A stretch of 64,000 bases of DNA from Lachnospiraceae bacterium AC2028 (GTDB lineage: Bacteria; Bacillota; Clostridia; Lachnospirales; Lachnospiraceae), in NCBI GenBank assembly GCA_000702685.1, contig JNJD01000008.1:1-64000 (forward strand). The letters run 5' to 3'. Positions 1 through 64,000 of the stretch are shown piece after piece. Each line of letters begins with the position of its first letter. Position 1 is the stretch's first letter. The notes under the pieces are model-generated. The model ran no database searches and was not told the origin of the DNA. It saw only the letters and a program-made list of their open reading frames with translations. A program made the translations under genes and the position numbers.

Positions 1-296
1 TTATGGCTTGGCTGATCGTCTTCTTTAAAGGCAAAGGTGCTGAACTGAAAAATACTGATTCCAAAGAACTTGTATTCATAGCTCTGTCCGGGATTGCCAC
101 AGGCGCATCATGGCTCTGTTACTATTACTCCATACAGAACGGCGTCGTCAGCGTTGTCGTACCGATCGATAAGCTCAGCATTATCGTTTCCGTCGCTTTT
201 TCCTATTTCGTATTCAAAGAAAAGTTGAGCAGAAAGGCGTTTGCCGGGTTGATTCTGATCGTTGTCGGCACTTTGGCGATGGCGATCTGGGCATAG
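1..296 (+). CDS. EamA/DMT-family transporter, 3' part only
   Basis: The last 97 or so codons of a multi-pass membrane protein; the 5' part is off the left edge. Hydrophobic segments alternate with short loops, and the final hairpin, with the pattern FVFKEKLSRKAFAG then a glycine-rich hydrophobic helix ending in AMAIWA, is typical of the second EamA repeat of drug/metabolite exporters. It probably sits in the cytoplasmic membrane; substrate unknown. It stops at a TAG about 90 bases before a terminator that opens the conjugative element, so it is most likely chromosomal flank rather than element DNA. The ATG at 3 is probably internal. Confidence 0.7.
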   Translation, partial: MAWLIVFFKGKGAELKNTDSKELVFIALSGIATGASWLCYYYSIQNGVVSVVVPIDKLSIIVSVAFSYFVFKEKLSRKAFAGLILIVVGTLAMAIWA

Positions 297-388
297 GAAA
301 CAAATAACGGCAAATTCAAGTTGTAGAGATAATGTTAGCGCGTTATATTGGAAGTTAATTTTGTACAGTATATAGTTTTAGCACCCTT

Positions 389-420
389 GCGGTGGAGAGA
401 AATCTCCACCGCTTTTTTTT
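389..420 (+). terminator. Rho-independent terminator at left end of the element
   Basis: A perfect 10-bp stem (GCGGTGGAGA with TCTCCACCGC) closed by a GAAA tetraloop and followed by eight T. It lies only 25 bases before the start of the first element gene, so it may act as an attenuator or insulate the conjugation operon from the upstream transporter. Confidence 0.85.
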
Positions 421-445
421 ATTTCTAAACCAAAGGAGGAATTTT

Positions 446-802
446 ATGAGAACCGTTACTTTACCTGATGTGGATAAGCTTCCTAAGATCAGATCTTTTG
501 ATCTGTCACAAGCTAATTGCGATTATTTGAGACTTCTTGAAGATATGGGATTATCAAACATTTCAAAAGAGGAAATAACAGAACTTCAAAAGCTTATCGC
601 TAATGTGCTTGAGGAACTGGCTGATAAATACTGTGATGCAGCTATTTCTGATTATCACGGCGGAAAAATAGAACGGATTGAAGATGCTCCAATGTATAGG
701 AATCCTGATGGAAAAATCATTGTTAATGAACTTCCTGATGATAGTACAAAGTGGATTTTCTTTGTGGCATGGCTGAACATGCAACTAATTTCAATTGAAT
801 AA
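446..802 (+). CDS. Small ICE protein of unknown function
   Basis: Encodes 118 residues and is the first gene of the conjugation module. The ATG at 446 is preceded by AAAGGAGGA at a good distance; the longer reading frame from 392 would begin inside the terminator and is rejected. The protein is acidic, mostly helical in composition, with no signal peptide, membrane segment or motif I recognise. Its place directly before PcfB suggests a cytoplasmic accessory or regulatory role in transfer, which is inference only. Confidence 0.65.
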   Translation: MRTVTLPDVDKLPKIRSFDLSQANCDYLRLLEDMGLSNISKEEITELQKLIANVLEELADKYCDAAISDYHGGKIERIEDAPMYRNPDGKIIVNELPDDSTKWIFFVAWLNMQLISIE

Positions 803-825
803 CTTTTGGACTGGCGGACCAAAAG
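803..825. repeat. Inverted repeat, CTTTTGG...CCAAAAG type
   Basis: CTTTTGGAC and its near complement at GACCAAAAG flank a short GC-rich centre, between the first gene and pcfB. A closely similar motif recurs at 55167-55184 and 55338-55357 near the other end of the element, where one copy overlaps a promoter -35. It could be an operator of an element-encoded regulator. Confidence 0.45.
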
Positions 826-840
826 CAGAAAGGAGGTCAG

Positions 841-1329
841 ATGGAAGAAGAGGTTAATCAGAAAATCGTATCGCTGACATTCAGGACCGGAAAGGTCACT
901 GCAAGTGTGCTTGCCAGAGCTATGAAGGATTTCCTGGATAGCCAAAAAGTAAAACCGCATAAACATGCTCATGGAAAACAGTCCTTCAGACAGCTAATGG
1001 AACAGAATGCCGGAGCAACAAATATCGAAGTTGATAAGAGTGATATCAGATCATTCGAGAAGGTTGCCCGGAAATATCATATTGATTTTGCTTTGAAGAA
1101 GGATAAGACCGTAGATCCTCCGAAGTATCTGGTTTTCTTCAAGAGTCGTGATCAGGGCGCGATGGAGATGGCATTCAAGGAATTTATTAAATCGCATGAA
1201 AAGAGTAATGAACGAAAATCGTTTAATCAGATCCTGAAAGAACATAAGGAGAAGGCGGCTGAACTTAATCAGAAACGTCAGCAGACCAGACATCATGACA
1301 GACACAGACACAGGGAGCAGAGTTTATAA
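841..1329 (+). CDS. PcfB family protein (DUF3801)
   Basis: 162 residues. The opening MEEEVNQKIVSLTFRTGKVT and the later region with FEKVARKYHIDFALKKD and YLVFFKSRDQGAMEMAFKEF follow the PcfB/DUF3801 pattern. PcfB-type proteins accompany the coupling ATPase in Gram-positive conjugation systems (pCF10, Tn1549-like elements) and are thought to help load relaxosome DNA. The C-terminal 30 residues are Lys/His/Arg-rich. A strong AAAGGAGG lies just before the ATG, and the stop abuts the VirD4 start, so the two are translationally coupled. Confidence 0.85.
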   Translation: MEEEVNQKIVSLTFRTGKVTASVLARAMKDFLDSQKVKPHKHAHGKQSFRQLMEQNAGATNIEVDKSDIRSFEKVARKYHIDFALKKDKTVDPPKYLVFFKSRDQGAMEMAFKEFIKSHEKSNERKSFNQILKEHKEKAAELNQKRQQTRHHDRHRHREQSL

Positions 1330-3378
1330 ATGAAAACAGATAATATATCTATCCGGCCAAGGGATGAGCCTGAAACAAATAATTCACGGAAGACTGCAGA
1401 TAAAGTAAAGCCTGCAACAACCGGAAATCATAAATCTGGTGATCAGAAACACCTGAAGAGCGTACCACAGAAGGGAAAGAAACAAGGGAAATCAACTACT
1501 CAGAGGAAAATGTCCCGGCAAACCACTCCCCGCAGTGGAAAAACTCATAGCGGAAAGGCTGATACTAAGATGAATCCATTGGAGCAGGCTTTTACCAAAT
1601 TGGCCAAAGCCTATGTGAAAAAAGGCGGTGCAAAGCTCCTGAAACAGTATTTCCCATATCTGATCTCTGCGTATTTCGGAAATATGATAGGGCATGCTTA
1701 CAGGCTTGCTGAAGCACCGGACTTTTTTAACAAGCTGATGTATATGTGTTCGCATACTGAGAACTTTAAGATACTTCCCGGATTTCATCCTTTTGATCTC
1801 TTAATAGGACTTATCACGGGCATCGGGATGTTTTTTATAGTTTGGTACAGGAGAAAGAACGCAAAGAAATTCAGAAACGGATTTGAGTATGGAAGCGCAA
1901 GGTGGGGGACCGAAAAGGATATCACACCGTTCATGGATGAGGAAGATTTTTATAACAATGTCATCCTTACCCAGACAGAGAGGATCATCATGAATGGTTT
2001 TCCTAAAGGACCGGAATATGACCGAAACCGCAATGTCCTGATCATCGGAGGATCAGGCAGCGGAAAGACCAGATTCTTTGTAAAACCCAACCTAATGCAG
2101 CTCCATTCAAGCTATATCATAACGGATCCGAAAGGCACGCTCATTGGCCAGACCGGGCGTATGTTCCTGAACGCGGGATATAAGATTAAAGTGCTAAACA
2201 CGATCAATTTCAAAAAATCGATGCACTATAATCCCTTCGCTTATATCCACAGTGAGAAGGACATACTTACGTTTGTGAATACGCTTATAGCAAATACCAA
2301 GGGTGAAGGCCAGCAGTCTTCCGAGGATTTCTGGACAAAAGCGGAGGCACTGCTTTATCAGGCATATATCGGATATATCTATTATGAATGTGTCGAAGAG
2401 GAGCAGAACTTCAAAACACTTATAGACATGTTGGATGCATCGGAAACCAGGGAAGATGATGAAAATTATGAAAATGCGATCGATCTTATCTTTAAGGAAC
2501 TCGAAGAACTGGAACCGGATCACTTTGCGGTAAGACAATATGCCAAATATAAGATGGCCGCCGGCAAAACGAGTAAGAGCATTTTGATATCATGCGGTGC
2601 AAGGCTTGCTCCATTTGATATAAAGGAGCTTAGGGAACTGACCGATTATGATGAAATGGATCTTGATAAAGCCGGTGAAAAGAAAACCGTAATGTATCTG
2701 ATAATGTCCGATACGAACAAGACATTCAATTTTATTCTCGCATTGTTGCAGAGCCAGATGTTCAATATCCTCTGTGAGAGTGCGGATGATAAGCACGGAG
2801 GAGAGCTGCCGGTCCCGGTAAGATTTATTCTCGATGAGTTTGCAAATATAGGTCAGATACCGAACTTTGAAGTGCTGATCTCAACGATACGAAGCAGAGG
2901 AGTCTCTGCTTCTATTATTTTGCAGTCAAAATCACAGCTCAAGGCACTATATAAGGACCATGCCGAAACAATCATCAATAACTGTGATTCGAAGATCTTC
3001 CTGGGAAGCAGCGAGGCAACGACTCTTAAGGAACTGTCGGAACAGCTCGGCAAAGAAACCATCGATATGTATAACACGACCGATACAAAGGGAATGTCTC
3101 CCACATACGGGGTTACATATCAGAAGACCGGCAAGGAGCTTATGAGTCAGGATGAGATTGCAGTAATGAACGGGGGAGAATGCATATTGCAGCTTCGAGG
3201 TGTAAGACCGTTCAGATCCAAGAAATATGACATAACCAAGCATCCGAGATATAAGGAACTTTCGGATTATAACAAAAAGTACACGTTTGATGTTGAGTCA
3301 TATCTTTCAACCAGACTTCGTATGAAGAAAGATGATCAGGTTGAAGTTTATGATCTCGGCACCATACCTAACAAATAA
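1330..3378 (+). CDS. Type IV coupling ATPase, VirD4/TraG family
   Basis: 682 residues. A basic N-terminal tail of about 95 residues is followed by two membrane segments (about 107-125 and 153-173), then the cytoplasmic ATPase. Walker A is GGSGSGKTR at about 240 and Walker B is FILDEFAN at about 500, followed by the family signature ILQSKSQL. It should couple the relaxase-DNA complex to the mating channel. It follows pcfB with no spacer and is followed by the Maff2 gene after 26 bases. The long Lys/Thr-rich N-terminal extension is unusual next to shorter TraG homologues. Confidence 0.93.
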   Translation: MKTDNISIRPRDEPETNNSRKTADKVKPATTGNHKSGDQKHLKSVPQKGKKQGKSTTQRKMSRQTTPRSGKTHSGKADTKMNPLEQAFTKLAKAYVKKGGAKLLKQYFPYLISAYFGNMIGHAYRLAEAPDFFNKLMYMCSHTENFKILPGFHPFDLLIGLITGIGMFFIVWYRRKNAKKFRNGFEYGSARWGTEKDITPFMDEEDFYNNVILTQTERIIMNGFPKGPEYDRNRNVLIIGGSGSGKTRFFVKPNLMQLHSSYIITDPKGTLIGQTGRMFLNAGYKIKVLNTINFKKSMHYNPFAYIHSEKDILTFVNTLIANTKGEGQQSSEDFWTKAEALLYQAYIGYIYYECVEEEQNFKTLIDMLDASETREDDENYENAIDLIFKELEELEPDHFAVRQYAKYKMAAGKTSKSILISCGARLAPFDIKELRELTDYDEMDLDKAGEKKTVMYLIMSDTNKTFNFILALLQSQMFNILCESADDKHGGELPVPVRFILDEFANIGQIPNFEVLISTIRSRGVSASIILQSKSQLKALYKDHAETIINNCDSKIFLGSSEATTLKELSEQLGKETIDMYNTTDTKGMSPTYGVTYQKTGKELMSQDEIAVMNGGECILQLRGVRPFRSKKYDITKHPRYKELSDYNKKYTFDVESYLSTRLRMKKDDQVEVYDLGTIPNK

Positions 3379-3404
3379 TTAAACATTTCGAAAGGAGTAA
3401 ATTC

Positions 3405-3620
3405 ATGACCTTCTTTTCAACAGCTATCGACGGGCTAAAGCTCGTCATTACGGCGATGGGCGCCGGTATTTCAGTATGGGGAATCGTTAATCTGCTTGAG
3501 GCATACGGCAGCGATAATGCCGGAAACAAGAGCCAGGGAATCAAGCAGCTCATGGCGGGTGGAGGTATTGTAATCATTGCCCAGACGGTCATCCCGCAGC
3601 TTGCAAACCTGTTCTCGTAG
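3405..3620 (+). CDS. Maff2-family small membrane protein
   Basis: 71 residues with two hydrophobic segments (about 9-30 and 49-68) linked by a polar loop with GSDNAGNKSQGIKQL. The sequence matches the Maff2 family that sits between VirD4 and the VirB6-like gene in Tn1549-type elements. Its size and layout resemble VirB2/TrbC pilin-like subunits, so a channel-forming role in the mating pore is likely. The start has a clear GAAAGGAG site. Only 8 bases separate it from the next gene. Confidence 0.85.
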   Translation: MTFFSTAIDGLKLVITAMGAGISVWGIVNLLEAYGSDNAGNKSQGIKQLMAGGGIVIIAQTVIPQLANLFS

Positions 3621-3628
3621 GGTTTTGA

Positions 3629-4501
3629 ATGGACGCTATTGTCGATTCAATATCACAGTTTATAAAGGATCTGCTTGCAGGATGGGTCATGTCTAACCTC
3701 GAAGGGATGTTTACAGATGTCAATGACAAAGTAGACACGATATCCGGAGAGGTTAGCCTGACTCCGGCAACATGGAACGCAAGTATCTTTTCCATGATAG
3801 AGAACCTGTCCGATAATGTCATAATCCCTATCGCAGGGATCATCATCACATATGTTCTGTGTTATGAACTTATCTCCATGGTCATCGACAAAAACAACAT
3901 GCATGATTACGATGCCGGAATGTTCTTCAAATACATTTTCAAGGCATGCATCGCGGTCATGCTACTTAGCCGGGTATCTGATATCGTTCTTGCGGTATTT
4001 GATGTCGGGTCATATATGGTATCGGAAGCATCCAGTGCCATAACGGATTCGACGGAGATAAATGTCGGGACCACGATACAGGATATGTTCACAGCGCAGC
4101 TATCTACCATGGATGCCGGAGATCTTGTAGGACTGGGCATAGAGACCATGTTCTGCACATTCTGCATGAAGATCATGTCCGTACTTATAACCGTCATATT
4201 GTACGGAAGAATGATTGAGATATACCTTTATGTTTCTGTGGCACCGGTTCCATTTGCAACGATCACCAACAGAGAGTGGGGAAGCATCGGGACCAATTAT
4301 ATAAAAGGATGTATCGCACTTGCCTTCCAGGGATTTTTCATAATGGTCTGCGTGGGAATATACGCTGCACTTGTCAGTTCGATATCCCTTTCGACAGATC
4401 TACATTCCGCCCTGTGGCAGGTGATGGCTTATACTGTAGTGCTATGTTTTACGATGTTCAAGACAGGATCACTTGCCAAGAGCATCATGAACGCACATTA
4501 A
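3629..4501 (+). CDS. VirB6/TrbL-like channel protein of the conjugation machine
   Basis: 290 residues with about five hydrophobic stretches (roughly 50-75, 95-118, 170-192, 226-250 and 262-280). An N-terminal amphipathic region precedes the first one. The order after Maff2 and before PrgI, and the polytopic layout, fit the VirB6/TrbL-like proteins of Gram-positive type IV secretion. It should form part of the inner-membrane channel. The stop is followed after 10 bases by the PrgI gene, with AAGGAGG in between. Confidence 0.85.
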   Translation: MDAIVDSISQFIKDLLAGWVMSNLEGMFTDVNDKVDTISGEVSLTPATWNASIFSMIENLSDNVIIPIAGIIITYVLCYELISMVIDKNNMHDYDAGMFFKYIFKACIAVMLLSRVSDIVLAVFDVGSYMVSEASSAITDSTEINVGTTIQDMFTAQLSTMDAGDLVGLGIETMFCTFCMKIMSVLITVILYGRMIEIYLYVSVAPVPFATITNREWGSIGTNYIKGCIALAFQGFFIMVCVGIYAALVSSISLSTDLHSALWQVMAYTVVLCFTMFKTGSLAKSIMNAH

Positions 4502-4511
4502 GGAGGAACAG

Positions 4512-4931
4512 ATGGCAGCACCATCAGAAGTATTAAAGGATCCGAAGGATATAAAGCAGAAATTCATAGGAAGTTTTACCAAGAGACAGTTCATCTGTTT
4601 CTCCCTGGCTGCGATAGCAGGAGTTCCGTTTTATTTCATGACAAGAAAGACTCTCGGCACGGATGCGGCAGCACTGCTCATGATGGCGATAATGCTCCCG
4701 TTCTTTTTCTTTGCGATATACGAGAAGGAGGGAGTGCCTGCAGAAAAGCTTTTGTTCCAGATGGTAAATATGAACTTTATCCGTGCAGGCATAAGGGATT
4801 ATAAATCCACGACCAAATATGATGAGGAGAAGAGGATAGAAAAAATGAAGAAGGAGGTGGAAGCACTTGAAGCAAAAAGAGGTAAGTGGAAGGAAAGCGC
4901 AAAAAGCAGTTTTAAAAAGATCCATCATTGA
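4512..4931 (+). CDS. PrgI family protein
   Basis: 139 residues. It starts with a conserved cytoplasmic segment (VLKDPKDIKQKFIGSFTKRQ), then two close membrane helices (about 27-45 and 52-70), and a charged C-terminal coiled-coil region. This is the standard PrgI pattern, the VirB3-like partner of VirB4 in conjugative systems of Firmicutes. Its 3' end overlaps the VirB4 start by 65 bases, which points to coupled translation of the two partners. Confidence 0.88.
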   Translation: MAAPSEVLKDPKDIKQKFIGSFTKRQFICFSLAAIAGVPFYFMTRKTLGTDAAALLMMAIMLPFFFFAIYEKEGVPAEKLLFQMVNMNFIRAGIRDYKSTTKYDEEKRIEKMKKEVEALEAKRGKWKESAKSSFKKIHH

Positions 4932-7359
4932 ACGGCTTACCGGCCTTACGCTTGAAGAAAACCTCCGACTAAAGGATTTAAAAGATGAATTATCCGGAAA
5001 AAAGAAACCGGATCCCAAAAAACTGAGCGCACAGCAGACCATATGCTATGAAAAGATGTTCAGAAACGGCGTATGCAGGGTGACTAAGGATTATTACACC
5101 AAGATGGTGTGTTATACGGATATCAATTATGCATCGCTTGATGACAGTGAACAGGACAGGCTTTTGAGCAATTATTCCACGCTTCTTAATTCTTTTGATC
5201 CCGGAATACATGCCCAGTTTTTCTTTTTCAACAGAAAAGTACCGGATGGCAGGGTCCGTGACAGATTTGAGATCACCCCGCAGAATGATGAATTCGATGA
5301 TATTAGGGTTGAAATGTCCGGAATGCTCCATGATCTTTTCTCAAATGCAAATGACGGTGTGATAAAGGAAAGATATATAATCCTCGGCACAAAGGCAGAG
5401 AGCCTTTCACAGGCAACAGACATCCTGAATGATGCGGTTGACGGTCTAAAGGATAATCTTGCTGAACTTGGATCCGAGGTGTGGGTTCTTGACGGACAGG
5501 ACAGACTGGAACTTCTTTTTGAATATTTCAACCAGGATTCGGAAGAAGAGTTCCCATATTCCTATGACCAGATAGCGCAGTTCAGAAATTCCACGAAGGA
5601 CTATATAGCACCTGATTATTTCGAGTTCAGAAATCCCAGAAGATACAGGATGGGAAATATCCTGTGTGAGACAAAATATGTGGATATAACATGTTCAAGC
5701 CTTAAGGATGATTTTGTAAGAGATCTCCTTGCCATCAATGACAACATATCGTTTTCCTTGCACATTAATAATTATGATTCTGCAGAGGCATTAAAGATCA
5801 TAAAGACAGCACTTACAAATGTGCAGACCAGTAAGATAGATGTCCAGAAGAAGGCTGTCAGGGACGGATATGACATGGATATCCTGCCTTCTGATGTTGT
5901 CACATTTGAAAAAGATTTCATGAAGCTTCGTGACAAACTTGATTCCTCGGATCAGAAGCTTGTCCGCACAACAATGCTGATAACGGTATTTGCCAAAAAC
6001 AAGAGGCATATGATCTCCCTGGAAAAGAAGATTGGCAGATGCATCAAGAAGGCTAACTGCCAGCTGAGGGATCTTTTGTATGTCCAGGAAGCTGCGATGA
6101 ATGCAGCTGCTCCTATCGGGCTCAATGAGATAACAAGGTACAGAAACCTCATAACAGATAATGTTGCCATCATGGAGCCCTTCAATACTATGGAGCTGTG
6201 GCAGGACGGACAGGCATTATATTACGGCAAGAATATCCTTTCGGGATATATGATCCTTGCTGACAGGAAAAACTTAAGAACTCCAAACGGTCTGTTTTTC
6301 GGAAGCCCCGGTTCCGGAAAATCATTTGCAGCTAAAAGAGAGATCCTGCAGACATTCCTGATGACTTTGGACGATATCATAATATGCGATCCCGAAGGAG
6401 AGTATTACCCTTTGGTAAGTGCCCTGGGAGGTGCGGTAATAAGGCTTTCTACTGCATCCACCGATTATCTGAATCCCATGGAGATACAGCTTTCCCATAA
6501 GAACGACAGGGAAGCACTTAAGCTCAAAGCCGATTTCATAATAACCTTCTGTGATCATATCGCCGGAGGCAAATACGGTCTCGGTAATGACGAAAAGGGA
6601 ATCATCGATAAATGCCTTGAGAATATCTATGACAGATTCTTTGAAGATCCGGTTCCTGAGAAGATGCCCATACTCGAAGATCTCTATAACGCACTTATAA
6701 ATTACGAACCCGAGACAGCGGTGACGGAAGAGCTTGCAATCGATGCAAAGAAGAAAGCTGTAAGGATCGCAAACAGCCTGGTGCTTTATGTTCACGGATC
6801 CCAGAACTACTTTAACCACAGATCCACTGTGGATGTAGCAAACAGGATCATATGCTTTGACATAAGAGATCTCGGAGACCAGCTGAAGGAACTCGGAATG
6901 CTCATAGTCCAGGATGCTGTCTGGAACAGGGTATCATCGAACCGTGAGAAGGGGAGAGCGACCAGATATTATTGCGATGAATTCCACTTACTGCTCAAGG
7001 AAAAACAGACCGCAAGGTATTCCGTGGAGATATGGAAGCGTTTCAGAAAATGGGGCGGGATCCCCACAGGACTTACACAGAATGTAAAAGACTTCTTCCA
7101 AAGTGATGAGGTGGAAGGAATATTGTCGAATACAGATTTTATATGTCTTCTCCATCAGAGCACCAAGGACCAGGAAATGCTATATGAGAAATTCAACCTT
7201 TCACAAAGGCAGATAGATGTGGTCACAAATGCATCGTTTGGATGCGGGCTCCTTATATATGATGGAATAGTTATCCCGTTTGAGGACAGATATCCCACGG
7301 ATACGAAGACATATGAGCTGATGAATACAAAACCCAAGGAAGAGGATAAAGATGAGTGA
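4867..7359 (+). CDS. VirB4-like conjugation ATPase
   Basis: 830 residues. Walker A GSPGSGKS is at about 479-486 and Walker B YYCDEFHLLL at about 702, with RFRKWGGIPTGLTQN after it, the typical VirB4/TraE order. It powers assembly and transport through the mating channel. I chose the TTG at 4867 because a strong AAGGAGGTGG lies six bases upstream, inside the PrgI gene; the next in-frame ATG would remove part of the N-terminal region. The stop overlaps the next start by 8 bases. Confidence 0.93.
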   Translation: MKQKEVSGRKAQKAVLKRSIIERLTGLTLEENLRLKDLKDELSGKKKPDPKKLSAQQTICYEKMFRNGVCRVTKDYYTKMVCYTDINYASLDDSEQDRLLSNYSTLLNSFDPGIHAQFFFFNRKVPDGRVRDRFEITPQNDEFDDIRVEMSGMLHDLFSNANDGVIKERYIILGTKAESLSQATDILNDAVDGLKDNLAELGSEVWVLDGQDRLELLFEYFNQDSEEEFPYSYDQIAQFRNSTKDYIAPDYFEFRNPRRYRMGNILCETKYVDITCSSLKDDFVRDLLAINDNISFSLHINNYDSAEALKIIKTALTNVQTSKIDVQKKAVRDGYDMDILPSDVVTFEKDFMKLRDKLDSSDQKLVRTTMLITVFAKNKRHMISLEKKIGRCIKKANCQLRDLLYVQEAAMNAAAPIGLNEITRYRNLITDNVAIMEPFNTMELWQDGQALYYGKNILSGYMILADRKNLRTPNGLFFGSPGSGKSFAAKREILQTFLMTLDDIIICDPEGEYYPLVSALGGAVIRLSTASTDYLNPMEIQLSHKNDREALKLKADFIITFCDHIAGGKYGLGNDEKGIIDKCLENIYDRFFEDPVPEKMPILEDLYNALINYEPETAVTEELAIDAKKKAVRIANSLVLYVHGSQNYFNHRSTVDVANRIICFDIRDLGDQLKELGMLIVQDAVWNRVSSNREKGRATRYYCDEFHLLLKEKQTARYSVEIWKRFRKWGGIPTGLTQNVKDFFQSDEVEGILSNTDFICLLHQSTKDQEMLYEKFNLSQRQIDVVTNASFGCGLLIYDGIVIPFEDRYPTDTKTYELMNTKPKEEDKDE

Positions 7360-9013
7360 GAGCAGATCGGATAAGGGATCCGGTCCCAGTAATAAAAAAC
7401 TGAACAGAGCACAGAAGAGGTATGAACGTGCCAGGAGGGATACTGAAAGAGCGCAGAACCGGGTTCCACATAATACAAGAATCGTTATTGAAAGACAATT
7501 TGATGAGGAAACAGGCAAAACTTCAAGGCGATTAACTACCACGCAGGTTTTAAAAAAACGCCGCAGACAGACTCCACTTCAAAAGGCTGTAAGAAAATCA
7601 TTTATGGAGGGCCGGTATTATGTCCATGGTAAGATCTCAGAAAATGAGCAGGATAATGCAGGTCTTGAAGCTGCCCATAAGGCGGAGGAGGCCGGTGAAG
7701 ATGTTTTAAGATTTGTAAGGGTAAACAGAAGAGACAGGACATCCCAGAGAAAACGGGAACTTGAAAAGGCTAGGTACCGTGAACGCCGTGCAGAGGGTGA
7801 ATACAGATACCGGAAATATCTGGATGATAATCCGGATGTCAGTGAAAAGATGGCCCGCAAAAAGATACAGAAGGAGCAGGTCAAAAAACATTATGCAAGA
7901 TTGTTCCGTAAAAGAGCCAAGGAGACAAAGCAGGCAGCAGAAACAACAACCAAAGCTACACAAAAGACAATAATCATAGCCAAAAAACTGGCGGAGATAG
8001 CAAGAGACCATGCCGTAGGGATAGGTGCATTAACAGGCGGAGGTCTCTTTTTTATGCTCATAACTTCGATGATATCAAGCTGCGGTGCGATGCTCGGGAG
8101 CGGTACCACGACCATAATGGCCGGAGCATATCAGAGCATGCCCACAGATATCGATGCTGCAGAGGATTCCATGAAGCTGAAGGAGATGTATCTGCAGAAT
8201 GATATCAATGATACCGAGACGGTTTATCCCGGATATGACGAATACGTATACAACATTGGACATATCGGACATGACCCGTTCACGCTTGTTAACTATCTTT
8301 CCGCAGTATACGGCATTTTCACTTCCTGGGATGTTGAAACAGATGTCCAGACTCTTTTTGATGAGATGTATACCCTGACATTTACCCCGTCGGAAGAAAC
8401 AAGGACAAGAACGGTTACGACCGTAACACCGGGTGATATGCCGGGTGAAGACATCGTTACAAGCGAAGAAGAGGAATATACCGTATCGATCATGACAGTT
8501 ACTCTTACAGTAAAGCCTCTGGAGGATATCGTTAATGAAAAACTGGCCGGAAATGATGAGGCGCAGGCTCTTTATCAGACATACGGAGTGACCCGCGGGG
8601 CGCTGCAGAGATTCTGGTCGCCCCTAAATCTCGACTGGGAAAGCAGAATCTCCTGCTATTACGGTTACAGGGTTCATCCGATATCCGGAGAAAACCAGTT
8701 CCACAGAGGACTTGATATCGCAGTCCCTGAAGGGACGGAACTGATGGCGGCAATGGACGGAACCGTAATGTATGCCCGGTATGATGACAGCTATGGCAAT
8801 TACATTGTCATCACGGATGAGAACGGATACAGCGTACGGTATGCCCATATGAGTAGCTTGTCTGTAAGTGAAGGACAGACTGTAACACATGGAGACCTGG
8901 TCGGATACAGCGGCAATACCGGAGGAAGTACAGGACCGCATCTGCATCTCGAATGTACATATGGGGCAGATTACTATAATCCGATCTTTTACTTTATGAA
9001 TGGCAGCGGATGA
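7352..9013 (+). CDS. M23 peptidoglycan hydrolase of the conjugation module
   Basis: 553 residues. Residues 1-215 are highly charged and likely cytoplasmic. A glycine-rich membrane helix lies at about 218-247, then an extracellular region, and a C-terminal LytM/M23 domain with the zinc ligands in FHRGLD (about 451-457) and HLHLE (about 530). It should open the cell wall for the mating channel, the VirB1-like task. Many Tn1549-type elements use a CHAP/NlpC protein here, so the M23 domain is a variation. It overlaps VirB4 by 8 bases. Confidence 0.88.
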   Translation: MSESRSDKGSGPSNKKLNRAQKRYERARRDTERAQNRVPHNTRIVIERQFDEETGKTSRRLTTTQVLKKRRRQTPLQKAVRKSFMEGRYYVHGKISENEQDNAGLEAAHKAEEAGEDVLRFVRVNRRDRTSQRKRELEKARYRERRAEGEYRYRKYLDDNPDVSEKMARKKIQKEQVKKHYARLFRKRAKETKQAAETTTKATQKTIIIAKKLAEIARDHAVGIGALTGGGLFFMLITSMISSCGAMLGSGTTTIMAGAYQSMPTDIDAAEDSMKLKEMYLQNDINDTETVYPGYDEYVYNIGHIGHDPFTLVNYLSAVYGIFTSWDVETDVQTLFDEMYTLTFTPSEETRTRTVTTVTPGDMPGEDIVTSEEEEYTVSIMTVTLTVKPLEDIVNEKLAGNDEAQALYQTYGVTRGALQRFWSPLNLDWESRISCYYGYRVHPISGENQFHRGLDIAVPEGTELMAAMDGTVMYARYDDSYGNYIVITDENGYSVRYAHMSSLSVSEGQTVTHGDLVGYSGNTGGSTGPHLHLECTYGADYYNPIFYFMNGSG

Positions 9014-9024
9014 AAGGAGGATAC

Positions 9025-9306
9025 ATGAAAGGCGAAAAAATGGATGAGCTCATCGGCAAACTGGAAGCTGAGAAAGCTGAATATAACCGGAAGATGGATG
9101 AGAAGATATCCGAGATGAAGGGAAAAAGACAGCTGGAGATATCCGCCAGCGGCTGGAAACATCTGGAACGGATCCATGTAGATCCGATGCAGTTTTGGAA
9201 GCTGGTTGAAAAAGCAACCAAAGAACAGGCACAGCTGGCTATGAAAGCACTTGATGTAAGTGATGATAAGGAGGAGATAACAAAAAATGAAACAGTTACC
9301 ACTTAA
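9025..9306 (+). CDS. DUF4315-like coiled-coil protein
   Basis: 93 residues, highly charged and predicted coiled coil over the first half. Placement between the cell-wall hydrolase and the DUF4366 gene matches DUF4315 proteins of related elements, though similarity is in style more than in a fixed motif. The ATG at 9025 has AAAGGAGG six bases upstream; the ATG at 9010 overlaps that site and is less likely. The 3' end overlaps the next gene by 20 bases. Confidence 0.6.
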   Translation: MKGEKMDELIGKLEAEKAEYNRKMDEKISEMKGKRQLEISASGWKHLERIHVDPMQFWKLVEKATKEQAQLAMKALDVSDDKEEITKNETVTT

Positions 9307-10309
9307 AGCAGTGGCACCGATCATCTCGGTGCTGCTTTTTGTTTTACCGGTACATGCAGCGCCGATTCCTTCTACGCAACAGGCGGACGGATGGGAGAGG
9401 GCGATTGATACAGAAAAGCCCGTTTTAAATGCATCCGTGTATGACGGCACTTTAAGTATTGAGGTCGTAGATAAAGGGTCCGGTGTGAAAGCCATATATG
9501 TCAACGGTTATGAATTCACAGACTTTGAAGACGGAAAGCTTGATATAAGGCTTTCCCGTTTTGATGCCGCATATGAGTTCTTCACGGTTTCTGCGATAGA
9601 TACGGCCGGCAATATGTCCGCGACATACAGAGTCAGGAATCCATATTATGAGGATCCTGATTCCGAGGACGATGAAGAAGGCCTTGATGAGCTTCTCCCG
9701 ATAGAAGCTGGCCCCACGGATCCCACTGAGGCAACGGCAGTTGTTACTGACTATGACACAACAAATGAGTTCTACACGATAACCGCAGCGAGCGGAAAGG
9801 TTTTCTATCTGATCATAGACAGAACCGAGGATGAGGAGACCGTGTATTTCCTTACTGAGATTTCTGAAAACGATCTTCTAAATGTTACTTCCGACACGGA
9901 GGAAACACTTCCCAGAAATACAGCCGTGGAAGATTCGGCTATTCCCGTTAATACCCTCATAACCTCAGGAGCACAGGTTCCTGCAGAAAGAGGCTCCACC
10001 CAGTCTGAAAGCGGATCTGAACGCAGTAATAGCTCATCCCAGGATTCCAAACCTGACATCAAAGAAAAAGTAGATGAGATCAAAAAGAATCCAGCCTCTG
10101 CATACATTCTCATGGGTGTAGCTGGAGTGATCTTCTTTGCAGCTGCATATTACTTCAAGGTCGTAAAGAAAAGACAGGAGCAGGACCTTACTGATGAAGA
10201 TGAAGAAGGTGAATCCGAATATGATGACAGCCCTTCAGAAGCGGATGAAGAGGACGATGGAAGGCCTGAACCATCTGAAGAAGATGTGACCGACAGCATT
10301 TATAAGTGA
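9287..10309 (+). CDS. DUF4366 surface protein of the element
   Basis: 340 residues. A signal peptide covers about residues 1-23 (cleavage near VHA-A). A small beta-sandwich-like region with DKGSGVKAIYVNGYEF and SAIDTAGNMS resembles bacterial Ig-like repeats. An acidic low-complexity stretch, a Ser-rich linker, a membrane helix at about 271-292 and a highly acidic cytoplasmic tail follow. DUF4366 proteins occupy this slot in Tn1549-like ICEs and are probably part of the outer face of the mating apparatus; the exact role is unknown. Confidence 0.8.
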   Translation: MKQLPLKAVAPIISVLLFVLPVHAAPIPSTQQADGWERAIDTEKPVLNASVYDGTLSIEVVDKGSGVKAIYVNGYEFTDFEDGKLDIRLSRFDAAYEFFTVSAIDTAGNMSATYRVRNPYYEDPDSEDDEEGLDELLPIEAGPTDPTEATAVVTDYDTTNEFYTITAASGKVFYLIIDRTEDEETVYFLTEISENDLLNVTSDTEETLPRNTAVEDSAIPVNTLITSGAQVPAERGSTQSESGSERSNSSSQDSKPDIKEKVDEIKKNPASAYILMGVAGVIFFAAAYYFKVVKKRQEQDLTDEDEEGESEYDDSPSEADEEDDGRPEPSEEDVTDSIYK

Positions 10310-10359
10310 TGCCAATTCCATAAAGGAATGGATATATGCCAAGAAAAGGAGGAAAAACC

Positions 10360-10911
10360 ATGGCAGAAAAAGATGAAAAGAAGAAGGATCCGGGCGTAGT
10401 TACAAACGATACCTTCGAGCCGGTAGAACCCGGTGCAGACCAGACGGCCGAAAGAAAGCAGATGGAGGAGATCACTCTCAAGTTCGGTAAAGGCTGTGTG
10501 GGCGATGAATTTCAGGGAAAGGACGGTAATAGTTACAGAGAGATCCTCGTTCCAAATGTGGATCCCGATGATAAGCGCCCCTGGCAGACCTTCGTGGTCA
10601 GATCCAACCATGTTCATGAGAACCAGTACGGAAAGGGTATGTGGTGCAAGCTTCCCGCAGATGGCCACACCACGCTTAGGCGCAGCACGCGTACCGGTGA
10701 GGATGAAGCCGGTAAGCCCCTGTGGGAGACAACCAAGACACAGGTCACCAATAAAGAACTTAAGGAAATGGTCGAACATTATAAGACCAAAGAGCGTACT
10801 TCCATGAAGGATAAGCTCGCGGAAAAGAAGGAAGAAGTCAAAAAGCCCGCAGAGAAGACTGAAAAGAATGCTGAGAAATCAGCTAAAAAAGCCAAGGAAG
10901 AAGCGTTATAA
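10360..10911 (+). CDS. ICE protein of unknown function with SMKDKL tail
   Basis: 183 residues, soluble. The central region (GKGCVGDEFQGKDGNSYREI to WETTKTQVTNKELKEM) is well structured in composition but not recognised. The last 40 residues are Lys/Glu/Ala-rich and begin with TSMKDKLAEKKEE, closely matching the tail of the DUF5688 protein two genes on. The ATG at 10360 follows AAAAGGAGG; the ATG at 10336 lies upstream of that site and is rejected. Confidence 0.65.
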   Translation: MAEKDEKKKDPGVVTNDTFEPVEPGADQTAERKQMEEITLKFGKGCVGDEFQGKDGNSYREILVPNVDPDDKRPWQTFVVRSNHVHENQYGKGMWCKLPADGHTTLRRSTRTGEDEAGKPLWETTKTQVTNKELKEMVEHYKTKERTSMKDKLAEKKEEVKKPAEKTEKNAEKSAKKAKEEAL

Positions 10912-10924
10912 GGAGGAATTCAGA

Positions 10925-11074
10925 ATGAATAACGAAAACAATAATATTGCTGCTGAAGTCGATTCAGCAAAGAGTTCCGCTAATACTCTGCTTGCATATG
11001 TGGAGAGAGCAGTCATCGCGGAAATGTTCGGCCATAAAACTGAGACCAGGGACATGGAAAGGAGTGAGAAATAA
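10925..11074 (+). CDS. Small ICE protein, unknown
   Basis: 49 residues. AAGGAGG lies 7 bases before the ATG and the stop shares one base with the next start (TAATG), so it is tightly coupled into the operon. The Asn-rich start is followed by a short helix (SANTLLAYVERAVIAEMFG). No known motif. Confidence 0.6.
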   Translation: MNNENNNIAAEVDSAKSSANTLLAYVERAVIAEMFGHKTETRDMERSEK

Positions 11075-12171
11075 TGAACTTCGAAGAATTTAAAGAAAGT
11101 GTCGTAGAAAATATAAAGGATTATCTTCCTGAGAGATTCGAGAACGCGGATGTTACTCTCCAGGATGTTACTAAAAATAATGACCGCCAGCTTACCGGAC
11201 TCCTTGTAAGGACCGAGGATTCCAATATCACTCCTACTATCTATCTTGAGGATTTCTTCAGACAGTACGAAGAAGGAGCCGATATGGACGTACTCCTTCA
11301 GAAGATCGCAGATATCAGGGTAGAGCATGAGGCCCCTGAGCATCTTGATGCAAATAAGCTCACGGATCTTGATGAAGTCAGGGATCATATTACCTGCAAG
11401 CTCCTTAATGCTGATATGAACAAGGATTATCTGTCTAATAAGCCCCACAGGCTTGTAGAGGATTTTGCTGTAGTTTATTACGTTGATCTCGGAGGTGATT
11501 CGACCGGTCATATGTCAGCGCCTATCACTGATCATCTGCTCGAGGGCTACGGCATCGATATCCCCGAGCTTGACCAGATCGCCATGGATAATCTTGCAAA
11601 GTCCGATATCGAGTTCAAGACCATGAGGGAAGTTCTTGTTGAAATGATGTTCCCGGACGGAGTGGATGAAAATGATCCCAGAATGGAAATGCTCCCTCCC
11701 GAGGAAGAGATCCCTTCGATGTATGTGCTCACAAATGGAGAAAAGCTGAACGGCGCAAGCAGTATCCTCGATGCCAAGACTATGGAAGAAATCTCCGAGA
11801 AGGTAGGCGGTGATTTCTATATCCTTCCTTCGAGCCTGCATGAAGTCATCATCCTTCCCAACACTCCCGAGATGGATAAGGATACTCTCGAGCGTATGGT
11901 ACAGGATGTAAATGCCGGCCAGGTGGCTCCTGAGGATAAGCTTTCAGATCATGTCTATATGTATGATTCCGTAGAAAAAGAGATCGTTCTTGCTGATAAG
12001 ATGCCCGACCGCCTTAAGGCAAGAGAGGCTGCCCAGGAGGAAAGAAAGCCTGAAAGAGAGCGCGTATCCATGAAAGAAAAGCTCCACGAGAAGAAGGCTG
12101 AAGCTGAAAAAAAGGCGGCATCCCGCGAGCCTGTGATTCCGGCCAAAACTCAGGATCAGAGTCTTTCATAA
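11074..12171 (+). CDS. DUF5688 family protein
   Basis: 365 residues. The opening MNFEEFKESVVENIKDYLPE and the later VEDFAVVYYVDL, MYVLTNGEKLNGASSIL and FYILPSSLHEVIILP blocks match DUF5688 proteins, which are common in ICEs of clostridia; function is not established. The C-terminal tail carries RVSMKEKLHEKKAEAEKKA, shared with the protein encoded at 10360. The tail may be a recognition tag for the secretion channel, which is inference. Confidence 0.8.
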   Translation: MNFEEFKESVVENIKDYLPERFENADVTLQDVTKNNDRQLTGLLVRTEDSNITPTIYLEDFFRQYEEGADMDVLLQKIADIRVEHEAPEHLDANKLTDLDEVRDHITCKLLNADMNKDYLSNKPHRLVEDFAVVYYVDLGGDSTGHMSAPITDHLLEGYGIDIPELDQIAMDNLAKSDIEFKTMREVLVEMMFPDGVDENDPRMEMLPPEEEIPSMYVLTNGEKLNGASSILDAKTMEEISEKVGGDFYILPSSLHEVIILPNTPEMDKDTLERMVQDVNAGQVAPEDKLSDHVYMYDSVEKEIVLADKMPDRLKAREAAQEERKPERERVSMKEKLHEKKAEAEKKAASREPVIPAKTQDQSLS

Positions 12172-12196
12172 GTCTTAGGGACAGACTGACAGATAT

Positions 12197-12239
12197 GAAA
12201 ACAATGAGAGGGAGCCACTGTGCTCCCTCCGCTGTTTTC
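12197..12239. repeat. Nested inverted repeat after the DUF5688 gene
   Basis: Outer arms GAAAACA/TGTTTTC enclose a perfect inner stem GAGGGAGC/GCTCCCTC. There is no T run after it, so it is not a classical terminator; it may protect or process the transcript ahead of two small membrane-protein genes. Confidence 0.4.
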
Positions 12240-12261
12240 GGAAAGGATGAGGATATAGATC

Positions 12262-12459
12262 ATGATGGATGAATCATTTCCCTTCGAAAAAGTCTTCGGC
12301 GGCATCGCAGGTTTTATGCTCTACGCCACTTTGATAAACGGCTGTAATTCCCCGCAGATGGCACTCATATTAACAGGCGTGTGTCTGCTGCTTTTATATC
12401 TGATATTCGGTGCCCCCAGAAGATGGGAAAGAAAACAGAGGGAAAAGAAGGATGAGTAA
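12262..12459 (+). CDS. Small two-helix membrane protein
   Basis: 65 residues with two hydrophobic segments (about 12-28 and 33-52) and a basic C-terminal tail (RRWERKQREKK). It overlaps the next small ORF by 8 bases. Similar short membrane proteins close the transfer operon in related elements; no function can be given. Confidence 0.6.
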   Translation: MMDESFPFEKVFGGIAGFMLYATLINGCNSPQMALILTGVCLLLLYLIFGAPRRWERKQREKKDE

Positions 12460-12553
12460 ATATTTTATCGGGATGCTTATCGGCGGATGCATAGCCATAG
12501 CTTCATCACTTATAACGTTTGTAGCAACAAACCTGTTTGAAAAGGGAGAATAA
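12452..12553 (+). CDS. DUF3789-like single-pass micro-protein
   Basis: 33 residues: a short start (MSKYF), one hydrophobic helix rich in Gly/Ile/Ser, and a polar end (NLFEKGE). Length, topology and position fit the DUF3789 micro-proteins of Tn916/Tn1549 relatives. It has AAGAAGG before the ATG and is followed directly by a terminator, closing the operon. Confidence 0.55.
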   Translation: MSKYFIGMLIGGCIAIASSLITFVATNLFEKGE

Positions 12554-12564
12554 ATGAGATAACC

Positions 12565-12592
12565 GGCCACACCTTCGGGTGTGGTCTTTTTT
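12565..12592 (+). terminator. Terminator ending the conjugation operon
   Basis: CCACACC-TTCG-GGTGTGG stem with the stable UUCG loop, then TCTTTTTTG. It marks the border between transfer genes and cargo. Confidence 0.88.
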
Positions 12593-12657
12593 GTTTGTGT
12601 GTATGTGAATTATCAATGTAAATGGTTTTTAACCTTATGTAGTTATATTTTCACGGT

Positions 12658-12695
12658 TTTCGTAAAGTAGGAAAAAGTCTACGTACCGTGATTTT
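12658..12695. promoter_or_regulatory. Operator-like paired blocks, copy 1
   Basis: Block A (TTTTCGTAAAGTAGG, 12658-12672) and block B (AAGTCTACGTACCGTGATTT, from 12675). The same two blocks recur at 21551-21565 and 21580-21600 ahead of an XRE-type repressor gene, with block B identical at 18 of 21 positions. Here they lie upstream of an extended -10 promoter that would serve the AIM24/ExbBD cargo operon. Confidence 0.55.
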
Positions 12696-12724
12696 TCAGA
12701 TAATTCACTCTTTTTGCAATTAAA

Positions 12725-12733
12725 TGTTATAAT
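12725..12733 (+). promoter_or_regulatory. Extended -10 promoter ahead of cargo module 1
   Basis: TGTTATAAT is a perfect extended -10 (TGN-TATAAT); no convincing -35 lies at the right distance, which suits an extended -10 promoter or one needing an activator. Operator-like blocks end 30 bases upstream. Confidence 0.5.
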
Positions 12734-12803
12734 ATATGCATGATTTTTATGACAGCATATGGATTCTTTGATTTCGGGTTGATTTAATCACAGAGGGGTA
12801 GAA

Positions 12804-12887
12804 ATGAGAGAAACAGAAAGTATTGTTGAAGAATATGTTATAAAGTCATTAGACAACAAAAGAAATGAACAAGAAGAAAGTTACTAG
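12804..12887 (+). CDS. Possible 27-residue leader peptide
   Basis: A short frame starting MRETESIVEEYVIKSLDNKR, with GAGGGG upstream of the ATG. It ends just before a hairpin at 12897-12917. It is acidic/polar with no membrane segment. It may be a real micro-protein or a leader that controls the AIM24 operon; coding status is uncertain. Confidence 0.35.
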   Translation: MRETESIVEEYVIKSLDNKRNEQEESY

Positions 12888-12896
12888 TTTATTTGT

Positions 12897-12935
12897 ATGG
12901 GAATTTTATATTCCCATTATGGTAGTAGCTTTTTT
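12897..12935 (+). terminator. Weak terminator or attenuator hairpin
   Basis: ATGGGAAT/ATTCCCAT stem with a 5-base loop; a run of seven T begins about 13 bases after the stem. It lies between the small leader frame and the AIM24 gene, so read-through or attenuation would set expression of the operon. Confidence 0.4.
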
Positions 12936-12986
12936 TATTTGTCTTCGTTGATAGCAGACACTATAGTGAATAAGGAGTTCGATTAA

Positions 12987-13778
12987 TTGATTAGCACAAA
13001 TTTATTTGCTGATTCAGAATCAAGGAAACTTGTAGCAAGAAAGAGCAATTTTTCAATCATTGAATATGAAAGAGACATCTCTATAGATCCCGAACATGCT
13101 CAGATAGCGTATTTTGCATCAAAAATGAATGTCAGAAAGCGTCAGTTGGTTATTGAATTATCGGATGAGGTAGGAGTTAATGTTCAAGCCGGAGAAATGC
13201 AGATGCTGATTGGAGATATAGATGCTTCAAGTGGCGTTAAAGGCTTAGGGGATTACTTAAAAAAAGCTGTGAGTAGCACGGTGACAAAAGAATCTATTGT
13301 GAAGCCCTTTTATTCAGGGAATGGGTTATTGGTGCTTGAACCGACATTTAAATATATTATCCTAGAGGATCTTAGTGACTGGCCGGATGGCATGGTTATC
13401 GAGGATAAAATGTTTCTTGCTAGTGAAGAAACGGTGGATATGGAATTGACAGTCATAAAAACTCTATCAGCTGCAGTCCTTGGTGGTGAAGGGCTGATAA
13501 GTACTCTCTTAAGTGGAACTGGTATGGTGGCATTAGAAAGTTCTGTTCCGCAGGATGAATTAATTGAGGTTGAACTTAAGGATGATGTTTTGAAAGTAGA
13601 TGGAAATATGGCAGTTGCGTGGTCTCCGGATTTAAAGTTTACTGTTCAAACAGCTACAAGTTCACTTGTTGGTTCAGCAATAAGTGGTGAGGGATTTGTA
13701 AATGTATATGAAGGAACTGGTAAAGTTCTTATTGCTCCTGTAAGAAGCAATCCTAGAATTTCAGTTCCTGAAAAATAA
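12987..13778 (+). CDS. AIM24-family protein (DUF124)
   Basis: 263 residues. The repeated beta-rich pattern with GGEGLISTLLSGTGMVALES, VAWSPDLKFTVQ and GEGFVNVYEGTGKVLIAP matches the AIM24/DUF124 beta-roll fold. Bacterial AIM24 proteins are often near stress or defence genes and have no settled biochemical role. The start is a TTG with AAGGAG nine bases upstream. No signal peptide, so likely cytoplasmic or membrane-peripheral. It is followed after 14 bases by the ExbB-like gene, making it the head of the motor operon. The DNA is clearly A+T-richer than the conjugation module. Confidence 0.85.
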   Translation: MISTNLFADSESRKLVARKSNFSIIEYERDISIDPEHAQIAYFASKMNVRKRQLVIELSDEVGVNVQAGEMQMLIGDIDASSGVKGLGDYLKKAVSSTVTKESIVKPFYSGNGLLVLEPTFKYIILEDLSDWPDGMVIEDKMFLASEETVDMELTVIKTLSAAVLGGEGLISTLLSGTGMVALESSVPQDELIEVELKDDVLKVDGNMAVAWSPDLKFTVQTATSSLVGSAISGEGFVNVYEGTGKVLIAPVRSNPRISVPEK

Positions 13779-13792
13779 AAGGAGAAAAGGTT

Positions 13793-14332
13793 ATGAAAAT
13801 TATTGAAGCAATAGGAAATATTATTTCACCTTTGATTATCATTGCATTTGCTGTGATTCTAATATTCTTTTTTGCAATTGATATCAAGGTCAAAGCTCTG
13901 GAAGCAGAGATGAAGAAGGATCGATCAAGATCTAAGAATAGACCTAGATTGAGTAAAGACAAGAAATCCGTTGAAGATTCACATGATGGAACCAATTTGG
14001 ATAAAAATCTTGATTATTTGGAAACATTTACTCAGATAAGAGTAAATTATGATGTTTTGGAACAACTGATTCCTATATTTCCTTTGATGGGTATTTTGGG
14101 AACGGTTGCTGGTTTGATTCCTATGTTAGGTAATCCGGAGATGATGAAAGAGGCTATGGCGGTTTCTATGTATACCACTTTCTTCGGCTTAATTGCCGCA
14201 ATAGTATTAAAAGCCATAGATGCTCTTGCTGTTGGAAAGCACGTTAACAAAATGGCAGTATCATTCGAAATGTTTGATCAGAGTTATCAGATTGCTAAAG
14301 ATCAGGCAATGTTGGAAAACGATAAAGAGTAA
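13793..14332 (+). CDS. ExbB/TolQ/MotA-like proton-channel protein
   Basis: 179 residues. Membrane segments lie at about 7-28, 84-105 and 120-142. The second and third carry the family hallmarks PLMGILGTVAGLIPM and MYTTFFGLIAAIVLKAI. A charged cytoplasmic loop (about 30-75) joins TM1 to TM2. Family members form a pentamer around an ExbD dimer and turn proton flow into movement. It is far shorter than ZorA of Zorya, which has a long cytoplasmic tail. It has AAAGGAG before the ATG and is followed after 12 bases by its ExbD-like partner. Confidence 0.85.
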   Translation: MKIIEAIGNIISPLIIIAFAVILIFFFAIDIKVKALEAEMKKDRSRSKNRPRLSKDKKSVEDSHDGTNLDKNLDYLETFTQIRVNYDVLEQLIPIFPLMGILGTVAGLIPMLGNPEMMKEAMAVSMYTTFFGLIAAIVLKAIDALAVGKHVNKMAVSFEMFDQSYQIAKDQAMLENDKE

Positions 14333-14344
14333 AGGGATTCGATT

Positions 14345-14905
14345 ATGAGCTCAAAAAATAAATCAATCGGTCAATATATTATTGATTTAACGCCATTGCT
14401 TGATGTTGTTCTGATAATGCTTCTTATAGTTATTGTTAATAACGATGTTGCTGAGAAAAACAACAAGCAAGCCCAAGATATAGTTAATCAAATGGAAATA
14501 ACTACTCAGGATACTGTTGCAGAGATAACAGCGAATTATGATGCTGCTGCTCTCCAAAATGCAACATATGAGCAACTGTACAGTTATGTCAATGTGATTA
14601 CTGTGTATGCAAGTTTTCAACCTTCCCAGATTAAATTTAGAGAAATTCATATATGGATTAATGGTGAGGAAAAGGAAGAACCAATTCCTTTAAATCCTAG
14701 TAATGGTACAGAAGCTTGGGAAGAATGCAAACTGTATATAGAGAATTATTTGGCTGAAAACAATGATAAGCCTACCGTTTTATCCTATTCTAGCGAAAAA
14801 ATGTTATATAGAGATACCGAATCAATAAATGCTTTGTTTTCTGATCTTTATTCGAGTATTGATAACACTTATGTAAATGAACTCCCGGAGACAGAAGATG
14901 AATAA
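14345..14905 (+). CDS. ExbD-like motor protein
   Basis: 186 residues. A short cytoplasmic start leads into one membrane helix with TPLLDVVLIMLLIVIV; Asp20 matches the proton-carrying Asp of ExbD/TolR (PLIDVMLVLL pattern). A coiled-coil linker (about 35-75) precedes an outer domain with IHIWINGEEKEEPIPLN and LSYSSEKMLYRDTESINALF, which fits the ExbD outer fold. No OmpA-like peptidoglycan-binding domain is seen, so it is not a ZorB/MotB type. It overlaps the next gene by 8 bases. Confidence 0.8.
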   Translation: MSSKNKSIGQYIIDLTPLLDVVLIMLLIVIVNNDVAEKNNKQAQDIVNQMEITTQDTVAEITANYDAAALQNATYEQLYSYVNVITVYASFQPSQIKFREIHIWINGEEKEEPIPLNPSNGTEAWEECKLYIENYLAENNDKPTVLSYSSEKMLYRDTESINALFSDLYSSIDNTYVNELPETEDE

Positions 14906-15356
14906 TATTTTAGCTGTAATTTTATTGGTTTTTTTCTCCATACTGGCAGTGATATTAATTGTTAAGGTTTTTCCCAAAACCTCTAAGGTTTTAAGCATTA
15001 TATCCATTATTGCTGTTTTGTGCGTTGTTATATTTTTGATCAGATATCTTGTTGTAAATCATGCATTCGGATATTTGGGCAGCCCGGCTGATATTGGGGA
15101 AATTACCGAAATGGAAAATCCTGATAGTATATCGCCAGAAAAGCTGGAAAATTGTATCAGAATCAGTTATGACCAAATATGGATAGATAATGAAATAGTA
15201 GATATTGAATTTGCAAAGACTTACGTGAATGACAGAATTGCAAGTAATACTACTATCACTATTGTCGATGATTATGCATTAGCATCAAAATATAACGAAA
15301 TATTGGAAATATGCAAAAATGCAAATATTAAACCGGTGAAATATGAAGAGTGGTAA
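14898..15356 (+). CDS. Membrane protein with ExbD-like outer domain
   Basis: 152 residues. Two hydrophobic helices (about 2-20 and 30-52) are followed by a region in which IRISYDQIWIDNEIVDIEFAK, TTITIVDDYALASKYNEIL and ICKNANIKPV line up with the ExbD outer domain (strand, helix, strand with Asp, helix, final strand). It lacks the ExbD helix with the conserved Asp. The ATG at 14898 is preferred over 14877 because it gives the usual short overlap. It is probably a second, non-motor subunit of the same complex. Confidence 0.65.
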   Translation: MNNILAVILLVFFSILAVILIVKVFPKTSKVLSIISIIAVLCVVIFLIRYLVVNHAFGYLGSPADIGEITEMENPDSISPEKLENCIRISYDQIWIDNEIVDIEFAKTYVNDRIASNTTITIVDDYALASKYNEILEICKNANIKPVKYEEW

Positions 15357-15825
15357 GTTTAACAACAAAATAAAAGTTTTATGCTTCATTCTGGCATCGG
15401 CTTTGTTTTTATTTGGATTTGGTTCCAATAAGGCTGAGCTGAGAAATTGCGACTCGCCATTTATTAATCTTACTGGATCAATAGGTAATTCAGTGACACA
15501 TGCTGAGAATGCAATAAATTCTGAAAGTACGACAACTGCTCCTGCTGTTGTGACGCCTGTAGTGATTACCCCTAAACCATCAAATGAGGTATTAATAAGA
15601 GTTCGTAATGAAGAAATATGTGTCATTACTGAAAAAGATGGTAATGATTCTGTAAGGCATTCGTACGAAGATTTAAATGAACTGAAAGCAGATATAGAAA
15701 ATGGTATTTTCGATGAGAAGACGGTAATTCTTATAGATGACTATGCTGAATCAGTGACATTTAATAGAATCATCAAACTGTTCAAAGATTTAAAATCTAT
15801 AGACCCTGAGATTAGAACAAGATGA
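15343..15825 (+). CDS. Secreted or anchored protein with ExbD-like outer domain
   Basis: 160 residues. A hydrophobic N-terminal helix (about 10-28, signal or anchor) leads into a Thr/Pro-rich linker (TTTAPAVVTPVVITPKPS). The last 70 residues (VLIRVRNEEICVI, ELKADIENGIFDEKTVILID, FNRIIKLFKDLKSI) again follow the ExbD outer-domain pattern. It overlaps the genes on both sides, so the stoichiometry of this operon appears tightly controlled. No family name is known to me. Confidence 0.6.
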   Translation: MKSGKFNNKIKVLCFILASALFLFGFGSNKAELRNCDSPFINLTGSIGNSVTHAENAINSESTTTAPAVVTPVVITPKPSNEVLIRVRNEEICVITEKDGNDSVRHSYEDLNELKADIENGIFDEKTVILIDDYAESVTFNRIIKLFKDLKSIDPEIRTR

Positions 15826-16832
15826 AGAAGATGAAAAACAAAAAAATAATATGTTTTGCAATTATGTTATCCCTGATTGTTGGGTTGGCTATGCCTGTGT
15901 ATGCAGCTAATCAACAAGCATATAGACTTCGTTATTGCCTGCAAAATGACCATATGTATTATTCCGAAACAATACTGAATCTTAATGTTTCGCAGCGAGC
16001 TGACAAAGACCAGTTTAAGAAGGACTATGATGATAGATATATTGTTCTTTCTGGTGTGAAGATTAATACAATTTCAAATAACAAAAAAGAAATAACGATT
16101 ACTGACGGCAATGATACTATATGCACCGTGGATACTTCAGATAAAGAGATCAAAGAGATAATTGGTTCTCTTTCAGTTGGGGATTATATCATTGTTTATG
16201 GAAAACTGTCTGTAAAAGGTATTGGGAATGACTCTTATGAAATTGAAGCGGAGCATGTAGTAGCTCATTCATCCAGGTCTTTCCAAAAAGGAATATATGT
16301 GTTCTATTCCGATGATGAATATAATGGCGTTTTAATTAGTGATTTATCTGTTAGAGGAAACGTAAAGTATAGAATTCCTTCCACCTGGAATAATGAATAT
16401 GTTAAAGATAATAACAACAATAATGGGGTGAAGGGATATCAATATTATTTGAACGCGATTGCACCAATAAACAAGTTGTTTCCTGAGAATTTCTATATTT
16501 TTTACTTTGAAAATGAAACATATATCGTAAATAATCAAGAGAATCCTAGTGAATCATTTATTAAAGATGTTGAATCTAAGATTGTGAAAAATATACTTCA
16601 GGATGATGATAGATCAGTCAAAATTGAAGTGATAAAAGATGCTAATGGAAATGAAATACATTATTACCATTTGTCTTATCAGATAGGTGATTATGAGTAT
16701 AATTTGGAATTCGTCTTTAAGCCGGATAAAAAAGGGATAACCTGTATGCTGTATCTATATTATCCTAATGATGCATATGTTAATCATACTAGAGATGTGG
16801 CATATTTGATTGAAACAATGACGGTTGAATAG
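15822..16832 (+). CDS. Secreted protein with tRNA_anti-like OB fold
   Basis: 336 residues. A signal peptide covers about 1-29 (cleavage near VYA-A). Residues about 60-150 (YIVLSGVKINTIS, ITITDGNDTICTVD, LSVGDYIIVYGKLS) fit the tRNA_anti-like OB fold used by exported proteins, not necessarily for nucleic acid binding. The C-terminal half is beta-rich and unassigned. The start overlaps the previous stop (ATGA). It is the last gene before a terminator, so it is probably the outer component of the ExbBD complex. Confidence 0.65.
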   Translation: MKKMKNKKIICFAIMLSLIVGLAMPVYAANQQAYRLRYCLQNDHMYYSETILNLNVSQRADKDQFKKDYDDRYIVLSGVKINTISNNKKEITITDGNDTICTVDTSDKEIKEIIGSLSVGDYIIVYGKLSVKGIGNDSYEIEAEHVVAHSSRSFQKGIYVFYSDDEYNGVLISDLSVRGNVKYRIPSTWNNEYVKDNNNNNGVKGYQYYLNAIAPINKLFPENFYIFYFENETYIVNNQENPSESFIKDVESKIVKNILQDDDRSVKIEVIKDANGNEIHYYHLSYQIGDYEYNLEFVFKPDKKGITCMLYLYYPNDAYVNHTRDVAYLIETMTVE

Positions 16833-16837
16833 TTAAT

Positions 16838-16872
16838 AAAAGGCATTTGGCTTCACCAAGTGCCTTTTATAT
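16838..16872 (+). terminator. Terminator after the ExbBD-like operon
   Basis: AAAAGGCATTTGG pairs with CCAAGTGCCTTTT around a CTTCA loop, followed by ATATT. Strong, possibly acting both ways because of the flanking A and T runs. Confidence 0.82.
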
Positions 16873-16896
16873 TCTATGCGGAAGCGGAGTATAAGT

Positions 16897-17487
16897 ATGG
16901 GTTTTTGCGGAATATACCTAATTTCTATAAACGTAATAGCATTTCTTCTGTACGGAATTAATACCTGGTTGTATAAGCATACAGAAAAGGGACAAATTGA
17001 TATTCTGCTGACCATAATAGCTTTATTAGGCGGATCTGCTGGTTTACTTTTATATATATTGCTGTTTGACAGAAAAGCAGTTAAAGATAATATGATGTCT
17101 AGGGTTTTCATTGCCTGTATATTTGTAATTCAATTGATTATATTCTTGATCTCAAAGGGGTTCGTTGCAGATCATATAACATTAGCGTTTTGGAAATATT
17201 TCTCTGATCATAAAATTCTGCTAGTATATTTGGCTATTATCAATATAGTGACTCTTGTGGCTTTTGCTTTGGATAAGATAGCTGCAGCAGAACATAATGT
17301 TAAATCTCGAATTAGAATTGTAACCTTATTAGGATTGGCGTTTATAGGCGGATCAATTGGTGCAATTATAGGAATGTATTTGTTTCGACATAAGACTAAA
17401 AAGGATTATTTCAAGGTCGGAGTGCCTTTGATAATTGTGATGCAGGTGATTGTCCTTTTTTATATTATGAATGCTAAGATTTTTTAA
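16897..17487 (+). CDS. DUF1294 membrane protein
   Basis: 196 residues with about six hydrophobic segments. The C-terminal part (ALDKIAAAEHNVKSRIR, GGSIGAIIGMYLFRHKTKK) is the DUF1294 signature, including the conserved FRHKT. Function unknown; DUF1294 often occurs alone or fused to cold-shock or zinc domains. The ATG at 16897 with GCGGAG seven bases before it is preferred over 16876. It lies between the motor operon and the kinase gene and may be read with the kinase. Confidence 0.8.
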   Translation: MGFCGIYLISINVIAFLLYGINTWLYKHTEKGQIDILLTIIALLGGSAGLLLYILLFDRKAVKDNMMSRVFIACIFVIQLIIFLISKGFVADHITLAFWKYFSDHKILLVYLAIINIVTLVAFALDKIAAAEHNVKSRIRIVTLLGLAFIGGSIGAIIGMYLFRHKTKKDYFKVGVPLIIVMQVIVLFYIMNAKIF

Positions 17488-17501
17488 CCTTTACATGATA
17501 T

Positions 17502-18584
17502 ATGATCAATATTTTTCGTAGAAAGAAAATTGAATATATAGACTGTGAGTTTTGCCCCCACTGTGATGCAAATCTGACATTGCAGAAAGGCTACAGTAAC
17601 TTGCTTCCCAACTGGATTTGCAGAGGCTGTGGACAGATGCTTATTAATCCTAATCTGGAGACAGAATCAAACATCACCTGGATCTGTGATAAGTGTGAAA
17701 CTACCCTTAATATTCAGCCCGGATTCAACGAGTCATGTGGAAAGTGGAAGTGTACTGAATGTGGATTCGTTAATAAAGTCTCTCCTGAAGAGATATATGT
17801 TTCAGAAGATGAATATCAGGCAGATATCCATAATCCGTACAAAGGGCTTTGTGATGAGGATGCACTTGAACTATCTCTTTTCAAAGATGAGGGATCCATT
17901 GCCGGACGAGACGACATAATTTTGGTGAAGAATACTGAAAATGCCCATTATTACGTCAAAAAGCTTCTGAAAACATATGATCGGAGCATTTATGATTACC
18001 TCTTGGATCATCCGATTGATAATATGCCCAAAATTTGCAGAGTATATGAAAGCAATAACTGCCTTATAGTAATTGAAGAGTATATAGAGGGCGTGACTCT
18101 GTCCGACTTGCTAGAAAAGGATGGCTCTATAACTCCCCTGAGCATACAAGAAGCCCTTCGTATAGCTGAATGTATCTGTGGAATACTTAAGTGTCTTCAT
18201 AGCCTTTCTACGCCTATTATTCATCGCGATATCAAGCCTTCGAATGTTATGCTCACATCGAATGGCGATGTATTCCTTCTCGATATGAACGTGGCTAAAT
18301 GGTATGATCCGGAAAAGAATGATGATACCAGATATATGGGAACACAGTATTATGCTGCTCCGGAACAAGTAGGTTACGGGTTATCGGCTTCATCTGCTAA
18401 ATCCGATATTTATGCCCTTGGTATGCTCATGAATGTTATGCTTACCGGAAAGTTTCCGAAGGAAGAGAAGGCCACCGGGAAAGTATGGGACATTATAGAA
18501 AAGTGTATCAGTTTAGATGCCAATATGCGTTATGCCACAAGTGAACTTAAATCTACCTTGGAAGAGTTGAGATTACATATATAA
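17502..18584 (+). CDS. Zinc-ribbon Ser/Thr protein kinase
   Basis: 360 residues. The N-terminal 95 residues hold two zinc ribbons (CPHC...CRGC and CDKC...CTEC). The kinase domain follows, with Lys near 152, HRDIKPSN (catalytic Asp243) and LLDMN: the usual DFG is DMN, with Asp261 kept. GTQYYAAPEQ is the APE motif and KSDIYALGM the motif after it. No glycine-rich loop is obvious. No membrane segment or PASTA repeats, so it is cytoplasmic, unlike PrkC. The ribosome site is weak. It probably signals to or from the neighbouring motor operon. Confidence 0.85.
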   Translation: MINIFRRKKIEYIDCEFCPHCDANLTLQKGYSNLLPNWICRGCGQMLINPNLETESNITWICDKCETTLNIQPGFNESCGKWKCTECGFVNKVSPEEIYVSEDEYQADIHNPYKGLCDEDALELSLFKDEGSIAGRDDIILVKNTENAHYYVKKLLKTYDRSIYDYLLDHPIDNMPKICRVYESNNCLIVIEEYIEGVTLSDLLEKDGSITPLSIQEALRIAECICGILKCLHSLSTPIIHRDIKPSNVMLTSNGDVFLLDMNVAKWYDPEKNDDTRYMGTQYYAAPEQVGYGLSASSAKSDIYALGMLMNVMLTGKFPKEEKATGKVWDIIEKCISLDANMRYATSELKSTLEELRLHI

Positions 18585-18669
18585 AAGAAACTAATTGTAA
18601 AATTGTACTGCATTAATGTGATTCTATATATGCTATAAAAAACAGGATTTTAGGGAAAGGGAATGGATT

Positions 18670-20097
18670 ATGCTTATATTTTCGACAAGATTATCCATAA
18701 ATGACAAGTTAACGAGAGATGATTTTGTAAAGCTTGTTATCGAGTGGAATAATACCAGCAGGTATGAGGCAAATATTATTCCCGGAATCATATGGAATGG
18801 AAAATATACGGTGAGTTATACACATCAGAATCTCAGCCTTGATTTTGTTGAATATCCGGATAAGGCTGTTATAGCAGCTAGATATGTCAAGAAGACTGAG
18901 GATGGCATTACATGGAATTCTGATTATATCCTTAATCTTGAAGAAAAGAAGATTTGTATTCAGCTTGATAGAAGTTATTCCGAAGATTCTATTTTTAGCG
19001 ATCAGAGTTTTGCTACACCGCATTTTATCTCGATGTTGATTGAAAGAGGCTATCTGGATACAGATAATGGTATTATGGTCATGCGTGAACCAGTGTCTGT
19101 AGACATTGACAGTATGAAACTATTTACGGACATACTTTTTGGCGGGAATCCTTACAGCCTTCCAATAGTCTATGTATCGAGGAATGTGCATAATAAGTTT
19201 GCTGTCGATGTTACAAAACTGGCATATAGGCTTAAGGGAGTGGCTCATGTTGTGGTAGCTAAGAACCGAATGGTATGTAGTGAGCTTCGCAAAAAAAATA
19301 AGAAAATAGAAACCGATGGTGATATCGGAATATATTTCCTTAGTGATGCACGCAGGCACAAATCCTATAATTATTCGGATTTTATGGGTAGTGAGTCAAA
19401 TATGCTCAACCATGTTGTTTCCTGTGTTATAAATTATTCCAATATTAAGGAACTGGATCCACTTTATACGTGGAACGGCTTGAATCGCGAAATATTGAGA
19501 GAACGAATTGAGGCTCTCCATAAGCAGAGCGAAGAAGCTCAGGCCGCACGTAAAAAGGATAAGATTGATAATGATGAGTTGATGGAGGTATATGAGACTG
19601 AACTCAAAGCTATGCAACAGCAGGTTAATGAGTATTCTAATATGGTCGCTTCTCTGGAACTCGAAAATAACGGCCTCAGACAGAAGATAAGTGGAAAGGA
19701 ATCTCTTCCTGTTCTGTATTTTGGGAAGGAAGCTGATTTCTATCCGGGAGAGATAAAAGATCTGATTCTGAGAATCCTTTCTGAACAGAGAAAAGGCACC
19801 AAAGACGGCACAAGAAGAGCACATATCATAGATGATATAATTAATTCCAACGAATACATGGCTGAATCTGAGCGCTTGGAGAAGAAGACAAAAGATTTGT
19901 TGGTTGGTTATAAGACTATGTCTGGGACTACAAGACAAGGTTTCAAGGAGATAGGTTTTGAAATTTCTGAAGACGGAGCTCATTACAAGGCTACATATCA
20001 CGGTGATGGCAGATATATGACAACTCTGGCAAAGACAGGAAGCGATTACCGAGAGGGCAGGAATATAGCACAGACGATAATAAAGATGGTTTTTTAG
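18670..20097 (+). CDS. Unassigned soluble protein with central coiled coil
   Basis: 475 residues with no membrane segment. Residues 1-270 are an unrecognised alpha/beta region with the notable stretch GGNPYSLPIVYVSRN then KLAYRLKGVAHVVVAKN and GIYFLSD. A coiled coil runs about 275-345, and a C-terminal domain contains GDGRYMTTLAKTGSDYREG, which looks like a small strand-rich catalytic or RNA-binding unit. I recall loosely similar single-gene proteins near defence genes but cannot name the family. It is a stand-alone gene with GGGAAAGGGA before the ATG and its own terminator. Confidence 0.6.
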   Translation: MLIFSTRLSINDKLTRDDFVKLVIEWNNTSRYEANIIPGIIWNGKYTVSYTHQNLSLDFVEYPDKAVIAARYVKKTEDGITWNSDYILNLEEKKICIQLDRSYSEDSIFSDQSFATPHFISMLIERGYLDTDNGIMVMREPVSVDIDSMKLFTDILFGGNPYSLPIVYVSRNVHNKFAVDVTKLAYRLKGVAHVVVAKNRMVCSELRKKNKKIETDGDIGIYFLSDARRHKSYNYSDFMGSESNMLNHVVSCVINYSNIKELDPLYTWNGLNREILRERIEALHKQSEEAQAARKKDKIDNDELMEVYETELKAMQQQVNEYSNMVASLELENNGLRQKISGKESLPVLYFGKEADFYPGEIKDLILRILSEQRKGTKDGTRRAHIIDDIINSNEYMAESERLEKKTKDLLVGYKTMSGTTRQGFKEIGFEISEDGAHYKATYHGDGRYMTTLAKTGSDYREGRNIAQTIIKMVF

Positions 20098-20126
20098 ATA
20101 ATAGATGGTTTATATATGCATTTTCA

Positions 20127-20160
20127 AACCCACACCTATTTGGTGTGGGTTTTTCGTTTT
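20127..20160 (+). terminator. Terminator
   Basis: AACCCACACC/GGTGTGGGTT stem with a 5-base loop and T-rich tail (TTTCGTTTT), about 30 bases after the coiled-coil gene. Confidence 0.87.
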
Positions 20161-20218
20161 TACGATGACTAAAATAGTTTACAGAGTTTCAAATAAAATT
20201 CACAGGAGGTAATTGATT

Positions 20219-20887
20219 ATGAAAAAGAAAATCTTTAAAAGTCTAATTGCTTTAACAGCTGCACTGGTTATGATGCTGGGTATTCCTGTTGTTTCCCATG
20301 CGGCGCCTCAGACAATGGCTGATGGAGGATTATTTGATGCGGAATATTATGCAGCAAATAATCCAGATGTGGTTGCGGTCTTGGGAAATTCTGCAGATAT
20401 GCTTTATGCTCACTATACCTTATTTGGTAAAAATGAAGGCAGACTTCCTTATGCAGGCCAGACAGCAGCGACACCTGTTTTTTCTCCACTGGATATCTAT
20501 AGTATTCTTCTTGCATCGGACGGTTATGGCTGGGTTTATTATGATCCTTCATCCAATTATCTTGAGGTATATGCGTTTGATGCAAAAGGGGGATTTGTAG
20601 ACATGGTCCAGGCCGGATCCCTGGTGGATCTGAATACAGTTGGAACATTCTGCGTTGCAACCGGAAATTTCCTTCCTGCAAGAATTGATTATAAGGTTGG
20701 GGCTATAGATCCAAATGCGGTATATCTGTACAAGGTAAACAGAGCGTCTGTTAGCAGTATTGGAGCAGCAAGAAGCAATAAGACCACTGCATACAAAATA
20801 GTAGGATTTGACGGAACAAATCTGATCCTTGAAATCCAAACGGGCTATGGTGTTGAAAACAGAGTATTTACTAAAATGCTTCTTTGA
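20219..20887 (+). CDS. Secreted protein with a FDAEYYAANNPDV repeat unit
   Basis: 222 residues. A signal peptide covers about 1-29 (cleavage near SHA-A). Directly after it comes one copy of a module (FDAEYYAANNPDVVAVLG, then LYAHYTLFGKNEGRLPY) that recurs in many extracellular Lachnospiraceae proteins. The remaining 140 residues are Tyr-rich and unassigned. It is exported and probably cell-surface associated. The ATG at 20219 is eight bases after AGGAGGT; the TTG at 20213 is too close to that site. It has its own terminator. Confidence 0.7.
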   Translation: MKKKIFKSLIALTAALVMMLGIPVVSHAAPQTMADGGLFDAEYYAANNPDVVAVLGNSADMLYAHYTLFGKNEGRLPYAGQTAATPVFSPLDIYSILLASDGYGWVYYDPSSNYLEVYAFDAKGGFVDMVQAGSLVDLNTVGTFCVATGNFLPARIDYKVGAIDPNAVYLYKVNRASVSSIGAARSNKTTAYKIVGFDGTNLILEIQTGYGVENRVFTKMLL

Positions 20888-20912
20888 TTAAACAGCTTTG
20901 AACGATACCCGG

Positions 20913-20952
20913 AATATGCCATCATTCATTATGAGTGGTGGCATATTTTCTT
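20913..20952 (+). terminator. Terminator
   Basis: AATATGCCA/TGGCATATT outer stem with further inner pairing, followed by TTCTT, after the secreted-protein gene. Confidence 0.75.
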
Positions 20953-21009
20953 AAAGGTTGAAACTCAAAGGATTATATAATACATTCTTATATGTGAGAG
21001 GTTAAGTGA

Positions 21010-21462
21010 ATGCTTAAGAAACCTACAGATGAATTGAATAATCTTCTTGAGAATATGAAGCCGGATGATCTGGATTCGTATCTTTCAGACAATGCAAAGT
21101 ATATGACTGAAGGCCCGAAGGCATTTTACTATTACATGAAGGATGTCCTTGATTCTAAGAATATTAAGCTCAAGGATGTGTATTCTTTTGCCGGGGTTTC
21201 TGAGAGTTATGGCAGCAAGATTCTTTCGCAGGAAAAGCATACGACTGACCGGGATCTGATAATACGTTTCTGCATTGCAGGTCATTTTACCTGGGATGAA
21301 ACCAGCAGAGCCCTTAAACTTTATGGTATGAATGAACTGTATGCAAAGGATCCGCGTGATGCCTGTATTATTGTTGCCATAAAGAATCGTATCTATAACT
21401 TTTCTGATATTGATGAGCTTTTGATGGATAAGGGATTCCCCAAACTCACTCCCGATGAATAA
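21010..21462 (+). CDS. Helix-turn-helix-like protein, unassigned
   Basis: 150 residues, soluble. A central stretch (YYYMKDVLDSKNIKLKDVYSFAGVSESYGSKIL) has the helix spacing of a DNA-binding HTH, followed by a second helical block with HFTWDETSRALKLYGMNELY. Similar short HTH-like proteins of Firmicutes often neighbour Ser/Thr kinase genes, and a kinase gene is present 2.4 kb upstream, but no direct link can be shown here. GTGAGAGG lies before the ATG, and a terminator follows. Confidence 0.5.
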   Translation: MLKKPTDELNNLLENMKPDDLDSYLSDNAKYMTEGPKAFYYYMKDVLDSKNIKLKDVYSFAGVSESYGSKILSQEKHTTDRDLIIRFCIAGHFTWDETSRALKLYGMNELYAKDPRDACIIVAIKNRIYNFSDIDELLMDKGFPKLTPDE

Positions 21463-21479
21463 ATAATTACGCTATGTAT

Positions 21480-21517
21480 AACATTCCCACCAAATTGGTG
21501 GGAATGTTATTTTATTA
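21480..21517 (+). terminator. Terminator
   Basis: AACATTCCCACC/GGTGGGAATGTT, a perfect 12-bp stem with a 5-base loop and a T-rich tail. Confidence 0.88.
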
Positions 21518-21550
21518 TGCTTGATACGATATTAGTGCAAATAAGAAATG

Positions 21551-21600
21551 TTTACGCAAAGTAATCAAATAGTAATTTGAAGTTTACGTAGCGCGATTTT
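21551..21600. promoter_or_regulatory. Operator-like paired blocks, copy 2
   Basis: Block A TTTACGCAAAGTAAT (21551-21565) and block B AAGTTTACGTAGCGCGATTT (from 21580). Both match the blocks at 12658-12695; the A-to-B distance here is 12 bases longer, close to one turn of DNA. They sit directly before the XRE gene, as expected for self-control by a repressor. Confidence 0.55.
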
Positions 21601-21636
21601 AGGATGAAAGGAGGAAAGTTTTTGTTGGAGGAAGAA

Positions 21637-21957
21637 ATGACTCTAGGGAAATTGATATCAGCAAGAAGAAAAATTATGAGAATGACTCAAGAAGAGTTGG
21701 CAACTATAATTGGCGTTTCAAAATCGGCAGTTGCTAAATGGGAAACGGATGGCGGCATTCCAGATAGAGATAATTTAAAAAAACTATCCGAAGTAATAAA
21801 TGTGCCTCTTGAGCATTTGTATAGATCAATAGGATGGTCTGAAATCAATGACACTGATCTAAACATAAATATAACCCCGGATATAATAAATATACTGGAA
21901 TCGTATGGATATAAGGTTATAAGACCGGGAAATGATGATGATAAAAAGGAGGTATAA
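21637..21957 (+). CDS. XRE-family repressor
   Basis: 106 residues. The N-terminal HTH (LISARRKIMRMTQEELATIIGVSKSAVAKWETDG) is a classic Cro/CI-type domain; the C-terminal 40 residues form a small unknown domain. The ATG at 21637 has GGAGG five bases upstream and gives the usual start (MTLGKLISARRK); an alternative at 21622 (TTG) or 21604 (ATG) cannot be excluded. Because the same operator blocks occur before the AIM24 operon, it is a candidate regulator of both. A strong AAAAGGAGG at its end precedes only a 3-codon frame. Confidence 0.8.
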   Translation: MTLGKLISARRKIMRMTQEELATIIGVSKSAVAKWETDGGIPDRDNLKKLSEVINVPLEHLYRSIGWSEINDTDLNINITPDIINILESYGYKVIRPGNDDDKKEV

Positions 21958-22019
21958 TATGTTTGAATAATATACTGATACTAAAGGGTGGGAAACTTAA
22001 TTGTCTCGGATGCATTGAT

Positions 22020-22053
22020 TACAGTCACACTTTATGTGTGGCTGTATTTTTTT
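22020..22053 (+). terminator. Terminator after the XRE gene
   Basis: TACAGTCACAC/GTGTGGCTGTA stem (one wobble pair), loop TTTAT, then seven T. Confidence 0.85.
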
Positions 22054-22134
22054 GTTCTTTTTTAAGATGGACATTATCTGTCTATCTCGAAGCGTAGCAT
22101 GAAAATACAAGATGAAATCATCGGAAAGGATATT

Positions 22135-22533
22135 ATGAGCGAATCAAATATCAATGAGGAATTTGAGTGGCTGACTATAGATATCTGCCGTGAATATAGA
22201 AGACGTGCGGATAATCTTCCATCAAATAATGGACAGGATACCGGGGAAAGAAGAAAGCTGAGGATTGAACTTCAGGAAAGATGTCATATATCTCCGTTAG
22301 AGGCGATAAATATTCTTAATGGAGTCCACTGTGATCTGTATGTACACAGATATGATATTTTGAGCGGAAAAATTGCTCCCCCGGAAGGTTTCGAAATTCA
22401 TGGAAATGAATTGAGAAGAATTGAAAAGAAAAAACATCCGGATAAGTTGATAGAGGAATACGAGGAACGCATTTCATATCTCGAAGAAAAAGCCAGAAAA
22501 GCCGATGATTTTGGTTTTGAGGAAAAAGATTAA
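22135..22533 (+). CDS. Unassigned charged protein, first gene of the ClpP/DnaA-like operon
   Basis: 132 residues, soluble. A helical N-terminal region with DICREYRRRADNLP, a middle region with CHISPLEAINILNGVH, and a C-terminal coiled coil (LIEEYEERISYLEEKARKA). No family recognised. The ATG at 22135 follows GGAAAGG closely; the ATG at 22099 has no ribosome site. It is separated by 22 bases from the next gene and appears to open a five-gene run that ends at 24214. Confidence 0.55.
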   Translation: MSESNINEEFEWLTIDICREYRRRADNLPSNNGQDTGERRKLRIELQERCHISPLEAINILNGVHCDLYVHRYDILSGKIAPPEGFEIHGNELRRIEKKKHPDKLIEEYEERISYLEEKARKADDFGFEEKD

Positions 22534-22555
22534 CTGTGTTAAATAAGGGGCAGTC

Positions 22556-22690
22556 ATGAGTGAAAGAGCGACGGTCTTTTTTAATGTTTTATGCGGCATG
22601 GGGGTATGGTTACTGTTTTTGAAATACATGGTAGTGCCTGGCATTGATCATATAGAGAAAAAAATCAGAAAGTTCAAGATGAGGAAATAA
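22556..22690 (+). CDS. Single-pass micro membrane protein
   Basis: 44 residues: one hydrophobic helix (about 7-28, VFFNVLCGMGVWLLFLKYMV) and a basic C-terminal end (KKIRKFKMRK) likely in the cytoplasm. AAGGGG lies five bases before the ATG and the stop is one base from the ClpP gene, so translation is probably coupled. It could be a toxin, an anchor or a protease adaptor; unknown. Confidence 0.5.
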   Translation: MSERATVFFNVLCGMGVWLLFLKYMVVPGIDHIEKKIRKFKMRK

Positions 22691-22691
22691 T

Positions 22692-23318
22692 ATGGTGTGT
22701 AAAACTGAAAATAATAAATGCGACTGGGATGGCGATTCCGTTGATGACAAACCTTCGAAGAGACCTATTTTTTCTTCGACAGAAGATAGGTTTTATTACC
22801 TATTCGGAGACGTTAATTCACGAAATTGTGCTGATATTGCCTATGACATAACGAAGATAAATATGGAGGATGATGCGAAGGATGAGCGGGAGAAAGATTA
22901 TAAGCGTAAGCCAATAAAGATATATTTTAATTCTTATGGTGGAAGCGTTTACGATATGTGGCTCCTCGTGGATACAATTATGGGATCTAAAACTCCTGTA
23001 TATACATATTGTACGGGATATGCAATGAGTGCTGCTTTTATTATCTTTCTTTCCGGTCATAAAAGATATATGAGTCCTCATGCAACACTTATGTACCATC
23101 AGATTTATTGTTGGAGGCATGGAAAATATCAGGATCTCGTAGATGACAGGGAACAGACCGATCACTTAAATGAAATGATCGAGAATTTTGTTGTCGAACG
23201 CACAGGCCTATCCAGGAAGGATCTTTTAAATATCCGTGAAAAGAAAAAAGATACGTATTTTTCAGCTGAGGATGCAAAGGACAAGAAGATTATAGATGAA
23301 ATCATATATAAAAACTGA
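22692..23318 (+). CDS. ClpP-like serine protease
   Basis: 208 residues. The ClpP fold is clear: IYFNSYGGSVYDMWLLVDTI (oxyanion region with GGS), GYAMSAA with nucleophile Ser113, and LMYHQ with His136. Where ClpP has its third catalytic residue (ERDTERDRFLSA in E. coli) this protein reads IREKKKDTYFSA, so Asp appears to be Glu. No Clp ATPase gene is nearby; it may borrow host ClpX/ClpA or act alone. It carries a 35-residue N-terminal extension. It overlaps the following DnaA-domain gene by 23 bases. Confidence 0.88.
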   Translation: MVCKTENNKCDWDGDSVDDKPSKRPIFSSTEDRFYYLFGDVNSRNCADIAYDITKINMEDDAKDEREKDYKRKPIKIYFNSYGGSVYDMWLLVDTIMGSKTPVYTYCTGYAMSAAFIIFLSGHKRYMSPHATLMYHQIYCWRHGKYQDLVDDREQTDHLNEMIENFVVERTGLSRKDLLNIREKKKDTYFSAEDAKDKKIIDEIIYKN

Positions 23319-23682
23319 CAAGGAGAATAGAATAGAAGGTTCACCAAGGGGGAAAAAGTCGTTCAAACAGGATAAATCAAATATTTCATTTGAACGTATT
23401 TTAGATGTGATTTGTAAAGAATGTTATGTGAGCAAAGAGAAAATTCTTTCAAACAATCGAAATGCTTATACCGAGTATCCGCGACATATAATTATGTATC
23501 TTGCCCATACATTACTATATCTTTCGCATGAAGAAATTGCCACGAAGTTATATGGAAAAAATAAAACGGGTGTGAAATCTGGAATCAATAGGATTATTAA
23601 TGATATTAGAAATGATACTCAGAATGGAAAAAATACTAGAGAATTAATTGATAGAATTACTAGCATTCTATCGGAAAGGTAG
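23296..23682 (+). CDS. DnaA domain IV-like DNA-binding protein
   Basis: 128 residues. After a basic 30-residue start, ISFERILDVICKECYVSKEKIL, YPRHIIMYLAHTLLYLSHEEIATKLYG and NKTGVKSGINRI align with DnaA domain IV helices, including the Arg-x-Ile-x-Met-Tyr-Leu core. The DnaA-box signature GGRDHTTV is changed to GKNKTGV, so box recognition may be altered. No ATPase region is present. Its start lies inside the ClpP gene with a weak ribosome site, and the next DnaA-like gene begins seven bases after its stop. Confidence 0.78.
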   Translation: MKSYIKTDKENRIEGSPRGKKSFKQDKSNISFERILDVICKECYVSKEKILSNNRNAYTEYPRHIIMYLAHTLLYLSHEEIATKLYGKNKTGVKSGINRIINDIRNDTQNGKNTRELIDRITSILSER

Positions 23683-23689
23683 TGAGTAT

Positions 23690-24214
23690 ATGAATGAAAT
23701 GGATAATATAACAGAAAATTTCTGGAATAATATTCTTGAAAAAGTAAAAGAAGATACTTGTATATCACATATAACCTACAGCTTATGTCTAGAGGATCTT
23801 AGGATTAGCGAAATAAAAGGAAACGAGATTCTAATTATGACATCAAAAAATGATGAAGGTATTCTGGCATATCTTGAAGAGCATTTTAAGTCAGCTTTTG
23901 AAAACGCGCTTTCAGAATATTTCAATGGATCGGTATATGTTAGGTTTGTAAATGAATCAGGGAAGAATATAACTTCGCTTTGCTTTCTTGATAGATATGA
24001 GTTCCTTATGAAGTATGTTGAAGAGAATGACCATAAAATCGATCCCGGAGTTTTAACGTTTATTGCACACTATGTAGAGGGTAATGAATATTTATTGAAG
24101 AAAGAAGTAAAAAAGGTAGTGGATGTTTCAAAAGTATACGAATCTATTGATTTGCTTCATCCGTCGTCGCAAGAAGAATGGTTTACGTTAGGTTTGGTGT
24201 TGCGAGTAATATAG
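23690..24214 (+). CDS. DnaA domain I plus lid, without the AAA+ core
   Basis: 174 residues. Residues about 8-90 (FWNNILEKVKEDTCISHITYS, AYLEEHFKSAFENALSEYF, VYVRFV) fit DnaA domain I. Residues about 104-150 (YEFLMKYVEENDHKIDPGV, LTFIAHYVEGNEYLLKKEV) fit the lid of DnaA domain III, normally ENxxIPxxVLxFIAxxIxxNxRELEGAL, with the sensor-2 Arg lost (NEYLL for NVREL). Walker A and B are absent. With the previous gene it forms a deconstructed DnaA and may bind DnaA partners or DnaA itself. Confidence 0.75.
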   Translation: MNEMDNITENFWNNILEKVKEDTCISHITYSLCLEDLRISEIKGNEILIMTSKNDEGILAYLEEHFKSAFENALSEYFNGSVYVRFVNESGKNITSLCFLDRYEFLMKYVEENDHKIDPGVLTFIAHYVEGNEYLLKKEVKKVVDVSKVYESIDLLHPSSQEEWFTLGLVLRVI

Positions 24215-24225
24215 GATGAATCAAA

Positions 24226-24254
24226 TTGACGGAAAACGGTTTCCGAAGTATAAT
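24226..24254 (+). promoter_or_regulatory. Promoter with palindromic operator for the WYL gene
   Basis: TTGACG (24226-24231), 17-base spacer, TATAAT (24249-24254). The spacer holds a perfect inverted repeat CGGAAA-ACGG-TTTCCG (24230-24245) between the two hexamers, a position typical for a repressor or MerR-like control. The WYL regulator gene starts 67 bases downstream, so self-regulation is likely. Confidence 0.7.
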
Positions 24255-24320
24255 ATTATTGTTTCGTGACATATTCTGTCTATGTGGTTTGGTATACTTT
24301 TGACCATGGGGGAAGATAGT

Positions 24321-25274
24321 ATGAGCGAAGAATTAAAAGAAAAACAGATCAGCAGGGTTCTGCAGATTTATTCAAAATTATCAGATGGTTATATCGTGAA
24401 CAAGGCGGAAGAAGCTGCCAGGTTCGATGTTGCCGAAAGAAGCATTCAGCGAGATATTGATCACATCCGTGCATTCTTGGACGAAGAGTCCGAGCGTACA
24501 GGTGTGATCAATTCTGTTATATATGACCGTTCTGCCGGCGGGTATAGGTTAGAAACATTATATAAGATGCGTCTTCAGAACAGCGAAGTTCTTGCATTAT
24601 GTAAGATTCTCCTTGATAGCAGAGCTTTCACCAAAGAAGAAATGGTGGAGATGCTTGATAAACTTATTGCATGTTGCGTTCCTAAGAGTAATCAGAAGAT
24701 TGTTCAGGAACTTATTCAGAATGAAGAGTTTCATTATGTTGAGCCTAGGCATAAAACTTTTTTCGTAGACAAACTTTGGAATGTTGGACAGGCAATAAGA
24801 AATAGTCAGTATATTGAAATAAAGTACCAGGGAATTCAGGGAAGCACGGTTAAAACTCGAAAGCTTATGCCGGTCTCTATTATGTTTTCTGAGTATTATT
24901 TTTATATGGCGGCATTTTTGGAAGACAAGGAAGTAAAGAAAAATTTCCGTGTTCTCGAAGATGCATCGCCTACTATATACCGCATGGATAGAATTCAATC
25001 TCTTAAGGTTTTGGATGAACGATTTAAGATTCCGTATAAGGATCGATTTGAGGAGGGTGAATTCCGTAAAAGAATCCAGTTTATGTACGGAGGAAAACTT
25101 CGGAAGGTAACATTCAAGTATTCTGGATATTCTGTGGAAGCAGTACTTGATCGCCTGCCAACAGCAAAGATACTTTCTGAAGAAGAGGGAGAATATACGA
25201 TCTCTGCTGAAGTGTTCGGTGATGGTATTGATATGTGGCTTAGGAGTCAGGGAGACAAAGTAAAGATTATTTGA
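24321..25274 (+). CDS. HTH-WYL transcriptional regulator
   Basis: 317 residues. The N-terminal winged HTH (FDVAERSIQRDIDHIRAFL) is of the DeoR/HTH_11 type. The middle WYL domain carries IEIKYQG, KLMPVSIMFSEYYFYMAAF and FRVLEDASPTIYRMDRI, and a WCX-like C-terminal domain follows. WYL regulators often control phage-defence genes and sense nucleic acids or nucleotides. The ATG at 24321 follows GGGGGAAG; earlier ATGs at 24282 and 24306 are less likely. The next gene starts 24 bases on, so it probably controls the two large unknown genes. Confidence 0.87.
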   Translation: MSEELKEKQISRVLQIYSKLSDGYIVNKAEEAARFDVAERSIQRDIDHIRAFLDEESERTGVINSVIYDRSAGGYRLETLYKMRLQNSEVLALCKILLDSRAFTKEEMVEMLDKLIACCVPKSNQKIVQELIQNEEFHYVEPRHKTFFVDKLWNVGQAIRNSQYIEIKYQGIQGSTVKTRKLMPVSIMFSEYYFYMAAFLEDKEVKKNFRVLEDASPTIYRMDRIQSLKVLDERFKIPYKDRFEEGEFRKRIQFMYGGKLRKVTFKYSGYSVEAVLDRLPTAKILSEEEGEYTISAEVFGDGIDMWLRSQGDKVKII

Positions 25275-25298
25275 TTACATTGTATGGAGGAGTTGCAT

Positions 25299-26795
25299 AT
25301 GATGAAAAACATAGAACTCAAAAATCCTGAAATAGATGCTGATGGATTAATAGTACAATATAGTGTTTCTGTGCCTAAAGAAGATCAAAGTGAAGATAAA
25401 ATAATTCAAGAATTCTATGCAGATTATAGAAGTACGTTAGATGAGCTTGAAAGACTTACCAATAATGCTGATGGGTTAGACTATGCTTTGGCCGCTTCTT
25501 CTGGTCTTATAGCAGGAATAATCGATATTTTTTTTGTTGGCGAATTGGGTTTGTTTAAAAATGCAAGCGATGAAGCAAAAGATAGATTCAGATCCGATAA
25601 AGGTGAAATAAACGAAAAAGTAAATAGATATATAGAAAAATATGCAAAAAGAAAGGGATACAAAGGGGAAGGACTTAAAGGAGCAATAGATTTTTTGGAA
25701 AAAAAGTATCCTGTAGCACAGGATAATGTATGGAGTGGAAAGCATATATCATCTGCGAATACTCATCATTTAGATGATTTGGCTCATCATCCGACTTTGT
25801 TAGGATTATTGTCGGCGATTGTTGTACAGTATTTTAGACTAGCTGTCTTCTCAAATAAACAGGGGAGCGATGTTGTTGTATTTGTAGAAATAGATAAAAA
25901 GGAATTTATTAGGAATCTTATTCCTATAGTCATTTCAGGTGTTTTAAAATGGCTGACTTACATGGTCGAGCAGAAAGAGAAAAATGAGTTGGATGAGGAA
26001 TTACCAAAGCCAATTCATATTTTGGTAGAAAAACTATATCTTACTCCTGCGGCAATTTCGATATTGAAAACAGTGGATAATTGGTATGGGCATTTGGTGA
26101 GTGATATGGGGGGGAGTAAGAACACACCAGGAGGAGGTACGGGGATTCCGGGCATGTTCTTATCTCTTATGAAAGAGATATCTATGCTTCCAGGTTTAAA
26201 TAATTCAAATCTTCCTCAGTTGCTGAATGATTTGTACCAAGGAACTGCGGCATCACCTTTGACAGATAAACTTGACTTGAGAGCGGAACTGACGGTTGTT
26301 AAAGAACAGCAGCTGCCTGTTATTGTAAATGAAATATTAGTTCGTTCATCATATTTTATAAGTCATCTTGTGAAAGAGTTACAAGACAATGATTTGCAAA
26401 ATGTAAACTGGAAGAATGTAGTTCCGTTTTACAATAGAACCACAGTGAGAATGATGACTGTTTCTACTGTTACCATGGAAGTTGTCGATGCTGCAGATGC
26501 AGCTATTCGGGCAGCGGCTAAATCAGGAGGATTTGTACCGGGCTTTGCTGCTCAATTTGTGGTTAGGATAAACTTTGTTGGATTAGGAAGATGCGCTTTA
26601 GCTTGTACAACGGATGCTGCTATGGGATTGAAAAAAACATCATTGGAATATGCTGTAGCATCAGCTGAGGTGGGAATAGCATCGGATGTTACTATGAAGG
26701 CATTGGACGATATTCAATTATCAAAGCAGAAAACTCAAAAGAAACTGGATGAATTAAATGCTCAAACCAGTGAGTTATCGGGGTTTAAGTTTTAA
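25299..26795 (+). CDS. Unassigned membrane-associated protein of WYL-linked pair
   Basis: 498 residues. A glycine/alanine-rich hydrophobic hairpin lies at about 65-85 (YALAASSGLIAGIIDIFFVGE), a second hydrophobic block with HHLDDLAHHPTLLGLLSAIV at about 155-180, a third near 205-225, and long Ala/Gly-rich helices near the C-terminus. The HH...HH pattern could bind metal. GGAGGA lies seven bases before the ATG. I cannot place it in a family. Position behind a WYL regulator and in front of a TerB/PH-like protein suggests an effector acting at the membrane. Confidence 0.55.
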   Translation: MMKNIELKNPEIDADGLIVQYSVSVPKEDQSEDKIIQEFYADYRSTLDELERLTNNADGLDYALAASSGLIAGIIDIFFVGELGLFKNASDEAKDRFRSDKGEINEKVNRYIEKYAKRKGYKGEGLKGAIDFLEKKYPVAQDNVWSGKHISSANTHHLDDLAHHPTLLGLLSAIVVQYFRLAVFSNKQGSDVVVFVEIDKKEFIRNLIPIVISGVLKWLTYMVEQKEKNELDEELPKPIHILVEKLYLTPAAISILKTVDNWYGHLVSDMGGSKNTPGGGTGIPGMFLSLMKEISMLPGLNNSNLPQLLNDLYQGTAASPLTDKLDLRAELTVVKEQQLPVIVNEILVRSSYFISHLVKELQDNDLQNVNWKNVVPFYNRTTVRMMTVSTVTMEVVDAADAAIRAAAKSGGFVPGFAAQFVVRINFVGLGRCALACTTDAAMGLKKTSLEYAVASAEVGIASDVTMKALDDIQLSKQKTQKKLDELNAQTSELSGFKF

Positions 26796-26820
26796 ATCTT
26801 TTTGTTGAGAGGTAATCGAT

Positions 26821-28677
26821 ATGAATAAAAATCTTAATGAAATCGTTATTGATAAGGAAAATTTTACAGTCGATGATGCTAGGGCGGCTTTGGAACAGAT
26901 TTTTTCTTCCCAAGTCGATGATTTTAATTCTATCAAGAATGAAAAATGGTATAAAAAACTATTAAATGCCGTCACATTTGGTGCTGGTAGGAAAAAACTG
27001 GTAATAAAAGATATTCGCTCATTAAGTAAACTTCAAGCAATCCTTGCGTTGATATGTACGAAAGGCTTTCAAGATACAGATGCTCATATCGAAAAAATCA
27101 TAGAGAATCTTTCGAAAACTAATGAAGCTGTAAAAAAGATATATCTGAGTAGCGTTGTAGGTATTAAACCCCAAGAAGATATCAAGAAAATGTCTGAAAC
27201 CGACAAACTCATTCTTCTTTTGACTTTGGAGCAATATAAATCAATCAACGGAAAAGAGGAAGATTTTAAGGAATATATAACGTATGTGGCTAGAACAATG
27301 GGCATATCACTTCCTGAAACAGAATTTAATTGCGAATTATTAAGTAAAGTAAATTCTGTTGAGGTTGTTTTTAGATGCTTGGTTGAATTGCAGATGATAG
27401 ATGGCACAGAGGCGATGCCTGAATTGATATCTGAAGCTGTAGATAATCTTAATATTTCAACGAAAGCAAAGAAAAAAATATATGATACAGTATCAAGAGA
27501 AATTGATACATTTAAGCCGGACTATCTTATCAAGAAATACTCAAACTCATATGGTGAAATAGATGCTGCTGATCTGCTGGATGATGAGTCGAACGATATC
27601 GTTATTGAAGAAGAATGTGATTCGGATGATTTAAAATGCTCTAATGATTCAAAAGCAGTTTCCTTATCTGAAATTGCCGATGTTATTGAAAAAGAATATA
27701 ACTGGACAAAACATGGAAATGCTCGAAATCCGGTTTACCAGATCGAAATTCTGAAAAATCAGGATATTAACACCATTATCGATAATAATGAAATAAATAA
27801 TACTGTTATCAGCGATAGTATTAAAAAATCATTGAACAAGGAAGGTGGATTTGCTTATTTGTATCGATTGCAAAATGGAGATATGTATGATGAACATTTT
27901 GACGGCAATCCAGTGTTTATGGCTTTGACAGTGGATGGGGTATATATTTGCGTTGCAGAACAAACGGCTTATATAGATTATAATTCTTTAAAGGATGTTA
28001 AACAAAAACTTATAACTGAAATTGAATATGGGATAAAAGAATATTATTCATCTTTGATAATAAATGCGGATAAAATCGTTTGGTATTCGAATGACGGAAA
28101 TATAGTTGATGGTGATGATAATGTAGAATTAGATAGAATAGATAGATTCTTTGAGAATCCATCATCTATCAGAGATATTGAGCGTTTTAATATAAGATAT
28201 CTTCGTAGATTCTTTGAGAAAATATTATTTGTATTAAATGGAAATAATAGAAATACAAATGATTTGGTTGAAGAAATTGTTGATAGATATTTGAAGAAAA
28301 TTGCTGGAACGTATAATTCATACGTGATTAAATCCATAAATGACTATAAGGATAAAAATAGAAAAAATAATGCCATGTCTAAATATCCGGGGCTAAGAGA
28401 TGAGGATGTAATAGCTTTTATAGATACCACTGTCTTTAAAACGGGAAAAGAAGGTATTCTTTTTGGATATGAAGGTATAGGATTTGATTATGCTTTTAAA
28501 CGTGTATTTGTTAAGTATAGTGAAATTACAGAAGTGGATTGCCTTGCACATGTAACGGTAAGAGGATTTTTTGATAATACATATCTTAGTTACATTGAAG
28601 GTCACTATGAAATAATTGAGCCGATCAATAAATTGGCACTCACGGATTGCCTTGAGGAGATATTGTGTATTATATAG
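26821..28677 (+). CDS. Large protein with TerB-like helices and a PH-like C-terminus
   Basis: 618 residues. The helical N-terminal half includes two blocks (LILLLTLEQYKSINGKEEDF and VVFRCLVELQMIDGTEAM) in the style of TerB. A very acidic linker is at about 245-275. The last 95 residues (DVIAFIDTTVFKTGKEGILFG, FVKYSEITEVDC, YIEGHYEII) look like a bacterial PH-like domain. No enzyme motif found. It follows the previous gene by 25 bases and has GAGAGG before the ATG. It may sense membrane state for its partner; inference only. Confidence 0.5.
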   Translation: MNKNLNEIVIDKENFTVDDARAALEQIFSSQVDDFNSIKNEKWYKKLLNAVTFGAGRKKLVIKDIRSLSKLQAILALICTKGFQDTDAHIEKIIENLSKTNEAVKKIYLSSVVGIKPQEDIKKMSETDKLILLLTLEQYKSINGKEEDFKEYITYVARTMGISLPETEFNCELLSKVNSVEVVFRCLVELQMIDGTEAMPELISEAVDNLNISTKAKKKIYDTVSREIDTFKPDYLIKKYSNSYGEIDAADLLDDESNDIVIEEECDSDDLKCSNDSKAVSLSEIADVIEKEYNWTKHGNARNPVYQIEILKNQDINTIIDNNEINNTVISDSIKKSLNKEGGFAYLYRLQNGDMYDEHFDGNPVFMALTVDGVYICVAEQTAYIDYNSLKDVKQKLITEIEYGIKEYYSSLIINADKIVWYSNDGNIVDGDDNVELDRIDRFFENPSSIRDIERFNIRYLRRFFEKILFVLNGNNRNTNDLVEEIVDRYLKKIAGTYNSYVIKSINDYKDKNRKNNAMSKYPGLRDEDVIAFIDTTVFKTGKEGILFGYEGIGFDYAFKRVFVKYSEITEVDCLAHVTVRGFFDNTYLSYIEGHYEIIEPINKLALTDCLEEILCII

Positions 28678-28721
28678 TTACTGGTTAGCTTTTTTGATTC
28701 ATTATTTCATAGTTTTTATTC

Positions 28722-28750
28722 TTGACGAAAAGAGGGTTCTAAAATACTAT
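28722..28750 (+). promoter_or_regulatory. Promoter for the small gene at 28860
   Basis: TTGACG, 17-base spacer, TACTAT. It lies in the 180-base gap after the PH-like gene and points at the 88-residue gene. Confidence 0.55.
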
Positions 28751-28859
28751 CATATTAATCGGCAAATTTGTGACACATTTCCGTGTGCTCCAATTATTGT
28801 CGACCAGATGATAAAATGTATTTAGGGATATTGCTCAGCCGAAAGGAGGAATATAGAAG

Positions 28860-29126
28860 ATGAGCGATATGGTATTTGATGAATATCCTGTTTTTAATTT
28901 CGATTTTCAAGGTAAAAAAATCGTATTTGATTTTCTCACGTATACTAATTCTGATTGTGATGATTTAGAAATGAATGCGATGCTTTTTGCGGATTCCAGA
29001 TATATATTGCTTAAAAGATTGGTTTATTTAAAACATATATTTGATCATAAAATTGCATCGAATGTAGAGTATGCAGAATATATTAAACTTAGAGATAAGT
29101 ATTTTGAGATGTGTACACAATATTAG
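28860..29126 (+). CDS. Small acidic protein, unknown
   Basis: 88 residues, soluble, rich in Asp/Tyr/Phe, with a helical centre (YILLKRLVYLKHIFDHKIA). AAAGGAGGA precedes the ATG by nine bases, and its own promoter and terminator bracket it, so it is a stand-alone gene. No family recognised. It could be an immunity or antitoxin-like partner to the WYL-linked pair upstream, but nothing in the sequence proves it. Confidence 0.55.
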   Translation: MSDMVFDEYPVFNFDFQGKKIVFDFLTYTNSDCDDLEMNAMLFADSRYILLKRLVYLKHIFDHKIASNVEYAEYIKLRDKYFEMCTQY

Positions 29127-29140
29127 ATTGATTTTATTGT

Positions 29141-29172
29141 TGCTCGGGAACTATCAGTTCCCGAGCATTTTT
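29141..29172 (+). terminator. Terminator
   Basis: TGCTCGGGAACT/AGTTCCCGAGCA, a perfect 12-bp stem with a 3-base loop, then TTTTTAT. Confidence 0.9.
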
Positions 29173-29200
29173 ATATTATGATATGAGAGCAATTATGTTT

Positions 29201-29250
29201 TGCATATAATAATTTGTTTGACAATAATTATATTTCTGCATATAATAATC
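29201..29250 (+). promoter_or_regulatory. Consensus promoter with repeated operator
   Basis: TTGACA (29218-29223), 17-base spacer, TATAAT (29241-29246). The string TGCATATAATAAT occurs at 29201 and again at 29237, so the second copy covers the -10 and the first lies just upstream of the -35. This arrangement suits control by the HTH protein encoded right after it. Confidence 0.75.
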
Positions 29251-29286
29251 ACATACACAGCGTGTATATAGTAATAGGAGGTTATT

Positions 29287-29565
29287 ATGAAAAAAAAGAC
29301 CTATAACATCGAAGGCCTTGAGCTGGAAGTTATTATTGATGATAAGAAAAATAGGGAAATGGATCAGGAGAGAAGACTCTTTTCATATCTGATCAAAGCT
29401 ATTAGAGAGTATTCGGGAATGGATCGAGCTAGTTTCTGCGAATGGCTCGGAATTCCTTACCGTACCCTGCAGGAATGGGAACTGGGCGGCAGGATGATGC
29501 CGGATTATGTACTCAGGCTTATAGCTTACAAAGTCAGAATGGAGAAACTTTCAGGAAACATCTGA
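29287..29565 (+). CDS. Small HTH regulator
   Basis: 92 residues. The C-terminal half (LIKAIREYSGMDRASFCEWLGIPYRTLQEWELGGRMMP) is an XRE/HTH domain of the type seen in short antitoxin-like or element regulators. The N-terminal half (TYNIEGLELEVIID) may be a dimerisation strand. AATAGGAGG lies before the ATG. A consensus promoter with repeated sites precedes it and a terminator follows, so it is a single-gene unit that likely represses itself. Confidence 0.7.
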   Translation: MKKKTYNIEGLELEVIIDDKKNREMDQERRLFSYLIKAIREYSGMDRASFCEWLGIPYRTLQEWELGGRMMPDYVLRLIAYKVRMEKLSGNI

Positions 29566-29683
29566 CTGGCTGACAGGAACCCGTGAACATCAGTATCTAT
29601 CTAGGAGACGCTTATACTAATAAACGTTTCTGACATCAAAATTTGTAAACTAACTGTTAACAAGATTGATGGGATTATAAAAA

Positions 29684-29721
29684 AACGGACCGATGATAGG
29701 ACTCATTTGTCCGTTTTTTTT
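29684..29721 (+). terminator. Terminator
   Basis: ACGGAC/GTCCGT outer stem with GATGA/TCATT inner pairing, followed by a run of seven to eight T; about 120 bases after the HTH gene. Confidence 0.8.
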
Positions 29722-29775
29722 ATGCCCAAATCCAATGACGATTGACTAAATTGTCTCAACCACGCGGTTTTTGAG

Positions 29776-29820
29776 CTGGCATTTTTATAACCCACCTAAA
29801 AATATACTATGTACATGTAA
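29776..29820. repeat. 45-bp direct repeat, left copy
   Basis: Begins CTGGCATTTTTATAACCCA and ends AATATACTATGTACATGTAA. A second copy at 46346-46390 in the same direction is identical at 40 of 45 positions. The pair brackets the Sel1/HIRAN, DUF262 and Druantia-like modules. This copy ends 49 bases before the Sel1-repeat gene and holds TATACT, which could be a -10, so promoter use and recombination site are both possible. Confidence 0.75.
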
Positions 29821-29869
29821 GATCGTGTCAGATGAACCACAGTAAACATTAGCCTTTTTGGAGATGAAA

Positions 29870-30781
29870 ATGACTAACGCTGAAGCTATAAAAGCGATAA
29901 GAGAATATTACGACATAGAGAATCCCCGGGAGGATGATGACATCCTGTATACCGAAGCTCTCAAATTCCTCATCGAAGAAACTCAGGATCCAAAGTATAT
30001 GACGGAACTCGCCTGGTACTATTGTGCACATAAGCGGTTTGACATCGAGATCAAATATCTGGAGCTTGCTGCAGAGTGCGGTTATGTTCCGGCTTTTGAG
30101 GAACTCGGATATATGTGGTACTACGGACAACATGGTGTACAGGATTATGAGAAGGCATTCCATTACTTCTCAAAGGGAGCAGAAAAGGGCGGCCTTTGGT
30201 GCAAATACAAGCTTGCGGACATGTACAGGTTCGGATGCTTTGTTCCGAAAGATGAGGCCAGATACTGTCAGATAATAGAGGAAGTTTATGAGGAGATTAA
30301 GCATCCCACCAGACTTAACCAGCCATTCCCAGAAGTTTCACTCAGACTTGCGGGCATAAGAGATGAGCAGGGACGGACAGATGAAGCGATCGATCTGCTT
30401 AAGAAAGCAAAAGAATTCATGGCGGAGAGGCTTTCAATGGATCCTTTTTGGGGACACATCGAGGTTATGGGCCGGATAGTCAGATTCCTTGATAAGATTT
30501 CAATTCATGTTCCTTCCAGATTCCCGTCGAACGATTTCTACGATCTCTTTATTTTTACAGAGACTCCCAGTAAATACTACATGGGCTACAGGGGCAGACG
30601 TCTTGAACTTGAGGTCATCGAAGAAAACGGTGAGAAAGCGATCGGATATAACGGTAAATGGTACAGATCCTTCGAAGATTTCTGTGCTAAAGCCGAAGTG
30701 GATGGCAAGAAATTCACTAGCATATACGATGAGATCTCTGACATACGCGATGAAGCATATGAATGGATTCCCTTCCTGTAA
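29870..30781 (+). CDS. Sel1-like repeat protein A
   Basis: 303 residues. TPR-like Sel1 repeats are visible at about 45-145, for example YLELAAECGYVPAFEELGYMWYYG and YFSKGAEKGGLWCKYKLADMY. The C-terminal 90 residues (YYMGYRGRRLELEVIEENG) form a separate unassigned unit. Sel1 proteins are scaffolds for protein contacts. The ATG at 29870 has TTGGAG six bases before it. It begins a four-gene set (Sel1, J-like, HIRAN, Sel1) and is the first gene inside the 45-bp repeat pair. Confidence 0.78.
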   Translation: MTNAEAIKAIREYYDIENPREDDDILYTEALKFLIEETQDPKYMTELAWYYCAHKRFDIEIKYLELAAECGYVPAFEELGYMWYYGQHGVQDYEKAFHYFSKGAEKGGLWCKYKLADMYRFGCFVPKDEARYCQIIEEVYEEIKHPTRLNQPFPEVSLRLAGIRDEQGRTDEAIDLLKKAKEFMAERLSMDPFWGHIEVMGRIVRFLDKISIHVPSRFPSNDFYDLFIFTETPSKYYMGYRGRRLELEVIEENGEKAIGYNGKWYRSFEDFCAKAEVDGKKFTSIYDEISDIRDEAYEWIPFL

Positions 30782-30812
30782 CTTGAAACTATAAACAATA
30801 TGGGGAAAAAAC

Positions 30813-31613
30813 ATGAAAAAGAAGAACATAGAAAAAATCATGGAAAGCAGCCAGAGCAGATTTGATGAATATGCTGAGCTTCTTGCAAGGCGTGATCAGC
30901 TTAACAAGGAAGCTGGATCTATCCTTACCTGTTATACTCAGGAATTTGGAGAGCAGCTTATCGCAAATTTCAAATTGAAGCTTGAGTGTATCAAGATGAA
31001 AAAGAACATCAGCTACTGTCGCCGGATGATCAACAGAGGAGTGAAGATCAATGTTAATAACATGACCGAGTCAGTTGAAAAGGAGATGGCACTCTATAAT
31101 GCCCAGCTGGCTGATATGCAGGGACAGTATGAAAATGCCAAGAAGTCTAAGAGTGTCGGAGAATTCCGATTCAGCCGATCAAAGAAGATCTATCGCAGGC
31201 TTTCCAAACTGGTACACCCGGATATGAATAAACTTACCGAGGAAAATGAGGATCTTCAGGAACTTTGGAACAGAATAGTGGTCGCATATCACGAGAGTAA
31301 TGTCGAGGAACTTGATGACTTGGAGATCCTGGTTCATAAGAAGCTTGAAGACCTTGGGGTTGATGAGACTAAGATTGAGGTAGAAGACATAGAAGAGCGA
31401 ATCGAGCGTGTGGAGCGCCAGATCAATGACATCCTTTCTACCGAACCTTATACATTCAGGGAGGTGCTTGCGGATGATGAAAGAAAAGCTGACTACCACA
31501 ATACACTTAATGAAGAGCATTCCAATTATGAAGAGTATCTTGAAACCCTTAAGAAAGCCCTTAATGAACTCCTTCTTGGGAAAGGAATGAATACAACATG
31601 GGAAATGAACTGA
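30813..31613 (+). CDS. J-domain-like protein with HPD motif
   Basis: 266 residues, highly charged and largely coiled coil. Residues about 123-165 (KIYRRLSKLVHPDMNK then LQELWNRIVVAYHESN) match helices II and III of a J domain, with the HPD triplet at 135-137 needed to stimulate DnaK. The N-terminal 120 residues form long helices rather than the usual N-terminal J domain, so the J unit is internal. It probably delivers clients to host DnaK. It overlaps the HIRAN gene by 16 bases. Confidence 0.75.
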   Translation: MKKKNIEKIMESSQSRFDEYAELLARRDQLNKEAGSILTCYTQEFGEQLIANFKLKLECIKMKKNISYCRRMINRGVKINVNNMTESVEKEMALYNAQLADMQGQYENAKKSKSVGEFRFSRSKKIYRRLSKLVHPDMNKLTEENEDLQELWNRIVVAYHESNVEELDDLEILVHKKLEDLGVDETKIEVEDIEERIERVERQINDILSTEPYTFREVLADDERKADYHNTLNEEHSNYEEYLETLKKALNELLLGKGMNTTWEMN

Positions 31614-31996
31614 CAATTGCTGAAAAAAAGAATATGGTTTCCGTTCTGACCGCAAATCCTCTGGGCGACCTTATAAAACCCCTCACCCACGAGATTCTGC
31701 TTTTTGATTCCTATGTAGCAGGAACAACGCATATTAAGGATGAGTCTGTCTTTGATGAGATAAAGGAAGGTGATAAGCTCATCCTCCAGCGAGAGCCCGA
31801 GAACCGATTTGATGAGAATGCAATACTGGTACTGAATGAGGCAGGAAAGAAACTTGGATATATCCCTGAGAAGGACAATATCGTCTTTGCACGTCTTATG
31901 GATGCCGGTAAGTATCTGACAGCAAAGGTAGAGCATATGGAACCTAAAGGTTCCTTCAGACAGATCAACATCAATATATATCTGGTGGATTTTTGA
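31598..31996 (+). CDS. Stand-alone HIRAN-domain protein
   Basis: 132 residues. After a 30-residue start, the region DSYVAGTTHIKD, LQREPENRFDENAILVLNEAGKKLGYIP and FARLMDAGKYLTAKV is a typical HIRAN domain, known from HLTF/Rad5 for binding DNA 3' ends or damaged forks. Bacterial single-domain HIRAN proteins are poorly characterised. It overlaps the J-like gene and is followed after 10 bases by the second Sel1 gene, so the four are probably made together. Confidence 0.83.
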   Translation: MGNELTIAEKKNMVSVLTANPLGDLIKPLTHEILLFDSYVAGTTHIKDESVFDEIKEGDKLILQREPENRFDENAILVLNEAGKKLGYIPEKDNIVFARLMDAGKYLTAKVEHMEPKGSFRQININIYLVDF

Positions 31997-32006
31997 GGAT
32001 AAGACT

Positions 32007-32615
32007 ATGGATTCTAAGGAATTATATGAACTGGCAAAAGAATATGAGGAGCGGGAAGATTTGGAAGAGACGTACCGCTATTACCTCGAGGCGGCACTGG
32101 CAGATGATGACGGTGAGGCTGTGTCCAAACTCGCGAATATGTATCTAAATGGCGATTATGTGGATATCGACTTTGATAAGTCCGCTCACTATTTTGAGAT
32201 AGCTTTGGAAAGAGACTATAAGATCCCTATATATTTATATATCCTCATAGGCAGCACTTATGAAAAAGAATCATCTGGAACTGCTGTTGAATGGTATAGG
32301 AGAGCAGCAGATGCCGGATATTCATATGCTTATGCCTGTTTGGGTGAGCACTTATACCATGGAGATGCTTTACCTCAGGATTATAAGAAAGCTTATGAAT
32401 ACTTTGAGAAATCTGGTGTTCATACTATTTCATTGTATTATCTAGGCTTGATGTACGAAAATGGATATTATGTAAACCGAAATAAAGAAAAAGCCAGGGA
32501 ATATTACCGGAGAATAATGGACGAATTCCCGGATCATAAGGATTACGGAGATCTGCATTACGAGCTTGCAGAAGAGCGCCTGTCGGCCCTCGAAAAACAA
32601 GGCGCTACTGTGTAA
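32007..32615 (+). CDS. Sel1-like repeat protein B
   Basis: 202 residues made almost entirely of Sel1/TPR-like repeats, e.g. YYLEAALADDDGEAVSKLANMYLNG, WYRRAADAGYSYAYACLGEHLYHG and YFEKSGVHTISLYYLGLMYENG. No signal peptide. It is likely a cytoplasmic scaffold. It closes the Sel1/J/HIRAN set; the next gene has its own extended -10 promoter 40-50 bases upstream. Confidence 0.82.
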   Translation: MDSKELYELAKEYEEREDLEETYRYYLEAALADDDGEAVSKLANMYLNGDYVDIDFDKSAHYFEIALERDYKIPIYLYILIGSTYEKESSGTAVEWYRRAADAGYSYAYACLGEHLYHGDALPQDYKKAYEYFEKSGVHTISLYYLGLMYENGYYVNRNKEKAREYYRRIMDEFPDHKDYGDLHYELAEERLSALEKQGATV

Positions 32616-32653
32616 TAAATTTCCCTAAATTCCTTAATAAGTGCCTAAAAATA

Positions 32654-32662
32654 TGGTATAAT
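32654..32662 (+). promoter_or_regulatory. Extended -10 promoter for the second WYL gene
   Basis: TGGTATAAT is an extended -10; the -35 region (TTAATA) is weak. The nearby string CCTAAAAATAT also appears within the 45-bp repeat at 29776. Confidence 0.5.
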
Positions 32663-32704
32663 TAGACATCTTTCTGTGAGAATTCCATAATGGAGGATGC
32701 CTAT

Positions 32705-33694
32705 ATGCCAAAAGGTACAAATCAGAAGCTTAAACTCTACTATCTGGCCAAAATTATGACCGAGAGGACTGATGACGAGCATATGATTACCATGCCCGAG
32801 ATTCAGAAGGCTCTCCTTGAATATGAAGTCACTGCTGACAGAAAGAGCCTCTATGATGATCTCGAAACTCTTAGGGTCCTCGGGATTGATGTCATCGGTG
32901 AAAAGATAGGTCGGTATTTTTATTATCATGTTGGAGGAAAGCATTTTGAGATAGCAGAGCTTAAGCTCCTCGTCGATGCTATCCAGTCCTCCAAATTCAT
33001 TACTGAGAAAAAATCCAATGATCTTATAAAAAAGCTGACAGGATTTGCCAGCAAATATGAAGCAGACCAGCTTAAACGTCAGGTTGTCGTACAGGGCAGG
33101 GTTAAGACCATGAACGAAAGCATCTACTATTTCGTAGATGATGTTCATCGTGCTATTGCCGACAACAAACAGATTCGTTTTGAATATATGAAATGGACTG
33201 AGGCTAAAAAGCTAGTGCGCCGCAGGGAGACTCCGTACACAGTAAGCCCCTGGGCGCTTACTTGGGATGATGAGTACTATTACCTCATTGCCTATGACAT
33301 GGATGAAAAAATGATCAAACATTTCCGCGTCGATAAACTTAAGAGCATCGAAGTTCTTGATAAGAAACGTGTCGGCAAAGAAGCGTTTGAAAATTTCAAT
33401 CTAGCAAAGTACTCCAAGATGAGTTTCGGAATGTTCCATGGAGATCAGACCAACGTGAAGATCAGCTTCCACAAGGATATGGTCGGTGTTTTCATTGATC
33501 GCTTCGGTAGGGACATCTCTATCCAGCCTTCGATAAAGAAAGACTGGTATGAAACCCATGTCGATGTTGCGGTAAGTAACATCTTCCTTGGCTGGATATT
33601 TGGTCTAGGCACTGATGTTCAGATCCTCGGACCGGATAAGGTTGTAAAGCAGTTTAGGGCAGAAATTCAAGAAAGAGCGAAACTATACAAATAA
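32705..33694 (+). CDS. HTH-WYL transcriptional regulator 2
   Basis: 329 residues. The N-terminal winged HTH includes TADRKSLYDDLETLRVLGIDV. The WYL domain contains IRFEYMKW, TPYTVSPWALTWDDEYYYLIAYD and KHFRVDKLKSIEVLD; a WCX-type C-terminus follows. The ATG at 32705 has GGAGG eight bases before it, while the ATG at 32690 overlaps that site. The DUF262 gene follows by 20 bases, which suggests it controls that nuclease and perhaps the large operon after it. Confidence 0.88.
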   Translation: MPKGTNQKLKLYYLAKIMTERTDDEHMITMPEIQKALLEYEVTADRKSLYDDLETLRVLGIDVIGEKIGRYFYYHVGGKHFEIAELKLLVDAIQSSKFITEKKSNDLIKKLTGFASKYEADQLKRQVVVQGRVKTMNESIYYFVDDVHRAIADNKQIRFEYMKWTEAKKLVRRRETPYTVSPWALTWDDEYYYLIAYDMDEKMIKHFRVDKLKSIEVLDKKRVGKEAFENFNLAKYSKMSFGMFHGDQTNVKISFHKDMVGVFIDRFGRDISIQPSIKKDWYETHVDVAVSNIFLGWIFGLGTDVQILGPDKVVKQFRAEIQERAKLYK

Positions 33695-33714
33695 ACTTTT
33701 CTGGAGGATTATTT

Positions 33715-35463
33715 ATGGCATACGAAACTCCGCTAACTATTTCTGATGTTATTTCTAATATTTCGTCAAATTCATATGTACTCCCTTCTATACAAAGAGA
33801 GTTTGTGTGGGGCGTTGATCAAATTGAATGCTTGTTTGATAGCCTTATGCAGGGATATCCGATAGGCGGATTCCTATTTTGGGAGCTGTCTAGTAGTCAA
33901 TATAAAAAATATGAATTCTATAGTTTTCTCCAGCACTATCATGAGAAAACATCTACTCATAATCCACGAATCACTTTATCTAAAAACCAGAGTATTATGG
34001 CTGTTTTAGATGGACAACAACGTTTAACATCCCTATTTATAGGTTTGTGCGGAACCTATGCATACAAATTGCCATATAAGAAAAAAAAGAGTGATAGTTC
34101 ATTTCCTAAAAGAGAACTATATCTGAATATTATTGAACCGTTGGATGGAGTTGATAACAAATATGACTTTAATTTTTTGACCGATGAAGAAATAGTAAAC
34201 GATAAAAAACACTATTGGTTTAAAGTAGGAGATGTTCTGGGTTTTGAAAGAGAATCTTCAGTATTTCAGTTTATAACGAAGAATATTCACAGGGGCGAGT
34301 TTGATTATTCAGATAAGCAAGAAGATTTTGCTATGGATACTCTGTCGCGGCTTTATTATGCTGTCTGCGTTAACCCTACAATTAGCTATTATAGAATCAA
34401 ATCCGATGAACTTGATAAGGTTCTGAATATTTTTATACGTGTTAATAGCGGAGGAACAATACTAAGTTATTCGGATCTCCTCTTATCAATAGCTACTGCT
34501 CAATGGGAGGATGTAAACGCTAGAGAAGAAATTAATGAAATTGTTGATGAAGTCAATTCTATTGGCGGTGGATTTAACATTAATAAAGATTTTGTTTTGA
34601 AAACTGCATTGGTGCTTGCTGACATCAAAGATATAGCATTCAAGGTGGATAATTTTAAGAAATCAAACATGCAAAAAATAGAGCGGGAATGGGAAACTAT
34701 AAAAAGTGCTATTTATCAGTCTTATGTTCTTGTGTCGAGTTTCGGCTTTTCCAGAGAAAATCTTAGATCCAATAATGCCATAATTCCTATAGCATATTAC
34801 TTAAAGATGTTAGGACTTCCTAAGAATTTTGAAAGTTCTAAGGCATATGTCTCGAATAGAAAAATAATAAAGAAATGGCTGATCATGGCTCTGCTAAAAC
34901 AAACATTCAGTGGACAGCCTGATAATGTTTTAAGGCCGATAAGGACTATACTCCAAAATAATGGGAATAATGATTTTCCTATCGATGAGATAATTGAAAA
35001 ATTAAGGGGAACTAGAAAGTCTATGCTGTTTACAGAAGATGATTTTGATCATCTGCTCGATCTTCAGTATGGCAAAGCAGAGACGTACACGGCATTGATG
35101 ATGATATATCCGTCTTTGGATTTCAATAATAAGTTTCATATGGATCATATATATCCGAAGAGTAAATTTAAGAAAAGAATACTTATAAAGAAGCGCGTGA
35201 AGGAACAGGATGTTTCATGGTATTTAGATCATGTAAATGATATCAGCAACTTACAGCTGATTGAGGCAATGCCTAACATTCAGAAGCAAAATACTGATTT
35301 CAAAAAGTGGTATGACGAAGAGTATCCGACAGAGAAAGATAAAATACAGTATAGAAAGATAAACTATATTCCTGATATGGAATATGATTATTCTGATTTC
35401 AAAGAGTTCATTGAAAAAAGACGTACATTACTAAAAAAAGCATTCGAAAAAGTGTTATCGTAA
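33715..35463 (+). CDS. DUF262/HNH protein, GmrSD-like nuclease
   Basis: 582 residues. The N-terminal DUF262 domain shows LPSIQREFVWG (about 23-33) and DGQQRLTS (about 99-106); FIRVNSGGTILSYSDLLLS lies after it. The C-terminal DUF1524-type HNH region has MDHIYPKSKF (about 476-485) and DISNLQLIEAMPNIQKQ. GmrSD-type proteins are nucleotide-driven type IV restriction enzymes that cut modified phage DNA. The two halves are fused in one chain. CTGGAGGA precedes the ATG. It is directly behind a WYL regulator. Confidence 0.87.
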   Translation: MAYETPLTISDVISNISSNSYVLPSIQREFVWGVDQIECLFDSLMQGYPIGGFLFWELSSSQYKKYEFYSFLQHYHEKTSTHNPRITLSKNQSIMAVLDGQQRLTSLFIGLCGTYAYKLPYKKKKSDSSFPKRELYLNIIEPLDGVDNKYDFNFLTDEEIVNDKKHYWFKVGDVLGFERESSVFQFITKNIHRGEFDYSDKQEDFAMDTLSRLYYAVCVNPTISYYRIKSDELDKVLNIFIRVNSGGTILSYSDLLLSIATAQWEDVNAREEINEIVDEVNSIGGGFNINKDFVLKTALVLADIKDIAFKVDNFKKSNMQKIEREWETIKSAIYQSYVLVSSFGFSRENLRSNNAIIPIAYYLKMLGLPKNFESSKAYVSNRKIIKKWLIMALLKQTFSGQPDNVLRPIRTILQNNGNNDFPIDEIIEKLRGTRKSMLFTEDDFDHLLDLQYGKAETYTALMMIYPSLDFNNKFHMDHIYPKSKFKKRILIKKRVKEQDVSWYLDHVNDISNLQLIEAMPNIQKQNTDFKKWYDEEYPTEKDKIQYRKINYIPDMEYDYSDFKEFIEKRRTLLKKAFEKVLS

Positions 35464-35575
35464 GAAAATTATATTTAAAATGAACTGTTTGAGTGGTTTC
35501 ACTAATCATAAAAGAGGTTTATCAATGTCGATGCAGATGTCAGTGATAGGCTGATCGTTTAGATGGATAAGTACA

Positions 35576-38500
35576 ATGAAGAATATCAATGAATTAATCG
35601 GATTGATAAATGGAATCAATTTTGATGGCGTAATCAATCAGAAGGAAACTGATAGATTACAATCCTGGGTCGACAGAAGCAGAAATCTTGCTTATGAGGC
35701 AAAAGAAATCGAACTCATAAGCTTGATTGATACTATTCTTGAAGATCATGTTATTACTGACCAGGAAAGACAGCTGCTTGTTGATTATTGTAATAAGTAT
35801 AATGGGGATTCTATCGCCAACTCTGAAATATATCTCTTACAGGGCATCCTGGAGGGGGTTGTTTCTGATGGTGTAATAAACAATCTTGAAGTTCAGCGTC
35901 TCCAGGAGTGGATGGCAAAGTACGGAGAGGTACTGGATAAGTATCCCAAGTGCCAGTCTATGGCGAACAAAATAAGGGAAATTATAGAGGATGGTGTTGT
36001 CACTGATGACGAGAAGCAAGTCCTCTTGGATATTATCGATAATCAGATAGAGGACGTTCAATTCGAATCTAAGCTTGCATTCCTGATAAGTCAGGTTAAA
36101 GAGCAGAAAAATATCGGAATGGACCTTATCGATTTACTTGGGGACGATAGAGCGATTTCCAAGATTCATGAGCTGGCCGAAGGCGAGTTAGATAAGGGAT
36201 TAAGGTCGTATTATGGCTCAGTGACCTGCAATCGGGAGCTTATTTTCATATCATTGACGATCATCGCTATGCTCCACTATGAGGAGGGACGCTATTATGA
36301 AAGTGTCCGCGATACATATGAAGTCCTATATGATGATTATTCGGCCCAGAAGATCGAAGGTTTTATCAGAAGTCTTCTTTCCAAATATAGAGTTGACTCT
36401 AATGAGCGCCAGGTAAATGTGGCATTACGAAATGCCATTGTCCCGGGGTATTATCTTGCAGCATTCTTTGATTTCATATATGACATTTACAAATTGAATT
36501 TCCAGTTTGATCTTCCCGATGACATGTACGAGGACTTCAAGTTCGTATATGAAGGCCTGCGTCAGACCATGCTTTCCGAGGGCGACGATGTACAGGTTAA
36601 TGTTACGAAAAAGACGTATAAGCTGATCAAGACGACTAAGCAGCTTATTGCAGATGAAGATTTTGTGGACTCGGTTATTAAACTGAGCATCATAATCGTG
36701 CGTCTGATCGACAAGAAGATATGGAATAAAGAGATAAAGGTTTACAATCCATATCTTAAGCAGGGATTCGATAGATGGGCAGACAAGCTTAACGTATCTA
36801 CACGTGATCTAGAAGGCCATAAAGAAACATCGGCGTTTAGGTCCCGCTGGGAACCGAAGTATGTCTTGCTTGATAACAATGTTTATATTGTACCGCCCGT
36901 TCATAGGATTAAGTCTATGTATGACTATAGCACCATAAGAATAGAGGTGGAAAACCAGGGAGAAGTTTTGTATTCGAATACCAGACCCGATATAAGGGAA
37001 ATTATGGGTGGATATGAAATAAATCTGGATAAAATACGGATCAGCAATCCGCTTGGTGAGGTGACCTATAGGCTATATGCCGGGGATGAGGTTATTTATG
37101 ATAGTAAGGATAATCTTTATCGGAATGTTATAGCATTTTCTTATAAAGATAATTCTGAAATCAAGAACAATACAGACTTTAACGGCACAGCCATTTTCTG
37201 TTATAAGGGCGAAAGCAACAAACTCGAGCCCTACCATAAGACTTCGGACTATCTTCTTGCTCAGTATGGGGCACACTTGGGCGATAGCGTTTTAATAGGG
37301 GATGAGATATTCAATTTCTCATCTTTAGTTAGACCTGGTATTTTTGGAGAAGAGATTGTCGATCATTATTTGTATGATTCCGAAAAAAATCAAAAGTATG
37401 GTGTTTTTAAGGAAGCAAAGTACCTTGTCTTTGAAACAACTAACCTTGACGCCGGAATAGAAGTAAATATAGATGGGAAGGCATATAAAGCAAAGGATCT
37501 CGAAGGCGAAGTTAATAGCCGTGAGGGTGTAGTTAAGTATATTATTCATATCCCCAAGCTCGAAAGCGGCTTCCATTGTATTGCTATATATGAATTAATG
37601 CCGGGCAGAAGAACTGAGCTGACTTCTTTTGAGTTTGCAATTGATACCGCTCTGCAGGTAGAGGTTAGGGATAATGGCGAAAATACGTATGTTGTATCAG
37701 TAGGAAGCAATATTCTTAACGATGTTGTTACGCAGACGATAAGCGCTGATTCATTCGATCTGGAATGGCTTTCCGTGGAAGCTGATGGCAGGAGACTTTC
37801 ATATCAAGTGCCGTTACCAATTACATATTATTCCTTGGATGGAGAATCATGGAAATCAGCGGTAGATTCGTTGTGGATAGGTGACATATCGTCAGAAACC
37901 TCTATAAGGGTGAACAATAAAAACGTAACAGAACTGCAGGTATATGGTTCGAGCGGAAGTCCAATCGAGGAACCGATCCGAATGTCGGAGAAGGCTTTGT
38001 ATAGAGAAGCCAAAATCGGATTTTTGAAATCATATGCCGAGAGCAATGCATATTTCTTGCTTGTCATGATGGGCAAATCAGCCAAAGAAGCTGTGTTCAT
38101 TTGCTATAACAAGTGCCAGATATCCGATAATACAAAACTTGAATACGACGCAGAAAACAAGTGTCTGGATGTAGAAACCAGGTATCTTGGAAAAGGCAAG
38201 ATTTATTTCACTCTGACGGATGACGCCGGAGAACAATTATACAAGAGCAACATCGTTGAGAACGGTGAAGTAGTTAGTATTGGAGGTCTTAAATCCTTCA
38301 TGCCGTATCACGTTGCTTTCTTTGAGAAAAAGAGTGGTCTATCACTTACCGGAGATAGGCAGCTTGATACATTCGATAAGGTGATATATGACTGGTCTGA
38401 TTTGGTGGGTAAATCTTTTAAGATTACCGAAGTTTATTATGACCAGCCTGTGCAGGGGAGATTACTTCGAAAGAATCATTATTTCAACAAGACCTCATTG

Positions 38501-38773
38501 TGTATAACGAAACAAATTGATGAGGGTAAATACGAAGGAGAGCTTTACACAAACACCAGTAAGGGTAGTTTTTACCTTTTCAAGATAAACCCGGTTGAAG
38601 TTGAGCTATGCGGCGACGCAGTAGATGGAACTGTGGAATTATCAATCACTAAGGATGGAGATGGTTTGTTTCTTGATTTTGAACATCATGCGATTATGAA
38701 TACGATTGATGATTTGAATGCCGTAGATATTTTTTCTTACATTATGGATCTGAAAGGAATTGAGTTCATATGA
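35576..38773 (+). CDS. Large unassigned partner of the DruE-like helicase
   Basis: 1065 residues, soluble. The first 165 residues contain three related units: LIDTILEDHVITDQERQLL, LQGILEGVVSDGVINNLEVQ and IREIIEDGVVTDDEKQVLL, in the style of TerB helical pairs. A helical middle (170-400) is followed by about 650 residues of beta-rich sequence with Ig-like character. No enzyme motif seen. The stop overlaps the helicase start (ATGA). In type III Druantia a large unknown protein (DruH) precedes DruE, and this may be a counterpart, though similarity could not be tested. The ribosome site is weak. Confidence 0.6.
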   Translation: MKNINELIGLINGINFDGVINQKETDRLQSWVDRSRNLAYEAKEIELISLIDTILEDHVITDQERQLLVDYCNKYNGDSIANSEIYLLQGILEGVVSDGVINNLEVQRLQEWMAKYGEVLDKYPKCQSMANKIREIIEDGVVTDDEKQVLLDIIDNQIEDVQFESKLAFLISQVKEQKNIGMDLIDLLGDDRAISKIHELAEGELDKGLRSYYGSVTCNRELIFISLTIIAMLHYEEGRYYESVRDTYEVLYDDYSAQKIEGFIRSLLSKYRVDSNERQVNVALRNAIVPGYYLAAFFDFIYDIYKLNFQFDLPDDMYEDFKFVYEGLRQTMLSEGDDVQVNVTKKTYKLIKTTKQLIADEDFVDSVIKLSIIIVRLIDKKIWNKEIKVYNPYLKQGFDRWADKLNVSTRDLEGHKETSAFRSRWEPKYVLLDNNVYIVPPVHRIKSMYDYSTIRIEVENQGEVLYSNTRPDIREIMGGYEINLDKIRISNPLGEVTYRLYAGDEVIYDSKDNLYRNVIAFSYKDNSEIKNNTDFNGTAIFCYKGESNKLEPYHKTSDYLLAQYGAHLGDSVLIGDEIFNFSSLVRPGIFGEEIVDHYLYDSEKNQKYGVFKEAKYLVFETTNLDAGIEVNIDGKAYKAKDLEGEVNSREGVVKYIIHIPKLESGFHCIAIYELMPGRRTELTSFEFAIDTALQVEVRDNGENTYVVSVGSNILNDVVTQTISADSFDLEWLSVEADGRRLSYQVPLPITYYSLDGESWKSAVDSLWIGDISSETSIRVNNKNVTELQVYGSSGSPIEEPIRMSEKALYREAKIGFLKSYAESNAYFLLVMMGKSAKEAVFICYNKCQISDNTKLEYDAENKCLDVETRYLGKGKIYFTLTDDAGEQLYKSNIVENGEVVSIGGLKSFMPYHVAFFEKKSGLSLTGDRQLDTFDKVIYDWSDLVGKSFKITEVYYDQPVQGRLLRKNHYFNKTSLCITKQIDEGKYEGELYTNTSKGSFYLFKINPVEVELCGDAVDGTVELSITKDGDGLFLDFEHHAIMNTIDDLNAVDIFSYIMDLKGIEFI

Positions 38774-41700
38774 GCAGATTAAACTCTATTGAAAAATCCA
38801 AGTATATCAATAGCAGGTATAAGGAATATTTGCGCTCATCATTTCATTTTGGAGAAGATACACTTCAAAAACTCTTTGAGAAGCAACTCGAGAGCGAGGG
38901 CCTATTTAAGGGACCATACGTTGATTTGAACTTGCCATTCAGACGCGGCAGAAACATTCGGCAGTTAGTTGATGCCGAAATAGTATGTAAGTCGTTTCTT
39001 AAGCTGGGCGATATAAATTTTGATCGTCCGTTGTATTCTCATCAGGAAGAGTCTATTCAGCAGATTGCCGCCGGCAGGAGTGCAATTATTACAACTGGTA
39101 CGGGTTCTGGTAAAACGGAGAGTTTCCTGTTCCCGATCTTAAATGAATTATTAAAGGATTTGGAGAATGGAAATCATGAAGTAGGAATTCGAGCAATATT
39201 CCTTTATCCCATGAATGCCCTGGTTAATGACCAGATAGATAGAGTACGTGCTATTTTGTCTAACTTCCCGGATATAACGTATGGCTTCTTTACAGGTGAA
39301 ACAAAAGAAGCCGTATCAGATAAGCAAAGACAGAAATATGGAGAAGAGAACGGAGTTGTTATCCCGCCGAATGAACTTCTTTCGAGAAAGGAAATTCGTG
39401 ATAACCCGCCGCATCTGCTTTTTACCAACTATTCCATGTTGGAGTATTTGCTTATAAGGCCTAATGACTATTCAATATTTGAAGCAGAAAGGCTTAACAA
39501 TTGGAAGTTCGTAGTACTTGATGAGGCACACTCGTATTATGGCTCGCTTGGTATCGAGCTTTCTCTTCTCATGAGAAGACTTACCGGGCTTGCCAAGAAA
39601 AAGCCTCGTTTTATCTTAACCAGTGCGACTCTTGGTGAGAAGGGTAAATCAGAAAATGAAATTGTGGACTTCGCAAGGAGTCTTACTTCGGTAGATGATT
39701 TCGATGTTAAGGATATCATCTTCTCTAAACGAATACCCTTGGATGCTGCTAAGTTGGAGTACACTGTCGACGGAGCAGATTATACTGCATTAAATGCGGC
39801 GGGGGATGATTCTTCAAAGGTTAAGCAGATAGCGTCGAAATATGTATCTCTGTCAGATGGCGATGCAAGATCATATTTATATGAACTTCTTATTCGTGAC
39901 AGAAATGTATATGAGTTGTATAGCCAGTTAACTAAGGGAAGTCGAGCTTTCTCAAATATCTATAGCGAATATACATCTGGAATTAAGGAAGAGGAATTAA
40001 TAGCGCTTATCGATTTAATCAATATGTCGGAAAAGAATGGTATCGGAATCTTTGATCTGAAGTACCATTCTTTCGTGCGTCCTATTTCCGGCGCATATAT
40101 CACTCTTGGACAGAGTGGTAAGTTGACGCTCACAAAAACCAATGTCATTGATGGAATGAAGGCGTTTGAAGTTGGAAACTGCAGATATTGTAGCGCGCCT
40201 TATATTATTGGAAAAATACAGATTAATACAGAAGATGGCCTTGAGTATTTGTATCAGAACAAGGAAATAGATATTTACGAGAACTATGGAAATAATGAGT
40301 TCGTTAAGCTTGATTATTTCTTGCTTGAAAATGCTATAAGCGAGGATGTTGATCCTGAAACGATCGAAGAATACACAGTATGTGCAAAGTGCGGTTGCAT
40401 TCATCCTGCAAAGAATTTAAATGCTCGGAGATGTAATTGTGGAGACACATTTAAAACAACTATCTACAGAGTAAACCAGACAAAGGCAAATGAAGAAGAG
40501 GATGTTTTCAATAATATCAATCTTTGCCCTAGCTGTGGACATAAAACAAGATCGGGTGCCGTAAAGGGACTTAACCTTGGTAAAGATGAAGGCACAGCAC
40601 TTATAGCTCAGATTTTATACGAGGCTATTGATGAAGGCGAGGAAGCTGCAAAGCAGACCGGTGGTCTGTCGTTAAAGATGAAGCCTCGGGATACTGCATA
40701 TACCCCGACATCTAAAACAAAGCAATTTCTGGCATTCTCCGATAGTAGACAGCAGGCAAGTTTCTTTGCAACATTCTATGAATCTAACCATGTCCGCATG
40801 TTGAGAAAGCGCCTTATTTGGAAAGTCCTCGAAGAGCATGGCTTTAAGGATATTACTGTCGATGAACTTGCCGCCTATATGACGGAAAAGATAAAGAAGC
40901 AGGATTTATTCCATAATGAAATGTCTGCGCATAAGAACGCGTGGGCAGCAGTTATGGTTGATCTGTTAAGAGTAGATGGTGTGTACGATGGTGAAGGCCT
41001 CGGACTTTATCATTTTGATATAGACCTTTCAAGTATTATGGATTCGTTCTCTGAAGAGGATATTGCTGAAGAATTTGGAGAGTACAACATAACTAAGAAA
41101 GATCTGGAGAACGTTATGCAGGTCGTTCTTGGCGTATTTAAAGTTACTCCTGCAATCAACTATACAAAGTCGACTCTTACACCGGAAGAGAAGGCAGAAC
41201 ATTTGGAATATAGACGGTTTGACAACTTCGTTGCATTACAGAATCCGAAGACCACACCGTCCATAAGAAGCTTTCTGCCGGTAAGCGGCAAAGAGAATAT
41301 GGTCGTTCGCTATATTGAACGGACCTTTGGATGCGATGCAGAAAAAGCAAAAGACATACTTACGATCATCTTTTCGAATCTGTTGGTGGGACAGTCACAG
41401 ATGCCGGGTGTAGAGCCGATCGTAATAAAGGAACCGACCAAGGATGCGTATCAGATTGATGTTAGCAGATATGTAGTAAGAAACTATAAGTCTACGCAGT
41501 ATTACAGATGTAATAAATGTGGGTCTCTTACTCCATATAATGTTCACGATGTTTGTGTTCAGGATAGATGTAAAGGAACGCTTGAACCTGTTGATCCGGA
41601 TGAGGCATTAAAGAATAACTTCTACCGTTCGGAATATAAAACAAAGAAGATTGAGAGCATTGTTGTTGAAGAACATACCGCACAGCTTGATCGAAAGAAA

Positions 41701-43875
41701 GCTAAGCAGTATCAGATCGAGTTTAAGAATAAACAGATCAATATCCTAAGCTGTTCTACTACGTTTGAAATGGGTATCGATATTGGTAATCTTGAAACCG
41801 TATTGATGAGGAATGTGCCACCGTCTCCGGCAAACTATGTTCAGAGAGCTGGACGTGCGGGTCGTAGAAAAGATACTTCGGCTTACATACTGACATATTG
41901 TGGAACGGGCTCCCACGATTATACATATTTCATGGCGCCCGAAAAGATGATATCGGGTGTGATTAGGCCGCCGTATTTCAATGTCCTCAATAAGAAGATT
42001 ATCGTAAGGCATTTGATGGCTACTTGCCTGGGTTACTTCTTTAGAAAGAACCCAGACTACTTCACTAACATCGATACATTAGTATTTGGCGATGGCGTTG
42101 AGGCATTTAAAGCATATGTGGCCAGCCATCCGGAAGACCTAAATGATTATATAAATAAAAAGATTCTCCCCGGAGGCGTATACAGCGATTATCGAGACTT
42201 TAAGTGGTTTGACGAAATGGAAGGTAAAGACCAGAAGATGGAGCATTTCGTCGAGTATATCCAGAGCCTTGATAAGGAATACAAAGAGGCTATGCAACAT
42301 GCGCTTAATGAGGAGAAGTATAGAGAAGCAGATTATTATAAGAAAATCAGCGAGGCTCTTCATAAGGAGGATTTGATTTCGTCACTGTCAAAATACTGTG
42401 TAATCCCGAAATATGGATTCCCGGTTGATGTAGTTGACCTTGAGATTTATAGAGACGGAATAAAGGATAACAGTTATGATTTGAGCCGCGATCTTAGAGT
42501 GGCACTGTCAGAGTATGCACCGGACTCCGAAGTTATCGTTGATAAAAAGAAATATACATCGAAATATATTAGTCTTCCGAAAACGTCCGGCTTCCCCAGA
42601 CATTATTTCTGTACCTGCCCGAATTGTAAGAAGGTTAATGTTTATATCAGTGATCGCAATACCACATGTAAATATTGCGGAGAGTCCATAGCTGCGGTTC
42701 ACTCGGAATATTATATTGAGCCAGTTAATGGATTCAAGACGGGTATCACAAAAGAAAGTACGAGATTAAAGCCCCGTAGATCATATGCCGGCGAAGTTTC
42801 ATATCTTGGACAAGGTAAAAAAGACGATAGCATCCTGAGACTGGGTCAGTACATCTCGGTAGAGACAAGCTCTGAAGACCAGCTGCTTGTTATGAACAAG
42901 TCAAGCTTTTATATGTGCCCGGTTTGTGGTTATAGCGATATCGTTAAGTCGAGCCGCGGTAACGACGTCCCTCGGATTCTAAAAAAGCATAACAACTATA
43001 AACAGTTTGGTTGCCAGTGCGAGGATTTGGAAAGACTGAAACTTGGACATACTTTTGAAACAGATGTAGCGAGGTTTACTATCCCGTTGCTCTCTACGTC
43101 GGAAGTGGATGGATACAGCAAGGCATTGTCATTTATGTATGCTTTTCTTGAAGGTATCAGTAACGCTATGGGTATTGAGCGAAATGATATCGATGGCGTA
43201 CTTGAAATGAATCAGGAGCAGGGAAGCTTTGATATTCTGCTTTATGATAATGTTCCCGGTGGCGCCGGTCATGTGAAGAGACTGGTGGAGAAAGACGCGA
43301 TTATCAGATCGTTGAAGGCAGCGCTAATTAAGGTTTCTCAGGAATGCTGTGATGAGAATACATCATGCTACAACTGTTTGAGAAACTATTACAACCAGAT
43401 GCAGCATAACAGATTAAGAAGAATCTATGCTAAGACATTGATAGAATGCCTTCTTGCTGCTGAAAATGAAAAGCCTGAAACATATAGAGCATCAACGGGT
43501 AGCAGAAATAGCGGAATGGGTGCAAGACCGTCTAACTACAATTATGTTGATGATGGTGTTGCGAGAAATGAATCCGAAAAAGCGCTTGAGGACATCAAGA
43601 ATTATACAAATGATGAAGGTGCCAAGGCGGGAATTGATAAGTTGATTGCTTATGTAACGAACAAGAACTATGAACACCCGCATCAAGATGAGAGCATTAC
43701 AGTCGATGTAGCAGTATGGCCCGACCTTTTCTGGCCTAAATCACGGGTAGCACTTTTCTTGCCGGAACAGGAGCCGCAGTATGAAAGACTTCGTGTATAC
43801 GACTGGCATTGTTATGTGATTTCAGAAGATATTGATCCGGAAGTAGTATTCGCGGATGTTGTGAAGGAGAACTAA
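38770..43875 (+). CDS. DruE-like DEAD/DEAH helicase with DUF1998
   Basis: 1701 residues. Helicase motifs: TGTGSGKTES (about 108-117), DEAHSYYG (about 251), TSATLG (about 284) and YVQRAGRAGRR (about 1020). Several Cys pairs (CRYC, CAKC, CPSC, CNKC, CPNC/CKYC, CPVC) point to zinc sites between helicase and tail. The DUF1998 region at about 1440-1580 has YDNVPGGAGHVKRL and SCYNCLRNYYNQ. This architecture and length match DruE of Druantia and the related DrmA/DrmB group. It overlaps the gene before and is three bases from the next, so all three are one operon. Confidence 0.85.
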   Translation: MSRLNSIEKSKYINSRYKEYLRSSFHFGEDTLQKLFEKQLESEGLFKGPYVDLNLPFRRGRNIRQLVDAEIVCKSFLKLGDINFDRPLYSHQEESIQQIAAGRSAIITTGTGSGKTESFLFPILNELLKDLENGNHEVGIRAIFLYPMNALVNDQIDRVRAILSNFPDITYGFFTGETKEAVSDKQRQKYGEENGVVIPPNELLSRKEIRDNPPHLLFTNYSMLEYLLIRPNDYSIFEAERLNNWKFVVLDEAHSYYGSLGIELSLLMRRLTGLAKKKPRFILTSATLGEKGKSENEIVDFARSLTSVDDFDVKDIIFSKRIPLDAAKLEYTVDGADYTALNAAGDDSSKVKQIASKYVSLSDGDARSYLYELLIRDRNVYELYSQLTKGSRAFSNIYSEYTSGIKEEELIALIDLINMSEKNGIGIFDLKYHSFVRPISGAYITLGQSGKLTLTKTNVIDGMKAFEVGNCRYCSAPYIIGKIQINTEDGLEYLYQNKEIDIYENYGNNEFVKLDYFLLENAISEDVDPETIEEYTVCAKCGCIHPAKNLNARRCNCGDTFKTTIYRVNQTKANEEEDVFNNINLCPSCGHKTRSGAVKGLNLGKDEGTALIAQILYEAIDEGEEAAKQTGGLSLKMKPRDTAYTPTSKTKQFLAFSDSRQQASFFATFYESNHVRMLRKRLIWKVLEEHGFKDITVDELAAYMTEKIKKQDLFHNEMSAHKNAWAAVMVDLLRVDGVYDGEGLGLYHFDIDLSSIMDSFSEEDIAEEFGEYNITKKDLENVMQVVLGVFKVTPAINYTKSTLTPEEKAEHLEYRRFDNFVALQNPKTTPSIRSFLPVSGKENMVVRYIERTFGCDAEKAKDILTIIFSNLLVGQSQMPGVEPIVIKEPTKDAYQIDVSRYVVRNYKSTQYYRCNKCGSLTPYNVHDVCVQDRCKGTLEPVDPDEALKNNFYRSEYKTKKIESIVVEEHTAQLDRKKAKQYQIEFKNKQINILSCSTTFEMGIDIGNLETVLMRNVPPSPANYVQRAGRAGRRKDTSAYILTYCGTGSHDYTYFMAPEKMISGVIRPPYFNVLNKKIIVRHLMATCLGYFFRKNPDYFTNIDTLVFGDGVEAFKAYVASHPEDLNDYINKKILPGGVYSDYRDFKWFDEMEGKDQKMEHFVEYIQSLDKEYKEAMQHALNEEKYREADYYKKISEALHKEDLISSLSKYCVIPKYGFPVDVVDLEIYRDGIKDNSYDLSRDLRVALSEYAPDSEVIVDKKKYTSKYISLPKTSGFPRHYFCTCPNCKKVNVYISDRNTTCKYCGESIAAVHSEYYIEPVNGFKTGITKESTRLKPRRSYAGEVSYLGQGKKDDSILRLGQYISVETSSEDQLLVMNKSSFYMCPVCGYSDIVKSSRGNDVPRILKKHNNYKQFGCQCEDLERLKLGHTFETDVARFTIPLLSTSEVDGYSKALSFMYAFLEGISNAMGIERNDIDGVLEMNQEQGSFDILLYDNVPGGAGHVKRLVEKDAIIRSLKAALIKVSQECCDENTSCYNCLRNYYNQMQHNRLRRIYAKTLIECLLAAENEKPETYRASTGSRNSGMGARPSNYNYVDDGVARNESEKALEDIKNYTNDEGAKAGIDKLIAYVTNKNYEHPHQDESITVDVAVWPDLFWPKSRVALFLPEQEPQYERLRVYDWHCYVISEDIDPEVVFADVVKEN

Positions 43876-43878
43876 AAT

Positions 43879-45732
43879 ATGGCACATATGATTCCTGAAC
43901 AACCGAAGGAATTTGACGAGAGAAGTCATGAGGGAGACGTTTTTAACGCATTAAAGAAACTCCCCGAGGACTATTATGTTTTTCATTCTTTCTCAACTGT
44001 AGGTGTTAGTAGCGATAATGTTTTTTATGAGAGAGAATTGGATTTTGTAGTTGCAAGTCCGAAGAAGGGAATACTTGTTATCGAAGTGAAAGCCGGCGAC
44101 AACATCCGATTTGATGGAAGGACCTGGCGGTATTCTAGTGGCACAGCTATGAAGCATGGTGGTCCATATAAACAAGTAGCAACAGCAAAGAGGGTTTTAT
44201 CGAATAAGTTCACTAGTCATTCCGATGAGCGAATTCGTGATCTTTATGATAAAACAAAATTCATGCATGCTGTATTCTTCCCGGAGATGACGACAGCTCA
44301 GATGGAAGCGATGTCTGGTCTGCCCGAGGATGCAGATATTCGTATGACCTTGTGTGCAGAGGACCTTGTGAGCCCCACGAAGAAGATTGCAGAGCTGTTT
44401 TCTGCAACCATTCCGGGATTGCGAGTTAATACCACAGAGACGCATTTATCTGACGAGGATTTTCAGTTAATTCTTGATGAAGTGCTGTGTCCACATTTTA
44501 ATCTCATCCCTTCACCGCAAGCGAAGACGATCGCTATAAACGAAAGAATGAATCAGCTTCTTCGTGAGCAGTATATGATATTGGACTTTTTGGATGAGCA
44601 GGAGACGGCTGTAATAAATGGAGCTGCCGGAACCGGTAAGACCATGATCGCAGTCGAAAAAGCAAGGCGCCATAGCATGAATGGCGAGAAGGTTCTGTTC
44701 CTTTGCTATAACAGACTACTTTGCGAAAAACTGATCGAAGATCATAAGAATAACGAGAGCAAGGCCTACAAGAAGCAATTTGCCAATGTGGAATTCATGA
44801 CGATAAGCAGACTGGCCAAGAAAGTCACCGGTGATTTCAGAGATTATGATGCTTTGTATGAATGGCTTTTAGAGTGCGTTGATAAGAAGCATGACTTGGG
44901 ATTTCAGCATATCATAGTTGACGAGGGGCAGGATTTCGGCCTTGTTGATTCTGATCTGACAGAGGAACATGGCACCAGCTCAGAGAATACATCAATCATT
45001 GATGCTTTGCAGGAGGCGGCGATTGAGAACGGAGGAACGTTTTATCTGTTTTATGATAAGTACCAGATGATCCAGGGTAGTTCCTCTGATGAGTACGAGC
45101 TTCCGTATTGTATTGAGAATAGCGATTGCAGACTGACTCTTCATAAGAACTGTCGTAATACGAAAGAAATAGCAAGGACATCTGTTACTCCGCTTCGAGA
45201 CAAAAAGAATAAAGTTGTGAAGGCAAACGTATCTTGTTCTTGGGAAGAACCGGTTAAGCCTTGCATTCATGTTGTGGAAGATGAAGAAGGATATAAGAGT
45301 GCACTGGATTCTGTTCTGAATAAACTTGAAGAGTTAGAAGTAAACGACATAGTCATTCTGACTCCCGGAGTAATTGAGCACTCTGCTATATACCCGCATT
45401 TGAGATTCAGCGCTGATCAGACAGACGGATATGCATATTACGTTTATGGTGAAAAGGAATATAAGATTACCACATGTAAAAAGTTCAAAGGCCTGGAAGC
45501 AGAAGCAGTTGTGATGATAGACCTTGAGAAGGATTCCTTCATCGGAAAGAAGGGCCTCGAATTCTATGTGGGAACATCCCGGGCAAGACACTACCTGAAT
45601 TTGATATGCAACATTTCCGGTGAGGATTATTACGAGGTCGCACATAGCCTGGACGAGAATGCGCCTAAGAGAGATGATGCTATAAGAATGAAGAAAATCT
45701 TATCAGATATCTTTGCTGCGGATTTTGCATAA
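43879..45732 (+). CDS. NERD nuclease-related domain fused to UvrD-like helicase
   Basis: 617 residues. The NERD domain (about 15-130) has ERELDFVVASPKKGILVIEVKAG, the PD-(D/E)xK-like core. The helicase part has Walker A GAAGTGKT (about 248), IIVDEGQDFG (about 346) and a C-terminal motif region with CKKFKGLEAEAVVMIDL. It should unwind or process DNA and may cut it. Only three bases separate it from the DruE-like gene. Such an addition is not part of the minimal type III Druantia as I know it. Confidence 0.85.
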   Translation: MAHMIPEQPKEFDERSHEGDVFNALKKLPEDYYVFHSFSTVGVSSDNVFYERELDFVVASPKKGILVIEVKAGDNIRFDGRTWRYSSGTAMKHGGPYKQVATAKRVLSNKFTSHSDERIRDLYDKTKFMHAVFFPEMTTAQMEAMSGLPEDADIRMTLCAEDLVSPTKKIAELFSATIPGLRVNTTETHLSDEDFQLILDEVLCPHFNLIPSPQAKTIAINERMNQLLREQYMILDFLDEQETAVINGAAGTGKTMIAVEKARRHSMNGEKVLFLCYNRLLCEKLIEDHKNNESKAYKKQFANVEFMTISRLAKKVTGDFRDYDALYEWLLECVDKKHDLGFQHIIVDEGQDFGLVDSDLTEEHGTSSENTSIIDALQEAAIENGGTFYLFYDKYQMIQGSSSDEYELPYCIENSDCRLTLHKNCRNTKEIARTSVTPLRDKKNKVVKANVSCSWEEPVKPCIHVVEDEEGYKSALDSVLNKLEELEVNDIVILTPGVIEHSAIYPHLRFSADQTDGYAYYVYGEKEYKITTCKKFKGLEAEAVVMIDLEKDSFIGKKGLEFYVGTSRARHYLNLICNISGEDYYEVAHSLDENAPKRDDAIRMKKILSDIFAADFA

Positions 45733-45879
45733 TAAATCTGAATAGATTGATTAATCGGATGATCTGAAACCCACATAAATACTGGGCTTGGTGGAACAAG
45801 AAAAGGGAAAATATATCTAATTTACACCAATTTTCCCTGAAAAATGATGTATTGGTTGTCAATCTAATAAGTGAAGTGT

Positions 45880-45936
45880 AAAAAGACACTTTCTCTAGAA
45901 GACTAAATTTGCTCTGGGAGAGAGTGTCCTTTTTGC
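45880..45936 (+). terminator. Terminator after the Druantia-like operon
   Basis: AAAAGACACTTTCTCT pairs with AGAGAGTGTCCTTTT around a 22-base loop, then T residues. The pairing is imperfect, but the position about 150 bases after the operon fits. Confidence 0.7.
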
Positions 45937-45980
45937 ATCCGAATAAAATACTTAAAAACTAAAGAAAGGAGATAGGCAAC

Positions 45981-46206
45981 ATGAAGAATGAAGCTACAGC
46001 GACAGTGCAGATATTGCGTATTGCACAGGGGCTACGGTAAGTCATCGTATTGTATGATAAAAAGCCTTATGGAAAATCCTGATTTTGCGAAGGAAGTATC
46101 TAAGTATAACGTTTACACAAGCCATTCTCCGGTATTAAGATCTATTAGCTTTTCAAGCTTTAGTTCTGATAAAAATTCATTGCCATATACACCAGCTCGA
46201 GTCTGA
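45981..46206 (+). pseudogene. Frameshifted remnant of a small gene
   Basis: An ATG at 45981 with AAAGGAG upstream opens MKNEATATVQILRIAQG and stops at 46040. The +1 frame from about 46030 continues YGKSSYCMIKSLMENPDFAKEV. Joining the two gives one plausible protein, so a small indel or decay is likely. The continuation runs to 46206 without a recognised domain. It is the last feature before the right copy of the 45-bp repeat, a place where debris from past insertions is expected. Confidence 0.4.
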
Positions 46207-46345
46207 TCATCCAATTTAAAGGATATATTGTATAGTTGACCTCCTTTATCTGTTGGTGTCTTATCTGGTTATCATATTAGCAATCATTTATGTATTTTTC
46301 GAGGGTGGTTAAAAGGGTGGGTATATAGGCTATATGAAGTTGGGA

Positions 46346-46390
46346 CTGGCATTTTTATTACCCATTAAAAAATATACTATGTAAATGTAA
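46346..46390. repeat. 45-bp direct repeat, right copy
   Basis: Begins CTGGCATTTTTATTACCCA and ends AATATACTATGTAAATGTAA; matches 29776-29820 at 40 of 45 positions, same direction. The 16.5 kb between the copies contains three defence-like modules. The next gene start is 244 bases away, farther than for the left copy, which weakens a simple promoter explanation. Confidence 0.75.
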
Positions 46391-46544
46391 TTGATACATA
46401 CATGCGCTCTTATAGTTTTTTTGAGTTAAGCCTGCACGGTGTTGCTACAATCCATATTTGGATAACAGTTAAAAAGTTGAAGCTTTAAACAAAAAAATCA
46501 GAATGTTGAGAAAGAATGGATTGATGAAACGGTAATTAAAAAAG

Positions 46545-46592
46545 TAATTACAATTATAAGCATTATAAGCGTAAAAAAATAAATTGTAATTA
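46545..46592. promoter_or_regulatory. Inverted repeat operator before the Phd-like gene
   Basis: TAATTACAATT (46545-46555) and its exact complement AATTGTAATTA (46582-46592) flank a spacer that begins with a tandem 9-mer, ATTATAAGC twice (46553-46570). It lies 42 bases before the antitoxin-like gene, as expected for self-repression by a Phd/YefM dimer. Confidence 0.6.
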
Positions 46593-46633
46593 TACTACTT
46601 TTGGGTTATGCTCTTTATAAGAGAGGTATAACT

Positions 46634-46837
46634 ATGGAAAACAAACAAAAAACATTGATGGAACATATAAATATCGCAGAATTCAATCGGGGACAATCAT
46701 CAAAAATCCTTAGAGAGATATCAGAAGATGATAAAACGGCTTTTATACAAAAGAACGGAAAGCCGCTTGCGGTTGTGATGTCATATGATCGATACCAAAG
46801 ACTGTATGAAAAAGGTGTTGATATTACAGAGTTCTAA
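46634..46837 (+). CDS. Phd/YefM-type antitoxin-like regulator, no toxin
   Basis: 67 residues. HINIAEFNRGQSSKILREISEDDKTAFIQKNGKPLAVVMSYDRYQ is a clear Phd/YefM fold. The ATG at 46634 follows AAGAGAGG; the frame start at 46601 is less likely. No Doc/YoeB-like toxin is next to it: the methyltransferase gene begins nine bases after its stop. It may therefore act as a dedicated repressor of the restriction-modification operon, a job done by C proteins elsewhere; this is inference from position. Confidence 0.78.
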   Translation: MENKQKTLMEHINIAEFNRGQSSKILREISEDDKTAFIQKNGKPLAVVMSYDRYQRLYEKGVDITEF

Positions 46838-46846
46838 GGAGATAAA

Positions 46847-47578
46847 ATGGCTGATTATAAGATATATAATAGCGACTGTATCAAAGCAATGAAGAAACTG
46901 GATGCAGATTCTATAAACTTAATTATTACGGATCCACCTTATAATCTTGGAAAGTTTATGGAGAATAGAGACACTAATCTAAAAAAGATGCGAGATAACT
47001 TTTTTGGAGCTGCCGGTTGGGATGATATGGATTTTGAATCCTGGACTAGTAGTATGGATAGTTTCTTTGAACAGGCAGCCCGTGTTATGAAAACAGGCGG
47101 TAGCATTATTGTTTTTATGGCGATAATAAAAGTGGAAACAATAATCAAACTTGCTGAAAAACATGGATTTTACTATAAAACAACAGGGATATGGCACAAA
47201 ACAAATCCTATGCCAAGAAATATGAATCTGCATTTTGTTAACTCTACGGAATCGTGGGTTTATTTCACATATAAAACTCGGACGGGTACCTTCAATAATA
47301 ATGGAGAATGTTTACACGATTTTGTGGAAACATCAGTAACCCCTGCAGGGGAGAGAGGATATGGTAAACATCCGACTCAAAAACCATTAAAGTTGATGGA
47401 GCATTTTGTCACAATTCTTTCAAATGAAGGGGATCGAGTGTTGGATCCGTTCATGGGCAGTGGAAGTACGGGGGTGGCTGCAGTAAAGAATAATCGAGAC
47501 TTTATAGGAGTTGAACTAGATAAGTCCTATTATGAGATATCGAGAAAAAGAATCGAGGAGATATTGAATGAAGCCTAA
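46847..47578 (+). CDS. Beta-class DNA methyltransferase (N6-adenine or N4-cytosine)
   Basis: 243 residues. Motif IV DPPYNLGKF (about 29-37) precedes motif I DPFMGSGSTG (about 201-210), the beta-class order. DPPY favours adenine N6 methylation but N4-cytosine cannot be excluded. FVNSTESWVYFTYKTRTG and HPTQKPLKLMEHF are typical of the family. It overlaps the C5 methyltransferase gene by 11 bases, so the two are co-translated and probably modify opposite strands of one asymmetric site. Confidence 0.9.
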   Translation: MADYKIYNSDCIKAMKKLDADSINLIITDPPYNLGKFMENRDTNLKKMRDNFFGAAGWDDMDFESWTSSMDSFFEQAARVMKTGGSIIVFMAIIKVETIIKLAEKHGFYYKTTGIWHKTNPMPRNMNLHFVNSTESWVYFTYKTRTGTFNNNGECLHDFVETSVTPAGERGYGKHPTQKPLKLMEHFVTILSNEGDRVLDPFMGSGSTGVAAVKNNRDFIGVELDKSYYEISRKRIEEILNEA

Positions 47579-48638
47579 AGTTATTGATTTATTTGCCGGA
47601 GTGGGAGGTATGTCCTTAGGCTTTGAAAATGCAGGATTTGATGTTGTGCTGGCAAATGAATATGATGAATCAATCGCTGAGGCCTACAAGAAAAACCATA
47701 GTAATGCAAAGATGGTAGTAGGTGATATCACTAAGCTTGATTTGAAAGAAATATTTGGGAAGTACAAGGGGAAAATTGATGTTATTATAGGTGGACCACC
47801 CTGCCAAGGCTTTTCCCAGAAAGGGCAAAGGAAAAGCATAAAAGACGAGAGAAATTTTCTATTCAAGTACTACATTAAAGTCGTTGAATTGGTAAAACCT
47901 AAATACTTTGTCATGGAAAACGTACCAAACTTATTAACGACTGAGAAGGGGTACTTTCGCCATGAAATCGAGGAATTATTCCGGGATTTAGGATATGAGA
48001 ACTTATCGACAGGCGTATTAAATGCATCTGACTATGGCGTTCCACAAAATAGAAGACGAACAGTAATAATCGGCAAACTTGGTGGAGTAGCCCCTGATTT
48101 GCCTAAACCCAAAAACAAGACTGTAACGATATGGGAAGCTATAAGTGACTTGGCTTTTCTTGAATCTGGAGAGGGAACTGAAGAGCAGTCTTATATAAAA
48201 AAAGCGGAGAGCAAATACCAAAAACTCTTACGAGGAGATTGCAAGGTTCTTCATAATCATGTAGCGACTAAGCACTCCGATTTAGCTTTGAAAAGGTTAA
48301 AAATGATCCCGCCTAATGCGGGAAAAGAAGTTTTGCCACCAGAACATTTAACAAAGTCTATTTATAGTGGTACATGGACAAGAATGCGTAAGGATGAGAT
48401 TTCGGTAACTATAACAACACGATTTGATACACCTTCATCAGGTAAATTCACTCATCCATATTTAAACCGAGCTATTACAGTAAGAGAAGCTGCTAGAATT
48501 CAATCGTTTCCGGACGATTTTGTGTTTACTGGTAAAAAGGGCTCGCAGATGAAACAGGTAGGGAATGCAGTGCCGCCATTGCTTGCCCAAGCGATTGCTG
48601 AATGCATAATGGAAGATATAAAGGAGACGAAAAAATGA
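47568..48638 (+). CDS. C5-cytosine DNA methyltransferase 1
   Basis: 356 residues. Motif I DLFAGVGGMSLGF (5-17), motif IV GGPPCQGFSQKG (about 75-86, catalytic Cys), motif VI FVMENVPNL, motif VIII GVPQNRRRTVIIG and motif X QVGNAVPPLLAQAI are all present, so it should be active. The target recognition domain lies between about 185 and 270 and its site cannot be read from sequence. It overlaps both neighbours (11 and 4 bases). Confidence 0.93.
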   Translation: MKPKVIDLFAGVGGMSLGFENAGFDVVLANEYDESIAEAYKKNHSNAKMVVGDITKLDLKEIFGKYKGKIDVIIGGPPCQGFSQKGQRKSIKDERNFLFKYYIKVVELVKPKYFVMENVPNLLTTEKGYFRHEIEELFRDLGYENLSTGVLNASDYGVPQNRRRTVIIGKLGGVAPDLPKPKNKTVTIWEAISDLAFLESGEGTEEQSYIKKAESKYQKLLRGDCKVLHNHVATKHSDLALKRLKMIPPNAGKEVLPPEHLTKSIYSGTWTRMRKDEISVTITTRFDTPSSGKFTHPYLNRAITVREAARIQSFPDDFVFTGKKGSQMKQVGNAVPPLLAQAIAECIMEDIKETKK

Positions 48639-50563
48639 GCAGACCAAGTAATATTCCGGTTTACCCTGAGATGGATTTAAAGCTGGGTATCAAATCATCA
48701 ATTCCAAAGGTGAAGCAAACTTTAGCACTTGCACTATTATTGTTCGAGAGTGAGGGCAGGAAAGATGCGGTTGCATACTCGACAGAGGTTGGTTCTGCTA
48801 TTGTATGCGAAACTGCAGTTGAAACAAAACTAAAGGCTATGCTTAATCCGATATACACAGCCTATGGAGAAACCGATACATCATTTATTGATGCCGTGAA
48901 TGATAATTATCTATTTAAGGCTCAGATAGAACACTTACAGGTATTATTTGAATTAATATATAGGCTTGGGCAGGTTTTCTTTATAGATACAACAAAAAGT
49001 TTTTCTACTGAAAGGACCGGTGGTACAAGATTTGCTAAAAGACTCAAGTTCTCAGCAAATGCTGATTTGTTTTCTCCGCTATTTGATGGTTCGGATTCAG
49101 TAAAGTATAAAGAAACTCTTGTTAATTGGCTTGGATTAGATAGTGTGCCAGAAGATACTAATGCGTCAGAAGGTATATGCAGAGTTATGACTGTAATATC
49201 TGAAACAGCAATTTTTAAGCTTGTTGATGGTTCTGAAGATGTTTTCTTTAATCAGAATGAGATATATAAGGCAATTCAGAATAACCCTGGTGTGGCAATT
49301 GATATATCGGGAGATGCAGAACCGAAGGGAGCTCTCAGAATTATTAAAAACGCGCTTGATGAGGATATAAATCCTGTTTTGTCTTACAACGGTGGAAATG
49401 TTACATCGACAGTGGGTGCAGCTGTTTTGGCAGCATATCAAAGCCGAGTAAATACATTGTTAGGCTTATCATCTACAAAGCTCCCTAAAAAGAAAACAGG
49501 AGTACTTGTGCGTAATACAAATATATTACCGAGTATTGATAGAAATCTAATATTCTTTGGCGCTCCCGGTACGGGTAAGAGTTACCAGCTGAATGAGAAG
49601 GTAAAGTCGATAATAGTAAACGATGATCAGATGGAGAGAGTCACATTCCATCCGGATTATTCATATGCACAATTTGTAGGAACCTATAAGCCTGTATCAG
49701 AAAGCGACGGTCAGATCAATTACAGGTTTGTCCCTGGTCCTTTTGCAAGAATATTGGTTGCTGCTTTAAGAAGTGCGAGAGATCTTCAGTCAAACGCATC
49801 GCCGTATTTCTTGGTTATTGAGGAAATCAATCGTGCCAAAGTTGCTGCCGTATTTGGAGATATATTCCAATTACTTGATCGCAAAGCAGATAATTCGAGT
49901 GAGTATAATATTCAGGCTGGCGAGGATTTACGAAAGCATTTGGCTTCCGAACTGGGAGGAGAACCTGATGAATATTCTAGTATATTCATTCCGGATAATA
50001 TGTTTATTTGGGCAACGATGAATAGTGCGGATCAGGGTGTATTTCCTATGGATACAGCGTTTAAAAGGCGTTGGAATTTCGAATATATAGGAATTGATGA
50101 TGAAGAAATCACGCCAGATTCATCTGGAACAAATATAGAGCATATCAAGTTGATTTTCGCTTGTGGTACAGACGATATTCGTTGGAATGTACTTAGAAGA
50201 GCGATTAACATGAAATTGTCCTCTGAGGATATAAATGCGCATGAGGACAAACTTATGGGACCGTTCTTTATAAAGTGCGAAGGGTTTACTCTTGATGCGG
50301 CAAACAAGGTGGATCCCTCTGAAAATGATAAATTCCTTTCGGTTTTCAATGAAAAGGTATTGATGTATCTATTTGAAGACGTTGCAAGAACCAGAAGACC
50401 GGAATTGTTTTCGGGAATAGTTGATAAATGTAGTAGGTTTTCGCAAGTAAAGGAAGCCTTTTTGTCAGACGGTCTTAGAATCTTCGGTGATGATTTCAAG
50501 ACGAAATATTATGATGTTCAAGAAACAGAATATGATGCAAAGAAAACACGCTTAGGAGTGTGA
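48635..50563 (+). CDS. McrB-like AAA+ NTPase, restriction subunit
   Basis: 642 residues. The N-terminal 290 residues are an unassigned region that should hold the DNA recognition domain. The AAA+ module has Walker A FFGAPGTGKSYQL (about 307-319), Walker B LVIEEINRAKVAAVFGDIF (about 393-411) and TMNSADQGVFPMDTAFKRRW, the McrB/LlaJI pattern. It should drive translocation and nuclease activation with the next gene product. The ATG at 48635 overlaps the methyltransferase stop (ATGA) and follows AAAGGAGA. Confidence 0.88.
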   Translation: MSRPSNIPVYPEMDLKLGIKSSIPKVKQTLALALLLFESEGRKDAVAYSTEVGSAIVCETAVETKLKAMLNPIYTAYGETDTSFIDAVNDNYLFKAQIEHLQVLFELIYRLGQVFFIDTTKSFSTERTGGTRFAKRLKFSANADLFSPLFDGSDSVKYKETLVNWLGLDSVPEDTNASEGICRVMTVISETAIFKLVDGSEDVFFNQNEIYKAIQNNPGVAIDISGDAEPKGALRIIKNALDEDINPVLSYNGGNVTSTVGAAVLAAYQSRVNTLLGLSSTKLPKKKTGVLVRNTNILPSIDRNLIFFGAPGTGKSYQLNEKVKSIIVNDDQMERVTFHPDYSYAQFVGTYKPVSESDGQINYRFVPGPFARILVAALRSARDLQSNASPYFLVIEEINRAKVAAVFGDIFQLLDRKADNSSEYNIQAGEDLRKHLASELGGEPDEYSSIFIPDNMFIWATMNSADQGVFPMDTAFKRRWNFEYIGIDDEEITPDSSGTNIEHIKLIFACGTDDIRWNVLRRAINMKLSSEDINAHEDKLMGPFFIKCEGFTLDAANKVDPSENDKFLSVFNEKVLMYLFEDVARTRRPELFSGIVDKCSRFSQVKEAFLSDGLRIFGDDFKTKYYDVQETEYDAKKTRLGV

Positions 50564-50567
50564 AAGA

Positions 50568-52070
50568 ATGGCTCTTGTAACACGATATGTTAGAGAGGGA
50601 AAAATATATACAAAAGATTTTTTAAAAGATTACTTTGCATTTTCCAATGATACTGAATTTGCATCTTTCTTGAAACAGCTAAAAAAATATCGTGTATTGA
50701 AGACGATAAAAGGGAAGAACAGTAAAGAAGAAGATGAATCCCTTCTTGAGGAAGGCGATGAGGATTATGTCGGAGAAATTGACGATAATTCTTCGATAAA
50801 ATACTTGTTTCGATACGTAGGATTATTGACGTGCAAAGGAAGAGTAATCTATGTATATCCCAAATACATTGAACCTGTGGGTGATAGCGTACCTCAAAAA
50901 GAGATGCGACAGGTAATAAATGTACTCCGAAAGTATAATAAAGCTCGAAAAGACATAATAAAAGAATATACAGGAAAAGAAGGAAAAGAAGAGATTAACC
51001 TTCTATCCTTAATGATTTATTTTATTCAGGATTTCTTGGACCATGGATTGTATTCAAATGATGAAGAAATTACAGAGATAAATGGATCAGAGAACTATTT
51101 ATGGCAAAAAACTATAGATGAAACATTCCCAATTATAAGAAACAACAGGCCATACTATACTGAAATTTTCACATTGAGAAAAGTTTTCAATGAAGATGAT
51201 TTCATTCGTAGATTGCACGCATGGATTATAACTGATGCGTGTCAACAGATGAAAGAAACTGGATTGTCTGATATTTATGGATATCCGTATATTGAAATCT
51301 CTTCGGAAATAAAAAGAGATTTTGGCGATGATCAATACATTTCAAAACAAATTGAAGATGAATTGAGATTACAATTTGATGATAGAAGGATTATGCTTCT
51401 TCACGCCATGAATTCATATATTACTCTAAGAGGAAAGATGAGGGAAGGCGATGAAGTTATGTTGCTTTTGGGTACCAGAACATTCCATGTTGTATGGGAA
51501 GAAGTGTGTGCTAAAGTTTTTGAGAGTCAAAGGAATGAGAAACTGAATAATCTTGGCTCACGCTATACACCAGTTAAGGATTATATCGTACATAATCCAG
51601 TAGATGGCAGTAAGGAATTGATACAATTGATCCAGAAACCTAGATGGACGATGGAAGGTGTGCTTAGAGAACCTAAAGACACTTTCGTTCCTGATTTCTT
51701 GAGTTTCTATTCGGAACTGGGATCATATTACTATTATATTCTTGATGCTAAGTATTATTGCCCAGAACTTAAAGGAAGTAAGATATCGAAGAATCCAGGT
51801 GTTGAAGATGTTGCAAAACAGTATTTATACTATTTGGCATATAAGCGTTTTTTGGATGATATACACATAACATTTAACGATGTAAAAAACTATTTTCTGA
51901 TGCCTAAGGAATCGGGAGATATTGAAGATGCAGGTTATGTGGAAATGGAGTTGTGGCAACATGTTCGATCAATTCCGAGATTGGTGAGAATAAAAAAGCT
52001 GCCAGCTGATTTGATGTACGAGAAATATATATCAGATCAAACTATTCCATTAAAAGATTTGGATATTTAA
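50568..52070 (+). CDS. LlaJI/McrC-like restriction nuclease
   Basis: 500 residues. IKYLFRYVGLLTCKGRVIYVYPKYI near residue 85-110 and the C-terminal region with DTFVPDFLSFYSELGSYYYYILDAKYYCPEL match the LlaJI family, in which a PD-(D/E)xK core (PDF...DAKYY) cuts DNA. It starts five bases after the McrB-like gene. With two methyltransferases and the AAA+ subunit it completes a LlaJI-type restriction-modification operon. Confidence 0.85.
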   Translation: MALVTRYVREGKIYTKDFLKDYFAFSNDTEFASFLKQLKKYRVLKTIKGKNSKEEDESLLEEGDEDYVGEIDDNSSIKYLFRYVGLLTCKGRVIYVYPKYIEPVGDSVPQKEMRQVINVLRKYNKARKDIIKEYTGKEGKEEINLLSLMIYFIQDFLDHGLYSNDEEITEINGSENYLWQKTIDETFPIIRNNRPYYTEIFTLRKVFNEDDFIRRLHAWIITDACQQMKETGLSDIYGYPYIEISSEIKRDFGDDQYISKQIEDELRLQFDDRRIMLLHAMNSYITLRGKMREGDEVMLLLGTRTFHVVWEEVCAKVFESQRNEKLNNLGSRYTPVKDYIVHNPVDGSKELIQLIQKPRWTMEGVLREPKDTFVPDFLSFYSELGSYYYYILDAKYYCPELKGSKISKNPGVEDVAKQYLYYLAYKRFLDDIHITFNDVKNYFLMPKESGDIEDAGYVEMELWQHVRSIPRLVRIKKLPADLMYEKYISDQTIPLKDLDI

Positions 52071-52192
52071 GCACTTACTAAAGAAATTCCTGGACTTTAC
52101 AGATCCAAACGAATATAATTACTGTAAATCTCCTTAACATTTTCGCAGGGACTTATTAAAAAATAATAACCAATAAAGGAAGGAAAGAATCT

Positions 52193-53506
52193 ATGCCTTA
52201 TGCAATTGATTTGTTTTGCGGAGCAGGTGGATGTTCAGAAGGGTTAATTCAGGCCGGATTTCACATCCTTTTTAGTTCTGATATAAGTGACATGGTTGAA
52301 AAGACATATGTACACAGACATGAACAACTTGGCTTAATACAAGGAAAAAACACCTGGTTTGAGAGAGCTGATATCAGAAATCTTACTGGAGATATAATAC
52401 GTGATCGAATAACATCACTTGAGATATTCAAGGGGAAAGAAATGCCTGACATTGACTTGATGATAGGTGGTCCAAGTTGTCAAGGCTTTTCACGAGCTGG
52501 ACGAAGAGATGTAAACGATCCTAGAAACATGTTGTTTGGAGAATATGTTCGTGTAATAAGTCAAATTAAACCTCGATACATTGTACTTGAGAATGTTGAA
52601 GGATTCATGGATATGCAGTTCATGGGGTATGTCGGTATCAACGGGAAGAAGTATCCTGATGGAAGTGTAACTCCAGATCTGTTGCAGAGTGAATTGGAGG
52701 AAATAGGATATAAAACCTTAAAACCGCAGATTCTTAATGCTGCTGACTTTGGAGTTCCCCAACGTAGAAGAAGGGTTATATTCATTGGATATAGAGAGGG
52801 AGAGAGAGTACCCAATTACCCTGTGCCGACCGTAAAAAAACATTTAACTTTAAAAGATGCTATCGGTGATCTAGTTATTGACGAGGAGATTAGAGGGTCA
52901 ATTAATCCGAAAAGATCTAAGTATCAGATGGAAAGTCGTAATGGTAGAACTCCCGATATTAACGGCAACCCAATTCCGCTTAAAGGCGAATTGACTTGCA
53001 CAAAGCCACCTAAAGCAACCCCTATAGTTACTGAGAGATTTTCGCTTTTCTTGCCGGGTGAAACAGGAACTTATTTAAGAAAAAGAATTAAAGATCAAGG
53101 AATAGATCTTACTAATGTTCCACTACTAGTGGATTATTGTGCCGAAACTCTAGGATGGACTAAAAAACAAGTAATCAGCAACTTTGCAAAAGCAAAGGTA
53201 GATGACGACGCGATAAATGTATTGCTTACCAAAAAAAATATTCGACAACGTTGGGATGGAAATCAACCGTCTGCGACAATCGTATCAATTGCAGATGATT
53301 ACATTAGCCCGTGGGAACCGAGAACGTTCAGTGTTAGAGAAATGGCAAGATGTCAGTCTTTTGATGATAGTTTTGAGTTTTTGGGAAAAGTTACTACAGG
53401 AGGATTGAGCCGAAGGGTTGAAGTTCCTCAGTATACTCAGGTTGGCAATGCAGTTCCCCCTCTTTTAGCCAAGGCTGTTGTGGATGAAATATTAAAGGTT
53501 CTTTGA
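52193..53506 (+). CDS. C5-cytosine DNA methyltransferase 2
   Basis: 437 residues. Motif I AIDLFCGAGGCSEGL (4-18), motif IV GGPSCQGFSRAGRRD (Ser replaces the usual Pro before the catalytic Cys), IVLENVEGF, FGVPQRRRRVIFIGY and QVGNAVPPLLAKAV. The variant PSC motif is known from some active enzymes. The long recognition region (about 215-375) sets it apart from the other C5 enzyme. AAGGAAGG precedes the ATG after a 120-base gap, and the stop meets the endonuclease gene, so it protects against that enzyme. Confidence 0.92.
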   Translation: MPYAIDLFCGAGGCSEGLIQAGFHILFSSDISDMVEKTYVHRHEQLGLIQGKNTWFERADIRNLTGDIIRDRITSLEIFKGKEMPDIDLMIGGPSCQGFSRAGRRDVNDPRNMLFGEYVRVISQIKPRYIVLENVEGFMDMQFMGYVGINGKKYPDGSVTPDLLQSELEEIGYKTLKPQILNAADFGVPQRRRRVIFIGYREGERVPNYPVPTVKKHLTLKDAIGDLVIDEEIRGSINPKRSKYQMESRNGRTPDINGNPIPLKGELTCTKPPKATPIVTERFSLFLPGETGTYLRKRIKDQGIDLTNVPLLVDYCAETLGWTKKQVISNFAKAKVDDDAINVLLTKKNIRQRWDGNQPSATIVSIADDYISPWEPRTFSVREMARCQSFDDSFEFLGKVTTGGLSRRVEVPQYTQVGNAVPPLLAKAVVDEILKVL

Positions 53507-53523
53507 GAAAGGACGGTGATAGG

Positions 53524-54723
53524 ATGCTAGCAATGACTGATACGCCAATCGAGCAATTTCTACCGTTCTTTGCTTCATCCGGAGTTAATGTTTCCTTTTT
53601 GGTACCAACTCCAACCGGATATGAAAAGGCTATTATGGATGCCACTGCGCCGGTAAGGGAATTACTGCTGAATGAGGGAATTCATGATTATGAAAAACAA
53701 GGGCAAGGACCAGAGAATAAGACTGTGGTAAAATCCTTCTTTGTTAATGCAGATGGACTTACTGAAAGTGCTGCTTCATTGTACCGACCTGTCACTAAGA
53801 AAGGGGATCCACGTATCTGGTTTAAGAACTTAAAAAAATATTGTCATCCATGTAACCTTCTTGCACTTGTAGCAATTAATAAACAGATTTATGTTCTGAA
53901 TCTTTCCAATGCTGAAATAGCAAAATCTTTAATTTCTAAAGGATTTGCTTACGATATTATTAAGGAGGCTGTTTTCCAAGAAGAACAAATTGCCAAAGAA
54001 TTGCTTGAAAAGATACGTGCGATTCATAATCAGGGTTTTTTGAAATCAATTACCTCAGGTGATCCTGGCGTTGGAGATACACTTGAAAATGCGCTTGGTA
54101 TCAGTAGAAATAACTTAAAAGTACCTGATTACAAGGGAATTGAATTGAAGTCAACTAGGCTAACAAGAAATGGATCTTCAAGGCATGCTACACGGACTAC
54201 CTTATTTACCAAGGTTCCTGATATAGGTTATACATACAGAGAAATTGTTGAGCATTACGGAAAAATGCAAGTACCTCGTAACAGTACACTGGCAAGATTA
54301 CAGTTATATGAAACTTGTTTGGCGTCAAGACTCAATTCTTATGATTTGCAACTTCAAATAGACATTAACAATGATCAACTTAATTTGATGCACATGGAAG
54401 AAAGGCTCAAATTTGTGTCGGCCTGGTACATGCAAAAGTTGAAAGAAACATTGCTTACTAAGCATAGAGAGACGTTTTGGGTTAAGGCTGTCTCGGAAAA
54501 TCGTGGAGGATGGGAATTCTTTAGATATGATCAGATCGTTCATACAAAGAAACCAAATGCCTCTTTGCTAGCACCGCTCCTTGAAAATGACAAGATAACG
54601 ATTGATTTAGCGGCTCATATATCAAATGGAAAATGGCGTGATCATGGGGTGCTTTTTAAAATGAAACCAGAAGATATTGGATTGCTGTTTCCTGATCCTG
54701 TAGAGTATGATTTGACACAATAA
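53524..54723 (+). CDS. MvaI/BcnI-family restriction endonuclease
   Basis: 399 residues. The catalytic region around 190-235 has GDTLENALGISRNNLKVPDYKGIELKSTR, the MvaI/BcnI pattern with Asp then Glu-x-Lys, followed by NGSSRHATRTTLFTKVPD. MvaI and BcnI are monomeric type IIP enzymes cutting CC(W/S)GG, so a related short site is possible here. The first 175 residues are a long extension. The ATG at 53524 is preferred; a TTG at 53503 would overlap the methyltransferase gene and an ATG at 53533 is also possible. Confidence 0.85.
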   Translation: MLAMTDTPIEQFLPFFASSGVNVSFLVPTPTGYEKAIMDATAPVRELLLNEGIHDYEKQGQGPENKTVVKSFFVNADGLTESAASLYRPVTKKGDPRIWFKNLKKYCHPCNLLALVAINKQIYVLNLSNAEIAKSLISKGFAYDIIKEAVFQEEQIAKELLEKIRAIHNQGFLKSITSGDPGVGDTLENALGISRNNLKVPDYKGIELKSTRLTRNGSSRHATRTTLFTKVPDIGYTYREIVEHYGKMQVPRNSTLARLQLYETCLASRLNSYDLQLQIDINNDQLNLMHMEERLKFVSAWYMQKLKETLLTKHRETFWVKAVSENRGGWEFFRYDQIVHTKKPNASLLAPLLENDKITIDLAAHISNGKWRDHGVLFKMKPEDIGLLFPDPVEYDLTQ

Positions 54724-54824
54724 TAATTCATAGAGTTGAATAGAAATCTGTGTTAATAAATCATTTAAAAATATAAGAAAATCGACTTTGGGACAGTCTG
54801 TTCGAAGGATTAGATGTCAATTAT

Positions 54825-55166
54825 ATGAATATACAGATATTCGGTACAAAGAAATGCAGTGATACTAGGAAAGCAGAACGGTTCTTCAAGGAACGCGGTA
54901 TTAAGTATCAGTTCATTGATATGAAGGAAAAGGGTATGAGCAAGGGAGAATTCACTTCTGTTGCTCAGGTTAATGGTGGCATTGAAGGAATGCTTGATCC
55001 TGATGCCAAGGATAAGGATACTCTGGCACTGATAAAGCATATTGTGGATGAAGATAAGCTTGAGAAGATCCTAGAAAATCAGCATGTAATCAAGACTCCT
55101 GTTGTAAGAAATGGTAAACAGTCCACTCTCGGATATCAGCCGGAAGTATGGAAGAAGTGGGAATGA
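54825..55166 (+). CDS. ArsC/Spx/MgsR-family thioredoxin-fold protein
   Basis: 113 residues. MNIQIFGTKKCSDTRKAERFFKERGI is the ArsC/Spx start with a single Cys near 12, TP-VVRNGKQSTLGYQPEVW near the end corresponds to the family's substrate loop (TPvv then K/G). It lacks the second Cys of Spx. It may be an arsenate reductase relative or a transcription modulator. A 100-base gap separates it from the endonuclease gene; no good ribosome site is visible before the ATG. It stands at the cargo/backbone border. Confidence 0.75.
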   Translation: MNIQIFGTKKCSDTRKAERFFKERGIKYQFIDMKEKGMSKGEFTSVAQVNGGIEGMLDPDAKDKDTLALIKHIVDEDKLEKILENQHVIKTPVVRNGKQSTLGYQPEVWKKWE

Positions 55167-55169
55167 CTT

Positions 55170-55198
55170 TTGGACCGTTGGTCTTAAGGTGATATAAT
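55170..55198 (+). promoter_or_regulatory. Promoter for the small leader RNA
   Basis: TTGGAC (55170-55175), 17-base spacer, TATAAT (55193-55198). The -35 is inside a CTTTTGGACC...GGTC inverted motif (55167-55184) related to the repeats at 803 and 55338, so a regulator bound there would block the promoter. Confidence 0.6.
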
Positions 55199-55225
55199 AT
55201 TTGTCGAGGAAAGGAGGTACAAACT

Positions 55226-55279
55226 ATGAAAAATACCTCAATTGCACCTATCAGGTGCCTAACCTCGACAAGCGCATGA
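55226..55279 (+). CDS. 17-residue leader peptide
   Basis: The frame reads MKNTSIAPIRCLTSTSA. A strong AAAGGAGGT lies six bases before the ATG. Both hairpins of the leader overlap or adjoin this frame, so ribosome movement could change RNA folding. Too short for a family call. Confidence 0.4.
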   Translation: MKNTSIAPIRCLTSTSA

Positions 55280-55308
55280 TCCCGATTGATGATGCGCATT
55301 ACATATAA

Positions 55309-55340
55309 GGCTGGAGAATCGGAGCTCCAGCCTTTTTCTT
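55309..55340 (+). terminator. Terminator of the leader RNA
   Basis: GGCTGGAG/CTCCAGCC perfect 8-bp stem, then TTTTTCTTTT. It also faces the converging relaxase transcript. Confidence 0.87.
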
Positions 55341-55357
55341 TTGGACCGTCGGTCCAA
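55338..55357. repeat. Palindrome TTGGACCG-T-CGGTCCAA
   Basis: A perfect 8-bp inverted repeat around one base (55341-55357) between the leader terminator and the relaxase 3' end. It is the best form of the motif also seen at 803-825 and 55167-55184. Confidence 0.55.
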
Positions 55358-55361
55358 TACT

Positions 55362-56744
55362 TTATCTGTCTCTTTTTATATCTTTTTCAGGTTCTGTAAT
55401 AGACTGTTCTTTTGACTCCCCGATGAACTGCAGGAGAGTGTCACGGTATCCTGTAAGCTCTGCACATTCCTTCTCTGCATTCCTGTATTCCGCATATGTT
55501 TTATCACGGTCTGAACAGATCTGCCGGTATTCCGATTCTATGTCCTTAAGCTTCATGGTTTCAGGATCGATCCCGTTGGCTTTCAGAATGTCCTCAGCTC
55601 CCCAGGCGAGGTGTAGATCATAGGAATGTTCTCTGTAATATCTGTCTGGATCCTTGGACTTTTTATATGCCTGCAGATACCGCTTTTTCTCCGAATATTG
55701 TCTGGCATATGTAAGTACCTCTGCAGATGCCTTTTTACGTTTGTCTAAGGCCACTGTAGTACGTTTTGCGGTGACAGCCTGGGTATGTAACGACTTGATC
55801 TTATCATCCACATCCTGGAGCGATTTGAAGCCTCTTCCTGAAAGCTCTGACTGTATCTTTGCAGCAAGCTGAAGATTCTCTCTTTCGGCCCATTTTTTGA
55901 GCCCCGGGCTCTCTGCAAACTTTTCTCCGGAAGTGTCTATCAACTCTGTCGGATGATACGGCTTTTTCTTTCTTTCAGCTCTTTGCTGAACCTTTTTTTC
56001 TATCCTTTCTTTTATCTTTTCCTTGGTAAAATCTTCCCCCAGGGATTGCTCCCTTCCTCGGATCCATCTTTCCTGTCCGGGGGCTCGGAATCCGATGTAT
56101 TTATGAGCTTCTTCCGAGATCTCATGATCCTTGATCTCATAGCCTTTTGCCTTCATCAGGGAGATGAATTCCTCGTATGATCCTGATTCCTTTATGGTGG
56201 CATTTATGTCCTTTCGGAGCTTTGTTTTCCAGGACATATTTGACTTCTCGGATTGCCATTCCTTGTATGTCTTTGCGGGGCCTGTTTTTTGTTCCACAAC
56301 TGACAGATTATGCTCACGGCAGAGTGTATCATTTATGTTCCTGATATCACGGTATGAACGTCCGCAGCTGTGATACTTTTTGGCTTCAAAATTCTCTGCA
56401 GCACAGAAGATTATATGATTATGGACATGGCCCTTATCTACATGTGTCGCAATGATATAGGAATGCTTTCCCTGAAGGTGTCTGTCCGCAAGTTCTTTTC
56501 CTATCTCATGGGCAAGTTCCGGAGTGACTTCACCGGGGGCAAATGACTGTATTAGATGGTATGCGAGATTCGGGTCTCTCTGGTGTGTATGGTCAAGTGA
56601 AAACCGGAACTCTTCGGCAGCAAATTCCGGGGATGTTGCATATGACGAAATGAGTATGGATCCGTCCGTCTTGTCCCTGTCGCAGATATAATCTACTGCC
56701 TTCTGTACGGTTGCCTTGATAGCATGGATTTTTGTAATCGACAT
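55362..56744 (-). CDS. Relaxase, MobA/VirD2 (MOBP) type
   Basis: 460 residues on the minus strand. Motif I Tyr19 (VDYICDRDKT) and motif III HVDKGHVHNH (101-110) with three His for metal binding are intact; RSYRDIRNINDTLCREHNL follows. The C-terminal 250 residues are helical and charged. It should nick at oriT and lead the strand through the VirD4/VirB channel. The ribosome site lies inside the mobC 3' end, and the genes overlap by 52 bases. It runs opposite to all other genes. Confidence 0.93.
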   Translation of the reverse strand: MSITKIHAIKATVQKAVDYICDRDKTDGSILISSYATSPEFAAEEFRFSLDHTHQRDPNLAYHLIQSFAPGEVTPELAHEIGKELADRHLQGKHSYIIATHVDKGHVHNHIIFCAAENFEAKKYHSCGRSYRDIRNINDTLCREHNLSVVEQKTGPAKTYKEWQSEKSNMSWKTKLRKDINATIKESGSYEEFISLMKAKGYEIKDHEISEEAHKYIGFRAPGQERWIRGREQSLGEDFTKEKIKERIEKKVQQRAERKKKPYHPTELIDTSGEKFAESPGLKKWAERENLQLAAKIQSELSGRGFKSLQDVDDKIKSLHTQAVTAKRTTVALDKRKKASAEVLTYARQYSEKKRYLQAYKKSKDPDRYYREHSYDLHLAWGAEDILKANGIDPETMKLKDIESEYRQICSDRDKTYAEYRNAEKECAELTGYRDTLLQFIGESKEQSITEPEKDIKRDR

Positions 56745-57034
56745 ACCTCTTCAAACTCCTTTCTGAGCTCATCTATATCGCTCTGATAGATGCTTCTGGT
56801 CTCATTGATCCTGTGGGCTATCTGGTTGATATTTGTACCGATCTTCGAGAGCTGGTAATCATATTCACGGAGATATTCGTAATCGACATAATAGACGATT
56901 CCTTCAACGATAAACTGCCTCAGGAAATCGGAAATATTGCTGTGTTTTGAACCTTCTACTTTGGCTTTAAGAATTCTGTATTCATCGTCGCTCAGACGTA
57001 AAAATACGACATTGTTTCTTTCTCTTTTTCCCAT
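56693..57034 (-). CDS. MobC relaxosome accessory protein
   Basis: 113 residues, minus strand. The N-terminal ribbon-helix-helix-like part (VVFLRLSDDEYRILKAKVEGS) and the LSKIGTNINQIAHRINETR motif define MobC. It binds near oriT and helps strand opening for the relaxase. Its start faces the candidate oriT at 57092-57216, the usual arrangement. A GGAGAG site lies before the start. Confidence 0.9.
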   Translation of the reverse strand: MGKRERNNVVFLRLSDDEYRILKAKVEGSKHSNISDFLRQFIVEGIVYYVDYEYLREYDYQLSKIGTNINQIAHRINETRSIYQSDIDELRKEFEEVCRLQKSMLSRQPYRRQ

Positions 57035-57091
57035 ATATCTCTCCTAAAAATTAATCTGAAAAACGCCTTTTCAGGAACAAAAACAAGGGGC

Positions 57092-57216
57092 CAGGGGATA
57101 CTCCCCTGATCACAAAACTCATCATAAATATGATCGTAAAAATGATGAGTTTTATCGTCTGTGGCTAGCCACAGGCAATGCTTGCTATTCCCAGCACGGA
57201 CGCTTACGCGTCGTGC
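57092..57216. other. Candidate origin of transfer (oriT)
   Basis: A cluster of inverted repeats directly upstream of mobC: CAGGGG/CCCCTG (57092-57108), AAAACTCATCA/TGATGAGTTTT (57114-57153), the palindrome CTGTGGCTAGCCACAG (57159-57174), and GCACGgACGC/GCGTCGTGC (57194-57216). No convincing gene overlaps it. Position and repeat density fit a MOBP oriT; the nick site itself cannot be named. Confidence 0.6.
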
Positions 57217-57238
57217 GAAAGGTAGAGAAGGAATAAAA

Positions 57239-57296
57239 AAACTGCCCTTGATCCTTTGCAGGAAAAAGCAGCAGTTTCTGTGTTTTTTTAAGGGAT
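57239..57296 (+). terminator. Terminator-like hairpin after oriT
   Basis: AAACTGC/GCAGTTT arms followed by CTGTG and seven T. The loop is long (25 bases), so strength is doubtful. The 57217-57675 stretch otherwise holds no convincing gene. Confidence 0.45.
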
Positions 57297-57538
57297 TGAG
57301 TTTTATCTGTGAGTGGATTGTATCAGAAACCGGAAGAAGTGACAAGACAGACGGACAAGATTATGGGAAATATTCTGGACATGCTTTTTCATACCATTGA
57401 ATGGGGGAGGCTAACTGTCTATGGCCATTTGCGGCCGGAAACAGGAGATCCTATGCCAGGGGTACACATACGATCCCCATCTGAATATTCTTCTTGAGCG
57501 CAGGCTAAAAACAAAGGCCGGCGCTTTATTAGTCTGAG

Positions 57539-57558
57539 TATTACCCATATGGGTAATA
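57539..57558. promoter_or_regulatory. Perfect 20-bp palindrome upstream of the sigma-like gene
   Basis: TATTACCCAT and its exact complement ATGGGTAATA. It lies 117 bases before the sigma-like gene and just upstream of an A/T-rich tract. The symmetry suggests a dimeric regulator site. Confidence 0.6.
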
Positions 57559-57644
57559 GGTCATTTTAAAAAAATTTATTTTTTTTTCGATTTTTTGTCC
57601 AGATTTTTAAGGTTCGTTCCCTTTGTTCTATTGACAGGAAAAAA

Positions 57645-57673
57645 ACAAGTACTTGTCTGGGAAAGGACAGACA
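57645..57673 (+). promoter_or_regulatory. Hairpin enclosing the ribosome site of the sigma-like gene
   Basis: ACAAGTACTTGT (57645-57656) is a 12-bp palindrome, and TGTCTG/CAGACA enclose a loop that contains GGAAAGG, the ribosome site for the ATG at 57676. Folding in mRNA could limit translation. Confidence 0.4.
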
Positions 57674-57675
57674 AA

Positions 57676-58134
57676 ATGGAAGAAGAAAATGAAGACTTCC
57701 TTTGGACGATAAAAAACGGATCAGGTTTTGATTCAAAGACTGTTGAACAGGAATTTGATGCGTATATAAAAAAGTCGCTGACACATATCGTAAGGGACCT
57801 GATAAGACGTGACCTGAGATATTCACAGTTATTTCCTGTTCAGACACATGATATGCCACCTCTTGAAGAAACTACCGAGATGGAGCCCGACATAGAAAAG
57901 TTTGAGGTAAAACTCAACACCGTGGCATTGTTTCTGGAAAATGAAGAGCTTGCGCATGGATTGGAGCAGCTCAACCCCAGAGAGAAGATGTTCATAGAAC
58001 TTGATTTTGTATACGAATATTCAGATGCGGATATCGCGGAATACATGGGGATGCTGATCGAATCGGTATATAAGTACAGGTACAGGGTGCTGCGTAAGCT
58101 GGAGGGCCTTATCAAGGGAGAAGATGAGTGGTGA
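57676..58134 (+). CDS. Sigma-70-like regulator of the element
   Basis: 152 residues. The C-terminal part (LNPREKMFIELDFVYEYSDADIAEYMGMLIESVYKYRYRVLRKL) is a sigma region 4 HTH; the N-terminal part is short and helical. Tn916-like and Tn1549-like elements carry such small sigma-like proteins next to the integration genes to control transfer. The ATG at 57676 has GGAAAGG nearby. It overlaps the next gene by 11 bases. Confidence 0.8.
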   Translation: MEEENEDFLWTIKNGSGFDSKTVEQEFDAYIKKSLTHIVRDLIRRDLRYSQLFPVQTHDMPPLEETTEMEPDIEKFEVKLNTVALFLENEELAHGLEQLNPREKMFIELDFVYEYSDADIAEYMGMLIESVYKYRYRVLRKLEGLIKGEDEW

Positions 58135-58363
58135 TTACAGTGATTATGAGTTTGTAGATGCCAGGACCATTCATGATGCGGTAAACGGTGATAATGAAGC
58201 GTTTATGAGGATCTATCAAAGATACAGGGGATATGTAGTAAATCTTCTTGTAACCGGTTATGGAGAAATGGGCATACCACCTGAGCGGATCCCCTTTGAA
58301 GATCATATGAATTCAACATGGATGGAAATGAAAAAATGCGTAATGAAGTTCAGACCTCGTTAA
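58124..58363 (+). CDS. HTH_16-like conjugative element regulator
   Basis: 79 residues. The pattern ARTIHDAVNGDNEAFMRIYQRYRGYVVNLL near the start resembles the short helix-turn-helix or sigma region 2-like proteins (Tn916 Orf8 type) that pair with the sigma-like gene. Together the two may act as a split sigma factor (region 2 here, region 4 upstream). The start overlaps the upstream stop; AAGGGAG precedes it. Confidence 0.7.
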   Translation: MSGDYSDYEFVDARTIHDAVNGDNEAFMRIYQRYRGYVVNLLVTGYGEMGIPPERIPFEDHMNSTWMEMKKCVMKFRPR

Positions 58364-58845
58364 GTTGATTTACAGACAGTTTTGTTCTTTTCCTGTCGTA
58401 GATTATAGCAGCAGATTTTGTTCGCCATATAAAGCGTAAAAGTGTCATGAGTTTCACAGCAGTTACTTTTACATTTTTACGTTTTAAGGGCGGGTAAATT
58501 CCCGTGAGTCTTATCTGTAAATCCGGAGAAGTTCTCCGGGCCTTGTTCCTTGAAAAGTTCATAGCAGCTTTGCATAACATAGGGAGTGCCGAGCCACGGG
58601 CCTGATACGCGGTGATAGGGATTGCTTACATATGGAGAAAACGGATCCATCTGCAATTCCCGGAGCGACGGATATCTGGTCAAAATATGGTTGGGGAACC
58701 GTACGGCTTTGACAGCATTCTTTATAATGATACTTCCCGATCTGGAGATGGGGCTTATTAGCTGGTGAAACGCCAATGCGGTATTAACCTGATACCGGTG
58801 CAAATTGCATTTTTTAAAAATATAAAAATCATGGAGAAATAAAAA
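58364..58845. other. 480-base gap with hairpins; possible structured RNA or decayed gene
   Basis: G+C-richer than most gaps here. Visible pairing: GTAAAAGT/ACTTTTAC near 58436-58471, CCGGAG/CTCCGG near 58519-58537, and CGGTAT/ATACCG near 58780-58800. A 108-codon minus-strand frame (58477-58803) has no ribosome site, so coding is doubtful. No known riboswitch or RNA family recognised. Confidence 0.4.
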
Positions 58846-59121
58846 ATGAAACTGATCATTTATTCCGTCATGGTTGCACTGCAGGTCGTACTGTCGCTCA
58901 CAAGCTATATCCCACAGATAATAAAGCTGATAAAGAGAAAGGAAAGCGAGGATCTTTCGCTTACTTCATGGCTGCTTTCCCTCTTTGATTTTTCAACATA
59001 CCAGATCCTTCTGATAACAGGGGACGGAGGCATCGTTTTAAACCTGATAAACGCACTGCAGATAATGCAGATCCTTGCAGTGATATTCCTTATCAGGATC
59101 TACCGCGCAAAGCAGCTGTGA
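58846..59121 (+). CDS. PQ-loop / SemiSWEET-like membrane protein
   Basis: 91 residues with three hydrophobic helices (about 3-22, 42-58 and 64-84). The first ends in SYIPQIIKLIKRKESEDLS, a clear PQ-loop motif. Three-helix PQ-loop proteins work as dimers to move sugars or other small solutes. ATGGAG lies before the ATG. It is unusual among integration genes; it may be cargo. Confidence 0.72.
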   Translation: MKLIIYSVMVALQVVLSLTSYIPQIIKLIKRKESEDLSLTSWLLSLFDFSTYQILLITGDGGIVLNLINALQIMQILAVIFLIRIYRAKQL

Positions 59122-59208
59122 ACAGGATATCTGCCGATCAATGCATGTATGCAGCCTGATATATGGGTATTGATGGGCATTTTTCATCCGGTGTAAAGGA
59201 GGACGAAC

Positions 59209-59472
59209 ATGAAGAAGCATAATCCGGACCTTGCGATCTTGGAGGGCGATATAATCCCGCTTAAAAAAGTTAATAAAAAGTGGCTCAGGATCGAAGAATG
59301 TGTTGTCAGATATGGTGTATCAAGAATGTCGATCCTCAGATGGATCGAGAAGATCGAAAAAACACAAAAACGTGAAATCACAGTAAGGGTGGGACGTACA
59401 AGGATCATTGACACTAGCAAGATAGATGAATTTTTGGATGAACGGCGAAAAACGGTTAACAAAAATCGGTAG
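59209..59472 (+). CDS. Excisionase-like HTH protein
   Basis: 87 residues. WLRIEECVVRYGVSRMSILRWIEKIEK is a MerR/Xis-type winged HTH and VRVGRTRIIDTSKIDEFLDE is the wing and last helix of small excisionases. AAAGGAGGA precedes the ATG. It lies directly before the integrase gene, the expected xis position; it should bend DNA at the element end and steer Int to excision. Confidence 0.78.
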   Translation: MKKHNPDLAILEGDIIPLKKVNKKWLRIEECVVRYGVSRMSILRWIEKIEKTQKREITVRVGRTRIIDTSKIDEFLDERRKTVNKNR

Positions 59473-59488
59473 GTTCGTTGAAAATCCC

Positions 59489-59518
59489 TTGCACTTATAT
59501 ACACAATGTTTATATAAT
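59489..59518 (+). promoter_or_regulatory. Promoter for the integrase gene
   Basis: TTGCAC (59489-59494), 18-base spacer, TATAAT (59513-59518). The integrase ATG is 72 bases downstream, behind AAAGGAGAG. Confidence 0.65.
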
Positions 59519-59589
59519 GTAAGAGGTATTTTTTGCGTGCAGACATAGGCACTCTCCGTAACTGTTAACCACTCGTTAAAGGAGAGAAG

Positions 59590-60819
59590 ATGCCTGCAAG
59601 AAAAGATCAAAAAGGCAGAGCGCTGCACAAAGGCGAGTTCCAGAGAGCAAACGGAAGATATCAGTATACGTATACGAATGAGAACCACCAGCGCTGTTAT
59701 GTGTATGCATATACGCTGGAAGAACTCAGGAGAAAAGAACGCCAGATAATGATGTCTACCTGGAGTGGGATCGAAAGGCTCGGCGAGAAGGTGACACTCA
59801 ACATCCTTTATGACAAGGCACTGTCACTGAACCCGGGTCTTAAGGAAAGTACCAAGGCAAGCTACCGTCAGACATATGATAACCATGTAAGGAACGAGAT
59901 CGGAAGAAGGGATATCCAGACCATCCTGTATTCTGATATAATGGGATTCTACAACCATCTCCTTCAGGATAAGAAACTTGGTATCAAGACGGTACAGCAT
60001 GTACACACCCAGCTTGAGACCGCATTCAGGCTTGCTATCCGCGACGGGCTCATCGTAAGAAACCCCGCTGACGGATGCTACGCCAACATCAAGAAACTGA
60101 GCGGAAAGCGTCAAAGAAAGATCCGCGCGCTGACTCTGGAAGAGCAGAGAACATTCCTGGAGTACATATACGGCCATCCTGTATGGGGCAGATACCACAG
60201 TATCTTCCAGACGATGGTAGGAACAGGACTCAGGGTGGGAGAGCTCGCTGGGCTTAGGTGGGATGATATCGACCTTGAAAGAAGGTTCATCGATGTCAAC
60301 CATACCGCGGTCTATATCAAGAGGATCAAGGGTGAAGCCAAAGAGCATATCTCAGTGACCTCGCCAAAGACGGAAACCGGCAAAAGACATGTCCCGCTCA
60401 TACAGCCGGTAATCGAAGCTTTAAAGGAAGAATACGAGATTGCAAAGTCCAAGGGCTTTAAGACTGTCACGGTTGACGGCTACACGGATTTCGTGTTCAC
60501 ACAGCAGAACGGGACGATCTACACCTCTATGCGGCTTGACAGGGCTCTTGTGGAGATTGTCAAAAGCTTCAACGAAGAGGAGATGGCAATAGCGGAGTAT
60601 GAGCACAGACCTCCGAAGTTTTTGCCGCACATTTCCAACCACATGCTCCGTCATACCTTTTGTACGAGGCTTTGTGAGAGGGATGTAAATATTAAGGTGA
60701 TCCAGTCCATCATGGGTCACGCCAGCATTCAGATCACTCTGGACATCTATGCTGAGGTCTCTGAAGAGAAGAAACTCGCCGAGATGGACAGGCTGGCCAA
60801 CGAAATTGATGTATTTTGA
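59590..60819 (+). CDS. Tyrosine integrase, Tn916/Tn1549 type
   Basis: 409 residues. A Tn916-like N-terminal arm-binding domain (about 1-60), a core-binding domain (about 68-165) and the catalytic domain. Active-site residues are visible: Arg215 (GTGLRVGEL), His351 and Arg354 (HMLRHTF), His377 (MGHAS) and Tyr387 (DIYAEV). It should join and excise the element. It is the last element gene, with attR expected in the following 500 bases. Confidence 0.95.
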   Translation: MPARKDQKGRALHKGEFQRANGRYQYTYTNENHQRCYVYAYTLEELRRKERQIMMSTWSGIERLGEKVTLNILYDKALSLNPGLKESTKASYRQTYDNHVRNEIGRRDIQTILYSDIMGFYNHLLQDKKLGIKTVQHVHTQLETAFRLAIRDGLIVRNPADGCYANIKKLSGKRQRKIRALTLEEQRTFLEYIYGHPVWGRYHSIFQTMVGTGLRVGELAGLRWDDIDLERRFIDVNHTAVYIKRIKGEAKEHISVTSPKTETGKRHVPLIQPVIEALKEEYEIAKSKGFKTVTVDGYTDFVFTQQNGTIYTSMRLDRALVEIVKSFNEEEMAIAEYEHRPPKFLPHISNHMLRHTFCTRLCERDVNIKVIQSIMGHASIQITLDIYAEVSEEKKLAEMDRLANEIDVF

Positions 60820-61332
60820 CCACAATTCTGGGAAAGCAATCCTCTGGAACACTGATTCTACCTGGGTTGTGATGCAAATCGATTAACCAGTGTACGAATG
60901 GTTCATTGGCTAAGAAAAAGAGCTGATGGATACTGGATTTGTGGCGAATCCACAAGAGCTTTGACAACAGTTTTACCACAAATCTCAAGAGGAATGTAAA
61001 ACCCCAAAAATATCAATGCTCACATTCCTTCGTGTTGATGAAATGCAGTGTTTAAGCGGCTTTTAACGGTATCTTTATCCTGAGTGAGCTTTAGCTCTTT
61101 AAAATTGATGATCTTTGGGAGATTATTTCAGTGTAAAGATTAAGATATGTTTTGATATGCTAAGCAATATTAAAAAGTGCGTTTTTCTCGATGGATATTG
61201 AGAATTCGGCGACAATAGGTATGAGAAAATGAATGTTACATAATGTGCAAAAATAGTGTTATAAACAGCGATTTTTGATGATTATACCACAGTTTTACAA
61301 CGAAAAATGGTTAGAAAATCGCATAAAAAGAG
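60820..61332. other. Gap with probable right end of the element
   Basis: About 580 bases between integrase and acylphosphatase genes without a credible gene. The composition is A+T-rich toward 61150-61330. I compared it by eye with 297-390 at the left end and found no convincing shared core, so attL/attR could not be placed. Confidence 0.4.
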
Positions 61333-61360
61333 GCGGATTTCCATTCGGAAATCCGCTTTT
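61333..61360. terminator. Bidirectional terminator in the right flank
   Basis: GCGGATTTCC-ATTC-GGAAATCCGC perfect 10-bp stem, with TTTTG after it on the + strand and a T-rich run on the - strand side. Confidence 0.8.
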
Positions 61361-61399
61361 GTGATATCATAGATACTAGAATGATACTTAGGAGATGCT

Positions 61400-61666
61400 A
61401 TGGTCCGCAAACATATAATTTTCTATGGGTCCGTTCAGGGAGTCGGATTTAGATGGAGGGCTAGGAATGCTGCCGAACATTTTTCCTGTACCGGATGGGT
61501 GAGGAATGAATGGGATGGTTCGGTTTCCATGGAGATTCAGGGAACCGAAGAAGCAATTGAATACGTGATCCTTACAATCGAGAAGGGAACATTCGTCAGG
61601 ATTGAGAATATGGACATGAAAGATATTCCGATTGTAGAAGATGAATACAGATTTGGAACTGAGTAG
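61400..61666 (+). CDS. Acylphosphatase
   Basis: 88 residues. FYGSVQGVGFRWRARNAAEHF has the phosphate-binding loop GxVQGVGFR with catalytic Arg, and GWVRNEWDGSVSMEIQG holds the catalytic Asn. It hydrolyses acyl phosphates such as acetyl phosphate. AGGAGATG precedes the ATG. A housekeeping gene, so it probably marks return to chromosome. Confidence 0.92.
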   Translation: MVRKHIIFYGSVQGVGFRWRARNAAEHFSCTGWVRNEWDGSVSMEIQGTEEAIEYVILTIEKGTFVRIENMDMKDIPIVEDEYRFGTE

Positions 61667-61690
61667 AAAATAGGAGCATCACTCTAAAAA

Positions 61691-63583
61691 ATGATTGTAT
61701 ATGACGGCATAAAAACTGATTTCCTTAAAAGCTGTGAGAAAGACACTATCGCTATAGAGATTGAACAGAATATTCTGTCCAAGTTGGGTAAGCATACTCC
61801 AAAAGCTGAATTTCGTTCATGGGAAAACTCCTTAAACTATATGTATAAGGTGCTAAATGATAACGAAATCCCGTCAGACGCAGGCGTTGCAATTGAATAC
61901 AATATTCCGCAGACATCGAAAAGAGTTGATTTTATGATCTCCGGCTATGATGAATCTGATAATGCGGGAATGGTTATCATTGAATTGAAACAGTGGGATA
62001 GCCTTACAGAAGTAAAGGGTACAGAAGCACTTGTAGAAACTTATGTCGGAGGCGGTAATCACAGAGTTGTTCATCCCTCATATCAGGCTTGGTCTTATGC
62101 TCAGCTTATCAAGGATTATAACGGAGAAGTTCAGGACAAAAATATAAAACTGTCTCCATGTGCATGCCTTCATAACTATATTAGACACGAAAATGATCCA
62201 TTGGATTCTGCTCAGTACAAGGATTATTTGGATGAAGCTCCAGCTTATACAAAGGGTCAGATTGATGAACTTAGAGATTTCATAAAGCGTTCCGTTCGCA
62301 AGGGCGATAATAAGGATATTCTCTACCGTATTGATCATGGCAAAATTCATCCTTCCAAGAGCCTTCAGGAGTCAATTGGATCTATGCTGAGAGGTAATCG
62401 CGAGTTCATAATGATTGATGAACAGAAGGTTGCTTATGAGGAAATTCTCAGATTATCTCTTCAGTGCCAGAAAGATTATAAAAAGAGGACAATAATAGTC
62501 AAAGGCGGACCGGGAACAGGAAAAACGGTCATAGCCATTAATCTGTTAGCTGAACTTACAAAAAGAGATCAGCTTGTTCAGTATGTTTCAAAAAATAGCG
62601 CTCCAAGACAGGTTTATCTGAAGAAATTAAAAGGCCAGATAAAAAAGAGCAGTGTTGATAATATGTTCAAAGGCTCCGGAACATATACGGAAGCAGGATG
62701 TAATGTGGCACATACTCTTCTCTGTGATGAAGCACATAGACTTAATGAAAAATCCGGCATGTTCCATAATATGGGTGAAAACCAAATTAAAGAAATAATC
62801 CATGCCGCATATTGTTCGGTGTTCTTTATAGACGAAAGTCAGAGAGTTACGATGGATGATATCGGCTCGGCTGAAGAAATTGAAAAATGGGCGAAGGAAG
62901 AAAGTTCTGAGATTCATTATCTTGAACTCGAATCACAGTTCAGATGTAATGGCTCGGATGGTTACCTTGCATGGCTGGATGATGTGCTCGAAATTCGTGA
63001 GACGGCAAACTATGACCTTGAAGGTATAGATTATGATATCCGTATCTGCGACAGCCCCAATGAAATGAGAGATCTTGTAATCGAACGAAACAGGGTCGCC
63101 AATAGAGCTAGGGTACTTGCGGGATACTGCTGGGAATGGTTTAAGAAAGAACAGAATAATACAAACTATCACGATATAAAGATAGGCGATTTCGAAATGA
63201 GCTGGAATCTCGGAAGCGGTGAACCATTTGCTGTAAGTGATACCTCTATAAATGAAGCAGGATGCATTCACACTTCACAGGGACTTGAGTTTGATTATGT
63301 CGGAGTGATCATCGGAGATGATATTAGATTCGAAAATGATCATATTGTAACCGACTTTACCAGAAGGGCAAAAACGGATCAGTCATTAAAGGGAATCAAG
63401 AAGTTATATAAAGATAATCCGGAGGAAGCAAAAAGAAGGGCGGATGAAATAATAAAGAATACATATAGGACCCTTCTTACCCGTGGAATGAAGGGCTGCT
63501 ACATTTACTGTACAGATCTAGGCCTTTCACATTATTTGAAGAACAGATTGGAGCATATAAAACATGAATCAGCAAACAATTGA
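61691..63583 (+). CDS. DUF2075 helicase with N-terminal nuclease-like domain
   Basis: 630 residues. The N-terminal part has SKRVDFMISGYDE then MVIIELKQWDSL, a PD-(D/E)xK-like core. The helicase part has Walker A GGPGTGKT (about 275-282), LLCDEAHRLNEK (about 340), FFIDESQRVT and CIHTSQGLEFDYVGVI, the DUF2075 pattern. It likely acts on DNA ends or in defence. It overlaps the MazG-like gene by 20 bases. This operon may itself be a small chromosomal defence set. Confidence 0.88.
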   Translation: MIVYDGIKTDFLKSCEKDTIAIEIEQNILSKLGKHTPKAEFRSWENSLNYMYKVLNDNEIPSDAGVAIEYNIPQTSKRVDFMISGYDESDNAGMVIIELKQWDSLTEVKGTEALVETYVGGGNHRVVHPSYQAWSYAQLIKDYNGEVQDKNIKLSPCACLHNYIRHENDPLDSAQYKDYLDEAPAYTKGQIDELRDFIKRSVRKGDNKDILYRIDHGKIHPSKSLQESIGSMLRGNREFIMIDEQKVAYEEILRLSLQCQKDYKKRTIIVKGGPGTGKTVIAINLLAELTKRDQLVQYVSKNSAPRQVYLKKLKGQIKKSSVDNMFKGSGTYTEAGCNVAHTLLCDEAHRLNEKSGMFHNMGENQIKEIIHAAYCSVFFIDESQRVTMDDIGSAEEIEKWAKEESSEIHYLELESQFRCNGSDGYLAWLDDVLEIRETANYDLEGIDYDIRICDSPNEMRDLVIERNRVANRARVLAGYCWEWFKKEQNNTNYHDIKIGDFEMSWNLGSGEPFAVSDTSINEAGCIHTSQGLEFDYVGVIIGDDIRFENDHIVTDFTRRAKTDQSLKGIKKLYKDNPEEAKRRADEIIKNTYRTLLTRGMKGCYIYCTDLGLSHYLKNRLEHIKHESANN

Positions 63584-63884
63584 TAGGATAAGAAAATTTA
63601 CTGAAGATCGTGACTGGGATCAATATCATTCTCCTGAGAATCTTGCCAAGTCTATAGTAATAGAAGCTGCTGAGCTTCTTGAGTGTTTTCAATGGAGCGA
63701 CGAAGAATACGATCTTCAGCATGTAAAGGAAGAACTCGCTGATGTTCTGGTATATTCCAGAAATCTTCTCGACAGACTTGGCTTGGATGAAGATGAGATT
63801 GTGAATATGAAGATGGAACAGAACGAGAAGAAATATCCTGTGGAGAAAGCAAAGGGCAGTTCTGCTAAATACGATCAATTATAA
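63564..63884 (+). CDS. MazG-like nucleotide pyrophosphohydrolase
   Basis: 106 residues. EAAELLECFQW and EELADVLVYSRNLLDRL give the ExxE...ExxD magnesium motif of the MazG/all-alpha NTP-PPase family. It hydrolyses (d)NTPs to monophosphates. A GGAG site lies within the upstream gene, and the stop is two bases before the next start, so the three genes are one operon. Confidence 0.88.
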   Translation: MNQQTIDRIRKFTEDRDWDQYHSPENLAKSIVIEAAELLECFQWSDEEYDLQHVKEELADVLVYSRNLLDRLGLDEDEIVNMKMEQNEKKYPVEKAKGSSAKYDQL

Positions 63885-63886
63885 GT

Positions 63887-64000
63887 ATGAATAGTAATCA
63901 GACCATTGACTATTACGAAAAAAATGCAGATTCATTTGTTACAGGGACTTTATCCGTAGATTTTACCGAAATACAAGATAGATTCCTGTCATTTCTTCCT
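63887..64000 (+). CDS. Class I SAM methyltransferase, 5' part only
   Basis: The first 38 codons before the window ends. TIDYYEKNADSFVTGTLSVDF then RFLSFLP is the common start of small SAM-dependent methyltransferases that act on proteins or small molecules. The SAM-binding motif would come just past the edge, so the call is tentative. It continues the MazG-like operon. Confidence 0.65.
   Translation, partial: MNSNQTIDYYEKNADSFVTGTLSVDFTEIQDRFLSFLP

Follow-up and report, generated by a model that had tools for sequence, protein, structure and literature searches.

Introduction

Domain I of the initiator DnaA is a contact site for several proteins. Trp6 is described as critical for dimerisation of domain I in E. 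coli, where the opposite face binds DnaB and DiaA (PMC5448010). In B. subtilis, DnaD is reported to depend on residues T26, W27 and F49 of domain I for a contact that SirA prevents (PMC10201431); the face carrying the second Trp is bound by DiaA in E. coli and by DnaD in B. subtilis (PMC5448010, PMC10201431). Prophage genes yfdQRST are reported to inhibit initiation when overexpressed, and the product YfdR binds domain I (PMC4776307). As described, SirA and YfdR affect initiation via domain I, or are believed to do so (PMC10201431, PMC4776307). In E. coli DnaA, R399, P423, D433, H434, T435 and H439 are given as base-specific residues (PMC7561715).

Here we describe two adjoining genes of Lachnospiraceae bacterium AC2028, the products of which, P0001 and P0002, are made of DnaA parts without the AAA+ core, a conclusion that is well supported. 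Domain IV of P0001 and domain I and the probable lid of P0002 derive from DnaA of the lineage of the host's genus. Unlike DnaA, the pair lacks the AAA+ base and domain II, and is altered in the DnaA-box reading residues and at the sensor-2 Arg. The order of the parts, spread over two genes, is reversed, as the earlier note had seen, with domain IV encoded first and domain I plus lid second. SirA and YfdR, as their descriptions have it, are unrelated binders of domain I, whereas P0002 is itself a domain I. DnaA N-terminal-domain genes are also described as cargo of RAGE, an integrative and conjugative element (ICE) of Orientia, in 10-23 copies per genome and with function unknown (PMC10732058). 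RAGE and P0002 are alike in placing a DnaA N-terminal domain on an ICE, a likeness drawn from their descriptions; the available text of PMC10732058 mentions no split domain IV partner, and its host is of a different kind. No paper on split, core-less DnaA pairs was among the matches listed from the open-licence PMC literature.

The element and the operon

The window, that is, the whole 64-kb stretch analysed, starts at base 1 of its contig and comes from a genome of 2.77 Mb in 14 contigs. It carries an ICE, or the portion of one that lies on this contig (Table 1), in which cargo genes fill the space between the T4SS-type genes and the relaxase and integrase genes. A protein-kinase-like gene (Pkinase; 17502-18584) has mad6 and PD-T4-6 as its top PADLOC models, and defence-like cargo at 33715-53506 includes genes for a HEC-05/GmrSD-type protein (E=3.6e-224), a NERD-helicase protein, DNA methylases and a LlaJI-type restriction enzyme.

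Table 1. Features of the 64-kb window (positions are those of the window)
Feature	Position	Strand	Basis or remark
T4SS coupling protein, TrbL-like, TraG-like and M23 peptidase genes	1330-9013		ICE
Terminator-like stem	22020-22046		lead only
Gene for 144-aa protein, function unassigned	22099-22533	+	3' of the terminator-like stem
ClpP-like protease gene	22692-23318	+	CLP_protease E=3.5e-26; phrog_94 E=1.6e-40
P0001 gene, stand-alone DnaA domain IV, 128 aa	23296-23682	+	Bac_DnaA_C E=4.8e-15
R55 of P0001, equivalent of E. coli DnaA R399, kept	23458-23460	+	alignment position
N89-K90-T91-G92 of P0001, replacing D433-H434-T435-T436 (DnaA-box reading stretch)	23560-23571	+	alignment
P0002 gene, domain I plus lid-like segment, 174 aa from ATG	23690-24214	+
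Domain I part of P0002, residues 1-92	23690-23965	+	subclade DnaA profile 61.9 bits; 4tps match
C33 of P0002, replacing the second conserved (loader-face) Trp of domain I	23786-23788	+	conserved-column check
Lid-like segment of P0002, residues 99-153	23984-24148	+	alignment to AAA+ base end and lid; support modest
Y134 of P0002, at the sensor-2 Arg position	24089-24091	+	alignment
Promoter-like site, 11/12 match	24226-24254	+	lead only
Relaxase gene	55362-56744	-	ICE
Tn916-type integrase gene	59590-60819		ICE

The span 22692-24214 holds three overlapping or closely spaced genes, encoding the ClpP-like protease, P0001 and P0002. The earlier note had taken this span as DnaA in pieces; both DnaA-derived genes do lie inside it, but its first part is the ClpP-like gene, which is not related to DnaA. 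The P0001 gene overlaps the ClpP-like gene by 23 bases, and a gap of 7 bases separates it from the ATG of P0002, the mechanical ORF of which opens farther upstream, at a TTG at 23648. The ClpP-like gene apparently belongs to the same operon as the two genes that follow it, and all three products are probably encoded on one transcript. Judging by eye, all three residues of the ClpP triad (Ser, His, Asp) seem to be present in its product. Related ClpP genes at three other loci (L097-L099) adjoin coupling-protein-like ORFs, as read without profile search, and no DnaA-like ORF was found at E<=0.01 at the three loci with related ClpP genes.

The gene for the 144-aa protein is probably the first of the operon, and a 64% identical relative of its product was found in one of 30 other genomes of the genus. 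Between it and the ClpP-like gene lies a short ORF of 44 codons (22556-22690), part of which encodes a hydrophobic segment. The terminator-like stem and the promoter-like site together suggest that the unit is probably 22099-24214, with the DnaA pieces last. The promoter-like site is treated as a lead because such sites are as numerous in the region (19) as in shuffled sequence (mean 18.5); it may start the next unit, of WYL, BnzB-like and BnzA-like genes. By PADLOC models, positions 24282-28677 contain a WYL regulator gene and, after it, one BnzB-like gene (E=1.2e-40) and one BnzA-like gene (E=3.3e-8), and we take this stretch, directly 3' of the DnaA pieces, to be a possible Bunzi-type defence unit. 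The GC content of the P0001 and P0002 genes was 0.30 and 0.32, as compared to 0.39 for the window and 0.38 for host dnaA; that both genes are richer in AT speaks against the explanation favoured below.

P0001 is a DnaA domain IV with altered DNA-reading residues

The first product had been aligned by the earlier note with DnaA domain IV, and this was confirmed. The Pfam profile Bac_DnaA_C scored P0001 at 55.8 bits (E=4.8e-15; cut-off 31.5). A model built with 24 viral relatives (mean pLDDT 86) gave a confident helix-turn-helix fold, with 3pvp and 1j1v, both DnaA domain IV on DnaA-box DNA, as top PDB matches (prob 1.00; TM by target 0.89-0.91). The identity of P0001 to DnaA was 45-50% within the host's genus subclade and 29-36% for the other matching members of the genus. 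Chromosomal DnaA of this subclade (L001, L033-L044) is itself unusually diverged, with a stem of 0.94 in the P0001 tree, and scored 77.8-80.6 bits with Bac_DnaA_C as compared to 98-114 bits among the best family rows listed.

Conserved columns of domains I and IV were defined as those with the same residue in at least 90% of DnaA rows. P0001 kept six of 11 such columns of domain IV; two more show conservative changes, one from T to S and one from V to I, and the D, the H and the second T of DHTT are lost. The motif GKNKTGV, present as the earlier note had read it, stands where host DnaA has RSDHTTV, so that D433 and H434 are replaced by N and K. We compared this position with the domain IV proteins of viral contigs (29) and with DnaA (45 rows): His was found in all 73 aligned rows, the remaining one of the 74, a DnaA row, being gapped. 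In contrast to these residues, the equivalent of R399 is kept; its column is R in all 29 viral proteins, and of the 45 DnaA rows 40 have R and 5 have K.

The window contains one exact DnaA box and 28 sites with at most one mismatch, with no cluster and no clear iterons. DnaA boxes as decoy sites were dismissed, there being only one exact box in 64 kb. A defence system was likewise dismissed as the identity of the pair: PADLOC models gave no match to P0001 at E<=0.01, and one weak match to P0002 (see below).

The confident helix-turn-helix of P0001 would also suit a transcription factor made from that of DnaA, with P0002 as its partner or anti-factor, acting on it or on DnaA-dependent promoters. 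Such a regulator pair would be in keeping with the other stand-alone domain IV proteins on viral contigs and with a basic P0001 (pI 9.6) beside an acidic P0002 (pI 4.7). The charge contrast says little, however, because the corresponding host domains IV and I are likewise basic and acidic (8.8 and 4.7), and no operator was found. We regard this explanation as rather unlikely.

Stand-alone domain IV proteins on viral contigs

We searched a viral collection with an alignment of P0001 and eight DnaA domain IVs, using two patterns, one of them across DHTT and open to N and K. ORFs of 141-313 aa that encode a stand-alone domain IV and have no Walker A were found at 29 loci on 28 viral contigs (L110-L138), 25 of the proteins being distinct; a full-length DnaA query of the same collection gave no relative. 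Among the 25, phrog_16091, a family with no assigned function, matched three and phrog_323 matched one (E<=1e-5). These Bac_DnaA_C-type proteins resemble P0001 in being a domain IV without motor, encoded by a small ORF in a mobile or viral genome, but the 24 that were aligned are only 20-28% identical to it, and all 29 keep the His of DHTT. A lid is added at one of the 29 loci, and their examined flanks contained no domain I ORF. As domain IV occurs without the motor at 29 viral loci, stand-alone domain IV is already known in mobile DNA; distinctive here are the pairing with a free domain I, the origin from the host's genus and the changed reading residues.

P0002 combines domain I with a lid-like segment

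For the second product, the domain I-like start reported by the earlier note was upheld. Among 298 family genomes, the best match of P0002 was DnaA of the host itself (51.3 bits, E=1.7e-13; 35% over residues 5-90), the next scoring 33.3 bits. When 31 genomes of the genus were searched, DnaAs of four sister species slightly outscored host DnaA (51.7-53.1 vs 51.3 bits); subclade DnaAs scored 47.5-53.1 bits with P0002 and the remainder of the family at most 33.3. An AlphaFold model made without relatives had a mean pLDDT of 55, with blocks within residues 31-90 at about 62-81, and its top match was domain I of B. subtilis DnaA (4tps; prob 1.00, TM 0.79 by target). A profile of P0002 and eight DnaAs also matched B. 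subtilis domain I (E=1.2e-8), a match driven largely by the DnaA rows. P0002 alone retrieved no DnaA from PDB sequences at E<=10.

By the test that the earlier note had set for itself, its reading is not refuted: the Bac_DnaA_C match was highly significant and closer DnaA profiles scored P0002, while Pfam, including DnaA_N, had no match to P0002 at E<=1. A PADLOC restriction-enzyme match of P0002 (E=0.003) was weak and was taken as chance.

The lid-like segment is likely a diverged lid by sequence, and is the weakest part of the assignment. A broad DnaA profile of 43 rows scored it 13.1 bits, as compared to at most 3.5 in 2000 shuffles, but the subclade profile gave only 6.3 bits, a value exceeded by one shuffle (7.2); the first result is significant and the second borderline. 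Against 4611 ORFs, the lid profile matched P0002 at E=0.0023, one of four matches at E<=0.01, the remaining ones being two full DnaAs and one viral protein of lid plus domain IV. The sensor-2 Arg is replaced, as had been noticed, the aligned residue being Tyr (Table 1).

Eight conserved columns of domain I were compared. Five are kept, including W12, and Ile is changed to Leu, Lys to His and the second Trp to Cys. I15 and L37 are kept together with W12, the dimer-face Trp. The comparison of the loader face may not carry over, since two of the three loader residues of B. subtilis already seem to differ in subclade DnaA.

An ICE may replicate once it has been excised, and the pair might be a split replication or transfer helper. 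P0001 would then occupy an origin-like site on the ICE and P0002 would recruit the helicase machinery, the two together replacing DnaA at the element without ATP-driven filaments. Domain I is described as a helicase-recruiting hub and domain IV as a DNA anchor (PMC5448010), and here both are retained in genes that adjoin. However, the loader-face Trp is gone from P0002, no joiner of the two chains is known, no iteron array was seen near the two genes, and the examined stretch of a related ICE (G298) is without both. We consider such a helper unlikely.

Could the two genes instead be a DnaA gene disrupted by frameshift or permutation? The DnaA AAA+ profile had no match at E<=0.01 in any window ORF of at least 50 aa, which bears out the earlier statement that the core is absent and rules out a frameshifted or permuted full DnaA. 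Chance resemblance was ruled out for domains I and IV by profile scores, genome searches and model matches; for the lid it is unlikely, though the two profiles disagree and support is modest.

Search for relatives

No orthologue of P0001 or P0002 was found beyond their own genome in family, genus and order genomes, viral contigs, phages and plasmids. Stand-alone relatives of P0002 outside its own genome were absent from the 298 family genomes (84 with a match) and the 31 genus genomes (16 with a match); its matches in the family genomes were DnaA-sized ORFs, with the exception of three weak matches (317, 386 and 731 aa; E between 1.3e-4 and 2.3e-4). P0001 matched, besides itself, only DnaA-sized ORFs in the 31 genus genomes (23 with a match). 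In 344 order genomes, a profile gave two matches in the own genome only; misses in this search count for little, because any match was obtained in just 177 of the 344 and at most 14 candidates were scored per genome. Bac_DnaA_C matched 208 of 249 family genomes, with a second match in three: the own genome, G052 (a 564-aa ORF) and G177 (a piece of 38 aa, located where a contig starts). At the G052 locus (L108, G052:C41:110773-110976), in another genus of the family, this second DnaA-like ORF (564 aa) and the first lie 5 kb apart. On the basis of these family-, genus- and order-level searches, a taxon-wide family was rejected.

Sequence collections were scanned as well, the pattern-based scans among these detecting close relatives only. 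P0002 had no relative among viral contigs, phages, plasmids or genome contigs, and a query with P0001 alone yielded none from viral contigs, plasmids or genome contigs. Two weak matches of P0001 in phage records were full-length DnaA ORFs by profile. The related ICE, in another species of the genus, has T4SS genes and the 144-aa gene in common with this one; the 33 kb around its 144-aa relative contained no DnaA-like ORF (best E=0.31). As the pair occurs once, conserved pairing lends no support to joint function.

Origin and selection

We built one tree per domain, each of 44 rows, with an SH-aLRT support mark of 95. P0001 grouped with the DnaAs from the subclade of the host's genus at an SH-aLRT of 100. 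P0002 was placed beside the same subclade (SH-aLRT 89), a placement flagged as unsure owing to a long branch and membership in no well-supported set. The end branches measured 1.1 (P0001) and 1.68 (P0002) changes per column, as compared to at most 0.13 for subclade DnaAs. That the donor was a dnaA of the host's genus is supported, firmly for domain IV and less so for domain I.

We simulated neutral drift from host dnaA to the observed divergence, 1500 runs for each domain, and the frame remained open in 0.9% of the runs for domain IV and in 0.8% of those for domain I. The simulation used substitutions alone and charged the whole divergence to the captured copy, as the branch lengths roughly allow. 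Differences from host dnaA at codon positions 1, 2 and 3 were 0.37, 0.27 and 0.66 for P0001 and 0.54, 0.32 and 0.62 for P0002. The pattern is weaker in P0002, and against one sister DnaA its third-position difference fell below the first-position difference.

These data bear on whether the genes are captured dnaA pieces, functionless and heading for loss. Long branches, the missing core and key residues, occurrence in one genome and the weak codon-position pattern of P0002 would all agree with relics. On the other hand, the frames are open where about 99% of neutral runs break, P0001 shows the codon-position pattern, widely conserved columns are kept while functional ones change, and the genes form a tight operon with no stop. 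We therefore judge relics quite improbable.

Proposed role and significance

The residues kept and lost fit loss of DnaA's own job, the dimer-face Trp being retained while the loader-face Trp, the sensor-2 Arg and the DnaA-box residues are gone. This pattern suits both suggestions of the earlier note, decoys or an element regulator, and one of these roles may fairly be inferred for the pair.

As a working explanation, with a probability of roughly 0.38, we favour P0002 as a domain-I blocking partner and P0001 as a re-aimed DNA-binding protein, a reading drawn from the residues and from the known binders of domain I. The ICE would have acquired dnaA from its own host genus, shed the AAA+ core and the linker and retained two products. 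P0002 would still pair with host DnaA via the Trp face of helix 1; without the loader-face Trp and the motor it would not pass on the helicase loader, hence a blocking partner, and it may damp host initiation during ICE activity. The lid is assigned no role in this model. P0001 would no longer read DnaA boxes as DnaA does; with the minor-groove Arg that it retains and its basic surface it would bind a different site, probably one specific to the element, and would serve as an element regulator. That the two make up a two-part anti-initiator, in which free domain I poisons host DnaA assemblies, joining them without being able to load helicase, beside a domain IV re-aimed at a new DNA site, so that replication is held back or the machinery is steered to the element, is possible but doubtful. 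In our judgement, the blocking partner with the re-aimed binder ranks first, followed by the regulator pair, the split helper and relics.

With no motor and with altered DNA-reading residues, the pair suggests that host-derived parts may serve the element in regulating replication or interfering with it. The domain I antagonists SirA and YfdR are other proteins; here the parts are pieces of the host lineage's own initiator, altered at working residues. If active, they would amount to a naturally occurring separation-of-function set for domains I and IV of DnaA and would illustrate a route from an initiator to inhibitors or to new DNA-binding specificities. The viral stand-alone domain IV proteins, on 28 contigs, point to a wider class.
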